Of a stretch of DNA of 64,000 bases, positions 1 to 64,000 are shown in pieces. Origin of the DNA: Tetraselmis striata (taxonomy: Eukaryota > Chlorophyta > Chlorodendrophyceae > Chlorodendrales > Chlorodendraceae). Each line of letters starts with the position of its first letter. The first letter of the stretch is position 1. A program made the position numbers and the translations under genes. The notes under the pieces are model-generated. The model saw only the letters and a program-made list of their open reading frames with translations, ran no database searches and was not told the DNA's origin. Location of the stretch: the NCBI GenBank assembly GCA_006384855.1, contig VCJN01000533.1, positions 1-64,000 on the forward strand, read 5' to 3'.

Positions 1-201
1 GTACCCGCCGCCCCCGCTGACCGCGCCGCTCTCGCTCAGCAGGCCGCCGCGCTGCTGCTTCTGCTGGCGTTGCGTTCGAGGGGCCTCCGCGTCCGCGGCG
101 GCCGGCGGCGCGGCCGTCGTCGCCAGCGTCAGCGCTGCGGCGAGCATCAACAGAGCCGTCGCCGCCACCGCTACGCCGGCGCGCTGGCGGGCGGCGGCCA
201 T
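1..201 (-). CDS. N-terminus of a secreted or membrane protein (partial, runs off the window)
   Basis: An ATG at 201 opens a frame that stays open for all 67 codons to the left edge. The start reads MAAARQRAGV followed by an Ala/Leu/Val-rich hydrophobic stretch (about residues 9-30) and a small-residue APPAAADAEAP segment. This is a typical signal peptide with a possible cleavage site near residues 29-35. Next come a Gln/Arg-rich stretch (TQRQQKQQR) and a glycine-rich GAVSGGGGY. The family cannot be identified from so short a piece. The start is chosen because it is the only ATG that gives a signal peptide. The promoter would lie to the right, before the poly-G tract at 497. The direction towards secretion is inferred from composition only. 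Confidence 0.55.
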   Translation of the reverse strand, partial: MAAARQRAGVAVAATALLMLAAALTLATTAAPPAAADAEAPRTQRQQKQQRGGLLSESGAVSGGGGY

Positions 202-960
202 CCCAGCCCTTCTTCGGATAGCGGCTGCCGCAGGCTGGCGGTGCTCGGGCGTGAGGCTGAGTTTTGACCACGCTGCCTCACTACCAGCACCACGCCGGAC
301 CGCCCGCCATTGCCGCGAACTATATTCAGAACTGAAGCTGTCAATATATAATTAGTCGCTACATGAGCTAGCAGCAGGAGGCGATACCGTATGTCAGGAA
401 ATCAACACAAAAGGACAATCAGAAAGGTCCTCAATGTGCTGCCTGCAGTTACGATTAGATGTTATGTTTTAGGTACCGGATTTCCGGAGAAACTGAGGGG
501 GGGGGGGGGGGGGGGGGGGGGATCTTGGGGCGGTCGAAACTTTCACTTCAGTACTTAAGCAGTGTTAGGTGGCTGGTGGCCTGAGCTAGGTCGTCTCTCA
601 CCGCCGAACCGCATGCGCTGGCAACGGTATTTATATCATCCAGGAAAACGATACCGTACTATAAAGCGGTGGCGGCGCTGTGCCAGGGTGGACAGTCACG
701 CGCTACCTCCCGCTGGCCCAACCTGGCCCGCCATCGCCGCCAAGGATGCCAGACGACGAAGAAGTCAGCCTGAAGCTTACTGTGGTGTGAGAGGCAAGGC
801 TCTTGGGCAAGTGTCGTCGACTTCAGTAGACAGTGGCTAGAGTAGGCATGGCTTCAAGATCGCAGCAGCTCAGCGTATGCGTGGGGTGGTGATGCGTTGC
901 AAAGAGCTAGACAGCTAGAAGCCGAGATGCATATTTTCCGAGAATACGCATTCTGCCAAC
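202..960. other. Intergenic: upstream region of the first gene, with a poly-G tract
   Basis: A run of 25 G occupies 497-521. The 562-840 frame is Arg/Pro-rich and has no family features. No gene can be supported here. Confidence 0.6.
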
Positions 961-1036
961 ATGGAGCTTCCGGCCCATGATCCGGTCACACTAGAGGAGA
1001 CTGCCAACTTGCGATGGGCTCCTTTGCCCCCCTTGC

Positions 1037-1276
1037 ATGCAACATTTCATGCATACATTAATCGCATCAGACATGGCACTAATCCACGTGTGGTGCAAGT
1101 GGCTGGCTGCCAACGGCCTTGCGGATGCCCAGATCTCCGACATCTTCACGTGCGGCATGCAACCCCTGGCTGAGGATCATCCTCATCATGCTTCCTTTGT
1201 CTGCGATTACCGCATGACCTGTGCTACCCCCGTGGAGATTGAGTACTACACGCACAAGAAGAAGAACCCCGCTTGA
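1037..1276 (+). pseudogene. Degraded relative of the zinc-ribbon gene at 14.3 kb
   Basis: The 79-residue frame ends FVCDYRMTC...VEIEYYTHKKK. The minus-strand gene at 13.8-14.5 kb carries FVCDDALTC...VEWEYYT at the equivalent place. Both are preceded by a similar PL(A/P)ED(H/P)P segment, in the same frame here but in a shifted frame in the other copy. The zinc-ribbon part that follows in the other copy (CVHC...CEAC) is missing, because a TGA stops this frame at 1276. Seen: local similarity of the two translated segments. Inferred: a truncated paralogue, probably carried by a mobile element. Confidence 0.4.
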
Positions 1277-1976
1277 AAGTACATCTCCAACTAAGCGTCG
1301 TGTGTGCATGGTCATCATGTGAGGCTTGCTGCCATCTATGCACCCCTTTCTTGCCTCATTATCTGCTCGCAATGCCTTATCTTAATGTGCCCTGCTATGT
1401 TGCGCCCACTGATGATGATGTGCGTTGACGGGCATGTGTTGCAAATGAAGGCCACATTGATGCTGAGTAAGATACACACTGCCTACAACATAGTTTTGTC
1501 CCTATGCAAAACCTGTGACGAGCGTGCCGGGTACCAGGTGCTCGTGAGAGGCGCCAAGGCCAATTGTGATGAGAGGCCGCATGAGCTAGACTACAGGCAT
1601 GCAGCATTGGGTAGCGGGGGTGAGCAGAGGGCAGAGCAGCCACAACAGTAGCAGCAAGTAGCAGCGATATACAACAAATCAGCGGCAGCATAGCACTACA
1701 TGGAGGGGTGAATAAGGCCACCATATGATTGGGTTGCCTTGATGCTGATTGTAATTTGCTGATGGTTCCAAAAAGTGCCCCATCCCCTCTCCGTTTTATG
1801 CTTGCATATGGCGGGAAACACCCTCCTGCACACAGCCATGGATTGAAAGAGTTCAGAAAAGTCATGCCAGTGGGAGTTTTTATGTAGTTGAGGGCATGTT
1901 CTACTAAGTACCGTCAGACCTAACAAAAGATAGATGAGGGCGGGGGGGGGGGGGGGGGGGGGGGGGTAAAGTTGAA

Positions 1977-2007
<31 letters not shown>

Positions 2008-2254
2008 CTTAAAAAATACATTTAATCGTAACGGCCTAATTGTCTCCAGCGCTGGACACCCGACTCCCGGGGGTTTAAAAGCAATGTGCAACGACAAAAT
2101 CTAGACCCGGCTGGCGCAACACGACTACGGGTAGCGACTAGGGTTTTAGGGTTTTAACAAAAAGGCCATTAACAAATCCACATAATTTTAGAGGGTTCCC
2201 GCTAAATATATAGCTCAAATTAGATAGCTCTCGACATCGCGCCACGTCGCCCGC
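1277..2254. other. Non-coding stretch with two poly-G tracts and a telomere-like word
   Basis: Runs of 25 G (1942-1966) and 31 G (1977-2007) lie 10 bp apart. A short AGGGTTTTAGGGTTTT word is at about 2135-2152. Reading frames across it are proline or glycine runs created by the tracts. No gene is supported. Confidence 0.6.
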
Positions 2255-2406
2255 ATTTCAATCATGCATTCGAGTCTGGTTTTGCCAAAAAGGGTGCGGA
2301 GGCTGTTTTACACGGAAAAGCGCCATTTTATGGCTAGGAAGGTTCAGCGAAAGGGGAGGGAATGTCGGAGGAGGAGCCCGCAGGGCGGAGGCGGAAAACG
2401 GGAGGG

Positions 2407-2615
2407 CGCTACCGAAGGCAGCGAGCTGGAAGATGGCAGACGAGCTGCTGGTGGCTGTCCTAAGTAGCTCCCCGGCCGGGAGCGCAGGGCTCGCGGGCGA
2501 TGGGGTAGCCCGTACCAAACCCCGATGGTAACGGCTTGAAACCACTACATACCGTACGGGTCGCACTAGGACAGCTATAGTCCGTTAGGAAACCCCATAA
2601 ATACGTTTAGATCAT
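2407..2615. repeat. Direct repeat a, left copy
   Basis: It matches 4502-4710 over about 209 bp with three differences seen, and contains CTGTCCTAAGTAGCTCC. The near identity suggests recent insertion or gene conversion. Related sequence is also found at about 9660-9860 (inverted) and 19940-20155. Confidence 0.75.
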
Positions 2616-4501
2616 TTCAATCATGCATTCGAGTCTGGTTTTGCCAGTTTACACGCGGTTCGTTTACGACTGCGAGCGTGGGCAGTCGGCAGGCGTGCCG
2701 ACCAGACGAAGGCGGAAGATGTCTTGAGTTGTAGAGGGGTCTCGCGCCAAGAGGACCTCGATCGAGGCGCAGGCGCATCAGACGCGGGTGGGAGATGTTG
2801 ACGCCGGCATGACATAGGCCGGACGTGTCGCGGAATTAAGGCGCCGTCTCCCGACGGCGCCCTATAGCATTGGTTGCGCGCCATGGTGGCGTGCGGCACG
2901 AGCCGGAATTGCAGGCCAATAGCAGCAGCAGGGGTAGCAAAGCCCAAGTTGGCGACGAGCGCCCAGCAAAGCAGCGGCACAGGCACGAGTAGGACGAGTA
3001 CAGCGGCGCGCACGAGCGCGCGAGCGCGCCGAGTACAGTCAGGTGAAGTACTGGTGCACTGTACCCGACGCGATGGTATCTCGTACCCTGTACCTGTACT
3101 GGCGATGCACGTTACGAGGGGTGGACACGCAACAACTCGCGATGACAGCGATGTACTGCTGCTGTCATCACCAGCGGTGGTTGTTTCGCCCCCTTGCGCG
3201 AAGAGCGGCGGGTGAAACGCACAACGCTGAGGGCGCGGAAATGTGGAACCCTGTGTGGTCGTGCCGTACCGGTTCAGGTGTGTCGGGGTCGGTTCGTTGT
3301 CGGCGACGTCGCAGAAGACCCGCCGACTCGGTTAGCTGTCGCCGTGGGTCTTTCTTCGCGGAGAGCGGTGAGCCGACCGCCGTTGCTGCACCAACGACGG
3401 CTGCTGACCAACCCACAAAGCGTAGGCTTAGGATGATGCCACGAAACGCACAGGTCGCGTTAGGTGGCGGAGCTGTCCCCCGGCGGGAAGCTCGTGTTGT
3501 CACAGATGCGTTGCCGTGACGTTGGAAGCGTGTTGGCCGGCGTAGAGGCCCTTGTAGCCTATGCCGGCCCGTAACGATGCCAATGATGTCGGGGCGAGGG
3601 TGACGACGAGGCGGCCGTTGCTGTTGCACCAGCGACGGCCGCCGAAGTCCCAAACCCAGAGTTGGCCAAGGGTAGTTACGTACACCACGAGACGCCAGGC
3701 ACGCCGGGTGGTAGAGCTGCCCCCCGGCGGGCAGCTGCAGGTTGTCGTGGTCCTTGTGACGACGACGTTGGAGTAGGAGACGTCGGAGACGCATCGGCAC
3801 GGGCCGCACAAACGCCTCCCACTGCGACCACAGCAAACGTTGCTGAAGCTTCATTGGGGCGAGGGCAACGAGCCCTCTCAAAACACCGGCGCGTGAGCGG
3901 CGCCACCCATGTAACAGGCCAATTACGCGAGTAGTTCCGGAAAACCACAGCATGTAACGACCGTTGATGCCACAGCGCCCTGCTGGGGACGGGGACTGGG
4001 TTGCAGTGTCTTGCGGGACAACAAGTGGTCGCCCAGACGACACGGACGTCCTCCTCTGTCCGCGCCGATTTGTTGCGGTGGGCGTAGTTGTCGTCGTTGA
4101 CAACCGTGACGAGCAGCGGCCATGGTGCCGAGCGCGTCCACCTCACCTAAACCTCAAGAGTTGACTACTGCGAGAAGGCGCTCCACTGCGGGAGCCCCGA
4201 AGGCCTGTATTGCGACTCGACTTCGGGTGTTGAGGTTTAAACCCCCCCAACGGGGACCCCCCAGCTCCAATTCCTTGCCGTGCGCATCGCCATCCAAAAA
4301 CGTCCCAGCTGCAAAGCCAGGGTAAAAACGGAAAATGACCTCGGGCGCACGAGTAGGGAAAACCACACTACCGAGGGGCTGTCTGTCGCTGCCTGATGTT
4401 GTAACGCATGTGCGCGGCACGACGACTCACTACCGGGTGGATGAACCTCGGTGCGGACTTGTTCAGCCTCAGTGACCCTCGCGCGCACAAGTACGCGAAG
4501 C

Positions 4502-4710
4502 CGCTGCCGAAGGCAGCGAGCTGGAAGATGGCAGACGAGCTGCTGGTGGCTGTCCTAAGTAGCTCCCCGGCCGGGAGCGCAGGGCTCGCGGGCGATGGGG
4601 TAGCCCGTACCAAACCCCGATGGTAACGGCTTGAAACCACTACAGACCGTACGGGTCGCACTAGGACAGCTATAGTCCGTTAGGAAACCCCATAAACACG
4701 TTTAGATCAT
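4502..4710. repeat. Direct repeat a, right copy
   Basis: It is the partner of 2407-2615. It ends in GTTTAGATCAT, exactly where homology stops and the interrupted minus-strand frame of the next entry begins. Confidence 0.75.
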
Positions 4711-5263
4711 AACCGCGGTTTATGTAATTTACCGCCGCTATCCTACTCCGCAGCTGCTTTACCTCCGCCGCGTCTGCGATCGCGTCCTCGTCGGGCGCCC
4801 GAGGGTCCCCCTCCTCATCCTCCCACTCCACGTCCACCCAACCCGTCAGCTTCAGCCAGTTCCGCAGGTCATCCCACTCCTTGAACCCGGCCTCGCCCTT
4901 TTTCAGCACGACCGTGGGATCGCGCTGTTGGTTCTTGACAGCCGACCACTGACTGTCGTTCATGTCGGCCTTCCGCTCGCTACCCGCCCGCCACACCGCC
5001 ACCATGGCCTTTACCTTCTCCGACAGGTTTTTCCCCACCGGCAGCTCAATGTCCGTTTCAGGAGCCACCTCCAGCAGATCCTCGCGCAGCTTGGACTCCA
5101 GCTATGCCTAATCCCCCCACTGCTTCGACCGCCAGTACGCGGGGACGCATGCGCTGTCGGCGGCGCGCCGCAGCGCCAAGAACCACGCGAGTTCGCTGTC
5201 CCACCGCTGTGACCAAGCGTACCCGGACGAGTGGTTGCTGGTCTTCTCGGCTGCGCGGGACAT
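4711..5263 (-). pseudogene. Unidentified gene, cut by the retroelement and carrying two in-frame TAG codons
   Basis: An ATG at 5263 starts MSRAAEKTSNHSSGYAWSQ and continues through WFLALRRAADSACVPAYWRSKQWGD. Two TAG codons follow (GAT TAG GCA TAG). The same frame then resumes for about 130 codons: LESKLREDLLEV, then VGKNLSEKVKAMVAVWRAG, then WVDVEWEDEEGD. The last codons derive from the retroelement repeat ending at 4710, so the original C-terminus has been replaced. The composition (charged, Trp-containing, balanced) is that of real protein, but no family is recognised. Two nearby stops plus a transposon junction argue for a dead gene. A very short intron spanning the TAGs is less likely. 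Confidence 0.5.
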
Positions 5264-5385
5264 ACTGGACAACGGGGCGCGGGTCACTGGGTGTTGAGTG
5301 GGTGCAAGCGGTGGCGGCGGACGCGGGTTGCTGGAAGATGCAGAGTGGAGCTCGCGCGGGTGGACCTCCCCAGCGGTCCCACGGG

Positions 5386-5560
5386 CCGCGGAATTTAAGA
5401 GCTATCCAATTCATTTTACCGGTCATAACAGAAGCTATCCAAATCGCGGCGAGCTATCTATTTGCGAGCAATTAGATAGCTCGGAGAGCTATCTAATTGC
5501 GCGTACGCGGGCGTTACGCGCTGACGTGTCAATAAAGTGCTATCTAATTAGAGCTATATT
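5386..5560. repeat. Cluster of AGCTATC(T/C)AAT words in both orientations
   Basis: At least six copies of AGCTATCTAATT, its reverse complement, or one-base variants lie in about 170 bp. A further copy sits at 2208-2232, just before the copy A retroelement. Possibly the remains of a small inverted-repeat element. Function is unknown. Confidence 0.5.
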
Positions 5561-5574
5561 GCTAAAAGCAGTAC

Positions 5575-7063
5575 TAAAAGATCAACACCGCAAGACGTCT
5601 AAAAGCGGCCCGCATCCCGCACGAGGCGGGATGGATGAGTGATGCGCGCACGGCTCAGAGTCCGGTCCACACGTGCACGTGTGTGCGAGGATGATTCCCG
5701 GACGCGCTGTGCAGCTTCGGCAACGGGATGGCGGACGAATTTGCGCCGTCTGATGATGTTAGGACTACACCTAACCCTGCACTATTAATACCCACATAAC
5801 CACTTATCTCATATTATTATCATTTCCACTATACTAGATTATTATCATTTCCATCATACCACTACCTGCCGTACTTCTGTAACTCGTACTGAAACATGTA
5901 CGCATACCATTTATCATTATCAATCCCAATCACCGATGCTACTACTAACAGTCCCCGATGCTGCTACTGACATTCTCCGATGCTGCTACTGATATTCCCC
6001 GATGCTATATTTCCGCAATGCCCAAGGCTGACCGCTGAACTGCTCTGCCGCTGCTCTGCCCATGTGCTGCTGACTGCCGATACATAGCTGAACCAGCTGA
6101 TGATCATGTAACATTCGATACTGTTTCCTCACAGCTTTTGCCTTCTTGCCTCTAATTGCATTAGGACATTACTGTACCTCACAGATGAGGTAGCGAGCAC
6201 GGTCTCTAGCCGCCACCAAGCTCAGGTCCCCGAGGAAATCTCGTGCGAGTAAGGCCTCCTGGTGATCCCGAGTGGTGCACCGAGTGCCCCGCGATGAGAG
6301 GGCACCCAGATCCGCGGCCAGGCATGCGACACCGTGCACAGTAGTGTGGCGCACCCCCTTGCTCACCTCACCCACTGTGCCGAAGACCAGCATGCCCGTG
6401 TACTCCGACATCGTATCCAGGTTGTGTCGAAGAGGGCCCTTCTGTCCGTACGTGTTGTGCCACGCCGCATCCCGCACTGCCAACCCCCGTTGTATGTCGC
6501 CTAGCAGGGAACGCTCAAACCGATCCACAGCTGTGGCCCGGGGCACCGCAGTGTACCTGACCCCGTACCGCATAGTCTTGAACTCAAGCAACGTGGATTT
6601 CAAGCTCCGGGGACCATAGCCCCCGGTCACGACGTTGAACGCCGGGAAACAGAGCTCTGCGTCCGTCAATAGGTCCTTGAATTTACCATGTCCCATGAAT
6701 ACGGTGTTATTGCCGAGAAGCATTGCATGTGGATATGGGCTCAGATGATGAGGTTATTTGAAATTTGTTACAGCTGAATCACGTTTTCGTCTTATCCACC
6801 TCCAGGCGTGCAGCGATACCCAGGTCGCGAACACATTGATCGCGGAAGGCGTCTTCGATACCGTCGTGCTGTACACGCCTGTGGACGTCGCCAAGTGCCG
6901 TGAGGTTCATGAGCGCTTCGCCATATAGGTTAACAGTAGTGATGGGGTTGTACACTTGATACGGGTACGTGTACACTAGATGGGGTTGGCTAGCGAATAT
7001 ATATAGCGACCGTATGTAGTGCGAAGAACAGCTCTTAGTTTCGGCACGCCCGAACTTTGGCAC
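5575..7063 (-). pseudogene. 5'-truncated, decayed copy of a non-LTR-like reverse-transcriptase element (C-terminal part)
   Basis: The 184-residue frame at 6169-6723 aligns along its length with the C-terminal domain encoded at 56475-57911. Shared features are SLKSTLLEFKTMRYGV, TAVDRFERSLLGDIQRGLA and the TGM.VFGTVGEVSKG region. A second frame at 6779-7063 continues with DAFRDQCVRDLGIA. The two are offset, so the reading frame is broken near 6725-6780. The 3' non-coding tail at about 5575-5750 matches the tails of the 16-kb and 56-kb copies. A solo LTR is inserted in the tail at 5757-6183. Truncation at the 5' end is typical of target-primed reverse transcription. Confidence 0.65.
5757..6183. 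mobile_element. Solo LTR with TG...CA ends and a 5-bp target duplication
   Basis: The 427-bp insert begins TGTTAGGA and ends CCTCACA. It is flanked on both sides by GATGA (5752-5756 and 6184-6188). The two sister copies of the host element (near 16212 and 56632) carry the uninterrupted site GTCTGATGAGG. Ends of this kind with a 5-bp duplication are the signature of an LTR retrotransposon reduced to one LTR by recombination. Inside are four tandem copies of a CCGATGCTGCTACTGA-like unit (about 5930-6010). No coding sequence is present. Confidence 0.75.
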
Positions 7064-7984
7064 GCTCAGTTTTCACCGGTTTGTCGTCTAGTATCACATG
7101 TTGCCCCTCTTATAAGAGGCATATTGGGCGCATATTGCCCGTTTTATCCAAGGTTATCTGGGACATATCGGCAACCCTAGCTAGCGGTCAGTCTAGGGTG
7201 GCCCGAGCCGGGTGCAGACAGGATGCGGGTGAGCAATCAAAATAGACGTGCGCCGCGCGCTTGCCTAGCCTTGGCAAGCGACTACCACGCAGCGTGGTCG
7301 TGTGAAGGTCCAGCGGGCCATCGAAGGTGCACAGGGCCCACAAACACCTAGATGGAAGTGGCTTAGCGGCGGGGGTGCAAATTCTGGCGATGCCGTGACG
7401 TCGTATGTGGTCAGCGGCCGCGGAACCGCAGGGTACCGGTGCGATATAATTACCTCGCGCCGGCTATATTGTGAGCGCACCCACCCGGGTCATCTTTAGA
7501 ATCACTACATCTCCCGTTCGCGCGACCGACACGAGGTCGCTCGGAATTGCAGGTCGTCCCGTCAGCATATGGGCACCGCGGCGTGATCGTTGAGACCACA
7601 GCGCTGTGATCGAGGGGCGGTTAACATTGTGCGCGGTATATCGGGCCGCCTGTGGACCTTTCCGCGGCGGGCATCACAGCCCCTGACGCGACCAACCACC
7701 TAGCCGCAGCAATATGGGTAGCCTGGTAGGTGACTAGTGTGCAAACCTTTTGTCGGCGAGTGCGCGTGCGGCCTGACGGCGCAGCGTCATCTTAGTACCC
7801 GTCGCAGTGCCCGTGGGCTTGGAGACCGCTGCAGGGGCAGTACTATGATGAGCCGCATCTGCCGTCTACAATTCAATTAGCGACTAATAGCCCACATACT
7901 ACACACGGTAGCTCCCGATACGAGGTTTCACGATATATCCGCGTGTAGTCGCGAGTTGGCGGTGATTTTCTGCGCCCGAAGTCG
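7064..7984. other. Stretch without a recognisable gene
   Basis: Short frames only (at most about 71 codons) with no family features. No repeats shared with the rest of the window were seen, apart from scattered GTAC-rich words. Confidence 0.5.
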
Positions 7985-10022
7985 CTTTTCGATTTTGCCC
8001 CCACTTTGCAGTTGGGACCTTTAAAGATGGCGATGCGCACGGTTTGGATTTAGAGCCACGGGGTCCCCATTTGGGGGTTTAAACCTCAATACCCGAAGCT
8101 GAGTCGCGGTACGGGCTTTCGTGGGCTGCCTCTCGCAGTGGAGCGTCCTCTCGCATGAGCCAATTCTTGAGGTTAAGCGGGGCGGACGACGCGTTCGGTA
8201 CCATGGTCGCTTCTCGCCACGGTTGTCAACGACGACAACTACGTCTACCGCAACAAATCGGCGCAAACGGAGGAGGCGGACGTCCGTGTCGTCAGGGCGG
8301 CCGTTTGCCGTCACGCAAGACACTTCAACTCGGTCCGCGTGTCGTCGTAGCATCGAGTCGTAGCATCGACGGTCGTTGAGCTTTGTGATCTCTCCGAACT
8401 ACCCGCGTACTTGGTCAGTTACGGATATGACGCCGCTCATGCGCCTCTATTTTGAGATGGCTCATTGCCCTCGCCGCAATAACCGTGTCTGAGCAACGTT
8501 TGCTGTGGTTGCAGTGGGAAGCGTCTGTGCGGACCGGTCCGTCGCATCTCCGACGCCTCTTGTTGCAACTAAGTCGTCGTCATAAGGATAACGACAACCT
8601 AGAGCTGCCCGCCGGTAGTGGGCAGCTCTACCAGCACCCGTCGCGCTCAAGGTCTCGTGGTATGCGACACTACCTTTTTCCGACTCCGGGTTTGGAACCT
8701 TGGCGTCCGTCGCTGGTGCAACACCGGCGGCCGCCTTGTCATTACCCTCGTACCGACGACATTGGCATCGTTACGGGCCGGCGTAGGTTCCCAAGGCCTC
8801 TACGCCGGCCAACCCGTCCCCGACTTCACGACATCACACCTTTGCCATCACGAGCTGCCGGCCAGGGGGCAGCTCCGCCACTTGGTGCGACCTATGCCTT
8901 TGGTGGCGGCATCGTATGTTTGTGACTTGTGAGATGGCCAACTTGGAGCAGCAGTAGAGGCCGCCTCGCGACACACCGCTAAGCGAGACCCGCGACGCCG
9001 ACGCGACTTACCGAGTTGGCAGGTCTTTTGCGACGTCGCCGGCCACCGGCCCCGACACACATCGAATCCGGTATAGCACGACCACACCGGGTCCCATGTG
9101 CCCGCGACCCTGAGCGTATTGTGTTTCCAGTACCGCCCCTCGTGCGAGCCGCCGCTAGAGATGGCAACAGCCGTACACTGCCGTCGTCGCGCGGCATCAC
9201 GTGATGTTCACCCCTCGTAATGTACATCGTCGCCGGTACATGTGCAGGTTGCCGTCGCGTACGTACAATGTACCGTACTCTACCTGGCTGTACGCGGCGC
9301 GTTCGCGCGTCAGCACGCACAGCCCGTAATCGGCGTACCCGTGCCGGACTGCTGGGCAGCCACTCCCCAAAGCCAACATGCCCGCTCTTACTAACTTGCA
9401 AGGTCATGTTGCGCGCCGCCACATCACGCGGCAATTGTAGCACGGGGTCGATGGGAGACAGCGCCGCCTCCCTAATGTCGCAGCGTGTCCGGCCTTTTGT
9501 CGCTCCAAACTTCGCTGGAGCCACCTACAAACCATGACAACTTCCGCATTTGTTAGGTCAAAACGCATGCATGCCGACTGCCCACGCTTGCACTCGTAAA
9601 CAAACGGCACGCAACTGTCAAAACCATACTCGATTGCATGCTTGAAATGATCTATACCTGATTTATGGGGTTTCCCAATAATGTCAAGTGTCCTAGTGTA
9701 ACGTACGATCTGGTGGTGGTTTCAACCGGTGAAGTTACCGGTGCCGCCAGGTTTGAGTTTGGGTTGCCCCATCGCCCGTGAACCTGCGGTCCTGGCCACG
9801 GAGCTACTTAGGACGGCCACCACCAGCGCGCCTGCCATCTTCCAGGTCATTGCAGCGCCCTCCCGTTTCCGTTTCCGCCTTGCAGGCTCCACTACCCCCC
9901 CCCTCCCCCCCCCCCCCCCCTGCCGCCGCCACTTCCCTCTTCGCTGGACCTCCCTAGCCATTGAATGACGCGTCTTCTGTGTAAAATGGCTTTCGCAACC
10001 TTTTGGCAAAATCATATGATTG
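7985..10022 (+). mobile_element. Retroelement copy B, inverted relative to copy A and more diverged
   Basis: Reading 10022 down to 7985 on the minus strand gives the same order as copy A read on plus: a partial repeat b (GATTTTGCCAAAAGG), the X segment with a G-rich stretch, repeat a (about 9860-9660), a second b (about 9655-9625), and the internal region. The internal region ends near the CGTGCGCATCGCCATC motif shared with copy A at about 4280. The terminal second copy of repeat a is missing. Frames at 8452-8932 (plus) correspond to those of copy A on minus. The putative coding strand is therefore plus. No intact protein remains. Confidence 0.5.
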
Positions 10023-11164
10023 CATGTTCTTTTTTCGCCCCCGGGACAGGACTGGCACCAGTGAAACCCTTGCAGCGTCTCTACGATTGCATGTATGCTG
10101 AAACTTCAATACGCGCCGAGCACGACGACGAGACGTCCATGGATTTACCTGTAGCGACTATACATCAGTATATCGCGCCATGGCAGGCGTTTCAATTATT
10201 CCATGCCATATATCTGTATGTATGGGACAATTAATACATTGAGAATTGATCAGTAATGCACGGATACGTAAACACATAACTACAGGTACATACCACATAC
10301 GAGGACTGTAGTAGCGCAGTAGGCCAATGAGCGTGAGCAGCGCGCAGCAGCGGTGTTATCCGGTCTTGTAAATTATTATTGTACAGGTACGATCGATGTT
10401 TCCATTCTGTTCAATCGTCCGGCGTCGCGGCGGCGCCCCTGCGCGACCCACTACGGTAGTACCCGTATAACAATAAGGATCGTATCGTGTATGTACCGAA
10501 TACCGGTAAGAGCAGTTATGTTATTGCTGGCGGCCCTATCCTGTTGGGCCCCCGCCCCGTACCAAGTAATTCTGGTGCCAAAGATGACCCCATGAAGCTG
10601 CGCCCATTGAAAAGAAACTGTCTACATTAAGGATTAGGCCATTCCGACAAATGACCTGGTTTAGGTCACACCCTCCCTCAATTTTGAGCCTCCCCCCCCT
10701 CCGGTTTGTTTGTAAGGATTTTCTAGTAGTTTATGTACTGCGGCACAATATGTGTTCATTTTGACATGTGGCATGCACTTCCAAGAACAACGCGATGCAC
10801 CATGCCTCTCCCCCACCCCAACTGCCTATGGTAAGCCACTAACATGCGGAGGGGGTGGGAAAAATTTGAGAGACCAAGCGTTGAATATATAGTGCCCGCC
10901 CGGCGACCCAGTAGATAGATAGAGGGCACATGGCGGTGCTGCGGGCTTGGTGCGGCTGTTATAGTGCTGGTTTTGGATACTAGCTCTGTTGAGAGTCGTC
11001 CCGGCAACGCATGAGCGGTCGTGCGGTGCGCTGCGGTGGGGGTCCATCATTCCATGTAGTGAATTCTTGATTTCGCAGCAAATTCATCGTAAACACGCAT
11101 CGCCGCTTGCTGCCGCCGAGCACTTGCCCCGCCAGCCCTTTGCACATGCCGACAACATACCCAA
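10023..11164. other. Non-coding region with a short motif shared, inverted, with 14.9-15.2 kb
   Basis: CCCCCGGGACAGGACTGG at about 10040 recurs inverted at about 15215-15235. GGCCATTCCGAC plus TGACCTGGTTTAG at about 10635-10665 recurs inverted at about 14870-14905. The distances between the motifs differ on the two sides. No gene was found. Confidence 0.45.
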
Positions 11165-11332
11165 TGGGTGATGTTCCGGCGACGCAGCGGCCGTGCGGGG
11201 CTATGCGGCGACGGCTTCAGCACTGGTTTCGGAGCACTATTTGGAGCTGCGTTGTTCCCGGCAAGCATTCCGTGTGTGGGGGCCCTAGCTTCCCCCCCCA
11301 AACTGCTTGTATGTGCTGATATGTATGATAGT

Positions 11333-11335
<3 letters not shown>

Positions 11336-11420
<85 letters not shown>
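11336..11420. repeat. (CA)n/(TA)n microsatellite within the first satellite unit
   Basis: A short CA run passes into about 37 TA dinucleotides. The other three satellite units lack it, so it expanded after the units duplicated. It creates spurious IYIYIY frames on both strands. Confidence 0.95.
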
Positions 11421-11423
<3 letters not shown>

Positions 11424-11974
11424 TAGCAATCCCCAGCGCGAGAAATGATTCTGCACACTTTAGGGTTGGTGGTATACATGCATTGCCATATTGTGCGGTA
11501 AACACTACGGTGTACGGAGCGGCAGCAAATATACACTCGGATAGCAATCGCCACGTTTCGAGCTCCAAATCATACCATGTGCTGGCTATATATTGTCGAC
11601 TATGCCACCATGATTTGAGCTAGAATTGCCACCATATTGGGCAGCATCCGGGCGTTGCGGAGACGGTTTCAGCACTGGTTTCGGAGCACTGTTTGGAGCT
11701 GCGTTGTTCCCGGCGAGCATTCCGTGTGTGCAAGGGCTAGCTTTCCCCCCCCCCCTCCAATACTATTTGTATGTGCTGATATGTAGTCATATGTATATAG
11801 TGTAGCGATCCCCAGCGCGAGAAATGATTCTGCGCACTTAAGGGTTGGTGGTATACATGCATTGCCATATTGTGCGGTAAACAATGCTGTGTACGCTACG
11901 GAGCGGCAGCAAATATATACTCGGGTAGCAATCGTCACGTTTCGAGCTGCAAATTATACCATGTGCTGGCTATA

Positions 11975-12764
11975 CACAACACTTCCCGCTGTAACCCGTA
12001 CGATATTGCGTTAACTGCCCGAATATAAAATCTGATATGCGGTTTGCGCCGTTAGTACGGTGTGCACCTTCGGCAACGAGACGCGCAGATCGCGCGGCCC
12101 ATTGCCCATGCTCTAGCCTCTAGCAAGCCCACGACTGTCAACCACCGACACCGCGACCGCCCGTAGCGCCAAAAGTTCATCTTTATGCAGCGATGGTGGG
12201 CGGGTCGCGACCGCTACGGCCGCGCAGGCGGCTTGCTGCGGGATATCCGTGGCGACCCCGCAGAAACCGATCTGAGCGCTGCCCCAACCATAAACTTCGC
12301 ACCGATGGCACAGGCTCCGTCAGACTAGCTAGGGAGAAACGTACACCATTTATACCTTCTGTTTTGGCAAAACTGCCTTTCTATCCGAACGGGTTTGGCC
12401 CTAAAGGCGTATGGTGTCAGCAAAACGCGAATCCCTACCTGATGGGGGTTGTCAATCGGGCAGCAGTCGCGAGGGTGGATCTCGCCGCCGCCGTCCCGGG
12501 ACATACACGCGCCCCGAGCCAGCCAGCCATGATCGCCATGTATCCTCGAAGGGGGCAGGAGATAGGGATTGGGGGTGGGCGGGAGCTGATGGGCTGGACG
12601 GGGGTGTGCTAGTGGGTGCACGATTCGCCGCCCGCAGTGCCGGGCGGGTACTTCGGGCGGCGCGACGCGGATCCCGCGGCGCAGGGGCGCGGCGCGCGCG
12701 GACCGATTATTCGTACCGTATTCGGATCGCGAAATGTCGTACGGTTACCGCGGGAAGTGTTGTG
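11975..12764. mobile_element. Non-autonomous DNA transposon (MITE) with TA target duplication
   Basis: The 790-bp element starts CACAACACTTCCCGC and ends with its reverse complement. Imperfect inverted repeats extend about 35 bp (GTAAC, CGTACGA and ATT blocks also pair). TA dinucleotides flank it at 11973-11974 and 12765-12766. Removing the element plus one TA restores a satellite unit of the same length as the other three (GGCTATA followed by a 10-nt counterpart). TA duplication points to mobilisation by a Tc1/mariner/pogo-type transposase. The internal sequence encodes nothing recognisable. Its ends do not match the pogo-like element at 52 kb. Confidence 0.8.
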
Positions 12765-12920
12765 TATGTAGTCCACTATGCCACAATGATTTGAGCTGGA
12801 ATAGCCACCATATTATTGGGCAGCGTCCGGGCGTTGCGGCGACGGTTTCAGCGCTGGTTTCGGAGCATTATTTGGAGCTGCGTTGTTCCGGGCGAGCATT
12901 CCGTGTGTGGGGGCCCTAGC

Positions 12921-12952
<32 letters not shown>

Positions 12953-13842
12953 AACTGTTTGTATGTGCTAATATGTAGTCATATATATTGTGTAGCGATC
13001 CCCAGCGCGAGAACATATTCTGCGCACTTTAGGTTTGGTGGTAATATATACATGCACTGCCATATTGTGCGGTAAACACTACGGTGTACGGAGCGGCAGA
13101 AAATATATACTCGGATAGCAACGTTTCGAGCTCCAAATAATACCATGTGCTGGCTATACATAGTTCACTATGCCACCATGATTTGAGCTAGAATAGCCAC
13201 CATATTGAGCAGCATCCGGGCGTTGCGGCGACGGTTTCAGCACTGGTTTCGGAGCATTGTTTGGAGCTGCGTTATTCCCGGCGAGCATTCCGTGTGTGGG
13301 GGTCCTAGCTCCCCCCCCCCCACACACAACTGTTTGTTTGTGCTGATATGTAGTTATATATAGTGTAGCGATCCCCGGCGCGAGAACATATTCTGCTTAC
13401 TTGTGGGTTACATGCATTGCCATATTGTGCGTTAAACAATGCGGTGTACGCTACGGAGCGGCAGAAAATATATACTCGGATAGCAATCGCCACGTTTCGA
13501 GCTGCAAATCATACCATGTGCTGGCTATATAAAGTTCACTATGCCATCATGATTCGAGCTGGAATAGCCACCATATTGGGCAGCGTCTTGGCGTTGCCGT
13601 GCGATTTCAGTGCTATTATTAGTTTCGGAGCAGCAGCAACCCGGCGGCAAGACATCAAGACACGCCTATTACTCTTCCAAGTATAGTAGATCGCTAATAA
13701 ATGCGGGCCGTTCATCTTTCCACACACCGCATTGGCAAGTGAATCCGGTAGCGCGGTGGCGGTGGCGCGGAGATTGAGAGACCACAATATGATAAACATG
13801 GGTCTTGTGTGCAATGCAGTAGCCAAACAATGATGGTGATGT

Positions 13843-14474
13843 TCATGAAAATGTTACAAGTGTAGCACAGGGCAGCCTTGAGTGAAAATTGTGCACACTG
13901 GTTTGCACCGGCACTGTGCATGGTCTCCACCCCTGCCCCTGCCCTTTACATGTGCTACAATGTCTACGGCTAGCATTGGCAAACGATACAATAGTACTAA
14001 GCGCCTCCAGTGGCCGGCTCCGCAATCGCAGCGCGATGGCGGCTGATGCCGCCGACGCTGACACTGACGCCGTCCGGGCTGTCGCTCCCTGTTGCGGGTG
14101 CCCGCCTCGCATGCGCTCCAATGCTTGCTTGGCCAACTGCTTGTCCAGGTTCTTGAGCTTTTTCTGGCCGTTGGGCTTGATCCTGCGTACGATGTGCTTC
14201 AGCCCATCTGCCTTGAGCCCGCATGCCTGCGCGATGTAAGAGAACATTTGTCAGTGACACACAATACAATTGCAGCCAGCGGGAACGAGAAGGGCAGGCT
14301 GTGCCTACCTCGCAGATGGGCAGCCCGACGTGATAGACGTCCTGCATGTCTTTGTGGCGCCGTCCGGCTCCAAGTTGCCCATCACAGTGCACGCACATGT
14401 CCGGGTTGAACCATGCCATCGACTTATGGTTGGCGGTGTAGTACTCCCACTCTACCCTGGACTCGCATGTCAAG
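13843..14474 (-). CDS. Zinc-ribbon protein of unknown role, at least two exons (probably transposon-borne, 5' end uncertain)
   Basis: Exon a (about 14474-14309) encodes LTCESRVEWEYYTANHKSM, then CVHCDGQL, and ends LPICE before a GTAGGC donor. A 3' splice site GCGCAG precedes exon b (14226 downward). Splicing produces PICEACGLKADG, completing a second CxxC pair (CVHC...CEAC), so the intron restores a four-cysteine zinc ribbon. A basic segment follows (HIVRRIKPNGQKKLKNLDKQLAKQALERM). The rest is Ala/Ser-rich, with the stop at 13843. Upstream, a DTFVCDDAL segment is in frame but then meets a TGA, so the 5' part is frameshifted or has another exon. A degraded relative lies at 1.1 kb. Zinc binding is supported by the cysteines; function is not known. 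Confidence 0.5.
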
Positions 14475-15980
14475 GCATCATCACAAACAAAGGTGTCGCG
14501 AAAGGGGGGTCCTCAGGCAAGGGCGTGGAGCCTTTGCATAAGAACTGGTCCTGACAACGACGCCATGGTGGCGCGCAGGCGCTATCTAGTATGTGAGAGT
14601 TGGCGGCCAGCATAGGTTGGTGGCATGCGCAGGAAATGTGATGAGGAGCGGTCGTCAATCTGTAACATGTAGCTGGAAGGTAGCTAGGTTTGCATGCGGG
14701 CGAGCACCGTGGCAGCAGCGGCGGCGGCGCATGATAAGGACAGACGGGAGGAGCACAGGGGGCGTTGGAAGGCTGTCTACTGCTTAAAGTACTAATTACA
14801 AAACTTTCGCAATTTGCAAAACAACCCCCCCCCCCCCCCCCCCCCGGTCCGTTTCCACGGATAATACTGACCTACTAAACCAGGTCACTTAGTCGGAATG
14901 GCCTTATCATCCGCAGCAGAATAATGTTCGTTTTTCCGCACGCCACCCGCCACGATCGTGTAGACAAGACTGGCAGCACAAGTGATGAAACATTTTCAGC
15001 ACTACAGGTACATCAGGTACCCTGTAGTCGCTACCGCCGGTACCTATACATGTAGTCGCTATATCTCGCTATGATGCCCCATCAGAAGCGGCACATAGCA
15101 TGTGTACGACCACATCGTAATATGAATAAAATTAGCAATCTTATTTTAAAATTAGTAATAAACTTAGCAATAAACCCGTATGGCTGTAAGAAAATATCAT
15201 TGGTTTCACTGTTACCAGTCCTGTCCCGGGGGCGGAAAAGTCACAGTAACGTAAAGAAGTCCGTGAAAAACAGAATAAACATTTTAGGTTTGATCGTCCC
15301 CATACAATCGTTAGCAGTCGCACTTGCTAGTGTACCCGTACTCGCAAAGATTAGAAATTATCCACTACGAGTGCTGTAGAGCCCATTTTGTCCACTCGAG
15401 TACCCCACCAACAACCCCCCCCCCCCCCCCCCCCCCCCCCCCGCCGCCCCGGGAATGGACAGTCCAGGCTCTTCGCCTTATGCTCACGCATCATCATATT
15501 ATTCACAAACTCTTTACTTGCAGGTAGTTCGAAACCTAACGATGAATTAGATACAAAAATACAAATGGAGAACGGGTGCCGACGCCCCTAATATAAGACT
15601 TAAGACTTTAGGGTTTAAGACCTCTGGGGGTGGGTAACCGCACTTTCTCATATTTCGTCTTGTATTCGTTATGATATCGTATTCAAATGAGCAAGGAAAG
15701 TATGCCACTTTATATAGCGTGGTTTCTTGTACACGGTAGCCGCGTCGGCACCCAAATATGGGCTGCCCACGCCTGCTCAATCGCGCAGCGGTGACATTCC
15801 CCAGGCATAAATAGGGAGCAAGCGACGGTACGTACTCAAAAGGATAGATAGACGATGACTTTGAGGAGGAAGATAGGAACGGCGGAGACATAATATTCCT
15901 TAATAATTTGGTTCTATACAGATCAATATACTAATAATATAATTTACGGATACGAGTACCGATATATGAGAAGGGTAACG
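14475..15980. other. Intergenic, with poly-C tracts and one weak small ORF
   Basis: Poly-C tracts lie at about 14825-14845 and 15417-15442. A minus-strand ATG at 15891 opens 114 codons (MSPPFLSSSSKSSSIYPFEY...) without family features. It is possibly a chance frame in less GC-rich DNA. Confidence 0.4.
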
Positions 15981-18900
15981 GTGTGAATTACAAAAAGGCC
16001 ATGAACAAATCCACTACCACTGAAAGCAGTACCAAAAGATCAACACAGCAAGCCGCCTAAAGGCGGCCCGCATCCCGCACGAGGCGGGATCGATGGGTGT
16101 TGCGCGCACGGTTCAGAGTCCGGGCCTCGCGTGCACGTGTGTGCGAGGGTGATCCTGGACGTGCTGCGAAGCTTCGGCACGGGATGGCGGACGGATCTTC
16201 GTTCGCCGTCTGATGAGGTAACGAGCAAGCTCTTGAGCCGCCAACAAGCTCATGACCCCGAGTGAATCTCTTGCGAGTAAGGCCTCCTGGTGGGCCCGAA
16301 TGATGCACCGAGTGCCCCGCGATGAGAGGGCACCCCGATCCGCAGCTAAGCATGCGATACCACGCACTGTGCGGCGCACCCCGGCCCTTGCTCACCTCAC
16401 CCACTGTGCCGAAGACCATGCCCGTGTACTCCGACGTATCCAAGATGTCTCGAAGAGTTCCATGCTATCCCGGCTCCGTGTTATGCCACGCCGCATCCCG
16501 CACTGCCAACCCCCGTTGTATGTCGCCTAGCAGGGAGCGCTCAAACCGATCCACAGCCGTGGCCCGGGGCACCGCAGTGTACCTGACCCCGTACCGCATA
16601 GTCTTGAACTCCAACAATGTGCACTTCAAGCTCCGGGGATCACAGCTCCCCATCGCGACGTTCAACGCCGGGAGGGAGAGCTATGCGTCCGGCACTAGGT
16701 CCTTGAGTTCATCCCTGGGTACGGTGTTGCCAAGAGGCACTGCATGTTGGATCAAGTCATCCACATCCCGCGGCGTATAGCGATGCCCAGATCGTGCACA
16801 ATGATCGCGGAAGGATTATGCAATAGCGTCGTGTTGTACACGCCAGTGAGCGTCTCCATGTGCCGGGTGGTTCATGAGCGCGTCGTCATAGAGGTCGATA
16901 GAGACGGGGGTTATGCTCTGTCGAGGGCAGAATGATTTGGCCATCGGGGCCATGCATGGGCTAGGCAGAGAGAAGTACCCGGCAGCGACCTCCCGCAGCT
17001 CATGCGGAGTCATGACCGTCCGCGCGGTGGGGATGGCCACCGTCCACATGCCCGACGCCGCATTGAGTTGGTTGAACAAGATCCGTTCCCTACATGTGAC
17101 AGGGAGAGCGCACACCTCATTATGAAGCCGAGACTTGTTGGCTTGGTCTAGAAATGCCGCCGGCTCCTTTTGCGAGCGAGCCCGACGCAGCCTTCGCTTC
17201 CCGCTCCATCACGCGGGCATCTGAGTCGCTGAGGTGGCGAGTAGTAGCCGCATGGAGGCGCCCCCACGCCTCGCGCACCTCCGCGGCGTAGCAGGCCGAC
17301 CCACGAGGATCGTTGAGAAAGTGGTCATACCGGCGGGCGGAAGAAGTTGCGTCGAAGCTGCCTCGGCCAAGTACGGACTCCAGCTGTGAGTCAAAGAAAC
17401 ATGGAGTGGCGGTGTGGGTGTCGGAGCTCCTAGTGAGGAACCTCGGGAGAATGTCATTCATGCAGCCGATAAAGGCGGCATCACGAACGGTAGCCACGCG
17501 GCGGATGCCAACGCCCCTCAACCGAGTGGGGAGGTGAAGGATGATGGGCGCCTTGGCCACTGCACCCGCCTCGCTCAAAGTACCCGCCTCTGCTGCCATG
17601 GGGTCAGGGTCGTGCAAAAGCTCCGAAAGGAAATCGGTGACCACCGGATCGGTCAGTGTCGGTGCCGTGCGTGGAGGGATCAAAAGAGACCCCTAGCACG
17701 AGCTCGACCGCCGTGAGGACGGTAGCATCCACCACCTCCGCGAAGGCCTCCACCTTGGATGGGAGGCAGTTGCGGAGCCAATACCCCGCCTTGTGTTGCA
17801 TGCAATGCTTGAGCAGGTCCCATGCGTGGTGGTGCGGGGCGTGGGTGTACCGACGGCTGAGCTTGGCAGATATGAGCTTGCTCAAGCTAGCGTCCACCTC
17901 CTCTCGTAGCTCATCCGCCTTGCCGAACATGTAGGCATGCAACCCCGCACATACCCCGGCGATCCGAGCGGCAAGTTGAGGACCGGGATGTCGTGGTGGC
18001 CATCCAGCTCGGGCCACTCGATGTCGGCCGGAGCCATACGCCGCGCAGCCTCCATGTCCGCGCTGTACGCGTGCATCTTGTCGAAGCGCGCCTCAAGCCC
18101 CACGGACTCTTTGATAGACGTGCGGAAGCTGTGAATAAGGGCCGGCCAAATGTGCTCCGGGAGGCCCACCGAATATCCATCGTCGGCGTTGAAGCGCGCC
18201 GCCCCGTCTGTGACTTCCGATGTGCTGTCGCACTGCTGCACCTCGGGATGAATCGCGACGCAAAAGCAAGTCGTGGCCAATGGCGCGCCATGTTGCACGC
18301 CGTCGTCCGACCGCAGATGGGCGGACCGATCGTCCACGAGCATATACGAATCCGCGGAGAGGGAGGCTTGGAGCGCAGGGATGACATGGTGTAGAGGAGA
18401 GCAATCGATGTGGCGTTGGATGATGATGCGGCTCCACGCATGGTAAGTGTTGCGAAAGTCGGTGTAAACGATGACGGCACGTAGGCCAAGCTTCTCGGCG
18501 ATGAGGTGGACGCCGGTGATGATCATAGAGTCGCCGGTGGAAATACCGACGTCGAGTTGAGACGGCGCAAGCACCGACACTACATACGCCTCCTTCATGT
18601 TGTCCACCACTGCCCGCTCCGCTCTGCGCCGCTCCGACTCCCCGACTGCCACATGCCGCATGTCCGGGGCCCCGCTCTCGCCTAGATTATTGACAAGGGC
18701 CACAAAGCTTAGCAGAGGCGAAGAGCCGGTTGAACCTCACGGGCAGGCGACCTTGGAGGTACATTGAGGCGACCTCCAACAAGGCGCGGGCCGCCGCATG
18801 CCCCGACGCCGGGGCTAATTCGCTCAACAAGCAGCGGAGATACTCGTTGCGCATGCCTGAGGGCCGCCCCACCGCCACGTGCTGCTTGAGATGTTGGTAC

Positions 18901-19560
18901 GGCACGCGCATGTCCATCGTCACGGTGGCCTCGTCGACTGGAATATCATATGCGGCGTATGGAATGGCCACGGGACGGGTGCTTGTCGCGCAACTGGGTG
19001 AGGATAGCATGATTGGATAGGTCGCCCAAACTCTTAGAATTCAGTCGGCCCGCCGCTCGGGAGAGCTCTCCGTCCTCCACCAACGCCACCACGGTGTTCG
19101 CGGTGCCCACGAGCAGCGCCGCATAGAGGTCAGCGTCCGTTCGACGCTGGCGGGCATGTCCGGCATAGAGCGTCCGGTGCGCGCGTCGTCCTATGAGCGC
19201 ACGAGTTCGGTCATGCGCCGCTCGGCGCATGAGCGGAAGCGCCACGCCATGGCTTGTTGCCGCCGCCGCCCACCTCGGCATGGGGCCCCGAGCAACAACT
19301 GCGACAGCATGTACTTCCACTTCTACGCCCTATCAAACACCACGGGGTCATCGGCCTCCGCCGCCGCCACCACCCGCTCATTCACGCAGCGTTGTGCCTC
19401 CGCCCACGCTTCTCGGACGTCAATAGGTACCGCTGGCTCCATGGACATCTCCGCCGGCATGTGCACCATGTCCACGTCGGAGAGGTGGCCCACCGCACCC
19501 CACCCCACCCCGTCGCCGGCCGGAAATGGGCGAGTAGGGGGAGGCGGATACCGAGCGTAG
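15981..19560 (-). pseudogene. Decayed non-LTR-like reverse-transcriptase element, the longest copy in the window
   Basis: Several overlapping minus-strand frames together spell a reverse-transcriptase polyprotein. From the N-terminus: GRPSGMRNEYLRCLLSEL (compare the GPDG.R.E.L block); LLAPSQLDVGISTG-like QLGVG block (here VLAPSQLDVGISTG, about 18560); VIVYTDFRNTYHAWSR (motif A, about 18430-18470); DGVQHGAPLATTCFCVAIHP (motif B, about 18250-18300); ARFNADDGYSVG (motif C, here NADD, about 18180); and LNLPLGSPGYV (about 17970). The C-terminal domain follows (GVGIRRVATVRDAAFIGCMN, 17500 down to 16060). At least three frameshifts separate the pieces. The 3' tail is shared with the copies at 5.6 and 56 kb. 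It is dead but defines the family. Confidence 0.7.
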
Positions 19561-19814
19561 CCCGTGAGGCATGGCTACCGGGGCGGCCGGTCGGTGCACC
19601 CACCTCTGGCGGCGCGGGAGCAACAACCGGAGGCGCTACGACGCCCGAAACGCAGGCGACGGACGGCAATGCGGGCTACGACGGCACCGACGATTGTTCC
19701 GCTCCTAGCGCGGCACGACCCCCGACGGCGGTGCCGCTTCGCCGGCCGGAAATGGGCGAGTGGGGGGAGACGGATACCGAGCGTAGCCCGTGAGGCCTGG
19801 CTACCGGGGCGGCC
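19561..19814. repeat. Short direct duplication next to the reverse-transcriptase element
   Basis: GAAATGGGCGAGT, CGGATACCGAGCGTAGCCCGTG and GCTACCGGGGCGGCCGGTCGG (split here for length) occur at about 19527-19592 and again at about 19751-19819. The second copy abuts the start of retroelement copy C. Confidence 0.6.
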
Positions 19815-20936
19815 GGTCGGTTTTTGCGGGTGCAAAGGCTATTTTACACGGAAGAAGCGTCATTTCAAGGCTAAGAAGGCTCAGCGAAAGGCGGGGGCGG
19901 AGGGGGGGCGGGGACTGCAAGGCGGAAACGGAAAACGGGAGGGCGATGCCGAAGGCCGCGCGGGAACATGGCGGGCGAGTTGGTGTTGGCTGTCCTAAGT
20001 AGCCTCCCAGCAGGGAACGCAGGGTTTACGGGCGATGGATGGAGCAGCCCGTCATGAAACCAAGTGGCACCGGTTGAAACCACTAGCAGACCGTACGGGG
20101 TTCACTAGGACAACTAACATTGTTGGGAAACACCTTGAATAGGTTAAGATCATTTCAATCATGAAATCGAGTCTACTTTTGCCTGTCACACGCGTTTCGT
20201 TTACGACTGTTGCGAGCGTGGGATGATGTAGGTCGGCGTGCCGACTAGACGAAGGCGGAAGTTGTCTTGGTTTGTAGGGGGTCTCGCGCCGAGAGGTATC
20301 TTAGCAATCTCGATAGAGGCACAGGCATAGAGCAGGCGCGGATGGCAGATGTTGGCGCCGGTGAATGTCGTGGCGATATTACACCGGAAGCGCTGCGAAA
20401 ATAGGGAGGCGCCCTTTCGGGATGGCGCCGTGAAGCAATTGCCGCGCGCCTTGGCGGCGCTTATTGGCTGGAATAACCGGAATAAGCGCATGTCAGCAGA
20501 AGCGGGCCGGTTGGCGAGTGCCCAACAAAGTGATACATGTACGATCACTACGTGTTGCGCGCACGTGCGCGCGAGCGCGGCACGTACAACCAGGTGAGTA
20601 CGGTACGTTGTACGCGACGCGATTTCAGCCATGTTAGTACCTATACTGGCGGTGTAACTACATCACGGGGGGTGAACACGCGACGACGCGCGACGGCGGC
20701 AGTGTACCCGCTGCCTCGCACGAGGGGCGGCTACTGAAACGCGTAATGCGTCGGGGCACGGGCACATGGGACCCAGTGTGGCCGTGCCGTACCGGATTTG
20801 ATGTGTTTCGAGGTCGGTGCCGGGGACTACGTCATGGAACACCGGCCGACTCGATACGTCGTCGTCGCGGGCCTCGCTATGCGGAGTGTGGCGAGGCGGC
20901 CGCCGTTGCTGCACCAGTGACTGCTGCCGACCAAGG
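19815..20936 (-). mobile_element. Retroelement copy C (same family as copies A and B), truncated at both ends
   Basis: It starts inside repeat b (TTTTTGCGGGTGCAAAGGC). It continues with X, repeat a (about 19940-20150), a second b (ATCGAGTCTACTTTTGCC, about 20165-20185) and the first half of the internal region. Similarity to copy A ends after GCTGCCGACCAA at about 20936, where a DIRS-type RNase H fragment begins. Strand is given by analogy with copy A. No intact ORF. Confidence 0.5.
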
Positions 20937-21485
20937 GCTCGCAAGCCTACGCCTACACGCACGGTATTACCCTATATGTACGCTACATCCGTTCCGCGGC
21001 GAATATCTGTGCTGACCGCGTCAGTCGCGAGATTGACGGCAACAACTGGCAATTCAACCCGCGTCAATTCGCCTCGCTCACTGCTAAGTGGGGCGTCTGC
21101 ACCATCGATCGCTTCACGACGTCCAAAAACTCCCTCCTACCCCGCTACGACGCCCGCTGCCGTGACCCGCGGTGCGAGGCCGTCGACGCCATGCGCCTCT
21201 CCGATGTTGTATGGCGCGAGGCGAACGTAATTGGTGTAACCCCCCTTGGAACCTCATCGGCAATCTTGTCTCCACACTGGAGTCCAATTATGCCCCAGCC
21301 ATCGTCACTGTTCCCTATTTGCCGGACAAAGCTTGGTACCCGCTCCTTTCGGAGATGTGCACCGACATGCGCTCCTGGAAGCCGCGCCACGACCACCTCT
21401 TCACTCGTGGCCGTACCGGCGACCGCCTTATCCCCGTTGGTGCATCCCCCCAGGCCTATCGTCGCCTTCAACACTCCCGCCCGTG
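20937..21485 (+). pseudogene. RNase H fragment of a DIRS-type (tyrosine-recombinase) retroelement
   Basis: Translation gives YVRYIRSAANICADRVSR, then the GNNWQFNPRQFASLTAKWG block, IDRFTTSKNSLLPRYDARC, NWCNPPWNLIGNLVSTLE and VPYLPDKAWYPLLSEM. This order (VRY.PSA.N..AD..SR, DWQL.P..F..L...WG, .DRFA...N..L.R..SR, N.CNPPW.L, ..PYWP...W.P.L) is characteristic of the RNase H and following region of DIRS/PAT-like elements. The frame shifts by one near 21215, between the DARCRDPRCEAVDAM segment and NWCNPPW. The upstream RT and downstream recombinase are absent. Its junction with copy C at about 20936 may be a nested insertion. Confidence 0.6.
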
Positions 21486-22337
21486 ACCCCCGCCCGTGGC
21501 CGCCTGCTGCGTCCGGCATTCTCTAGTCGGCAATCCAAACGTTCCTTGTGAAATGTTCTAAACTAATTTATGTGGTTTCTCTGTATGGGGCCAACTGTAC
21601 GGGATTAATAGCCCTGCCGCGGCGCCCGTAGCGCGCTTGAGCGCGCGCATGATAACGGGGGCCGGTCAGGGCCACCACCTGCCTCCACGGCGGACCGACC
21701 GGTCACTCTCCTTTGCTGTGGCACGCTCCATCGAGCGCACCACAGCCCCCCCCCCCCCCCCCCCCCCCGCCCTCGCTGGGCTGGCTTGTTGTTTGCCTGC
21801 AAATCCCTGATATCATAATATGTAACCAGACCTGGTATTTTTCGGCAAGCCAGACGTTCCTTATGATACATAATACTTTATCGCCCGCGCACGAGGAGGG
21901 TACAGGTAAAGAGTACGACGCGCGCAACGCAACCTACAGTAGCGGCGCGGGGCAGCAGATATATCTGTAGTAAAGATAGGTACCGGGAGCGGAGCACGGA
22001 CAGAACGAAGCACACAACCGCCGCCGCAGTCGCGCGACACCCGCTCGTCGCGCTAAGCCGCTTATGCCGCTACGCGCACGGGATGATGGGCAACTGCCAC
22101 TGCATAAAACCATACGGACCGAGCTAGCTTGCCCGAGGAGATATCACACCTCGACTAACAGATACAGTATATTAGTCTCCGGGGTGTAAAGTCCCAGGCT
22201 CGAGCCGGAACACAAGTATACCTACGGCGGTAAATATCTACCAGACTGTTTCAGCTTTGTGGCCACCGCTAACAGCCACGGAACAGCTCTGTTGAGAGCC
22301 CGCAAAGCACCTCTCGCCCACGCCTGGATAAACTGCG
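21486..22337. other. Intergenic region upstream of the small heat-shock gene
   Basis: It contains a poly-C tract at about 21747-21768. A CAGTATATTAG word at about 22165 could serve as a TATA-like element. No clear run of GAA/TTC heat-shock elements was recognised by eye. Confidence 0.4.
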
Positions 22338-22730
22338 ATGGCTGACGCCTCGGCGACGACTCCCGCTGTCTTCAACGTGGACGTGAGCCCCCCGGTGCTC
22401 GCCCCCGAGTTCGAGGTCGAGGAGTCGGACAACTCCGTCGATATCTCCGGCGACGTGACGGGGAAGGCGAACGTCCGGCTCGGGCTACTCCCCAAAGACC
22501 GCGTGTTAACCATCGTCGGCGAACTGATCACCGTGGCCGGGACGGGCGAGGAGGAGCCGAAGGTCGTCCCATACCAGCGCGCCGTGGCCCTGCCGCCGAC
22601 CATCGACGAGTCTGCGATCTCCGCCAAACTAACCGAGGACGGCCGGCTGAAGTTGTCCTTGCCCAAGCGCGGCGTGGAGACCATGCACGCCCAGGTCGTT
22701 GGTGCCTGTTCCAGCGGAATCCTTGCCTGA
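22338..22730 (+). CDS. Small heat-shock protein (HSP20 / alpha-crystallin domain)
   Basis: A single-exon frame of 130 residues runs from ATG (MADASATTPAVF) to TGA. After a short N-terminal arm (about 35 residues), an alpha-crystallin-type beta-sandwich follows. VDISGDVTGKANVRLGLL is an early strand pair. DRVLTIVGEL matches the L.I.GE block. YQRAVALPPTIDESAIS.KL matches the F.R...LP..VD...I.A.L block. DGRLKLSLPK is the G-x-L strand. No C-terminal I-x-I/V tail is obvious (the protein ends GACSSGILA). Family members are ATP-independent chaperones that hold unfolding proteins, usually as oligomers in the cytosol; no targeting signal is seen. The length (about 14 kDa) is short for the family. It has no neighbour in the same direction. 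Confidence 0.75.
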   Translation: MADASATTPAVFNVDVSPPVLAPEFEVEESDNSVDISGDVTGKANVRLGLLPKDRVLTIVGELITVAGTGEEEPKVVPYQRAVALPPTIDESAISAKLTEDGRLKLSLPKRGVETMHAQVVGACSSGILA

Positions 22731-24812
22731 AGCTCCCTGCTGTGCGTGTATTAGAACCGCTGCACGTCGTCGCAGATAGGTGACTGCACAGCAGCGTTCG
22801 ATAAGGTCATAGCAAGTACGACCTCTTTTAACAAAAATAAACCATGCCGGTTTGTATGCGTATCGTAGTAGGTGTAGCCAATAAATAGCAGCCTCATCTC
22901 CCAGTATAGCAAGAACCCGCGCTGCCTTTAAAATAAGGGAGGCCTACTGCGCTGGCACCCATAATGCCAACAAAATACTGGCAGCAGTCCATTCTCGCGC
23001 AACACTACTGGCGATACAAATAATGAACGACGCCTCCGGCATATAGATTCCGCAATCAGACCTGCCGGCTATGCTACACAGCCGACGCTGCACTTGTCAG
23101 GCTATGAGACCGCTGACGAGAGGGTCCCGTACACCTCGCCTCTTGCGCATCTCGCCTCACACAGTTGATTTGCCTTGGTAACTATTTGTGGGCCATAGTC
23201 TCCCGGAACGTACGGAGAATACAACGCGACTAGGTTACGACGCTGAGGGAATGTGAGTCACTACACGTCGTTGGGGCTTGTTGGTTGCCTGGAGCTCCCC
23301 CGCTATAATATGCTTTTAGCTATGATCGTGACCACCTGCACACGATATTACTTGCATGTATTTACCGGCCTGAACCCGCGCGCTCAGCGACCTTCTTACG
23401 GGTAGCTGTACTAGCAAACTTTGCTCCGCGCATGCGTTTGATTGCTACATCGACGCTGCTACCTGAAATATCTATTATCAATACTACCTTTCCGCTGAGG
23501 ATTTTCTGAGGTGGCTTAAAAATATTGCGATATTTGTAAAAAGTACGAGTACCTGTACTGCGCAGGAGATATTTCCGAGCCGCCTGGTTTCGAAGCACGC
23601 CGCTCCGGGCACGCCTCTCAAGACTGTAAATACCAGGCTTGCGCTGAAGGGGCTGCAGTTCAGGGTACTTCCCGAACTGGGTCCCATTTCCACTGAATTC
23701 AGTTCAGCCTGAATACCTCCCGAAAATGGCCTGAAAACCCCCTACCTGAAGTTCCTTAAGAAATACGAGTTCTGAGTGTAGAGCCCGGCTGTCGGACTGA
23801 CTACCTCTGAATAGTCCGAACCCGCTGATATTGTTCCCTGCCGCCCATTAGGGTGTCCTACGTGGCTTAGCCGTATATGGCCCAGATGTGTGGCGAACAG
23901 TATGGAATAGCCCCTTATCAGTATGTTAGCTGGCATTGACGCGCGATAATTTGCAATACAGGTACGGACAGTGGGAACCAATTTCAATTTGTATATGTCA
24001 TGATGGGTTTGGGAAGGGGTATATGTTATCCTTGGCGCTAGCTCTTGACCATGCTTCCCCTGCTGGCGGCTGCCGGACGCCACTACGATGCTGGAATGGG
24101 AACCGCAACGCACATCACACACTGCCACACCACCTCCGCCTCACCAAGCCCCACACTCTGCCCTCACGATACCGAGGGTGGATGCTGCGGAGCCAGCCGC
24201 GGAGCCTACTGCAGTGAACGCCGGCGAGGGTGGGGCTCCGCAGACGACCGCCAGCAGCGCAGCGGCGGCATCACCCCGCTGCCGTGCCGCCGCCCGCCCC
24301 CCTGCGAAACGCCGTAGCGCTGGTGACTCGTCCCAGTTCCCTACCGCGCCTACTCAGTCCGTGTCGTATACCCGCGGTCCCTGGGTGTCACACATGTAAC
24401 AATCCGTTAATCTGCACAAAATTGCCACTGCTCTGCGCCGCTGTTGGGGGTGGTTGGGCGCGGGGGGGGGGTCTTCAGGCCTGAATTCAGCCTGAATGCC
24501 TGCACACCTGAACTGAACAGACTTCAGACTGAATTCAGGGCCTGAATTCAGGCTGAAGTCTGTTCAGCTGAATTCAGTTCAGCCTGAACTGAATATCTCC
24601 AGGGGGTACTTCAGCGCAACCCTGGTAAATACCTACGTGTAGGGAGTGACAGCAGGGCTGGGTGCGCTCCTGGGCAGCTAGCTCATGGGGAGGCTGCTGC
24701 CCACATCACTTACATCGGAGGCACCTCCGCATCGGACGGCTATCCCTACATATGACTTTGCTTCCTGCTCGGCCTGGGGGGGGGCGGGCGCTGGTTCCGC
24801 CAGAGGCAGCTG
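22731..24812. other. Intergenic, with clusters of nested CTGAATTCAG palindromes
   Basis: No supported gene. Word clusters based on CTGAATTCAG/CAGTTCAG lie at about 23620-23745 and 24476-24600. A near-perfect 51-nt inverted repeat occupies 24515-24565 (outer arm GAACAGACTTCAG). An Ala/Pro-rich plus frame at about 24170-24399 cannot be told from chance. A TGTAA word near 24710 on the minus strand could be the polyadenylation signal of the BIG gene. Confidence 0.5.
24515..24565. repeat. 51-nt hairpin within the CTGAATTCAG cluster
   Basis: The arm GAACAGACTTCAG is matched by CTGAAGTCTGTTC, and the inner GAATTCAGG by CCTGAATTC. Only a few central and junction bases are unpaired. Confidence 0.85.
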
Positions 24813-27800
24813 TCAGGCAATCAGCGGGCCGATGCGCTTTTCGAACAGCGTGCTCAGCGCGCGCTGCACCTCCACCGGCGCGTGCTGGCAGCTGATGAGG
24901 CGCGTGAGCAGCGGGAAAAACTCGCGCAGGTGGCGCTTGAACTCGCCGTCGCCGAGGGCCGAGAGCGCCCGTAGCGTGGCCACCACCAACGGTGCGCGCG
25001 CGCTGTGCTCCGCGCTGCTGGTGGACATGGACATGTTGCTGGGCGGCCCGCCCTCGCCGCCCGCCGCGGGCTCGCCGGCCCCGTTGGCGTCCGAGAAGGG
25101 GCCCACCGCCTCGTAGCGCTCCAGGTTGGCGGTGCACAGCTCCACGAGGCGCTCCTCGATGCAGGCGGCCGCCTTGCCCTCCGCGCCGCCTGGCGCCATG
25201 TTGATGTGGAGCAGCACGGAGAGGTACGAGTGGCTCGCCTCGCTCTCCAGCTTGAGCAGGGGGGGGTCCGCCAGCGCCTTGTAGTCCTCCACGCGATCCG
25301 CTGCCTGCTTCTGCGCCAGCAGCCGCCGCATCTCCTGCGGCCAACAGGGTTCCGACGCCGGTGAGCTGTGGGGGCCACGAGCTAACAGGGAAGGTTGGCA
25401 CGAGGCGCTGCAGGACTGTACGTATTTACTGTGTTAGATGATTTACCCAGAAGAGGGCATATGTATCACAATTAGTTAAATTGGAAGGGGGGGGGGGGGG
25501 GGGGGATAACATGCCGTCCCATCCACGAGTCAGCAGGAGTGGTTTGACAGGTTCATGGTACCATGACCGTAGGGTTGATACAGCTCCCTGAAATCGGCCC
25601 TGTCGCGCACGGGCGCTCGTACCATGTCCCCATCCGTGACCCGAGCGTGCGTGCTGACGCCGCGAAGGACGTCCAGGATGACGACGACGGCGGGGCCGGG
25701 CAGCCGGCGGCAGTGGCGCGCATACATCTCGCCGCACGCCTGCACCAGCAGCAGCTGCACCGCCGCGCGGCACTGCACCTCGCCCAGCCGCCGCGCGCCG
25801 AGCCCCTCGCCCAGCGACCAGTCGCGCAGCACCTGCGGGTGGCCCGCGCCGTCGTACACCGTGGACGGCTCCTCCCGGCTCGGGGAGCTGCCCGCCTCGG
25901 CGGGGCTGTGCCACACCAGCTCCGACACCTGCGGCATCGTGTCGTTGGCCGCCCGGCGCACGACCGTCATGGTCGCCACCCAGTGCTCGTCCGTCAGCAG
26001 CGGGCCCGCCTCCGCGATCAGTCGCACCAGCGCCGCGACGCCGACGGCCGCGAGGCTCTGATGCGTGCGCGAGATGAAGTCGGCGAGAAGCGCCAGCAGC
26101 CGGTTCATCGTGGGATTCACGACCGGGAAAAAGTGCACGAAGAGGTCTACCAGATGCTGCAGGCACTTGGTGCACGTGTTGTACAGCCACTTGTCCTCGT
26201 CCGCGCGGCGGCGGTCGTCGGTGAACGTGGTGGTGTCGGTCACCTCCGCGCGGACGTGGTCGAAGATGGGGAAGATCACGCTGTCGAAGACGCGCGCCCA
26301 GAAGGACGCGCTGAAGCACTTGCCGTGGTAGCGAAGGATGTCAAACAACACCTGCGAGTCAAACGACCGCCACACGGCATTGTGAGTGAGTGGCAGGCAG
26401 TCGTCAGCCCTCCAGGCGCAGAACGCGGCAACGGGACAGGACGATCACTCCTTTCCGCGGGACGGTCCGAAAGGCGTGCGGAGCGCGCCGGTGCGCACCT
26501 CTAGCGCCGAATAGCGGATGTCCGGGCGCGGGTCGAAGGTGAGCTCCGACAGCCCCACCAGCAGCGGGAACCAGAAATACATGTGCTCATCCTTGTCGGT
26601 GAAGTGCAGGCGGCCGGAGGTGCCCCGCCCCGCCGACGCTATGGAGGCGGGCGAGCCCGGCAGCTCCGCTTGCAGCGCGGCCGAGGCATGGAGCAGGGCG
26701 AGGCTGGCAGCGCCCGCTTCTCGGCCGGCGGCGTCCAAATCGCGGATGGTCATGGGCTTGGGATTCGGAAGATCCCCCGCTTGTAGCACATCCTGCCAAC
26801 ACAGAGCGATGTGTGAGCCCTTCATGCTGGTCCAGGGCTGCATGCTAGTCACGCGATGAAACAATACAAAATGGCATGACAATAGTCGCACGGAATCACC
26901 TCGGGCAGCTCATCCACGCTGCCGATTGCGCCGTCGGCGAGCTTCATCGCGCAAAATCGGAGAAACGCGATGGCGTTCAGCGCGACATCCAGCGAGTGGG
27001 GGTTGTTTGTGAACGCGATGAGGCAGTTGACGCAGTCGGTGAAGGTGGTGACCTCCGTCTCGGTGATGTGCGCGAAATGCTCGCGCACAATCTTCTCGAT
27101 CGTCTCAAAAGACAGCCGCACGATCGTCTGCGCGTCGTCCTGGGCGGCGGTGGTGAACACCATGAACATGCTCTTCCAGCCCGACTTCACGTTGGCGACC
27201 CGCGCCAAGACCATCTGCAGGACCGCAGTGTGTGGTGTTAGATACATACCAACTATCGCGAGTGCACAAAGACGACCAACGGTTACCAATGAGATATTTT
27301 GTGATATATACTAGCAGGTAGTGAGATATTTATCTTATCATTCTCATTGGCAAACATCCTTCCGAGAGCATCGTCATCACCTGGCTCACGCAGCGGATGA
27401 TAAGCTCCCGGATTTCCACACTGTGGCTCTGCCTCATCACCACCACAAAAGGGCGCAGGAACTCGTTCTGAAACGTGTAGTTGGCCAGCTCGTCGCGCTC
27501 CAGGAACTTCATGGCCAGCTGCCGCAGGGAGTCCACCGCAAAGATGGCGACAGACAGGTTCTGGGACACGCAGCAGGATGGCACTGCTTAGCGCCCGCAA
27601 TGATGCGCGCCATGGGGCAGACCGGCGAAGCGCGCACATGTGTGGGGATTAATTGAGGCACCTGGTGACAGCCGACAGTGATGAAGTAGTCGCTGAGGAC
27701 GGCCCAGATGCGGTTCCACACCAGGCGGATGCGGTTCATGTTGAAGTGCGCGATCTCCACGATCTTGGTGAGCCCGTACACGCGCGGGTGCTTCGCGTTG

Positions 27801-28492
27801 GCCAGCTCCTCCAGGCTGAGCTTGCACAGGTCCGACACAAAGTCCACGATGGCCGTGCTGTTCAGCCGGTCGCTGTGCACAAACAGGCGGTTGAGCTCCT
27901 GTGCGCTGATGACCTGCGGGAGGGCACGAGATGAGCACACCCTCAGCAATGGATGGAAGGGGGCGCTGGAAACGAAAGATGATGGCCAGTAGCCTGATCT
28001 GTAATACACGTTAGTGTTAGTGCGGTTAGACATGGCAGGCCCTTAGAACAGATCCGTCCGGGCGGCGGAGGGCAACGCACTAGCATGTTGTAATCAATTT
28101 CAATTTCAATTGCACACCCTCAGCACCCGGCCCATTGTGGTTCCTGATTAGCGACACCGTTAAAATGTTGGCTGCACAGGGCTTCATAGCTATTCTATCT
28201 ACTAGTGCTTCAATGCACCTACTAAGATGTCCTGCCACATTGAGGATGGAAGTGCGAGCTGTCCATGCGTCCGGGGGGATTGTGCGCCGCCATCGTCGTG
28301 ACAGTCACATGAAAACAGCGCCCATCTCCTGCACTCATGGATACAATGGCTGGGACTGTGCGCTGTGATGTATGACAGCATGGGTGGATTACAGTAAAGT
28401 CCGCACTCCCATATGTAATACTATTATAAGAATAGGAAACATGCAGATGCATATTAATACAAGGTAAACATTATAGATGCACATGCGCAGAT

Positions 28493-28550
<58 letters not shown>

Positions 28551-31500
28551 ACACAGATAGTACATATGAGGCAGAGATAAAGAACATCACGATCGAAACA
28601 ACAAATGCGAATACCCCGAGAGGGGAAGGGGGAGAAGGGCGGTCACCTCTAGGACCGCCGGCGGCGGGGCCGCCATCGGGTCGCCTGCGCCTTTCCACTG
28701 GCCGAAGCTCTTGAGCGAGCGCCGCTGCACCTGGGGCGGCGACTTGGGTAGCCCAGGCTCCACGCCGTCCCGCAGCTCGCGCGACTCGCGCATGTTGGAG
28801 TCCACGTCGCCCATCGGCCCCGGGCTCCCCTGCGCGCCCGCGTCTGCCGCTCTGGCCACGCCGCCGCCAGCTTCCTCGGCGGCCCGGCTGGGCTTGCTGC
28901 TGCGCCCCCACAGCCCGAGGCTGCGCTGGGCAGGCTTGGCGGGCGCGTCAACGCCGCCGCTGGGCCCGAACAGGACGTTGTCGCCTGGCAGGCCGCTGTG
29001 CTGCTGGACCAGCATATCGTAGCGGCTCACGCAGCGGAGGACTTCCGGCCAGGCGCCCTGCAGGCGAGGAGGGACGTGAGCGAGTGCGAGGGGCAACAGG
29101 ACAGGCGCACCTCGCAATCAAGTGTTGTCAAAGGTGTGAGGGAGGTGGGCCAGCACCTGGAAGGTGTTGCCGTTGTGCTCCGCGGCGATGAGCAGGGTGC
29201 GCAGCGCGTGCGCGCTCTTGACCGTCATGGTCGACGGGGAGTGCAGGCCGGTGAAGCGCGACAGGGAGGTGACGTAGGTGTCGCGCAGCATCGTCATGCC
29301 CAGCATGGAGGTGAGGGAGATCGCGTGGTAGAAGCCGTCCAGGCAGAGGTTGCTCAGCTGGGGTGCCTGGTGATGGAGACAAAGCAGAGGGGGGGGGGGG
29401 GGGGGGGGGGGGGTCATATTCCTTTCGCGCTGCAGACAATTCGAGCATTGAGAACAAGAGCGAGAGCGAGAAAGTTGAACCAAGGGTTTCAGTGCTGCTG
29501 CTCACCTGCATGGAGTCACTGACTTCGAAGAGGACGCTAAATGCTCCCAGCATGGGCGCCCACGCCACCTCAATCATCGGGCGCACTGTCTCGCCATCTG
29601 TGGCAGTGAAAAAGGTGGCGCCCTTGGCCTTCTCCCTGAGGTTCGCCCAGCAGCGGTGCGAGCGGTTGTCAACACTTCTGTCTTACTTCTAGCTGATTGT
29701 ATCATCTCCCATTAGCCCCCGCATCGTCCGCATTGACCTGACAAGCCGGATCTTTCGGACGTCACGTCAATTCATAGTTATGGGGGCGAGCTGCGGCAGC
29801 ATGTGGTTTGCAGGTACGGGGTGGGGGAGGCCCACTTGAGGTACTCGTGTGTGCGGCGAATGGCGTCGTCGCTGGGCTCGTTGTAGTCGACCGCCTTGCG
29901 GCCAATCATGCCCATGACGGTGTCAATCCAGCTCAACTGGAGGCACTTGGCGGCCGAGGGGGCGGCGTGCATTGACTCCACGGGGTCAGTGTCCTTCATC
30001 TTGATTTCGTTGCCCTGGATGCGGTCGTACAGGTTCGCCAGGTAGTCCGCCGGCAGATCCTGGCCGTCGTTGATGCCGCGGTTATTGTTTAGAAACCCGT
30101 CGCGGCTCATCTTGACCTTCACCATGGGGTTGTGCGCATCCGTGTTGAGCATGATGACAGAGAAGGCCAGCACGTACGCGACGTCTGCGCTCTTGAACAT
30201 GTTCTCTGGCGAGCACATGAAGAAGCGCTCCGCGAACTTCTCCATAAGGCGGTCGATCTTTTGCGCCTCGCCGGGCAGCCGGAAGTCGGCCAGGAACATG
30301 CGGATGGCGTCGTCAAACTCCATGCCGCTAAAGTCCATGGAGTCCACGTACGCATGCATCACCTGCGCCAGGCAGATCATCGGCGTGATATCAGGGCGGC
30401 ATGGCGTGTGGGACAGGGCAAAGCATGAAGCATGCGGGGGCCGGCCAAGACACGGGGTGCTGGAGCGAGGGAGGGAGAACAGCACCTTGATGCAGGTGTC
30501 GTCGCGCTCGCCCAGGTAGTCGCCAATGAGGGTCTTGTTGAGGCCCTTGGTGCGCTGCAGAAACACCGCGATGTCCTCAGTCGAGGTGCCCAGCATGCCG
30601 TGCTCCTGCATGAACGCAATGCCCTTCTTGGGCTTCTTGTTGAACAGCGCGATGCCCTCCTGGAACCCCGTCTTGTATGCCTTGCGGCTCTCGATGTTGT
30701 TCCTGTCGAGCGCCTTGTCCGAGCCGTTGGCGGCCGTGCCCGGCGACCCCTCGCCCTCCTCCACAGAGAGGCTCCTGCACACACGCGCATACATACCTCA
30801 GTCGGTCAACCCCGCAGCCAAAGAGAAACACTGCACAGTTACGGCCAGACAAGACAAAAGTCACGCATCGCGCGATCCCGCACCCGAGGCTCTTCCCTCG
30901 CAGATGCTTGAGGCTTCGACTCGAGGTGACGCCCTCCTCCTCCGCGGCGGCGGCCTTTTCCTCCTCCTGCTCCTTAAACAGCCGCAATCTCACATGAGCA
31001 GGCAAGATTGCAGCCGCGCAGAAGCAGAAAGGGGCAGACCCAGGAAAGGGGGGGGTTAAGCAGGGGCTGGCCCGCACCTGCGGCATCACGGTGGCGCCCT
31101 TGTACCAGTTGCTCAGCGAGCGCAGAATGGCGACCAGGCACTCGGTGGCCATGGTCTGCAACACGACCTCCTGCTCCAGCTGCTGCTTGGTCGGGTTCTC
31201 GGCGATGTTGCCGTGCCCTTGCGCGATGCGCACCAGGCCTGCAGCAATCCAGGCAGCCCGGTCAGATCTCCCCCTCCCCAGGCTCGCACAGCCACGCAAT
31301 GCACACTGGCAGACGGTCCCATTCGGGAGGGGGTCCTGTGCTGGCGGGCCGCACCTGAGACCATGCGCTCAAACAGGTTGGAGCCCTCCAGGTCGCAGTC
31401 GTAGTTGACAAACAGGTCCACCAGCACCTGCCCGTCGCTGCACTGCTCCTTCAGGCACTTGAGCACGACCGACATCTGGCCCGCGCCCACCGGGTTACCG

Positions 31501-34500
31501 GGCGTCGCAGCCGCGGTGCCGGGGTTGCTGTGGCCGCCGACCGGCTCGACGGCGCGGAGCAGGATCATGGGGAAAAACACGCCCACCTCCGCCTGCGCTA
31601 CAGAGTATCAGTCAGAATAAGCCCATGCGTCCTGGGCATAGGTGCTTAAGCCCTATCCTTTCATGCACGTCTCCTCTATTTGCTTATATTCCGTTCTTGC
31701 GGGGCGGGATTCGAAAGGGGGGGGGGGGGGGGTTCCGCGCGCCTTGAGGGACTGCCGAAACTTGCGGACGAGCGTGAGGAAGAGGGAGCACGACAGGCGC
31801 TGCGCCTGCGCGTTGGAGCCCGCGCAGTTCTTGAGCAGCGAGAGACAGAGGTACTGCTTCAGCGCAGAGATGAAGCGCTCGGTGCCGCAGAAGACGGGGC
31901 CGCTGTTCTCCAGCAGCACCTTGAGCAGCTCCAGCGACAGCACCTGCGGCACCAATAAGGGAGAAGGCAATCAGCACTGGATGTCAATCATGTCCCACCA
32001 GGGATATCCTATCTTGTGGGAGAGACGCCCCCGGTGGCGCGATGCCGCACCTTGCCGCGGATGGCCATGGGGTCGGCGCCCTGGCCGCCGTCCGCCGTCT
32101 TGATGGACAGCTTGCAGAGCGCGCGAAACACGAGGAACGCATCCTTCTGCAGTACCGCGCTCGAGGGGCGCGCCGGCTGCTGCGGCGGCACGTCCGGCCC
32201 GGTGATGATGCCTATTGAGTCCGATGTCTTGCGCCCCGTAGGCACGGCGGGCGCCTCTGCACCGTCGCTGCCGCCCTCCGCCTCCGGGGCCGCCGCCCTG
32301 GCGGGGATGTCGCCCATGTTGGGGTCCGCCTCATCCGCCTCCCTGCCGCCGCCGCGCCAGTCGATGTGGTCGCGGTCCGAGGCCTCTGGGTCCTCAATGT
32401 CCTCGATGGGGTCGGCGCCGCGCTCACTGGTGAATGCGGCGTCCAGGCCCTCACGGTACGAGTCCGGGTTGGCTAGCACCGTGAAGTCGTCGATGGCCTT
32501 GTTCAGAAAAGCCTGCGTAGACGAGAGGGGCCCATCCCCGGCTGAGAGTCAGTTGGCAGGGCAATGTAGACAGAGGTGGATAATGGAAAAGCGGGGAGGA
32601 ACCCGCCGGGGGGGGGGGGGGGGGGGGACCTGCACAGTGCTAGCCACGCTGGCCGTGTCCGCCATGACGGAGGGCGGCACGCCCAGGATGTCGGACACCA
32701 CGATGGGGCACACAGGCACCACCACGTTGTTGGCCTCCATGCGCTGGAACACAACGTTGACCATCTGCGTGAGCGACGCCTTGGCGGTCGCCTGGTTGAC
32801 CTCCACGCGCGAGGTGAGGAAGATGTTGTAGCAGGAGCGCACCGCCTGCGGGTGGCGCAATCCCCCGGGGCAACACCGCAAGGGGGTCAGCGCCACCCCG
32901 GCAGCAAAGGAAGGGCGGGGGGGTTATGCATGACAGTTCGTGTTTGGCCCATGCAGCTACAAGCCTGCCATGTGTGCCCCAATAAAATAGCACGAGGGGC
33001 TTTCTCATGAAACCCCATACTCTTTCCCCTAGCACAGACATTCATTCACTCACATTCCGGCATGTGGCTGCCTATCCCGGTGTCACTGATGCCGCCCCAC
33101 TGCGCGCTTCGCAGATTCGCCTCTCACCCAGCTGGCGAAGACTCATATGGGGTAGAGCTCTAGCATGCTTGCCTCGCCAGCAATGTGTGCCATGCAGCAC
33201 CTGTAGTCTCTGCCAAGACCCCCCCCCCCCCCCCCCCCCCCCCACTCTCCTCCAACTCTCCTCCAACCACTAGCTCCAGGTCCTCCACCACCAGCATCCC
33301 CGCTTAACCCCGTTGATCCACGTATGGGGTTGAGAGGCTGCGTACCAGGAGCAGCGCCTGTCCGTGCACGGTGATGCTGGTGGACGTCACGCAGGTCAGC
33401 AGGCCCTTCATGACCTGCAGCTCCACGTGCTCGTCCGCGATGTCCTCGCACCTGCACCGCGCCGCGTTGGCCGCTTAGCCGCCATACTCCAGAGCCCCCC
33501 CCCCCCCCCCTTCCCCCTCGAGCGGGCTCCTTGCAGGCCATGCATCGCCCAACTCTTTGCTTGTGAGGGCACCCACTTGCAGTACAGCTCCAGCGCGATG
33601 GCCTGCGGCGTTGCCTCCTCTGCGTCCCCCTCGCCCGCGCGCGCCGGCCCGCTCGAGCTCTCCTCGCCGTCGGCGCCGCCGGGCTTGGCGCCGCCGGGGA
33701 TGGCGAGCACGGGCCCCTTCACCAGCTTGTGCATCACCAGGCGGTGCAAGCACTCGAGCGCCGCCTCCACGATGGGCGGCTTGCGCGTCTCCACGCCTGA
33801 CTGCAGCACGCACAGGATCCCTGTGGACGGGGAGGAAAGGGGGGAAAGGGAGAAGTGATCCCGGGAATCGGGGTGTGGGGGAGGGGCGGGGAGCGCGGCT
33901 ACCCATACGAACCCTGAGAAGCCTCAAACCTGGGCTTGGGTACCGCCTATCATGACAACATTTGCTATGCGTGCTATGGCGCGCCGGTATGGACCCGTAT
34001 CACAAGCCCTGCATGGGGATTGCACGCTAGGTATTCATAGGGATTCTCGCTGTGATACTGCTATGGTTCTGTTCGCTGTTGACCTAGGACAGGTAGGGCA
34101 GGTTATCATTCGAGCGTTCTTATGACTGCGGCGGCGCCCGTCGCGGCGCACCGCATGTTGTCTTGTTCCGCGCACCACTTCGCAACACTGGTATGTAAGT
34201 GCTACAATGAGATCGCCCGTGGCCTCTAAGCGCGGCCGGAGGGAGAGGGGCGGCAGGCAGTATGGGGGGCGGTGGAGCTGACAAGGTGGTGGTGGTGGGT
34301 TGGGGCGGGGCGGATGTGGGGGGGGGGGGGGGGGGGGGGGCGCTGACCGAGGGCGACGATGGTGTTGGGGTCCGCATACATGGTGGGCAGCTCGCCGCTC
34401 TTGAGGGCCTCTAGCCTGGACGGCACCCGCTCCAGGGCCACTGTGGGCAGCGGGCAAGCAGAGGAGAAAGGTGGGGCTGAGCGAGCGATGGCTCCACAAG

Positions 34501-35916
34501 AGATGACACGGCAGCCACCACCACCACCCTCCTGCTGGCCGGGAGGGCACATGGCCCCAACCTTCCGCAGAATCCCTGCTTTCAACCTGCAGGACGCTGT
34601 GGACGCCAACAGATTGGGAGGCAGGCGGACTGGGGGGGGGGGGGGGGGGGGAGTACCTCGCGGCGGCGCATCAAGGTCGTGGCCGCTGCCGTCCGCGGTC
34701 TGGCGCCGCGACGAGCTACTGTCGCTGGCCGGTGGGTCCGCCGGCTGGATCTCGGGCTCGCGCGGCTCGGCCGCCGCCACTGCTGGCGCTGCATCGCCGT
34801 TCTCCGCCGCCTCACCCTCCGCCTCACCCTCCGCCTCAGGGGGCGAGGCGCCGGGCGCGGGCACCGGCGCCGGCACCGCCTCCGACGGCGCCGCCTCCGC
34901 CGCCTCCGCCGCCTCCTCCGCATCTGCCGAGTCATCCCCAGCCACGTCCCCAGCGTCCCGTGTCGGCACTTCGGAGGGCGCTTCCGAGGCTTCGCCCTCA
35001 TCTGCGGGCGGCGGCGCGGCGGCGGCAGTAGGATCTCCGGACACGGCCCCTTCCTCAGGAGCGGCCTCCTCAGCTGCAGGCTCTTCGGCCTTTGGCTCCG
35101 AGGCGCTGTCCTCCTCGGCATCTGGCGTGACTGGGAGACATGCGCAAAGGAGACCGGAGGGGGGGGGGCATTGGACCCTTTACAGACCAGGCGGCGCAAC
35201 AGAGGGGGCGGACTGACAGGGAATGGAGAGTGGGGGGGAGGGGGCGTCTTGAACGCGGCAGTCAGTGACAGGAGGATGGGCGCACCGAGGGCCTGGGACG
35301 GCGGCGCAGGGGGGGGCTCATCGCGCAGCGGTGGCGGCGACTTGATGAGGTCTTCCAGGTGGACTTGCAGGGTCTGCGGTCGAGGAGGGGTTGGGCCAAG
35401 TCAATGCCCCCGAAAACACAGACTCGTACTGGCACTTTACCCCCCCCCCCCTTCAACACACAAACGACTCCGTGTGTCCACGTTGTCAGAATGATCGCGC
35501 AGATGACTGCACCATAGTAGGAATAAGCGATGTCCGGCTGCAATGTGAGTGCAGGCTGGCAGCTGAGCTTTCGACAGAAAGCCGTATGAATCACCCGCAG
35601 CTTTCTGGGGTGCTAAGGAGCTGTGACGCCACCCTCAGCTGATGGGCGCGCACTTTATCCCCGCCTGCGTGAGCTTGAGGAGAGGGGGGGGGGCGGGGGG
35701 GGGGGGGGGGGGGGGGGGGGCCTACGCCGCCCTCACCTTGCAATCCGAGGCCAGCTTGTGGTACTTGCGCCCCGCGCGCTGCGCCGCCTCCTGCAACCGG
35801 CCCAGGCTCGGCTGCACCGCCGCCAGCGCGTCCACGGCCAGAGCGGTTGCGCGGCTGCCGCCGGCCCCGGGGCTTTCTCCGCCGCTGCTACCGCTGCCGT
35901 CGTTGTCGGCCGCCAT
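24813..35916 (-). CDS. ARF guanine-nucleotide exchange factor, BIG/ARFGEF type (Sec7 domain), 23 exons
   Basis: Reconstructed exons (minus): 35916-35737, 35373-35286, 35130-34657, 34440-34348, 33820-33577, 33451-33346, 32845-32630, 32512-32051, 31943-31743, 31592-31355, 31238-31078, 30972-30884, 30774-30486, 30362-29818, 29635-29506, 29366-29157, 29057-28647, 27913-27662, 27560-27381, 27214-26900, 26792-26499, 26351-25623, 25334-24813. They sum to 6429 nt, 2142 residues, one frame, TGA stop. Blocks in order: DCB ([30 protein letters not shown]), an acidic Ala-rich linker in exon 3, a HUS box ([18 protein letters not shown], near residue 750), then Sec7 with [21 protein letters not shown] (catalytic Glu near residue 979), then HDS1-4 repeats. 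BIG proteins load GTP on ARF at the trans-Golgi and endosomes. The protein is longer than human BIG1/2 (about 1800) because of the linker. All introns are GT-AG except intron 9, which reads AAG|GCGCGC. Confidence 0.92.
28081..28115 (-). repeat. Repeat shared with the C-terminus of the 61-kb gene
   Basis: TAGCATGTTGTAATCAATTT followed by CAATTTCAATT is nearly identical to 61012-61045. On the minus strand both translate as LKLITTC then a stop. Here it lies in intron 17 of the BIG gene. Confidence 0.7.
28497..28545. repeat. (AC)n microsatellite in intron 17 of the BIG gene
   Basis: About 24 AC dinucleotides inside the longest intron (27914-28646). Confidence 0.95.
30486..30774 (-). other. Exon 13: start of the Sec7 catalytic domain
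   Basis: It encodes [19 protein letters not shown], then [13 protein letters not shown] and [13 protein letters not shown], the first helices of Sec7. Exon 14 supplies the active-site loop. Confidence 0.85.
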
Positions 35917-36285
35917 CACGGACACGCTCAGCCGCGCCAAAAGCCGCTATACAGTGCCGCACACTCCGCCTGCGCGACGGGGCGGCGAGGTAAGGCTGAG
36001 GTCGGGGCCGGCATCAGTAGGGGGCGGGGAAGCAAGCTGATCTCTGCTACATACTGCAACTCGCCGCACGTCGTTCCGACGCTGCGACGGGCATTTCGTA
36101 GAGACGCGAGGAGCCGCTACTTTCCCGCGCTGGTCGGCACAGTATCAGTACTGGTACGGTACCGGCACCGTACGCGCGCGTCTTCGCAGATCTCCCCGGC
36201 GGGTGGGTTTACGCTTCCGACAGACAGGTAGAAACAGCGGAGGAGGTGGCAACACGGAGTAGCCAGACGAGGGGATGGGGCACAC
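35917..36285. other. Probable promoter region of the BIG gene
   Basis: This is the only spacer between the BIG start codon and the next putative exon, which lies upstream on the same strand. No TATA-like word or known motif stands out. Confidence 0.3.
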
Positions 36286-36545
36286 CTCGCTCAAAGAGCC
36301 AAGCCAAATCAACAGGCGCAGTGCTGCCTTTCCATCCTCCTGCCAGGCGTCCTCGGGCGGCGCCGGCCTGGCGCCAGCAGGCGCGCGAGGCGGTGGTGGG
36401 GCCGGGCTCACGAGCGCGCAGGCGCGCGCGCGGAAAGCCTGCCGGACGTTGGCGCCAACCTTGCGGCCCACGGGGCGGGCGGGCAGGGCGGCCGCGGCGC
36501 GCAGCAGCGCCCGGAGTAGTGCCCGCGCCTCCTCGGGACGACTAC
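36286..36545 (-). CDS. Exon resembling a LYR-motif (Complex1_LYR) protein, partial model
   Basis: After a plausible acceptor (AATAG|G) the frame reads SRPEEARALLRALLRAAAALP, then GRKVGANVRQAFRARA, a Pro/Ala-rich insert, and DAWQEDGKAALRLLIWLGSL. A GTGTGC donor follows. The order (short helix with LLR, then V...V+.AF+, then DG...L.LL) resembles small mitochondrial LYR proteins that bind the Fe-S cluster machinery or acyl-carrier protein. The canonical L-Y-R is L-L-R here. No convincing ATG exon was found upstream. This is a tentative family inference. Confidence 0.3.
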
Positions 36546-37312
36546 CTATTGTGAGCCTCCACTGGAAGGGCGACTGGTGCGGGCGGGTGGTGTCAGGCGA
36601 GCTGCCGCCGCGCGCGTCGATCCGGGTCTGGAGAATAACAAAGTCGTCGTCTGGCTGAACCGCCAACCCGGTCCGGCGTCCTTTTCGCCGCGACAGCAGA
36701 GGTCGTTCGATAGTGGCGACGGTGTTACAATACCAATCCTGCCCCTCCTTGGCGGGCTGCGAGGGGCGACAACCACGACTGGATCGGGCTCGCTCCGTTT
36801 GGGCAGGTACCTGGTACTGGCCGGCGCGCGGGCTGAGTGCAGTTGCTCATCAACTTCGCCGGGGTGCAAGCTCAATGTGCAATCGCCGTAGCGACTACGA
36901 TATCGATTGTCCGCCAGCGCGCAGCAGCACCCTGGCTGGCCTGTATCAGGATTATTATATTTATTTTACTAGGATATGGCTACCAGGTAATCGATTACCT
37001 GGTAGCGACCGTATTTTTCTTTCAGGGATGTAGCCGTCGCTACAGTGATGGCGCGCGCGAAGCAGTCCGGGCATCGCTCCCCGCGAATACTGGTGTGAAT
37101 TACAAAAAGGCCAGTAGCAAACCACCACCAAGCAGGGTAGTAAGATCCACACATCAACACCCCGAGCACACCGATGTTAGTCGAGTACCTTGTGAAGTAG
37201 CGTACCTTATGAAGTAGCGCGCGCGCTAGTACCTGTAAGGATTGTTTTTTTATTACATAAGGGCTTTCACAAAAGCGCACTACAAAACAGAACTAACAGC
37301 AACTATGAAAGG
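36546..37312. other. Intergenic with a perfect 28-nt palindrome and a retroelement tail fragment
   Basis: The palindrome is at 36979-37006. TGGTGTGAATTACAAAAAGG at about 37091-37110 is the recurrent 3'-tail motif of the reverse-transcriptase element, without the element. Confidence 0.6.
36979..37006. repeat. Perfect 28-nt palindrome
   Basis: The left arm GCTACCAGGTAATC is followed directly by its exact reverse complement GATTACCTGGTAGC, with no loop. Confidence 0.95.
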
Positions 37313-37831
37313 TTGCCAGCAAAAGAGAGACACAAGCCTGAAACCAAGGTCGAGCAGGAGGCCAAGGAGCCAAGGAGCCAAGAAGGAGACAAGGGAACCA
37401 CGAAGTCACTTAGCTGCCAGGAACCAAAGGAACCCCCGCCCCGGGGTAGGCTATCAGCCGCGGCGAGGACGCTTGCAGCCAATGACCCGGGTCATAGCAA
37501 CACATGCCGACGAGCGACGCGACGCAGGCGCAGGAGCACCATCACGTGCCGCACGTGCGGCCGCGACCCCGCCAAGAACGTTGTCTGCATGTGCCATGTT
37601 GATGAGCAAGGAGAAACGGCGGCGCCACGCAGACAAGAGCTGGCCGATTTTTTTGCCAGTGTGAGTGCGTGGCTAGCTTTCGCGAGCTCCACCAAGAAAG
37701 CCTCCGCGTGCGGGGCCAGCGAGCCACACTCGGAAACGGCGAAAGGAACAAAGCGAAGCATGCCGGCGGCGTTTCGGACACCCACTGTGAGATTCAGATG
37801 TGACATACAGGTGACGAAGCACTACTACTAG
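37313..37831 (+). CDS. Possible Cys-rich protein exon (weak)
   Basis: An open plus-strand frame of 172 codons begins without an ATG. Its middle reads STITCRTCGRDPAKNVVC, then MCHVDEQG, with CxxC and CxCH spacing that could bind zinc. A helical stretch follows (RQELADFFASVSAWLAFAS). The first third is Lys/Glu/Pro-rich. An overlapping frame with an ATG at 37304 is more basic. The Cys pattern is suggestive, but no family is recognised and no splice structure was resolved. Confidence 0.25.
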   Translation: MPAKERHKPETKVEQEAKEPRSQEGDKGTTKSLSCQEPKEPPPRGRLSAAARTLAANDPGHSNTCRRATRRRRRSTITCRTCGRDPAKNVVCMCHVDEQGETAAPRRQELADFFASVSAWLAFASSTKKASACGASEPHSETAKGTKRSMPAAFRTPTVRFRCDIQVTKHYY

Positions 37832-38474
37832 CGACTATTATTTATCCGTGAAGGCTGCTGCTGGTGGCGGCACGTCCATCCAGTTACGTGCGAGTACATC
37901 CGGCGTTATTGCCGGCGGGCGATAAATCCTTTTTGTCATCATTCTGGTAGTCGTACCAGCCCGGTGAAGCGTACATGGCACTGACGTACAAGGTACAAGG
38001 TTGTCCGTGTAGTACCGGGTAGTACGCGATATATTTATTACGCCGGTACCGGGTATCAGTACGAACCCTGTGAGTCGTCCTGTGGATAACTACGACTATT
38101 AGTACATGGGAGCGCAAATCGCAGCCGTACGTACTTGGTAACACTGGGGAATTTGTAGTACTAGTACTGCTGATCGGGCCTGCCAGCCGTCCGATCAAAG
38201 GTCATCAGATGGGCGGTTTGGCTGCCATGTTTTGCCAAAGAGTGCTCACGTTACATAAATATTCGCGAGGGGGAGGGCGGGGGCAGGCAGCGGTTTGCCG
38301 AAGAATGTTTGAATTACAATATTCGCGACAGCTGCCATCGGGGGATGTGGCCCGGGGGGGGGGGGGGGGGGGGGTGCGGGGGCGGGGGGACCACGCCCGC
38401 CCCGCCCCCCCCCGCCCCCCCTCGCCGCCAGCCGCTCCCGCCTGGGGGGGGGGGGGGGGGTAAGGGGGCGGGGG
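37832..38474. other. Intergenic with poly-G tracts
   Basis: Poly-G tracts lie at about 38354-38374 and 38444-38460, each next to C-rich stretches. Nothing else was recognised. Confidence 0.5.
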
Positions 38475-38696
38475 CTACTGCTTGTTCTTGTTCTTGCGTG
38501 CCCGCGGGACCCTCCGCTTCGACGATCTCGCTGCCTCCGCCTCCGCCTCCGCCTCCGCCTGCGCCTCCGACTCCGCCTCCGACTCCGCGACCGTCAGTTT
38601 CTTACCTCGGCGTTTCTTCACTGGCCTCTTCCGCTTCTTGTCATCCGTCAGTGTCTTCACCACCCCGGGAGGCTGTGCCGTCGACGACGCCGCCAT
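38475..38696 (-). CDS. Small basic, probably nuclear protein
   Basis: An ATG at 38696 (MAASSTAQPPGVVKTLTDD) opens 73 codons to a TAG. Residues about 20-33 are DKKRKRPVKKRRGKK, a dense nuclear-localisation-like block. An Ala/Glu alternation follows (about residues 38-54), and the tail is SSKRRVPRARKNKNKQ. This composition is that of a small chromatin or nucleolar protein or of the last exon of one. The frame is also open upstream of the ATG to at least 38750. The antisense frame has the same length but is an AS-repeat artefact. Identity unknown. Confidence 0.4.
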   Translation of the reverse strand: MAASSTAQPPGVVKTLTDDKKRKRPVKKRRGKKLTVAESEAESEAQAEAEAEAEAARSSKRRVPRARKNKNKQ

Positions 38697-38768
38697 GAGC
38701 TTCCTTACCTTCGCGTCGGGACGCCCCCTGTGCCCAGACACCCACAACAAGCCACAATCGTTTCGCCT

Positions 38769-39061
38769 TTAAGCGGCTGAGGATGCGGCCTCCTCGGCCA
38801 CCACGAGTTGCGCCGCTGGCACTGTGGAAGCCTTGGCGTTGAGGTGGGCCTTACCGGCGCTCCCGGACGAACCTGCGCGCGGCACAAGTTAGCCACGAGT
38901 GGGTGCGTGCTAATGTGGAGGATGGAGTGTTTTGTTGCGCGCCCACCTTGTCACGCGTTTCCTCATGTCTTTCTCGTCCTCCTCGATGCCGGCGGCGCGG
39001 ACACGCGAGACAACAAGGCTCGCCGCCCACGTTTGCCCGGGGGGGCGAGGTCGGCCATGGC
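38769..39061 (-). CDS. Possible small charged protein exons (weak)
   Basis: On the minus strand an ATG at 39060 starts MADLAPPGKRGRR. In the neighbouring frame GIEEDEKDMRKRVTR ends at a possible donor (AAG|GTGGGC). After CGCGCAG at about 38880 an open frame reads SSGSAGKAHLNAKAST, then VPAAQLVVAEEAASSAA to a TAA. The pieces look like coding sequence, but the frames were not joined convincingly. Confidence 0.25.
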
Positions 39062-39497
39062 GCTGTGAGCGGTGAAGGGGGGGGGGGGGGGGGGCGGGGG
39101 GGGGGGGGGGGCGGCCGAGGTGGAGAAACTAACACCCAGTCGACGACCGCCTTCCGCAGCAGTCAACGACACATCGGAGGCGAGGAGCAGCGCGCCACTA
39201 CTATTTATATGCACGTATTGTCAAGAGCTAGTCGGTGCGGCATTGTGTCGGTGTAATTTCGCAATGTTTATTGTTGAAGTAGCACGGCGTAATGGATACG
39301 GCGAGTGAATCCGGGATAATGTGTGCGACGAATGTGCGCGCGCAGCGGTGTGCGGCGGTGTGCGGCGGCGGTGTGCGGCGGTGTGCACCGATGTTAATTT
39401 AGTGTGAATATTATATCGGCCGTAGACGATCAGGTCTGGCAGCACCGCCCGTGCTTGTAAATAAGCGACAATGGGTCTAGTCTCCCGCTAGTCTGTG
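39062..39497. other. Intergenic with double poly-G tract and GTGTGCGGCG minisatellite
   Basis: Poly-G tracts at about 39078-39110 are broken by one C. At 39345-39390 the unit GTGTGCGGCG is repeated about five times. Confidence 0.7.
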
Positions 39498-41010
39498 CAC
39501 CGCAAGTGCACTCCGCAAGCCTCGCCTCCATCCGCGTCGGAACCGGTAGTAAGTGTTGTTGTGTGCGCACATCGTGACAACATTACACGGTGGCAATTGC
39601 AATTATTAGCGGTGGATAATGTGAAGGCGTTTTCGAAATCGACAAAGAATGAGGCGGTGCTGGCGGAGTGCATTGGCGGTGCATAGAATAGCGTGGTGCT
39701 GGGGTTTTGGCTGCATCGGACGCCGTATTCCCACCCATCCGGCACGGAATGTCCGGTTTTTACACATTTGTGTGTTAATAAAGTGTGAATATTACGCGTC
39801 TTTTACGCCGGGTGGATGGGCATCCGGCGTCCGATGCACCCCAATTATTTGCAGCACGCTACTCTACGCACCCCCAACGCACTCCGCAAGCCTCGCCTCC
39901 ATCCGCGTCGGAACCGGTAGTAAGTGTTGTTGTGTGCGCACATCGTGACAACATATTACACGGTGGCAATTGCAATTAGCGGTGGATAATGTGAAGGCGT
40001 TTTCGAAATCGACAGAGAATGAGGCGGTGCTGGCGGAGTGCATTGGCGGTGCATAGAATAGCGTGGTGCTGGGGTTTTGGCTGCATCGGACGCCGTATTC
40101 CCACCCATCCGGCACGGAATGTCCGGTTTTCACACATTTGTGTGTTAATAAAGTGTGAATATTACGCGTCTTTTACGCCGGGTGGATGGGCATCCGGCGT
40201 CCGATGCACCCCAATTATTTGCAGCACGCTACTCTACGCACCCCCAACGCACTCCGCAAGCCTCGCCTCCATCCGCGTCGGAACCGGTAGTAAGTGTTGT
40301 TGTGTGCGCACATCGTGACAACATTACACGGTGGCAATTGCAATTAGCGGTGGATAATGTGAAGGCGTTTTCGAAATCGACAGAGAATGAGGCGGTGCTG
40401 GCGGAGTGCATTGGCGGTGCATAGAATAGCGTGGTGCTGGGGTTTTGGCTGCATCGGACGCCGTATTCCCACCCATCCGGCACGGAATGTCCGGTTTTCA
40501 CACATTTGTGTGTTAATAAAGTGTGAATATTACGCGTCTTTTACGCCGGGTGGATGGGCATCCGGCGTCCGATGCACCCCAATTATTTGCAGCACGCTAC
40601 TCTACGCACCCCCAACGCACTCCGCAAGCCTCGCCTCCATCCGCGTCGGAACCGGTAGTAAGTGTTGTTGTGTGCGCACATCGTGACAACATTACACGGT
40701 GGCAATTGCAATTAGCGGTGGATAATGTGAAGGCGTTTTCGAAATCGACAGAGAATGAGGCGGTGCTGGCGGAGTGCATTGGCGGTGCATAGAATAGCGT
40801 GGTGCTGGGGTTTTGGCTGCATCGGACGCCGTATTCCCACCCATCCGGCACGGTATGTCCGGTTTTCACACATTTGCGTGTGAATATATATAGTGTGAAT
40901 ATTACGTACGCGTCTTTTACGCTGGGTGGATGGGCATCCGGCGTCCGATGCACCCCGAATCTCACCAACACGCTACTCTACGCACCCCCAACGCACTCCG
41001 CCAGCCCCGC
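39498..41010. repeat. Satellite array, 368-370-bp unit, four copies
   Basis: ACTCCGCAAGCCTCGCC recurs at about 39510, 39890, 40250 and 40620, with a diverged start of a fifth near 41000. The first three spacings differ by small indels only; the last unit diverges from about 40860. Each unit contains an inverted pair: GCATCGGACGCCG and, about 100 bp later, CGGCGTCCGATGC. Frames conserved between units are a by-product of near identity. Confidence 0.9.
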
Positions 41011-42002
41011 CTCTTTCCGCGCAGGTCCTACGTTCCATTGTATGTATATACATCCGTACATGTACTGCTCCGAAACCAGCCCAAACTTAATGAGTGCACA
41101 AGTGTAAATGGGGGGGGGGGGGGGGTGGGGGGGGGGGGGGTGTGTGGCGGCGGGGCATCCACTCACACATACCCCGGCGATGCATGACAGATATTACATG
41201 CCGTGGCGGGTCGGCGGGCCGACCCGGCGGGCCGACCCGGCGGGGGGGGGGGGGGGGGGGGGGCGTCTATTCAACTACACGTGCGACAGTGTCGTTTCGT
41301 GGAGCAGTATATGTGCCCGGCCTCATTTATACCGCCCCCTACCTGCGCTGCATGGTCCACCCCTACGAATTACTTAGCACAAACCGCCATTACTTAATAG
41401 GAACCTAGCACAGCCAGGCTTATATGCCCGCTTTGCCGATCAACTTCTACGCACTTTCCGTCCCTTAACCGCCGGACATGGGGGTTAAGCCGCCAGCCTC
41501 GGCAGTTGCTTAGCCAGACTTGGCATCCCGTACCGTGTCCATGGCTTCGCAGCTCTGCCGCCGGCACACGCCGAGTCCGGCGCTTGCTGCCGCGGGGTTG
41601 CGCACGCATGCACGCACGGTAATACGCCGCCGACGCCGCCACGCTTATTTCCACCACCTTCGCCAGCCGCAGCTTCGCACGCCTTTCCGCCGACATACGA
41701 AACGCACGAATCCCCCCCCCCCCCCCCCCGTCCCCGCGTCATGTATATTATATTCGAGGCGACTATGCGGGGCGCAGCACACGCCGCGGCTTGGGTCGGC
41801 GGAGCGGCAGGCGGCGGGAGCCCTAATGGCCGGGCAGTATTCACACCCACACAGGCACCGCCGCTCACCTCCGACGCGGATGAACCGCCTCCCAAAGGAA
41901 ACATGCCGGTTGGTGGTAATCCCAGCAGGCGTGGGGTGCCGGCGCCGGTACTGGTGCGACGGAGCTGTCGCGTCAGGAACCGCACCGCATGTGGAGCAAC
42001 AC
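41011..42002. other. Low-complexity region before the piggyBac-like fragment
   Basis: It contains poly-G tracts at about 41109-41140 and 41242-41263 and poly-C at about 41713-41730. A plus frame at 41741-42031 (MYIIFEATMRGAAHAAAWVG..., with VRRSCRVRNRT) might be an upstream exon of the next gene, but no junction was resolved. Confidence 0.35.
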
Positions 42003-42632
42003 ATGGCGGTGCCGGCCCCACCTATGTCTAGGGCCACCTCCTCACAACACCCCGCCACGACGGCGTCGGCCACCGCCGACGGCGCCGTTGCGGGGGGGGA
42101 CGCCCTGCCAGGCGACGATGATGCGCCTGGTGCGCCGCGTCAGGAGGCGGAGGAGGCCGTGGTCGAGGCGACTGATCGGGCTGAGGGGGTTGTCGAGGCG
42201 AGCGAGGCTGCGCTCGCGCCACCCGCCCCGCAGCCACCTGCGGGACATGCCGACTTGCTCGTCGCCATGTTGACCGGAGCACTACGAGCAGTGGCGGGAG
42301 GCGGCCACATGCACTATCATGTGCGTGTCCTGGCCGGACGCCCGTCATGCGTGGACTGCGGCCAACGGACGGACTGGGAGTGTTGCTGCGACGGCACCCC
42401 GGCTTTGTGCGGCCCCAAGTACCCATGCATGGCGACCCATCAGCGGGCAGTCCTCTGCCCGACCACGGCCACGGTGAGGGCGGAGTTCCGCCATGTCAGG
42501 GACGCGTTCCACGACGCGACTCGCGCCGCCGTGTGTGAGGCTTCCGAGAAGGCACGCGCGGCTGGTAGGGTGCGCAGGGTGAGGCGGCGGACGGCCCAGG
42601 AGCTGAAGGAGAGCGAGACATGCCGTCAGTGA
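42003..42632 (+). CDS. Protein with C-terminal Cys/His zinc finger resembling piggyBac transposases (probably a fragment)
   Basis: An ATG at 42003 (MAVPAPPMSRATSSQ) gives 209 residues to TGA. The first 100 residues are an Ala/Glu/Asp-rich linker. From about residue 110, MHYHVRVL...CVDCGQRTDWECCC, then CGPKYPCMATHQ, presents two CxxC-like pairs followed by LC...C...H. This is the general plan of the C-terminal cysteine-rich domain of piggyBac-type transposases that binds element ends. A basic helical tail follows (RAAGRVRRVRRRTAQELK). The catalytic DDD domain is not found upstream, so this is a remnant or a domesticated C-terminus. The open frame extends upstream to 41520 without an ATG that looks better. 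Confidence 0.4.
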   Translation: MAVPAPPMSRATSSQHPATTASATADGAVAGGDALPGDDDAPGAPRQEAEEAVVEATDRAEGVVEASEAALAPPAPQPPAGHADLLVAMLTGALRAVAGGGHMHYHVRVLAGRPSCVDCGQRTDWECCCDGTPALCGPKYPCMATHQRAVLCPTTATVRAEFRHVRDAFHDATRAAVCEASEKARAAGRVRRVRRRTAQELKESETCRQ

Positions 42633-43402
42633 GGTCGGGCGCAATGTCATTGGGTGGGGCACACGGACGTGTAACACTTGCACTTTGCGCGTACTGCTGG
42701 GTTACATCCAAGCGGTGTCACACTATGCAACCGGAAAGGCTGCGTTGCTACTGCAAACGATGCTACGCCTCACTCGGTAGCAACCGCTGCCCCGCCCATC
42801 CCACTCGGGATGCTGAGAGCAGCTAAAGGGCACCGGGGGCGGGGCAAGAGGGAGCAGGGCCAATGATTGTGGAAGAGCGGGGACCCGCTTGCATGCCATC
42901 GTATTATATCTTGCACAATATCTGTTGCTGCACTCATATCTCACATCACTAGCTTAGCTATAGTGATTCCCCTCCCCCCCCCCCCCCCCCCCGCACCGCG
43001 GACGCACAAGCCTGGGTATACGCATCAACTGCCCGCCGGGATGAGAAACTGGTATTGGTAGTGTGTCTGTGGGGTGGAGGGGGGGCAAAAGAGCTGCCAA
43101 TTGCTGCCAAGCTGGTGCGTTACATTGGGGCAGGCGCTGGGCAGACAATTGGGGCTCGCTTCAGAGCATTGTCTAGTGCCTATGCGGCTGCGCCGCCTCC
43201 GCCGCATGCAGACTCTCCGGGCTCACCAGCACCGCCACCTCAGTCATGCGGCCCTGCATCCCGCAGCCCGCCGCCGCCAGCCAGATCAGAGGTATCCAGA
43301 AGCCAGTGCTGGGGTTGTTGCGGCATGACCGCATAGTTTTCAGCGCCTGCCGTCCACAACTTGTAATGCATCCCTTTCCGCCGATTCCGCTGTATGCGCT
43401 GT
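42633..43402. other. Intergenic, with poly-C and the probable seed of the minisatellite
   Basis: Poly-C at about 42973-42992. CGCTGCCCCGCCCATCCCAC at about 42785-42805 recurs exactly inside the minisatellite at about 43952-43972. Confidence 0.6.
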
Positions 43403-44262
43403 CTTGGCGCCGCGCTGCCCCGGCCGCCGCGCGTTGGCGCCGCGCTGCCCCGGCCGCCGCGCGTTGGCGCCGCGCTGCCCCGGCCGCCGCGCCTTGGCGC
43501 CGCGCTGCCCCGGCCGCCGCGCTTGGCGCCGCGCTGCCCCGGCCGCCGCGCGTTGGCGCCGCGCTGCCCCGGCCGCCGCGCGTTGGCGCCGCGCTGCCCC
43601 GGCCGCCGCGCGTTGGCGCCGCGCTGCCCCGGCCGCCGCGCCTTGGCGCCGCGCTGCCCCGGCCGCCGCGCCTTGGCGCCGCGCTGCCCCGGCCGCCGCG
43701 CCTTGGCGCCGCGCTGCCCCGGCCGCCGCGCCTTGGCGCCGCGCTGCCCCGGCCGCCGCGCCTTGGCGCCGCGCTGCCCCGGCCGCCGCGCCTTGGCGCC
43801 GCGCTGCCCCGGCCGCCGCGCCTTGGCGCCGCGCTGCCCCGGCCGCCGCGCCTTGGCGCCGCGCTGCCCCGGCCGCCGCGCCTTGGCGCCGCGCTGCCCC
43901 GGCCGCCGCGCCTTGGCGCCGCGCTGCCCCGGCCGCCGCGCCTTGGCGCCGCGCTGCCCCGCCCATCCCACTCGCGTTGGCGCCGCGCTGCCCCGGCCGC
44001 CGCGCGTTGGCGCCGCGCTGCCCCGGCCGCCGCGCCTTGGCGCCGCGCTGCCCCGGCCGCCGCGCCTTGGCGCCGCGCTGCCCCGGCCGCCGCGCCTTGG
44101 CGCCGCGCTGCCCCGGCCGCCGCGCCTTGGCGCCGCGCTGCCCCGGCCGCCGCGCCTTGGCGCCGCGCTGCCCCGGCCGCCGCGCCTTGGCGCCGCGCTG
44201 CCCCGGCCGCCGCGCCTTGGCGCCGCGCTGCCCCGGCCGCCGCGCCTTGGCGCCGCGCTGGG
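43403..44262. repeat. 30-bp minisatellite, about 28-29 copies
   Basis: The unit is CTTGGCGCCGCGCTGCCCCG plus GCCGCCGCGC. Variants differ mostly by CGTTGG/CCTTGG. One unit is 29 bp (about 43521). One is interrupted by a CCCATCCCACTCG insertion (about 43958-43975). Being a multiple of three, it stays open in several frames on both strands and inflates ORFs of 200-576 codons. Uninterrupted blocks of identical units imply recent expansion. Confidence 0.95.
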
Positions 44263-44276
44263 TATCGAGTCCTCCC

Positions 44277-45757
44277 CTCCCTAGTGAGCGCGTCCACCTG
44301 CGCCTTGCGCTCGGGGCCGTCCTCCTCCGTCACCACATTCTGCAACCCCCACCGCGTGACGAACCACGCAGCTCCTTGCAGGCGCTTGTACATGTGCCCA
44401 AGCACCGCCAGTCGTGACACCGAACGCACCACCGCTGGGGACGCGAGCTCCTTCTCGGGCATGATCGCCTTCACCCGGGCCTCCTCGAGGAGCGGACCGG
44501 CGTTAAGAATGGAAAACGTTTCCATGTGGTGCAAGCAGTCCTCCATGACCCAGCCGGGCTGCACCGTCACCTTGCCTGACCCTGCAGTCATGGAGGGGAA
44601 TGCCGTCACGCCCACGCCCACGCCCACGCCCGGGGGGGGGGGGGGGGGGGGGGAGGGGTTTACCTTTCGATTCTTGGACACTGCAAACGAAGGGCGCAAC
44701 CCGCGTTCAAAGTTGCTGGGTATCGGGACTAAAGCCTGGCGCCGGTCTTCCTGCTTCATAGCTCGGAATCCAATGTGGCCCTGCACGGTGACAAATTTCC
44801 TCCAGAAGTCCCTTCCCAAGCCAAAAAAAAACAGGTGGAACGGCGCGAGGGGGAAGAGGTTGACCATGCTGACATAGCCCCGGACCACATGCACATGGCA
44901 CACGCCATGGCAGCCAGTGTTCTGCTTGGCCTCCGCCAGCCGGGTTGTGTTGACCGCACGCCGGGCAAGGTGCGTGATTCACTGGACAAGTCATCGCCTT
45001 CATGGACGGTTACCAAGCGAGCCTCCCCGTCCGCATCCACAGGGGGGTGCTCCTGGGCAGCCGTCATAGCCTCCACAACCTGCCACGCCGACCGGGCGGG
45101 TGCGTGTGATTCCATACAACCGCAGTTGAGTGGTGCCACCAGCACGCAGGCCGGGCCCACTCACCTCTGAACGCAGAAGGCCCACAATGCCCCCGTCCTC
45201 GAAAACAGCGCGCCACTGGGTCGCCCCGCCGTAGTCCTCCAACACCCACTCGGTAACGACGCCGGTTATCACGCCGTAGTGCCATACTCCCCGGAACTTC
45301 TTGGCGATGACCTTCATGTAGAAGTCGCCGGAATCGCCTTTCCATATCACGCCCTCATCGCGGGTTCCACGCCCGCCGGCGGCCACGCAGGCGCGTCGAT
45401 GTCCATACCGTCTTCGCCAACGGGGTCCTCCCCCACGCCCATCACATCGTCCACCTTCGAGCCGCCGTCGTCCGAGACCGGCGCCGGCGGGCCGTTTCCG
45501 ACGGCTGCAGCTACTCCTGCTGCCGCCCCTGTTGTTGTTGCTGCTGCTGCTGCCGCCCCTGCTGCTGCTGCTTGTGATAAGGCGGCCTTGCGGCGCAACT
45601 TAGCCGCACGCTTCAACGAGTGGCTACAGTTCGGGAATTTTAGGAAGTGCCGCTCTCGCGCCATCTTCTCACAAGTGCCCGTCACGTTGCCCCGGCAGTG
45701 CTTGCATGAGTACACGCCATCCTTCGACACACTCGCTATCCATCCCTTTGCCGGCAT
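44277..45757 (-). CDS. BED-like zinc finger plus Tudor-like domain protein, several exons (transposon-related, model incomplete)
   Basis: An ATG at 45757 starts MPAKGWIASVSKDGVYSCKHC; with RERHFLKFPNC it forms a CxxC...H...C finger of BED type. Basic and Ala-rich segments and an acidic linker follow. In the next frame comes DFYMKVIAKKFRGVWHYGVI...WRAVFEDGGIVGLLRSE, which resembles Tudor/agenet-like folds (KKF.G.WY.G.V...W.V.F.DG). It ends at donor GAG|GTGAGT (45165). Exon 45079 downward: VVEAMTAAQEHPPVDADGEA. A later exon (NLFPLAPFHLFFFGLGRDFWRKF...VSKNRK, ending about 44665 at AAG|GTAAAC) is followed by a poly-C intron. The last exon (about 44580-44277) contains PGWVMEDCLHHMETFSILNAG. A one-base offset near 45370 and one unresolved junction leave it uncertain whether the gene is intact. 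Confidence 0.4.
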
Positions 45758-46370
45758 GCCTGCTGCCGCGCGCGAGGGGCGGGGGGGGGGGGGGGGGGTT
45801 GAGAGTTGGGGTGGATGTAACCCACCACCGGCAGGCAACACAGATGCGAGTGCGCGGCTGTCCGCGCTTGATTCAACGGTGAGCGGCGGTGACCGTGAGG
45901 CGACCCCATACTTCATGCGCGTGCTGGGGCGTTACACAATCATCAGCAGTTAGGGCGGCTGCATTAAAACGCGCACCTACGAACACCACCTACCGCCTAC
46001 CACCTACCGTACCACCTACATCCGCCCACACCTCCGCCCGTCGTGCCGCACATCGCGGCACACCGCGGGGTCAGCGGTCAGCGATGTGCGGTCAGCGATG
46101 TGCGGCGATGTGCAATGAGTGCGTACATCCGCCTGTACTTAGCCCGGGTGCTCCGCGTCGGAGGGCGACACGCGAGCCCGCGTGCGCATATCAATTTGAT
46201 GAAATTATGGAAACGAGAAATTCATATAGTACTTTACAGGTCGCGCGCGATAGTCGTCGCTACTGGGTATGAAATCCACGTCCCTCGTCCGTCCCGTATC
46301 GTCCCCGTATGTCGTCGTTCGTCACCAGTAGGGCACATTTACGTCACATCTGAATCTCACAGTGCATTGC
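45758..46370. other. Intergenic with poly-G and GCGATGTGCGG repeats
   Basis: Poly-G at about 45781-45799. The words CACCTACCGC and GCGATGTGCGGTCA are repeated around 45980-46110. No gene was found. Confidence 0.5.
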
Positions 46371-46604
46371 CTACGTACTGTGTGCTTGTGACTTTGAGGT
46401 ATTGGGTGTGTGACATATCATGGCTTTGAACTGGTGTTTCAGATGACTGAGCATGGCCATTTCAGGCTTGCGACCAAGGCTGGGGTCAAAAAGCCAACTT
46501 TTGGCCACGGGGATATTGATCATGTGCGTGGCAGCGTCCCAGCGCAACACGGGCTGCAGGGTGTGCTGAGAGAAAGCCAATTGGAAACAGATATCAGTGT
46601 GCAA
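46371..46604 (-). CDS. Possible exon of unknown protein (weak)
   Basis: A minus frame reads FQLAFSQHTLQPVLRWDAA, then THMINIPVAKSWLFD and RKPEMAMLSHLKHQF. It is compositionally ordinary protein and probably ends at the CTGAAACACCAG junction region near 46430. No family is recognised, and the opposite strand carries another candidate immediately downstream. Confidence 0.25.
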   Translation of the reverse strand: MHTDICFQLAFSQHTLQPVLRWDAATHMINIPVAKSWLFDPSLGRKPEMAMLSHLKHQFKAMICHTPNTSKSQAHST

Positions 46605-46631
46605 TGCTTCGGCTTATGTATCCCTATTTGA

Positions 46632-46816
46632 TTGGTGGCCAGGGTATGTTGAAGTTTAGTTGCAAGGGTCCGTGCATAACCAATGTATGTGTATGCCGCA
46701 AAGCACGCAGGAAATGCAACTCCCGGTGTCACAATGGCAACAGTAGGTGTGAGAACATTTACAGCGAGGGTGCTTCCACTAGCCAAGTTCTGACCCATGT
46801 CCGTGTCCTAAAGTAG
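46632..46816 (+). CDS. Cysteine-rich C-terminal exon (CxxxC...CxC...CHxG type), probably from a mobile-element protein
   Basis: The frame reads GMLKFSCKGPCITNVCVCRKA, split as SCKGPC, VCVCRKARRKC and SRCHNG, then CEN. The spacing C-x3-C-x4-C-x-C-x6-C-x3-C-H-x5-C-x-N is the compact cysteine-rich module often found at the C-terminus of transposon-associated proteins (C.KG.C.T..C.C+K....C...CH.....C.N). It ends at a TAG. The upstream exons were not identified. The rigid Cys spacing makes a chance frame unlikely. Confidence 0.45.
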
Positions 46817-47749
46817 TGCGCAGCAATGTAATGATATGACACCTGCCAACACTAACTTTGTCATTGTCTAAATGCTGACGACATCCTTTTCTACATTGCC
46901 GGCTGATGTTGCTTTGTAATGCCTTAATATACATTTTAAGGGCATCAAACGAGTGGCCGGCATGCTTAAATAATTAATCTGTGCCTTCCGGAACATTTTT
47001 ATTTCAATAATTTTAAATTAGAACCCCACGCTCGAATTCCGCAGACAAAAATGAACATATATTCATATGTGTCTTATGTCACACTCGAAAATGACACATG
47101 TGTACATGTGTCACGTGTCGGGCCACACATATGCACATGAGCCATACTGCTCATGCCTCATGTGCACATGTGTCGTGATCAGCCAGAAAAATAACATATG
47201 TGTACATGTGCTAGCACATGTGCATATGTGTCGTTTTGATTTTGACACATATGCAGATGTGTCACGAGGCAACACATGTGCACACGGGTCAAAAGCAACA
47301 TGACACATGTGCACATGTGTCCTCAGATGACACATGTGCAGATGTGGCGACACATGTGCACATGTGTCACGTTTTCATATGGGTCTTAATAACATATACA
47401 CCAATGCGGCGGGTGGATATCGAGTTTACATTATGTTTAATAATCTGTAGTATTCGTATTTGTAGTATTCGTATTTGTAGTACTGGTAGTCGCTAGCGAG
47501 CGGCTATAGACGGGTAGCGAGCGGCTATAGAGGTTTCCACAACAACGTCAAGTACTAGTGTCGCCCGGTGGGGCTCAGATTATTCGGTCGCAGCATCGCA
47601 GCGAGTAGTAGTCGCGACATTGTTAGCGACTAGTCGCTATCCGCCGCCGCCTCGCTACTCGTCGAGCCTTTTGAACAGCGTTAAAATTTCTGCAATACAC
47701 AGACTGATCTCACACCCGCATCGCGCCGACATTGCATCACGAGGGCACC
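46817..47749. other. Intergenic, with the ACATGTG palindrome cluster
   Basis: The region is relatively AT-rich. 47041-47380 is dense in CACATGTG-type words. TAGCGAGCGGCTATAGA is repeated at about 47494-47530. No gene was found. Confidence 0.6.
47041..47380. repeat. Cluster of CACATGTG-type nested palindromes
   Basis: About twenty copies of ACACATGTG, GCACATGTG or CATATGTG lie in 340 bp. Several combine into longer palindromes such as ACACATGTGCACATGTGT. Spacers are irregular (2-25 bp). Confidence 0.85.
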
Positions 47750-48509
47750 ATGGTAGCATGCGCAATAGGGCGGTACTGCGCATGCGGGCACCCTAAGTGT
47801 GGAAAGCCGGTGATGAGCGGCGGCCATCGGCTATCGACATTGGACCCAAAACATTTGAAAGTCGTCGTCAACAAGCTGCTCCCGTGCCCGTGCGTGCCAC
47901 GCCGACGACCGTGCGCTAGTGCTCAGCAACCCTTTCGAGTACCGAGTCCACACTTCGCACTTCCTAAACACAGACAAAGTGCCGTCGCAAGGCGGTGGGA
48001 AGAAGCTGGAGCCCTTTGCTGCACTGATCCCGTTTGGCACCCTTTTCAGAGACGAGCCCCCACTGACAGGAGTGCGGCGCGCTAATGCCGCTTCCAGTGG
48101 GTCCACCTCAGAGACAGCGAACAATGAAAACCTAAATCATGTGTCGAGCGCAATTGCACGCGCCACCACCATGCGCCGACATGCTATCGAACTGACAAGA
48201 CATGCCCTTGCCCCCTTGAATGCTCTAGGCGCGATCGCTCGACAGCCACAGCGTAGGGCAGCCCCAAACTCCATTACAACGATCAAACGCCAGCGGGTAG
48301 AATCTTACCGTGCTTCTGCCGCTGCGCAGGCATCACCGCGTAATAGGCAGCGCAACTATGCTCATGTACCTGCTGCCGTAACGGGCACCAACAGCCCCAA
48401 CCTGGCAGAGACTCTCAGGGGTTCGTCCCTGGTTTCGTCAGCTGTCTCTATGTTAACATCCGCCATAGCCTCGATCTTGTTCCTCCAGCCGCCGGTTTCT
48501 GCGATCTGA
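47750..48509 (+). CDS. Hypothetical protein with N-terminal Cys/His motif, apparently frameshifted
   Basis: An ATG at 47750 starts MVACAIGRYCACGHPKCGK, then STLDPKHLKVVVNKLLPCPCV. Near 47915 the coding character moves to the next frame. There, VLSNPFEYRVHTSHFLNTD, GGGKKLEPFAALIPFGTLF, and later Arg/Ala-rich helices continue to a TGA at 48509. The CxCxxxxC start could bind zinc. It converges tail to tail with the minus-strand frame at 48362-48937. No family is recognised. Either an intron or a frameshift lies near 47900. Confidence 0.35.
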
Positions 48510-48937
48510 GGCAGGGAGCACAACAACAACACCTTGATATCGAGCCGTGAGCAACCCACAGTTGGTAGCATTCCCGCAATCACAGTGGTTGAATCAACAT
48601 AATGCCTCATATGCAAAATGCTGCGCCTCTCGGGCTGCCCAGAGGACTTCTTGCCACGCTTGCAATTCTTGTGCTTCACCCGCATAAATGGGATGTTGGC
48701 CAGCGGGGCTCTAACATCGTAGATTTCCCCTCTGCCCGGATCAGCCCACGCGCATAGCAGAGAGGTGATGGGCTGTTCCGTGGCTCCCACGATATGCTGG
48801 GGGCGAGGTAGCATGTGTACTGCAAAGGTGCACATGAGAACTTGCACACATTCTGTGGTGTGTCCCAGCGGGCAGTCGCAGCCACCGCCAACAACTTTGG
48901 TGGCAAAGGGGCGGCCGCCTAGGAACTTGGCCACCAA
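48362..48937 (-). CDS. Possible C-terminal part of the XPG-like gene, with a degenerate SWIM-like motif
   Basis: A 191-codon frame begins VAKFLGGRPFATKVVGGGCDC, then PLGHTTECVQVLMCTFAVHM. C-x-C...E-C-x-Q resembles a SWIM zinc finger (CxC...CxH) with His replaced by Gln. PITSLLCAWADPGRGEIYDV and a basic KHKNCKRGKKSSG follow. It lies downstream of, and on the same strand as, the nuclease pseudogene, separated by about 200 bp, so it may be its continuation. Tentative. Confidence 0.3.
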   Translation of the reverse strand: MVAKFLGGRPFATKVVGGGCDCPLGHTTECVQVLMCTFAVHMLPRPQHIVGATEQPITSLLCAWADPGRGEIYDVRAPLANIPFMRVKHKNCKRGKKSSGQPERRSILHMRHYVDSTTVIAGMLPTVGCSRLDIKVLLLCSLPQIAETGGWRNKIEAMADVNIETADETRDEPLRVSARLGLLVPVTAAGT

Positions 48938-49134
48938 GCACTCTAGCCATCATTTGTGCGCGGCGCCCATGCGGTGCGAGGCAGGCGCCATGAATTGAAG
49001 GTACACATATCGTTACGAACCGCCGTGTGCGCGGCATCGTTGCTTCCGTGTTGTCATGATAACGCGTCCCTCGCTTTTCGGGCCCAACTCTCAACAGCAT
49101 CCAGCCCTTCCGCCGCAAACAAAGCAAACATATT

Positions 49135-50068
49135 TCAGGGATGCCACACCCGGTCGCTAAGCAGGCACCACGGGCAACGACAGCTTTGCGGCAACTTGCC
49201 TGGCGACGATTGCTTCATCTGGCCAGCGATTCGGTCAGCCACAAAGCCGAGGTGGGCGCGTAAGTCCGACAAAGCCGGCGTACCATGGCTGCACAACAGA
49301 ATCTTGCAAGCGGCCAGCGCCCTCCCAGACCCAATGCCCCGGACTTTCGTATTGTAATCGCATCCAACTGCCAATATGTAGGATAGGCAGTTACGAACTC
49401 CAGCCCGCAGCGAGCCACCATCGTCAAAAAGTCCGTTTTCCACCTCTCTTCATTGGGCCAACCTCGGCTGTTCTCAGCCACATAGTAGTTCCACATGGCA
49501 GCCCGCCTGCTGCACCAAGACACTATGAAGACCCGTTCAATCCCATGGACGATGAAGTCAGCATCCACCGTTGCGACGGCCCAGATGACGCATGCCTTGG
49601 CGAGCAAAGCCAGCTGCAAGTCTGCCTCGTATGGCGCAATGAAGTATTTGATCCCGTGCTGCCGCGGAAGCCGGACCACGGCGGCTACTGCCGCCCAGCC
49701 CAATGAGATGGCGGCCTTTATCGCATCAGTCGAAGGTGTTACATCGTCACCGTGCATTACCTTGGCGAGTGCCATCGCGCGACGCCTCTGCCGCTCGTGG
49801 TCAGTGCAACGCTTGGCCATGGTTGGTGCGCCATCGAAGACAACAGCAGCTCCAGTCCGTGGCCTAGGACGTACTGCGCTTGTTATACAAACTCGCGCGC
49901 CAATGGCTCGCAGTTCTTGTGGAAGACGATATCTTCAGCCCAGTGGTAGGCAAATTGATGAAGCCACACGTGCCCATTCACGCCGATGCGCTTGCCCTTA
50001 GCTGCAATGTACAGGTTCGTGGTTCGTAGCAAGGGGCCAAGATGTTGAAGCAGCTTGGGCACCCCCAT
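49135..50068 (-). pseudogene. XPG/EXO1-family 5' nuclease, broken
   Basis: An ATG at 50068 starts MGVPKLLQHLGPL...LYIAAKGKRIGVNGHVWLH, the N-domain of FEN1/EXO1/XPG nucleases. A TAA follows AREFV. One frame over, VVFDGAPTMAKRCTDHERQRR matches the second N-block. KYFIAPYEADLQLALLAK and TVDADFIVHG are the I-domain. After another shift, LSYILAVGCDYNTKVRGIG is the GCDY...GIG helix-hairpin block. These enzymes cut 5' flaps or single-strand ends using two metals held by Asp/Glu. The acidic residues of FDG, APYEAD, DAD and GCDY are kept. The first Asp (VD.. in the family) is Asn here (IGVNGH). One stop and at least two frameshifts indicate a dead copy, unless undetected introns explain them. Confidence 0.6.
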
Positions 50069-52000
50069 CTCCCGCTCGCTTGTGAAGGGCACCGAATTTC
50101 GCACGTAAGGGCGATCGAGTGCGTTGATTTGCGGGGCGGGACCACGGTCGTTAAGGATGCGACCGGCGCTTACCTTACAAGTGACCCAGCAGCACGAAAC
50201 TATGCGCCTCGATCCGCCGATGCCTTGTTTGCGCCGCCTACCAGCCAAAGCGGACAGCGCTGCGTTGTCTTGCACTCTTGCAGTCCCGCTCCTTTGCGAC
50301 GGCACCGGCAGGGCAGGTGTAAGTGTGTGCCGGGTGGTGCTTCGGGGCGTTGACCTGGCGGGATCGCGGCCGTCAAATTTCTGACAACACTTACTACATG
50401 GTAGGTGTTTATGAGGCAGCAGAAGGCCTCTGCCCAATGCCCATGCGTCGCCCGCAAGTCGCAAGGCGCGCTTCCGTCCACCCGCACTCGCCTCACCTGC
50501 CACGGCACACGCACGGTACGGAAAATAGGGAATCTCTTGGGCGTTGACCCGGCGAGATCACGGCAGGTACAGGGAGAATCGGCACTTGTCGGGCAAGTCA
50601 AGCAGCGGATTGAGGACGGAGCGGCTCAGCGACCGCCCGCTTGAGCATCGCTGGCGCGCCTCATGCTCAGCGCCTCGCTCACGTCGCCCACGTACCTGAC
50701 GTCACGAAACGCAGTCCAAGGGTTGGGGCTTGCCCTTGGAGTGTGTTATGGGGCAGGATCGTGGGAGCTGTCGGCACAACATGCAATTGCGGGTGGGCGA
50801 GGCGCGGGGAGTTCTGTGCGCCGAATGTCTCGCCGCGCAGCGTTTGAACTGCTTGCCGCCCCCTAGCTCGCAACCTTGCGACCCAATAATCCAGCCTCCA
50901 ATGGCCGGGGTGCCAAAGAGCTACTACTTAACGTTAATGTGGAACAACTCTATACCAAGATCGACACATAGCCGCCGAAAACCATGCATGGTCGGAAATC
51001 GAAAAAACACTGGTCGACCAAGATTTTTTGGTTAACCATGGTCGACCATGGTCACGACCAATACCACGATCCAGCCGTGGCGGGCGGGCCGGCCGGCCGG
51101 CGTGAATGGGCTTACGGGATAGTTTTAGCGGTTGTAATGTGGATTTAGCAGCGGGACCAATTTAGACCTAGCGGTTCGCGCGCGCAGTAGGGGTCGGCCG
51201 CGCGCGGGTGCGGCAGCGGGGGGCGGCGGGTGGCGGGTGCGCAACCCCCCCCAGAGATTCCAGAATCTGCTATCCGCCCTTCCGAACCAGAGCCGCCAGC
51301 AGCCGCCCGCCAGCCGGGCAGCCGGGCTACGGCCTACGGGTGTGTGCAGACTCGCACCGAGCACAACGGCACGAGCTGCGAAATCCGGCATTCAGCCACC
51401 AGCCGCCAAGCCCACGCCTACTCGCCAACTCGCCAACTCGCCAAGATCTTGACATCCCGTTGCCTGCGCGATGGCCAGCCCCAGCTATGGCATGCATCAT
51501 TCCCACCGCAATTGGGTATGTATGCACCCCAACCACCTACAGCCACAGATCCGACACATGGGTCACATGTCTGCTATTGTTCAGTAATAATTGTTTGCAT
51601 CTGCTGTTGTTGCTGCCGCAGCGGGCTCAAACACCGGCGGAGAAGCTAGTACTGATCATGCCGGACATCATCGTGCCGGCGTGGCCAAGCAAGCATAAGC
51701 ACGTGCGTGGTGCTGGCAGCTTGTAGTGACATGCCTCTTATCCTCCAAAACCATACCGCAACAGGCGATTAGCATGCGCCTAGAACTTCGGGATGCACAA
51801 TTGAATCAGCATTATTGCATTACTAACAGTACTTTGAGGTTGTACAAAAAAAACCATGCCTGCCGGAAATACCATGGTTGACCATGGTTAACCATGGTCA
51901 TGGTCAACCATGGTTTAACCACGGCGGCGGCTCTGGATCGACATATACGTAACAAATAAACACCTCCGTGCTCGATAAAGCACATGTAGCTCCCCGCCGG
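50069..52000. other. Intergenic, with CCATGGT palindrome clusters at 51.0 and 51.9 kb
   Basis: No supported gene. Frames at 50085-50503 (minus) upstream of the nuclease start and at 51208-51726 (plus) have biased composition only. Palindrome clusters at about 50985-51062 and 51868-51922 bracket about 800 bp. Confidence 0.45.
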
Positions 52001-52002
52001 TA

Positions 52003-52437
52003 TCCATGGGGGTGTCCAAACAATACCGCGGGCCCGTAGACCATCCATACTTTACCGCAAGGGGGGCCATAGAATACCGCCGGGGGCTCAAACTTTACCG
52101 CGACCAGTCCAATCAATACCGCGATCAGGCCAATCAATACCGCGACCAGTCCAATCATTACCGCGCACACAGCCAGACCTCCAGCGACCCCGCCTGCTTC
52201 CAGGGCGGGCACAGTGACCCCCAGTCACACCCTCGGCAGAGCGGGGGAACACTCCCGGATGTAGGAGGGCCGGCGGCGGCGGCAGTGACGTTGCGTGGCG
52301 GTGACTCGGCGAGCCGCGGCGGTCGGGTAGTCGGCCGGGTCGGAACGACTGGACGGGCGACTATATGTGACAAAGGCTGCCGCCGCATCGAGAAGGGACG
52401 CTACCAGAAAGACTGCCAACATGACAAGGGGAAGGGG
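52003..52437 (+). repeat. Left terminal inverted repeat of the pogo-like element
   Basis: It contains seven (A/T)(A/T)TACCGC words between about 52018 and 52170, in a CCAGTCCAATCAATACCGCG-like tandem context. It matches the reverse complement of 55650-56099 with scattered differences. Confidence 0.8.
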
Positions 52438-52846
52438 GGGGGGGGGATTCTTCAATTCTCGAAACAATTCTGGCAGACATCGGAGGTAGGCCTCGGCATG
52501 GTGCGGCTTCTGGCAGAGGGAGTGGGACTGCTGGTTGCAGTCGGTGAGTCTGGTGGCAGCCAGCCAGGGAGGCATGTATGGGGACCGAGTGTAGTGGCTG
52601 CCCAAAATTTCCGAAGAGCTGAGCGGGTCGGGTTACATGCTAGCATGACAGAATAATTATTTATATAATCTTATTCTCTTTGGGCTCATTGTCCTGGCTG
52701 CTAACATATTCGGTGCCTGCCCTGGTCTACCATAGCACCAGTGAGAATTATCATCCGCGTTTGAAAGCGGCAGCAATCAAGCAGATCACAGCCCCAAACC
52801 CTCTCCTTGACTTGTACCAGCATTATAAGCCATGCAACCGTTGTTC

Positions 52847-54600
52847 CTAGGACCCATGCGAGGCGGGATTCTGGCGCTCAGCCATGGTGTCCTTCACTTC
52901 CATCGGCTGCCTGGCATACTCTTCGTGCCACTCCTCACTGTGCTGTAAAATTTTGTGCGCCACCTCCAGCTCCTCTTCAGCATTTGAAATGTCTTTCATC
53001 AGACTCTCCAAATCAGAGGCTTTTGCAGGGATTGGCGTATCATATTCCACGCGAGGTGACTTGATACGAGCCATCCACTGCTCGCCGAGCTGAGTCTTGT
53101 TGAGAGTGCGCATCGCTGAGCGCAGGGGCATCTTGCCGGCTGAAAATAGCAAGAGAAGCTATTTGCCGGCTACGTTTGAAACAGGCAAATACAAGAGAAG
53201 CGCTTACTAAATGTCACCACTTTTGGTATCACATGTGGTCCAACAATGCCATGACACTCCAAAAACTCAAGGAAAGCAAGCTTTGTATCCTTGCTGACCC
53301 ATCCATTCTCAGTATCGGCGACAGCCACTATATCACCTTTCAGCTCCCTGTGTTTCATAATCACATCTGTATTGTAAGTATGTTTTACACAACGTATCGT
53401 AATTGTTGAAGATCAAGCACTGTTGTAGCTACCAATAGGTAGAAACAAATCAACAAGTATGTTTATGTCAATCATCCGTCTTGCACCATACTAATGTAGT
53501 GAGACTCACTTGGCCAAGTTTGTAGGCAGATCTTTCCGTGCAAGGATCAGCATCATCGGAAGGGCCTTCCTGCCCATTGTGGCCAGTATTGCAGTAACGT
53601 GTTCGGCCCGCTAAGAAGGATCCAAAATCTGGGTTTTGTATCCCTCCAAGGTCAGGAACCCTTTCTTGGTTCCACTGCACTGGATTAGCAGCACGTTGAT
53701 GTCCAGGGTTGTCTCATCATAATTGATTATCTGTTGAATGGTGAGCATGGGTTGAGGCAGCAAGGCGTCTGCTCCATGTTGCGCCCTAACCCACTTGATG
53801 GTGAGCTCACGCATGTTTGACACCGCAGGCCGGATAACCTATCAACATTTGTGGCAGCACAGAACAAGGCATCAAAGTTAGTCCAACTCGCTACCGTAAT
53901 CATATACGGTGCACATACTGTGTGGTGATCAATCATGGAATGCATGCTGGCGCTCACATTCTCATGGAACCACTTGACATTGTCCTTAGTGAGTGCATAG
54001 CTGCACTGCATTCCCATTGAGTGTCCACTGCGATGAGCAAACTCAATCCCTGAGATGCATGACATGTGGATCTATGCCTTGTACCAACCATCCATGCATG
54101 TGTCCTTGGTGTACGGCCGGCCACAGATGTCCTTCAGGCCAAGCTCAATGAACATGGCTTTCGCCATCTTCTTGATCTCTCGGTGATGCACAGGCTCATC
54201 GCGCAAGATCATCACGCTGACGACGTCCGCCAACCACAACTCTGCATCTGGGCATAGTGGAGCTCTGCCCGGGGGTCGCAGTCCCTCGCCAGCCTTGATG
54301 CGCATCACATACTTGCGCTCCTGCTCGCCATATGGCACGCCCCAATAGGACTTGATGGTCTCGAACTTTATGGGCTCAGCTGCTACTGGCCATGACTTTC
54401 TTCCAGGCCCTTGCTTTAGGGTATCGTGGTCCTTCTCATGGCGACACAAATGATTTAGTGTGACGCCGCCATTGGACAGCACCTCTTCACGGGACACCGC
54501 TGCCTTGCGGGCAGGCATGTCCTCCCACTTCTCGAGCATGCTCATCACCAGCGTCAGGTTTTTGGGGTTTGTCTTGTTGTAGGACCGAGCACTGGATTTC
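52847..54600 (-). CDS. Pogo-like transposase with introns (one in-frame TAG)
   Basis: The first exon (about 54600-54087) contains MSMLEKWEDMPARKAAVSRE, and CPDAELWLADVVSVMILRD...HHREIKKMAKAMFIELGL, a CENP-B/psq-type helix-turn-helix. It ends at TTG|GTACAAG. Exon 2 (from about 54045) adds IEFAHRSGHSMGM...ALTKDNVKWFHENV and ends at ACA|GTATGT. Exon 3 (from about 53848): VIRPAVSNMRELTIKW, NYDETTLDINVLL (the DET block holding the first catalytic Asp), then a TAG at about 53611, then VTAILATMGRKALPMMLILARKDLP to donor AA|GTGAGT (about 53513). Exon 4 (from about 53345): VADTENGWVSKDTKLAFLEFLE, HVIPKVV. A last exon (53152-52847) holds a helical tail. The transposase would bind the end repeats and cut at TA. 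The TAG makes this copy doubtful as an active source. Confidence 0.6.
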
Positions 54601-55649
54601 CGCAAAAATAGTCGAACGACAAAAAGACAGTAAATAATTAGCCTTTCATCATATGCGATACGAGTCATTCACATCAAAATTTCCCACAGCAAACACACAT
54701 ACACAAACATGTAAGCAAGCATCATATAGAAAGTGTATATGCTTGTAAAATCATATGATGTTGCAATTCACTGCTTTCCACATACTTCAAAATCATCAAT
54801 ACTGAATCACATACAGGTTTGCAATGCATATGTTACCGTACACATATGCTGCGATGTTTTTCAAATATGTTTCACATGCAGTGACGTCTCGACATCATAG
54901 TAGTTTTCAAGTTGTTTTTGTTTCTAAGACCAGCTCGGCAACCACCATAGGGCAAATTGGATTTGCGTCCTTCACTGTCAAGCAACACTGGACACGTTTG
55001 TTATCGGCTTGCGTTGTCATGATATGATCTAGAACTCAGTCACTTCAAAATCACATCAACTAAGCATGAAAACATGGATAGATAGCATATGTGCTGAGTT
55101 AAAGACAAAAGACTGTATTGCTTTATATTTCACATTTGAAGTTTTGCACACTGCGACTTTGATAACAATATAATCATCGAACATACTCTCATCATACACA
55201 CTGTGAATATACGGCTTCCATACATTTTTTTCCCTCCCCACATATGCTTCAACATTCGTAGATACGAGTTTATTTCTGTATATATGTGTGGCAGCAGCAT
55301 GTGTATGTATGCCATTCTCGCAACCGTCAGACTAGCTCCTGGATGTTGCCTTCGCGAGCGAACGTCCTTTGCTTCTCTGTCTGGCTCTATGAGTTATAAT
55401 GGTCATGGACTAGCCTACGTGAATACGCGGCGCGCGTGTAGACACGCCGCTGATGCGGCGGTATGCCGAGCTTTAGAGTTGCTGCCCGCATCTATTATTC
55501 GTCGGCTCGTCTAAAAACCTGTTGATTTGTTGGGCAAGCATCCATATTACCATATATACCCCACCTTCTTCGCCTTCCTCCTGACCCCTCCAAACTGGCC
55601 GCCCTTAGCACCACCGGCGGGGCCCGTCGTACGTTGTAGAGTTCCCCCC

Positions 55650-56099
55650 CTTGTCATGGTGGCAGTCTTTCTGGTAGCGTCCCTACTCGATGCGGCGGCA
55701 GCCTTCGTTACATATAGTCGCCCGCCCAGTCGTTCCGACCTGGCCGACTATACCCGACCGCCGCGGCTCGCCGAGTCACCGCCGCGCACCGTCACTGCCG
55801 CCGCAGCCGGCCCTCCTACATCCGGGAGTGCTCCCCCGCTCTGCCGAGGGTGTGACTGGGGGTCACTGTGCCCGCCCTGGGAAGCAGGCGGAGTCGCTGG
55901 AGGTCTGGCTGTGTGCGCGGTAATTATTGGACTGGTCGCGGTATTGTTTGTACTAGTCGCGGTATTGATTGGACTGGTCGCGGTAAAGTTTGAGCCCCCG
56001 GCGGTATTTTATGGACCCTCCGCGGTAAAGTATGGACCTTTCCGCAAGTCGGTTTTCCGGTGTTAAGGACCCGCGGTATTGTTTGGACACCCCCAGGGA
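55650..56099 (-). repeat. Right terminal inverted repeat of the pogo-like element
   Basis: GGTA(A/T)(A/T)(G/A)T(T/A)TGGAC-type words recur seven times at about 55920-56090, mirroring the left repeat. The frame at 55527-56066 reads through it but is antisense-equivalent to the left repeat and not a gene. Confidence 0.8.
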
Positions 56100-56105
56100 T
56101 ACTGG

Positions 56106-56474
56106 TATGAATTACAAAAAGGACAGTAATAAATCCACCTACTGCTAAAAGTACCCGTAGTACAGTAGGTACCAAAAGATGAACAGATCCCGGCCGGTAC
56201 TGGTGTGAATTACAAAAGGGGCAGTAACAAATCCCGGCCGGTACTGGTGTGAATTACATAAAGGGCAGTTCCCCATAATTAGAAAATCAACACAGCAAGG
56301 AGCCTAAAAGCGGCCCGCATCCGCCCGCATAAGGCGGGATGGATGAGTGATGCACACGCGGCTCAGAGTCCGGGCTACGCGTGCACGTGTGTGTGTGGGT
56401 GATCCTCGGACTTACTGGTGTGAATTACAAAAAGGGCAGTTCCCCAGAATTAGAAAATCAACACAGCAAGCCGC
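56106..56474 (-). repeat. Tandem 3'-tail fragments of the reverse-transcriptase element
   Basis: GTGTGAATTACAAAAAGG (or one- to two-base variants) occurs at about 56106, 56204, 56248 and 56421, followed in two cases by AAAATCAACACAGCAAG and the GCGGCCCGCATCC tail. Tail-only copies abut the longer copy. Confidence 0.7.
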
Positions 56475-57932
56475 CTAAAAGCGGCCCGCATCCCGCATAA
56501 GGCGGGATGGATGAGTGATGCGCACACGGTTCAGAGTCCGGGCCACGCGAGCACGTGTGTGGGTGGGTGATCCTCGGACGTGCTGTGCAGCTTCAGCAAC
56601 GGGATGGCAGACGAATCTGCGCCGTCTGATGAGGCAGCGAGCGCGCTCTCGAGCGGCCACCAAGCTCAGGACCCCGAGGAAATCTCTTGCGAGCAAGGCC
56701 TCCTGGTGAGCCCGGGTGATGCACCGAGTGCCCCGCGATGAGAGGGCACCCCGATCCGCAGCCAAGCATGCGATACCACGCACTGTGCGGTGCACCCCCT
56801 TGCTCACCTCACCCACTGTGCCGAAGACCATGCCCGTGTACTCCGACATATCCAGGATGTCTCGAAGAGGACCCTTCTGTCCGGGCTCTGTGTTGTGCCA
56901 CGCCGCATCCCGCGCAGCCAACCCCCGTTGTATGTCGCCCAACAGGGAGCGCTCAAACCGATCCACAGCCGTGGCCCGGGGCACTGAAGTGTACTTGACC
57001 CCGTACCGCATAGTCTTGAACTCCAGCAGCGTGGACTTCAAGCTCCGGGGATCATAGCTCCCGGTCACGACGTTGAACGCCGGAAGGGAGAGCTCTGCGT
57101 CCGGCACTAGGTCCTTGAGTTCATCCCTGGGTACGGTGTTGCCGAGAGGCACTGCCTGCTGGAACAGGTCATCCACCTCCCGCCGTACCGCGATACCTAG
57201 GTCGTGAACACAGTGGTCGCGGAAGGCATCTGCGATAGCGTCGTGCTGTACACGCCAGTGAGCGTCTCCAGGCGCCGGGAGGTTCATGAGCGCGTCGCCG
57301 TATAGATCAACAATGACGGGGTTGGGCTCCGTCGAGGGCAGAATGATCTGGCACCCAACCACCGGGGCCAAGCACGGGCTAGGCAGAAAGAAGTACCCGG
57401 CAGCGACCTCCCGCAGCTCATGCGGAGTCATGGCTGTCCGCGCGGTGGGGATGGCCACTGTCCACATGCCTGACGCCGCGTCGAGCTGGTTGAACAAGAT
57501 CCGTTCCCTACATGTGGCAGGGAGAGCGCACACCTCATTTCGAAGCCGAGAGTTGTTGGCATGGTCTAGAAATGCCGTCAGCTCCTTTTGCGAGCCCGAC
57601 GCAGCCTCCACTTCCCGCTCCATCTGGCGTGCATCTGCGTCGCCGAGATGGCCAGCAGTAGCCGCTTGGAGGCGGCTCCACGCCTCGCGCATCTCCGCGG
57701 CGTAGCTGTCCGACCCATGAGCATCGTTGAGGAAGTGGTCATACTGGCGGGCGGAAGAATTTGCGTTGAAGCTGCCTCGGCCAAGTACGGACCCGAGATG
57801 TGGGTCGAAGAAACCTGGGGTGGGGGTGTTGGTGCCGGAGTTCCTAGTCAGGAACCTTGGGAGGATGGCATTCATGCAGCCGATGAAGGCGGCATCACGA
57901 ACGGTAGCCATGCGGCGGATGCCAGCTCCCGG
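56475..57932 (-). CDS. C-terminal half of a non-LTR-like reverse-transcriptase polyprotein, 5'-truncated but open
   Basis: The frame is open for 495 codons. The family match starts at an Arg-Met-Ala-Thr (MATVRDAAFIGCMNAILPRF, ATG at 57911), so everything upstream, including the RT domain itself, is missing. Within it are RNEVCALPATCRERILFNQLD, MTPHELREVAAGYF, LPAFNVVTGSYDPRSLKS, TAVDRFERSLLGDIQRGLA, GMVFGTVGEVSKG, and RALEARDFL-like AHQEALLARDFLG. The degraded copies at 16 and 6 kb align along this length. The role of this C-terminal domain is unknown. The absence of stops suggests a young insertion or selection. The stop is in the shared 3' tail. Confidence 0.6.
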   Translation of the reverse strand, partial: PGAGIRRMATVRDAAFIGCMNAILPRFLTRNSGTNTPTPGFFDPHLGSVLGRGSFNANSSARQYDHFLNDAHGSDSYAAEMREAWSRLQAATAGHLGDADARQMEREVEAASGSQKELTAFLDHANNSRLRNEVCALPATCRERILFNQLDAASGMWTVAIPTARTAMTPHELREVAAGYFFLPSPCLAPVVGCQIILPSTEPNPVIVDLYGDALMNLPAPGDAHWRVQHDAIADAFRDHCVHDLGIAVRREVDDLFQQAVPLGNTVPRDELKDLVPDAELSLPAFNVVTGSYDPRSLKSTLLEFKTMRYGVKYTSVPRATAVDRFERSLLGDIQRGLAARDAAWHNTEPGQKGPLRDILDMSEYTGMVFGTVGEVSKGVHRTVRGIACLAADRGALSSRGTRCITRAHQEALLARDFLGVLSLVAARERARCLIRRRRFVCHPVAEAAQHVRGSPTHTRARVARTLNRVRITHPSRLMRDAGRF

Positions 57933-58243
57933 ACGTACTGGTACGGGTACCTGTACCGGCACCTGCGCCGCGCACCGCGCCGGCGTGAGTGCGTGACTGT
58001 ACCCGGTACTGTACTACGCTGGACTACTACTCGGAAGGCCCTGGACCAGTAGTCTAGTCCAGGCTCAGTAGCGGTAGTACAGTAGCGCCGCGTGTATTTC
58101 CACCAGGGACTATGTACTACGGGCGGTAGTAAACATAATATATCCTCTGTTTATAGCTCGTATGGCATGGAATGATCAAGCCGATCGTTGTTCGCTGAAG
58201 TCCAGCAGTAACCGGCGGATGTCAAATTCAAGCATACATCTCG
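57933..58243. other. Intergenic, with imperfect inverted repeat
   Basis: ACTGTACTACGCTGGACTAC at about 58005-58030 is partly complementary to CTAGTCCAG...GTAGTACAGT at about 58050-58083. No gene was found. Confidence 0.4.
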
Positions 58244-58315
58244 TTCGGAGTGGCGCAGTGGAAGCGTGGAGGGCCCATAACCCTCAGGTCCCTGGATCGA
58301 AACCAGGCTCCGAAA
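58244..58315 (+). tRNA. Initiator tRNA-Met (CAT)
   Basis: The cloverleaf is complete: acceptor TTCGGAG/CTCCGAA, D arm GCGC-AGTGGAA-GCGT, anticodon arm GAGGG-CCCATAA-CCCTC (anticodon CAT at 58276-58278), variable AGGTC, T arm CCTGG-ATCGAAA-CCAGG, discriminator A. Initiator hallmarks are three G:C pairs closing the anticodon stem, AUCGAAA instead of TTCGANN in the T loop, and the characteristic TGGCGCAG...GGGCCCATAACCC core shared with other eukaryotic initiators. There is no intron. The first pair is T1:A72, whereas eukaryotic initiators normally have A1:T72. CCA is not encoded. The D and T arms hold the internal RNA polymerase III promoter. Confidence 0.95.
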
Positions 58316-58357
58316 CGATCGCTCTCGGAAGGGAGATTTGAGATTATCATCGGACTA

Positions 58358-58362
58358 TTTTT
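58358..58362 (+). terminator. T5 run, likely RNA polymerase III terminator
   Basis: This is the first run of five T after the tRNA, 43 nt downstream. Polymerase III usually stops at four or more T. Confidence 0.5.
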
Positions 58363-58621
58363 CTCTTGGGCGCGAGAAATAAGTCGGCTCATACAGTACT
58401 ATATCGCCTATTATTATCACCGCGTTAGTAAATAATCCAGCGAAGCGTGAGCTTTATTGCCGTACGGGTACCTGCACCCGTATAGTGCAGCGGATCGGGC
58501 CTATTGGTGCATGACAAAAGCGCTTATCTACTGGAATGTACTACTAAGTACCATAACCCACCCACCCGCCCACCCACGGTCCTTAATTGCACAGCCGTCC
58601 GATTACGATCTCACGGTTGGG

Positions 58622-58722
58622 AGGTACTCGTGTGAATTACAAAAAGGGCAGTTCCTCATAATTAGAAAATCAACACAGCAAGGCGCCTAAAAGCGGCCCG
58701 CATCCCGCCCGCATAAGGCAGG
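58622..58722 (-). repeat. Solitary 3'-tail fragment of the reverse-transcriptase element
   Basis: GTGTGAATTACAAAAAGGGC, then AAAATCAACACAGCAAGG and GCGGCCCGCATCC, match the tails at 56 kb. No coding part is attached. Confidence 0.7.
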
Positions 58723-59018
58723 GAGGTCCTGGTACTGATACTCGCTGCTCGCTGCTGGTAACGGGAAAAAAAACTCTGGTACTTCAAAGCGCTGGCAATG
58801 AAAACGCTCGCTGCTGGTACTTCAAAGCGCTGGCAATGCAATTCATGGAACTACTGTAGGCCAGTGATATACCTGTAGAAGCCGTTCTTTTAAAATTTTC
58901 CGAAAATTGACGCATCGCTGATCCAACTGTCAAGTTACTTCATATACAATATTCTGGTCTCTTTATACCCGTACGTATTGCTCTCCAGCAGTGGAGACGG
59001 ACTTGTCTCCACCAGTAC

Positions 59019-59948
59019 GCGCCTTTCGAAACGGGTGGACGAGACGGTGGACGGGTTCTAATCCCCCGGGAACGTACCGTACGGGTTTAATTCATCCCGT
59101 CCACCTCGTTTTGCGGGCTGTGCTTTCGATACGGGTGGCCGAGATTATTTTGGAGTGGACAGGATGAAATGGCGAATCGGACCGCGTGCGGTGACGGACT
59201 TGCGGGGATACGATAGGATCGCGTAGTGACGATGGTGCGAAAGAAATACATAAGCGGAGCCGCCATCAGCCGAACGGGGCGCCTTTTCGGCGGTTGCCCT
59301 TGCTTCTCAACTGCCGTATCCCGAGGAACCGATGCACGCAGCGCGGACGAGTTGGCAGCCTGAGGGGACGAGCCAGTTTTAAGTGGCGCTTGCTGCGGCG
59401 GCTGCTCACTGGACACCCCCGACAGCCGCCGGAAAGTCTCCGTGACTGCGGCGACAACACTCCCGAGGACCCCGCCCGCATAGGGCGAGGATGCGACGGG
59501 GACATCTTGAGATGGGTCAGCCATCTCGAGACATTGGCGAGCGTAGTAGACGGCGTGTGGCACGCGGCGACGGAGTGGAGTGGCCAGAACTACCGACGGG
59601 CGACGGCATCCTCGACGCAATATATAGCGCAGCGCGCGTGATGCTGCTGACGGGCGTGGAGTTGAGTGATGCTCGGGCGGCGCCGCGGCGCGCGCCCGGT
59701 GGCAGCATGGGTTGGTGCATGTAACGGCACTAAATATTGATTTTTTAGGAACTCGTCCACTGAGCGATGGATGAGATCAGCGATTTTGGGCGATTTCAAC
59801 CTGTCCATCGCTCGCGGCGGTAGGTGGATGAGTTGACACGGGATGCCCGTAGAAGTACGCGTGGACGGGATGTTTTTGTACGTTTTTTGTCTGGGTTAGA
59901 GTAGAACCTGACCACCTTAGCGTCTCGTCCACCCGTATCGAAAGTCGC
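59019..59948. mobile_element. Short inverted-repeat element (about 930 bp) carrying a small ORF
   Basis: The left end CTTTCGAAACGGGTGGACGA and the right end (reverse complement) CTTTCGATACGGGTGGACGA match over about 28 bp. Weaker pairing then continues to about 90 bp (GGTTCTA, ACGTAC and CATCCCGTCCACG blocks in the same order). A target duplication could not be fixed (AGTA occurs near both ends). An internal CTTTCGATACGGGTGG at about 59127 suggests a nested or duplicated end. Confidence 0.55.
59087..59524 (-). CDS. Hypothetical protein inside the inverted-repeat element
   Basis: An ATG at 59524 (MADPSQDVPVASSPYAGG) opens 145 codons with VLGSVVAAVTETFRRLSGV (amphipathic helix) and a Ser/Pro/Gln-rich middle. 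The tail beyond about residue 115 runs into the inverted repeat. The frame is also open upstream to 59620. No family is recognised. The end of the ORF inside the terminal repeat suggests either a passenger gene fragment or further exons. Confidence 0.35.
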   Translation of the reverse strand: MADPSQDVPVASSPYAGGVLGSVVAAVTETFRRLSGVSSEQPPQQAPLKTGSSPQAANSSALRASVPRDTAVEKQGQPPKRRPVRLMAAPLMYFFRTIVTTRSYRIPASPSPHAVRFAISSCPLQNNLGHPYRKHSPQNEVDGMN

Positions 59949-61011
59949 CTAGTATATTTTATACAGTTTTATTGTCAAAATAATCCCGCGGCTCGTGTCC
60001 ACTCACGGCACGAAATAATACTGCTACTCGTCGAAGTCACTGCCACTCGCTACATTGCTATATATGGTAACTTTAAAAACTAAACTTACCTTCCTAGAAG
60101 TATAATATACACTGAGTGAGACGGAACTCCGCGGCAGAGGCCGGCGGACCGCCACAGGTGGGGCAATCAGCGCCGCGACTTGCGGGATATTTTCAGCGAT
60201 GGCGGCAGGAGGAGCCAAGACGCACGACGACCGAACATTGCGCGGTGCCGGTGCATTACCAATATAAAGGAAAACCTTTTCCGGCGAGTATTGCATTCGT
60301 AATCCCCGTATTGCCAATTTGCGGTAGTCGCTCGTACAAGCGACTACCCGTTGTTATCCGACAATAACACAGCTACATATCATGTGATGGAAGGAGGCAG
60401 GGCTTGCAAACGAAAGAAGATGGCCGGAGCTGTAATTACACTATACAAGTAGACCCGTTGCAGGAGTGTGGAATCGAGAGAGCCGCGAAGATCAATCGTA
60501 GTAGTCGCAACATTGTACAGCCCCGCGTCCGCCGACCTTCCGACCCGGGGCCCGGCGTCCGTCAACGGACGGGCGGCGAGGCGGACGGGCGACGGCCGTC
60601 CGGCGTCTGGCGTCTGGCGACGGACGGGCGACGGCGTCCTGCGGCCGGGTCCGGTCCACGCGGCGGGCTCGGCACTTCGCGCCATGCCCGCCCCGTAGAC
60701 CTGACGAACGGCGACGACAGGCCCGACCGGCGGCTGCCGCGGGCGGCCGGGCGTCTGGCCGACATGTACCTGTGCCGGTACAAGTACCGTATAGGTAGCC
60801 AGGGCATGTAGTAAGCGCGACGGATATTTTGGCCACCGCGGAATTATAATGGAATCTATAACGGAAAGATTTTCGATCTATATAATAATATATGCGATAC
60901 CGTTCCGAAAGTCGGCGACAGACACGCTCACGCACGCGCAGACACACTCTACTATGGTTAGAGATGGCATGCCCTAAGTGCAACTCAGTCTGGGCGGTAG
61001 AGAACATCAGA
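59949..61011. other. Intergenic, with a GACGGGCGACGG-rich stretch
   Basis: Around 60535-60640 the words GACGGGCGACGGC and CGTCTGGCG are repeated. Frames across it are Arg/Pro-rich. A short plus frame at 60116-60367 is not supported. Confidence 0.45.
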
Positions 61012-61456
61012 CTAGCACGTTGTAATCAATTTCAATTTCGATTTCAATTTGGTATGCTTGACGAACCCGCCGTCTTTAGTACGCGGCACCGGCGGGGCCC
61101 AGAACGACGTTGCGTTGTAATGCGCATGCATCTCCTCGTCCTCCGCGGCCGGAAACGCGAAGTGCATGTTATCTTCCTTCCCAGCGTGATAGAGAAAGCA
61201 CTCGGCGTGTAGATCACCGCCCATGTAAGTCGTTTCGTCTTTATTCTCAAGAGCGGGATCACGAGGGACATAGAAGGCCCACTCCGCCTCTCGCTTCTGA
61301 GTGGATACCCAGGTTTTGTTGTGGCTCCGAACGAGCATCTCGACGCGACAACGCAAGCTAGGATCGGGTATATATTCTCGTTCATTCTCATCATGCTGAG
61401 CATTGGTATTCTGCTAAGCAGTGCCCTGAGTTTCGGGTCGGGCGGACGAGCCGGCA

Positions 61457-61499
<43 letters not shown>

Positions 61500-61627
61500 C
61501 GTCCGCTCGCCCGGGCGGCACGTCGTGGCGGCGTCACTAAGTCATTTGCGGCATCACCGCCGTCGGCGGCGGCGGGATCCTCCTCTACGTCGCCTTTCGC
61601 TACCTCCTGATCCATAGGTAAGTCCAT
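61012..61627 (-). CDS. Unidentified two-exon gene with a poly-C intron
   Basis: Exon 2 (61413-61012) follows a CTGCTTAG acceptor and encodes 133 residues: QNTNAQHDENEREYIPDPSL, RVEMLVRSHNKTWVSTQ, REAEWAFYVPRDPALENKD, GGDLHAECFLYHAGKED, HFAFPAAEDEEMHAHYNATS, then [12 protein letters not shown] and TAG. A candidate exon 1 begins at ATG 61627 (MDLPMDQEVAKGDVEEDPAA) or at 61676 in another frame (MASDNITFPLDPEAEEDG). The intron would contain the 61458-61499 poly-C run, but no GT donor is visible beside it. The composition is clearly that of protein; the family is unknown. The last ten codons come from a repeat also present in the BIG intron 17. Confidence 0.45.
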
Positions 61628-61858
61628 CCTCTTCCGCCTCCGGGTCGAGAGGGAAGGTAATATTGTCGGAAGCCATAGCTCAAGGTGAGGGGCGAGGGGT
61701 GAGTTAGGTGTCAGCAACTCTAGTGTGTCATGCCAACTGTGATGGCGCTAATATATCTGCCTCCCTGGCACGTGCGGTGTTCTTCTCACCGTATATCACC
61801 ATATCTCGACGAGCCAATGCGATATCAACACGGTGAAGTCGATTAGGATAAGTTTCGA

Positions 61859-61995
61859 TGCAGTTCCGGGGGGGTCAGTTCCACCGCCGGGTTTTTGGCC
61901 GAGTTCCGACGGAACGGAATTCCGGCGGTTCAGTTCCACCCGGGCCAGAACTCCGGAACTCGCTGGAACGGAACTGAGTTCCGCCCAACCCTGGT
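61859..61995. repeat. Cluster of GTTCCG/CGGAAC palindromic words
   Basis: About ten copies of GTTCC(G/A) or its complement occur in 137 bp, including GAGTTCCGACGGAAC and CCAGAACTCCGGAACTC. Confidence 0.8.
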
Positions 61996-62139
61996 AGTGA
62001 CGCTGCGGTGACGCCTCGATCTACGTGGCACGTTCCGGTGCGAGTATTTCGTGTTACGCGTTACGCAAGCGTCCTCTATCCTTCGACCCTTACAAGATAA
62101 CGGTTGCAAGCGTCATTCCATAACTGTAGTTTTGACATC

Positions 62140-62420
62140 TTAATCCGGCCGAAGCAGCGGGTCGCAGTGATTGCCGGGGTGCAGCTTTTTCGTCCCCTTG
62201 TAGCAGAGGAAGAGGGGGCTGACTCGCCGTCGGTGAGGTTTGACAGCTCTTGAGGCGTGAAGTTCCGGCCCAACAACATCCCGTAGGGCATCCGCGCCTC
62301 GCGGCCGCTGTATAGGGACATGTGGAGGCGAGGACCCCTGAACACAATCACGATCGATCGATGCAAGTGTGTGGCCACCATGCGCACGAAGGTGTAGAAG
62401 GTCTAGTCCTCTTCACTTCA
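62140..62420 (-). pseudogene. Fragment resembling the C-terminal half of an OTU-type cysteine protease
   Basis: The minus frame reads FVRMVATHLHRSIVIVFRGP, MSLYSGREARMPYGMLLG, RNFTPQELSNLTDGES. After a one-base shift it continues PLFLCYKGTKKLHPGNHCDPLLRPD and a TAA (given in two overlapping parts: LFLCYKGTKKLHPG and NHCDPLLRPD). OTU domains end with a block of hydrophobic strand, short loop, then NHY-x-x-L; here the Tyr is Cys. The catalytic Cys half is absent. Similarity is judged by eye only. Confidence 0.3.
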
Positions 62421-63049
62421 CGAGGTGCCACCACGTGCAGCCTATTAGTCCCCCCGTACATGTAGTTACGAGTTGTATGCACTCGTGTCTCCAATATGTG
62501 CACTTATTACGGCATGTATATATTTGTATATTTAGGCAATTAGTCGCAATCTGTGAACCAACACCACAAATCCAGGCATTCGGCCTCAATCAAGGCACAT
62601 ACATTTAAGCAGGTTTTGCAATGCCGACCTGTAAATACGAGTTGAATGCATGCATGCCTTCAATCTTATTTGCACGTACGGCATATACATGTATGTAGGC
62701 GGTACTATAGTTGGAATCTGTGGACTTGCGCCACACGTCCATGCGTATAGCCTCAATCAAGGAACTTACCACGGCACATATATATACTTAGTTACGAGTT
62801 GTATTCCTCTGAGCAGAGGGATAAAGCGGGGTGGCGGAGTACGCTCTGACGGACTTGCTTGCTGCCCTAACTTGGGTAGAGACGCATGAAGGCGTATGGC
62901 AATTGAAGCGGCGGCGTGCCGTTGTAAAACCCGTTGACGACACAATCTCCAAAACGCAATTGTGCCGCCGGCGCAAAGACCATGTTACTTAAGGCAACTA
63001 TGCAAAACCCTAAATTTGTCCTTTTTTCTACAACGAGATTTAGCTCCGT
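62421..63049. repeat. Diverged tandem duplication of about 165-175 bp
   Basis: (G)TTACGAGTTGTAT or TACGAGTTGAATGCATGC starts at about 62465, 62636 and 62791. CCTCAATCAAGG(C/A)AC recurs at about 62584 and 62752 with GGCAT.T.A.AT blocks between. No gene was found. Confidence 0.6.
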
Positions 63050-63092
63050 ATGCTCGGATTAGGGCTCAAAAACAGAGCCCAAATCCGAGCAT
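63050..63092. repeat. Hairpin with 18-bp arms
   Basis: ATGCTCGGATTAGGGCTC pairs with GAGCCCAAATCCGAGCAT with one mismatch across a 7-nt AAAAACA loop. Confidence 0.9.
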
Positions 63093-63386
63093 CGTGATTG
63101 AGTACTTTTATACTCGCGTTTTGGTTCCCTCCCCATGGATCCTCATTTAGGATCGTAAACCGCCATGTGCCGATCAGCTTCGAGATTTCGCGCGCTAACC
63201 GTTGCAGGTGAGCTATTTGTTGGCCGGGGAGGGGGGGCGGGGGGGGGGGGGGGGGGGGGGGGGGGGCGTTACCGGCATTTGTACGCAGATACCTGCACGC
63301 GATGATAATATTCATAACTTGTATGACCCGGCGGTGCGATCGACATGCGCCAAGCTTCACAAAAGTTTCGAGTTCCGTATGTACCG
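63093..63386. other. Non-coding stretch with a 41-nt G-rich tract
   Basis: 63226-63266 is almost pure G (one C at the start). Nothing else is supported. Confidence 0.6.
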
Positions 63387-63593
63387 CTACTCCTTCGCCT
63401 TCTTTCTGCGCCTAATCATCTCCGCACGGCTGCTGAACATGTAAGGCTTCTTGACTTTTTGGATGGACTCCCCAAGTGATGGCGTTGCGCTGAGCATCAC
63501 CATCCTGCTGTGCCCGCTCGCACTCAAGCAGTCTGTGGATTTGCCACCCAAGGACTTTCTGTCTTGGGTGGAGCTGTCCAGGTCGGTGAACAC
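63387..63593 (-). CDS. Possible last exon of an unknown gene
   Basis: The frame VFTDLDSSTQDRKSLGGKST, then SRMVMLSATPSLGESIQKVK, YMFSSRAEMIRRRKKAKE and TAG looks like a C-terminal exon with a basic tail. It is preceded in frame by a TGA at about 63600. No clear acceptor was fixed and no family is recognised. The opposite-strand frame is also long but mirrors this one. Confidence 0.3.
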   Translation of the reverse strand: MFTDLDSSTQDRKSLGGKSTDCLSASGHSRMVMLSATPSLGESIQKVKKPYMFSSRAEMIRRRKKAKE

Positions 63594-63696
63594 GCCGTTT
63601 CAGGGCACCGCGCACTTCCTCGATTTTTTGGATTAATACCCGCTGATGCAAGGTAAAACCCGCTTCTGTGTTACGAGCACATCTGATTATACCTAG

Positions 63697-64000
63697 TGTG
63701 CCGAGGCCGGAAATCACCGTCCAAGCGTCTGCGCTCCCGGCATCTCTAGAAGTCTCTTGGCACCAATTGACAAAAGTGTCAAGAACCAGGTGGCGCCCGC
63801 ACTAGCTCGCCCGGGCGCGCCCCCGCCCGCTCCCGCATCCCATGGCATGCGGCACCGCGTGGGTCCCGTGATGGATTAATATCCGGCTGACCATGTCAGT
63901 GATCCGATCAGCGACATTGAAGAAGAAAACGACTATGCTCACACCATTTCGACTGAATGGATGTGCCGAGGCCGCAGAGATCGCCGCGCTCAGAAAGCGC
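63697..64000 (+). CDS. Possible partial gene at the right edge (one in-frame TAA)
   Basis: The plus frame APIDKSVKNQVAPALARPG, a Pro/Ala-rich part, MRHRVGPVMD, TAA, then YPADHVSDPISDIEEENDYA, HTISTEWMCRGRRDRRAQKA runs off the window. The acidic segment followed by a basic one looks like coding sequence. The TAA may mark an unseen intron or decay. Confidence 0.25.

Follow-up and report, generated by a model that had tools for sequence, protein, structure and literature searches.

A TA-flanked DNA transposon with long seven-motif inverted ends and a pogo/Fot-like transposase core in Tetraselmis striata

Introduction

Elements of the pogo group mostly have short ends. The relevant sections of a pogo superfamily survey give terminal inverted repeats (TIRs) of mostly 40-60 bp for Fot and Fot-like elements, reaching about 100 bp in FotC, and state a length range of 1.20-5.20 kb for the superfamily; the survey used a strict TBLASTN cut-off of 1e-100 (PMC7386202). 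The same sections describe unclassified 'Type 4' pogo elements with TIRs of 392-856 bp, reported as insect-restricted (PMC7386202). In other groups, Bari2 and Bari3 are described as having long TIRs (PMC8834629), and an account of Galileo proposes higher-order multimers at its ends (PMC3688188).

Here we describe an element in a 64,000-nucleotide stretch of Tetraselmis striata DNA (contig VCJN01000533.1, positions 1 to 64,000), referred to as the window. It is most probably a non-autonomous, internally deleted, TA-inserting cut-and-paste transposon of the IS630-Tc1-mariner group, with a protein closest to pogo/Fot-type DDE_1 transposases and DD35D spacing. Pogo elements with long TIRs and TIRs with multiple sites have both been described before; their combination appears to be a new variant, and a literature search found no pogo element with such an array in titles or abstract openings.

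Results

The preliminary description had proposed a pogo-like transposon with inverted ends and TA on either side, and this structure was borne out for a DNA transposon at 52003-56099 (Table 1). The left end reads TA and then TCCATGGGGGTGTCC, and the right end reads GGACACCCCCAGGGA and then TA. When the window flanks were joined with a single TA, they matched a 44-bp tandem repeat unit at 44 of 50 positions, or one fewer (alignment score 38 over 50 ungapped columns, with 44 matches and 6 mismatches). The flanks and this one-TA empty site show TA insertion with TA duplication, as in the IS630-Tc1-mariner group.

In the 224-Mb host genome the left arm gives 31 matches (one being the arm itself), spread over 18 contigs. 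As had been anticipated from the window, tips and TA are common to the copies: TA adjoins 22 of the 23 ends that are preserved and every one of the 17 distinct flanks. This count leaves out 6 of 29 ends, whose tips are truncated or diverged; in one of the six, TA lies outside the first base that aligns. Six of the seven two-ended copies have TA at both ends, and the seventh has CA/TA. The several near-identical 4.1-kb copies that had also been anticipated did not materialize, as the other two-tip copies span 0.57 to 5.78 kb (L022 0.57, L011 3.86, L010 4.57, L013 4.70, L009 5.52 and L014 5.78 kb, the longest being 5.5-5.8 kb) and the window's deletion junction was found in none of 19 fetched loci; for the remaining copies one tip only was found, or the stretch was cut. 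L022 is a 569-bp derivative with two left-type arms and TA on both sides. A target duplication longer than TA was rejected because the flanks of two-ended copies share nothing further in register, and the 17 distinct flanks rule out a piece of a larger satellite.

Table 1. Coordinates of the element's features in the window
Feature	Position	Strand	Basis
Left target-site TA	52001..52002	none	TA flank comparison
Left TIR, L type, 29 bp between site 1 and site 2 cores	52003..52437	+	
Left array, seven 17-bp units GTCCAWWCWWTACCGCG, putative transposase sites; unit starts 52014, 52043, 52065, 52086, 52107, 52128, 52149	52014..52165	+	
Retained C-terminal part of transposase gene; stop codon 52847-52849	52847..53144	-	
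39-bp filler at scar of 1,546-bp internal deletion	53145..53183	none	
Transposase exon E4; in-frame stop 53413-53415	53208..53428	-	
Transposase exon E3, first catalytic D (NYDET); in-frame stop 53611-53613	53510..53838	-	
Transposase exon E2, presumed helix-turn-helix region; in-frame stop 54072-54074	53919..54599	-	
Right TIR, R type, 51 bp between site 1 and site 2 cores	55647..56099	-	
Right array, seven 17-bp units; unit starts 55916, 55937, 55958, 55979, 56000, 56021, 56072	55916..56088	-	
Right target-site TA	56100..56101	none	TA flank comparison
Two 44-bp tandem repeat units preserving empty site (CCGGTACTGG, one TA)	56182..56269	+	Tandem Repeats Finder and flank join

The interior minus-strand gene read earlier from the window is supported by divergence from copy L014: with 14 copies pooled, codon positions 1, 2 and 3 differ by 3.8, 4.5 and 6.2% and the inferred introns by 8.3%, splicing being read from GT-AG signals and divergence only. 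It is the more divergent copies (L017, L020, L023, L024, L026 and others) that produce the third-position excess, and the close copies L009, L010, L011, L013 and L016 show little or none. In the 5.5-kb copies the four inferred introns measure 80, 81, 143-144 and 114 nt, and L014 has no stop in exon E2. Exon E4 of the window copy ends in A ahead of the GTAAGC donor, whereas in other copies it ends in G. The right TIR lies on the 5' side of the gene. In the copies read, the inner right arm carries an ATG, after which comes a run of G that varies in length, with no stable frame.

The window copy had been taken for recent apart from one TAG, a reading as a near-intact copy that is ruled out by three in-frame stops in the transposase gene and a 1,546-bp deletion. 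The deleted segment is present in L009 at 1586-3131 and holds the exon with the second and third catalytic aspartates, so that two of the three catalytic residues are lost and D1 alone is left. Since this stretch contains exons E5 and E6 in frame with the gene, its absence is the derived state, and a foreign 1.5-kb insertion into the longer copies was rejected. The filler at the scar contains short copies of both deletion borders.

The two arms, about 435 bp (left) and 453 bp (right), are identical in 402 of 428 alignment columns (93.9%). Their repeated word was resolved as a 17-bp motif with a spacing of mostly 21 bp and seven units per end. The window contains 22 occurrences of WWTACCGC, compared to 7.94 (sd 2.97) expected, and 0 of 100 shuffles reach this total; 14 of the 22 words sit within the arms, 7 + 7, and the densest 160-bp stretch of TACCGC holds seven on each window strand. 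The seven-word array noticed earlier in each end is thus real, and so are the long ends of ~440 bp, although these are unequal in the spacing of sites 1 and 2 (Table 1). A logo of 129 units from 21 ends has 17 informative positions and is weak beyond them, its core columns being biased upward because units were chosen by partial pattern. The full set of seven exact TACCGC cores is found in 8 of the 29 ends examined: 7 of 16 right ends and, among 13 left ends, that of the window copy alone. Others carry decayed sites, and several of the other left ends have TACCTC at site 6. In a tree of 17 ends the two arms of the window copy group with each other (0.841) and the remaining branching is poorly resolved; exchange of sequence between arms within a copy may have taken place.

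These arrays are probably docking sites for the transposase. They could instead be bound by a host- or element-encoded regulator (of transcription, anti-silencing or repression), with the transposase needing the terminal unit only, which we consider unlikely. Since the right end is 5' of the gene, the right array does fall in the presumed promoter region, and the least divergent 90-bp segment of the element (2.4%) is a site-free part of the inner right arm (L014 271-360 from the right tip), so constraint on the arm is not all in the sites. However, the same kind of array is found at both ends, though the right one alone is upstream of the gene, and the outermost unit, inside the element's first 28 bp, does not differ in its 17-bp form from the inner units.

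It is quite improbable that only the tip matters and that the arrays are passive, a 21-bp minisatellite that grew in an ancestral end and was then copied to the opposite one. Both arrays are picked up by Tandem Repeats Finder, the 21 ends short of seven exact cores fit this reading, and in left ends (n=8) motif and linker columns do not differ significantly (911 of 5000 permutations), but the 17 bp are conserved among units while the linkers are not. In right ends (n=7), variation in the motif columns is about one third of that in the linkers (0.034 vs 0.098, 3 of 5000 permutations), with 'linkers' here taking in the tip and the long spacer.

The catalytic core was compared with one pogo-type fragment, confirmed by Pfam as DDE_1 (E 1.5e-37). 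BLASTP of this single pair gave 7e-10 with 48 of 189 residues identical, and the alignment score of 104 was reached by 0 of 2000 shuffles (mean 30.7, maximum 61). The D2-D3 block aligns gaplessly over 37 columns with 12 identities, a score that 0 of 20,000 shuffles reach. There are 142 residues between D1 and D2 and 35 between D2 and D3, giving the DD35D spacing of Fot and Fot-like elements, not the DD36D of Mover. The core is therefore homologous to DDE_1 (PF03184) as measured against one reference fragment, and by motif the family has the DDE/D triad of the IS630-Tc1-mariner group. D1 is kept in 9 of 11 copies (NYDET in 8, NHDET in L026), a count in which L010 is without the exon and L013 is not read in that frame; D2 is kept in 7 of 9 (V in L009, cut by a deletion in L010) and D3 in 6 of 9 (a 5-bp deletion in L017, L023 and L024).

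The Pfam DDE_1 cut-off was not reached by single exons searched to E = 1 or the spliced L009 protein searched to E = 10, and pieces of two further copies gave nothing relevant at E up to 10. Neither single exons nor the spliced protein had a Pfam match to a CENP-B or HTH_Tnp_Tc5-type helix-turn-helix, and the pairwise score for this region, 36, was reached by 61 of 2000 shuffles (25.6 +/- 4.3). AlphaFold gave a poor model of exon E2 (mean pLDDT 38.5), for which Foldseek returned 89 matches at E <= 10 and none at <= 0.001. The best match in a PDB sequence search, a mannosidase (E 0.0048), was taken as chance, and two scans of viral contigs found no relative. On sequence similarity, the protein is a DDE transposase of pogo/Fot type, a divergent one that Pfam misses; the pogo-like type first proposed is supported in the DDE_1-like core and the DD35D spacing. 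Membership in a different superfamily that inserts at TA (Tc1/mariner proper, or a lineage of the group that has no name), with pogo likeness from shared DDE ancestry, would suit the missing Pfam match, the undetectable DNA-binding domain and a comparison that covered one pogo-type reference, but is very unlikely in view of the gapless D2-D3 block.

Discussion

We propose that the transposase would read a bipartite 17-bp word, composed of GTCCA, an AT-rich middle and TACCGCG, through an N-terminal DNA-binding domain. With seven words per end, mostly 21 bp or two helical turns apart, bound copies would share one DNA face and could assemble cooperatively and draw the two ends together, placing the catalytic domain at the TCCCTGG tip beside the TA. 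The spacing of sites 1 and 2 sets the left and right ends apart by a single step of ~21 bp. The window copy probably lost its middle through gap repair cut short and would be mobile only with transposase from elsewhere.

A more speculative possibility, which we consider less likely than not, is an undescribed deep pogo/Fot-type lineage that swapped short ends for long, unequal ends of 2 x 7 sites, on which the transposase would load as an ordered row along one DNA face. If so, it might form higher-order multimers of the kind that the cited account of Galileo proposes (PMC3688188), and L022 would show that movement is possible with two left ends. The element offers a test of why many sites are needed, be it for short-word specificity, cooperative loading or dosage control. 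Because a pogo-type transposase has here diverged past Pfam, profile or strict-TBLASTN surveys may undercount such elements.

Compared to Fot and Fot-like elements as surveyed, the present element shares a DDE_1-type core, DD35D and the TA target duplication described for part of the Fot family, but its TIRs are 435-453 bp with seven motifs each and its longest copies exceed the superfamily range (PMC7386202); Pfam detects neither a DDE nor a DNA-binding domain in it. It shares with Mover a DNA-binding domain undetectable by hmmscan and differs in D2-D3 spacing, and it shares long TIRs with the 'Type 4' elements, for which the survey's sections on them mention no motif array (PMC7386202). Bari, Paris, S, Minos and Sleeping Beauty of the Tc1 group likewise have internal direct repeats as transposase sites, yet the corresponding account calls a three-repeat structure 'almost peculiar', whereas here seven units per end follow a mostly 21-bp period (PMC8834629). 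Galileo, as its published account presents it, also has long TIRs with repeated transposase binding sites, but its transposase is a THAP-domain protein of the P-element superfamily and its binding was footprinted, whereas here binding is deduced from the arrays (PMC3688188). Long ends with seven phased sites converge on an arrangement that is reported for Galileo and, in a form with fewer sites, for Bari and its look-alikes.

Copies in the host genome and their target sites

The arms of the window copy of the element, a pogo-like DNA transposon, are 435 and 453 bp long and identical at 402 of 428 aligned columns. Searching the 224-Mb host genome with the left arm returned at least 31 matches on 18 contigs, a count that includes the arm itself and the window's right arm and covers places recognisable through the left arm. 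Regions around every match outside the window were fetched as 19 loci, some cut by the end of the stretch or contig. Among 29 ends listed, six with a truncated or diverged tip were dropped (in one of them TA adjoins the first aligned base on its outer side), and TA lay outside the tip in 22 of the 23 retained, the remaining end having CA. Flanking DNA is common to L009, L014 and L015 (contigs C2411 and C2337, two of the three loci on one contig), to L011 and L018, and to L017, L023 and L024; these are duplicated segments or assembly alleles. When each group was collapsed before counting, TA was present at 17 of 17 distinct flanks, consistent with the preliminary description, which had expected TA at every end. 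It had also expected several near-identical 4.1-kb copies, and the other two-tipped copies proved to have the various lengths tabulated, derived from end coordinates.

Coordinates of the element, its arrays and copies with both tips found
Feature	Position or length	Remark
Window copy	52003-56099
Left tip, window copy		TA|TCCATGGGGGTGTCC
Right tip, window copy		TA|TCCCTGGGGGTGTCC (inward reading)
Left array cores	22, 51, 73, 94, 115, 136, 157	from left tip
Right array cores	22, 73, 94, 115, 136, 157, 178	from right tip
L009	5,523 bp
L014	5,782 bp	foreign stretch within left arm
L013	4,704 bp
L010	4,573 bp
L011	3,860 bp
L022	569 bp	C2846, 478-1046

The shortest copy, L022, is a foldback derivative with TA at either side, in which two left-type arms stand back to back with almost nothing between them.

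The window insertion lies inside a 44-bp repeat whose adjacent units keep the empty site with one TA. Joined through one TA, the flanks aligned to the repeat unit over 50 ungapped columns with a score of 38 (44 matches, 6 mismatches). For the 15 bases of the left flank by themselves, 2 of 500 shuffles did at least as well; the empty-site case therefore depends on the right flank and the join register.

A 17-bp unit repeated seven times in each arm

The window contains 22 occurrences of WWTACCGC where 7.94 are expected. None of 100 shuffles reached 22, and 14 of the observed occurrences are inside the two arms. Seven cores could be counted from each tip, as previously described, and their positions show that the ends differ by one ~21-bp step between site 1 and site 2. 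In an alignment of 129 units from 21 ends, 17 positions were informative (GTCCAWWCWWTACCGCG) and the 4 bp after them formed a variable linker; core columns are biased upward because a partial pattern was used to pick the units. The CENP-B box is also 17 bp, which may be coincidence. Variation between copies at seven right ends was 0.034 for motif columns versus 0.098 for linkers (3 of 5000 permutations); eight left ends showed the same direction, 0.057 versus 0.080, without significance (911 of 5000 permutations).

Of 16 ends classed as right, 7 keep all seven cores exact; of 13 classed as left, only that of the window copy does, making its array the best preserved among the left ends. In L009, L010, L011, L012 and L013, TACCTC stands at the sixth left site. 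The window's left arm grouped with its right arm in the tree (0.841), and its left array was perhaps preserved via exchange with that arm.

The sequence is most simply read as a cut-and-paste element in which the 17-bp unit would be recognised by the transposase. The 21-bp spacing would put bound molecules along one DNA face, and the 29- and 51-bp spacings approximate three and five turns; binding, cooperativity and synapsis are inferred. That the array recurs at both ends, the one not upstream of the gene among them, speaks for a function in transposition and not just in transcription. Outside the array, a GC-rich inner arm stretch in L014 (5888-5799, 271-360 from the right tip) is the element's least divergent 90-bp window (2.4%) and is possibly a promoter or further binding region.

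The transposase gene and its affiliation

Exons E2-E6 of the minus-strand gene were inferred from L014 and L009, with GT-AG introns of 80, 81, 143 (144 in L009) and 114 nt. With 14 copies pooled, divergence from L014 was 8.3% for introns, against 3.8, 4.5 and 6.2% for the first, second and third codon positions. The pairs are not independent because all share L014 as reference; the third-position excess comes from more diverged copies, with little or none in close ones. Inferred introns and codon-position divergence together support the minus-strand gene with GT-AG introns of the preliminary description. L009 exons place 142 residues between catalytic residues D1 and D2 and 35 between D2 and D3. 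Of 9 copies, 7 encode D2 (DGHYTN); L009 has V there and L010 has lost it to a deletion. D3 (HSTHKTQSAD) is undamaged in 6 of 9, and three related copies have a 5-bp deletion at that place in common.

Pfam returned nothing relevant for single exons, the spliced protein or pieces of two other copies. We compared the core to a Fot-like fragment confirmed by Pfam as DDE_1 (PF03184, 129 bits), which gave a single-pair BLASTP E of 7e-10 with 48 of 189 residues identical and a score of 104, where 2000 shuffles peaked at 61. The D2-D3 block aligned over 37 ungapped columns with 12 identities. On this comparison, made to a single Fot-like reference, the catalytic core belongs with pogo/Fot-type enzymes. 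A helix-turn-helix fragment (Pfam-confirmed HTH_Tnp_Tc5) gave only a score that 61 of 2000 shuffles reached, and an AlphaFold model of exon E2 alone had pLDDT 38.5. We file the element as pogo-like, of Fot-like type and unplaced in family.

Decay of the window copy and its relatives

The window copy had been thought recent apart from one TAG, a view that fails on in-frame stops in E2, E3 and E4 and the loss of a 1,546-bp segment that L009 retains (1586-3131); the last E4 base before the donor is also changed. A 39-bp filler, in which both borders recur as short copies (CAAGAGAAG and TTGCCGGCT), replaces the missing sequence, and filler-bearing scars are typical of interrupted gap repair in cut-and-paste elements. 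Because D2 and D3 are encoded in the missing part, this copy is non-autonomous. All of E2-E6 is present in three fetched copies, each damaged: L009 by a stop and the lost D2, L014 by one base fewer at the E4 end, and L026 by stops and frame changes. The related L017, L023 and L024 keep E5 with a 5-bp deletion and lack E6, an internal deletion unlike the window's, showing that such deletions arose more than once.

Neighbouring sequence

Palindromic CCATGGTT repeats (51871-51914) lie ~90 bp left of the element, and direct repeats of 94 and 81 nt (91-95% alike, spaced ~170 bp) lie to its right (56242-56585), with GTGTGAATTACA also at 15981, 37093, 56418 and 58630. Elsewhere in the window are minus-strand pieces of a BIG-type ArfGEF gene (25530-30797), carrying a Sec7 domain (6.3e-70) and a subthreshold BIG2_C match, and a long low-complexity array of GRGSAAPR-like repeats in several frames (43173-44978).

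Comparison with known elements

PMC7386202 sorts pogo TIRs into four classes, the longest (392-856 bp) said to be confined to insects, and gives element lengths of 1.20-5.20 kb; it describes Fot/Fot-like elements as DD35D in almost all cases and Mover as DD36D with no detectable DNA-binding domain. The present element differs in joining long arms of seven sites each to a Fot-like core, a combination for which the available parts of the open-licence papers searched yielded no description. Elsewhere, PMC7325037 reports that certain Tc1 elements, Minos among them, have long TIRs and that those of Tec are ~700 bp, and PMC8834629 describes ends with three direct repeats as "almost peculiar" to Bari and a few look-alikes. 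Galileo, according to PMC3688188, has long TIRs with repeated THAP sites, for which higher-order multimers have been suggested.
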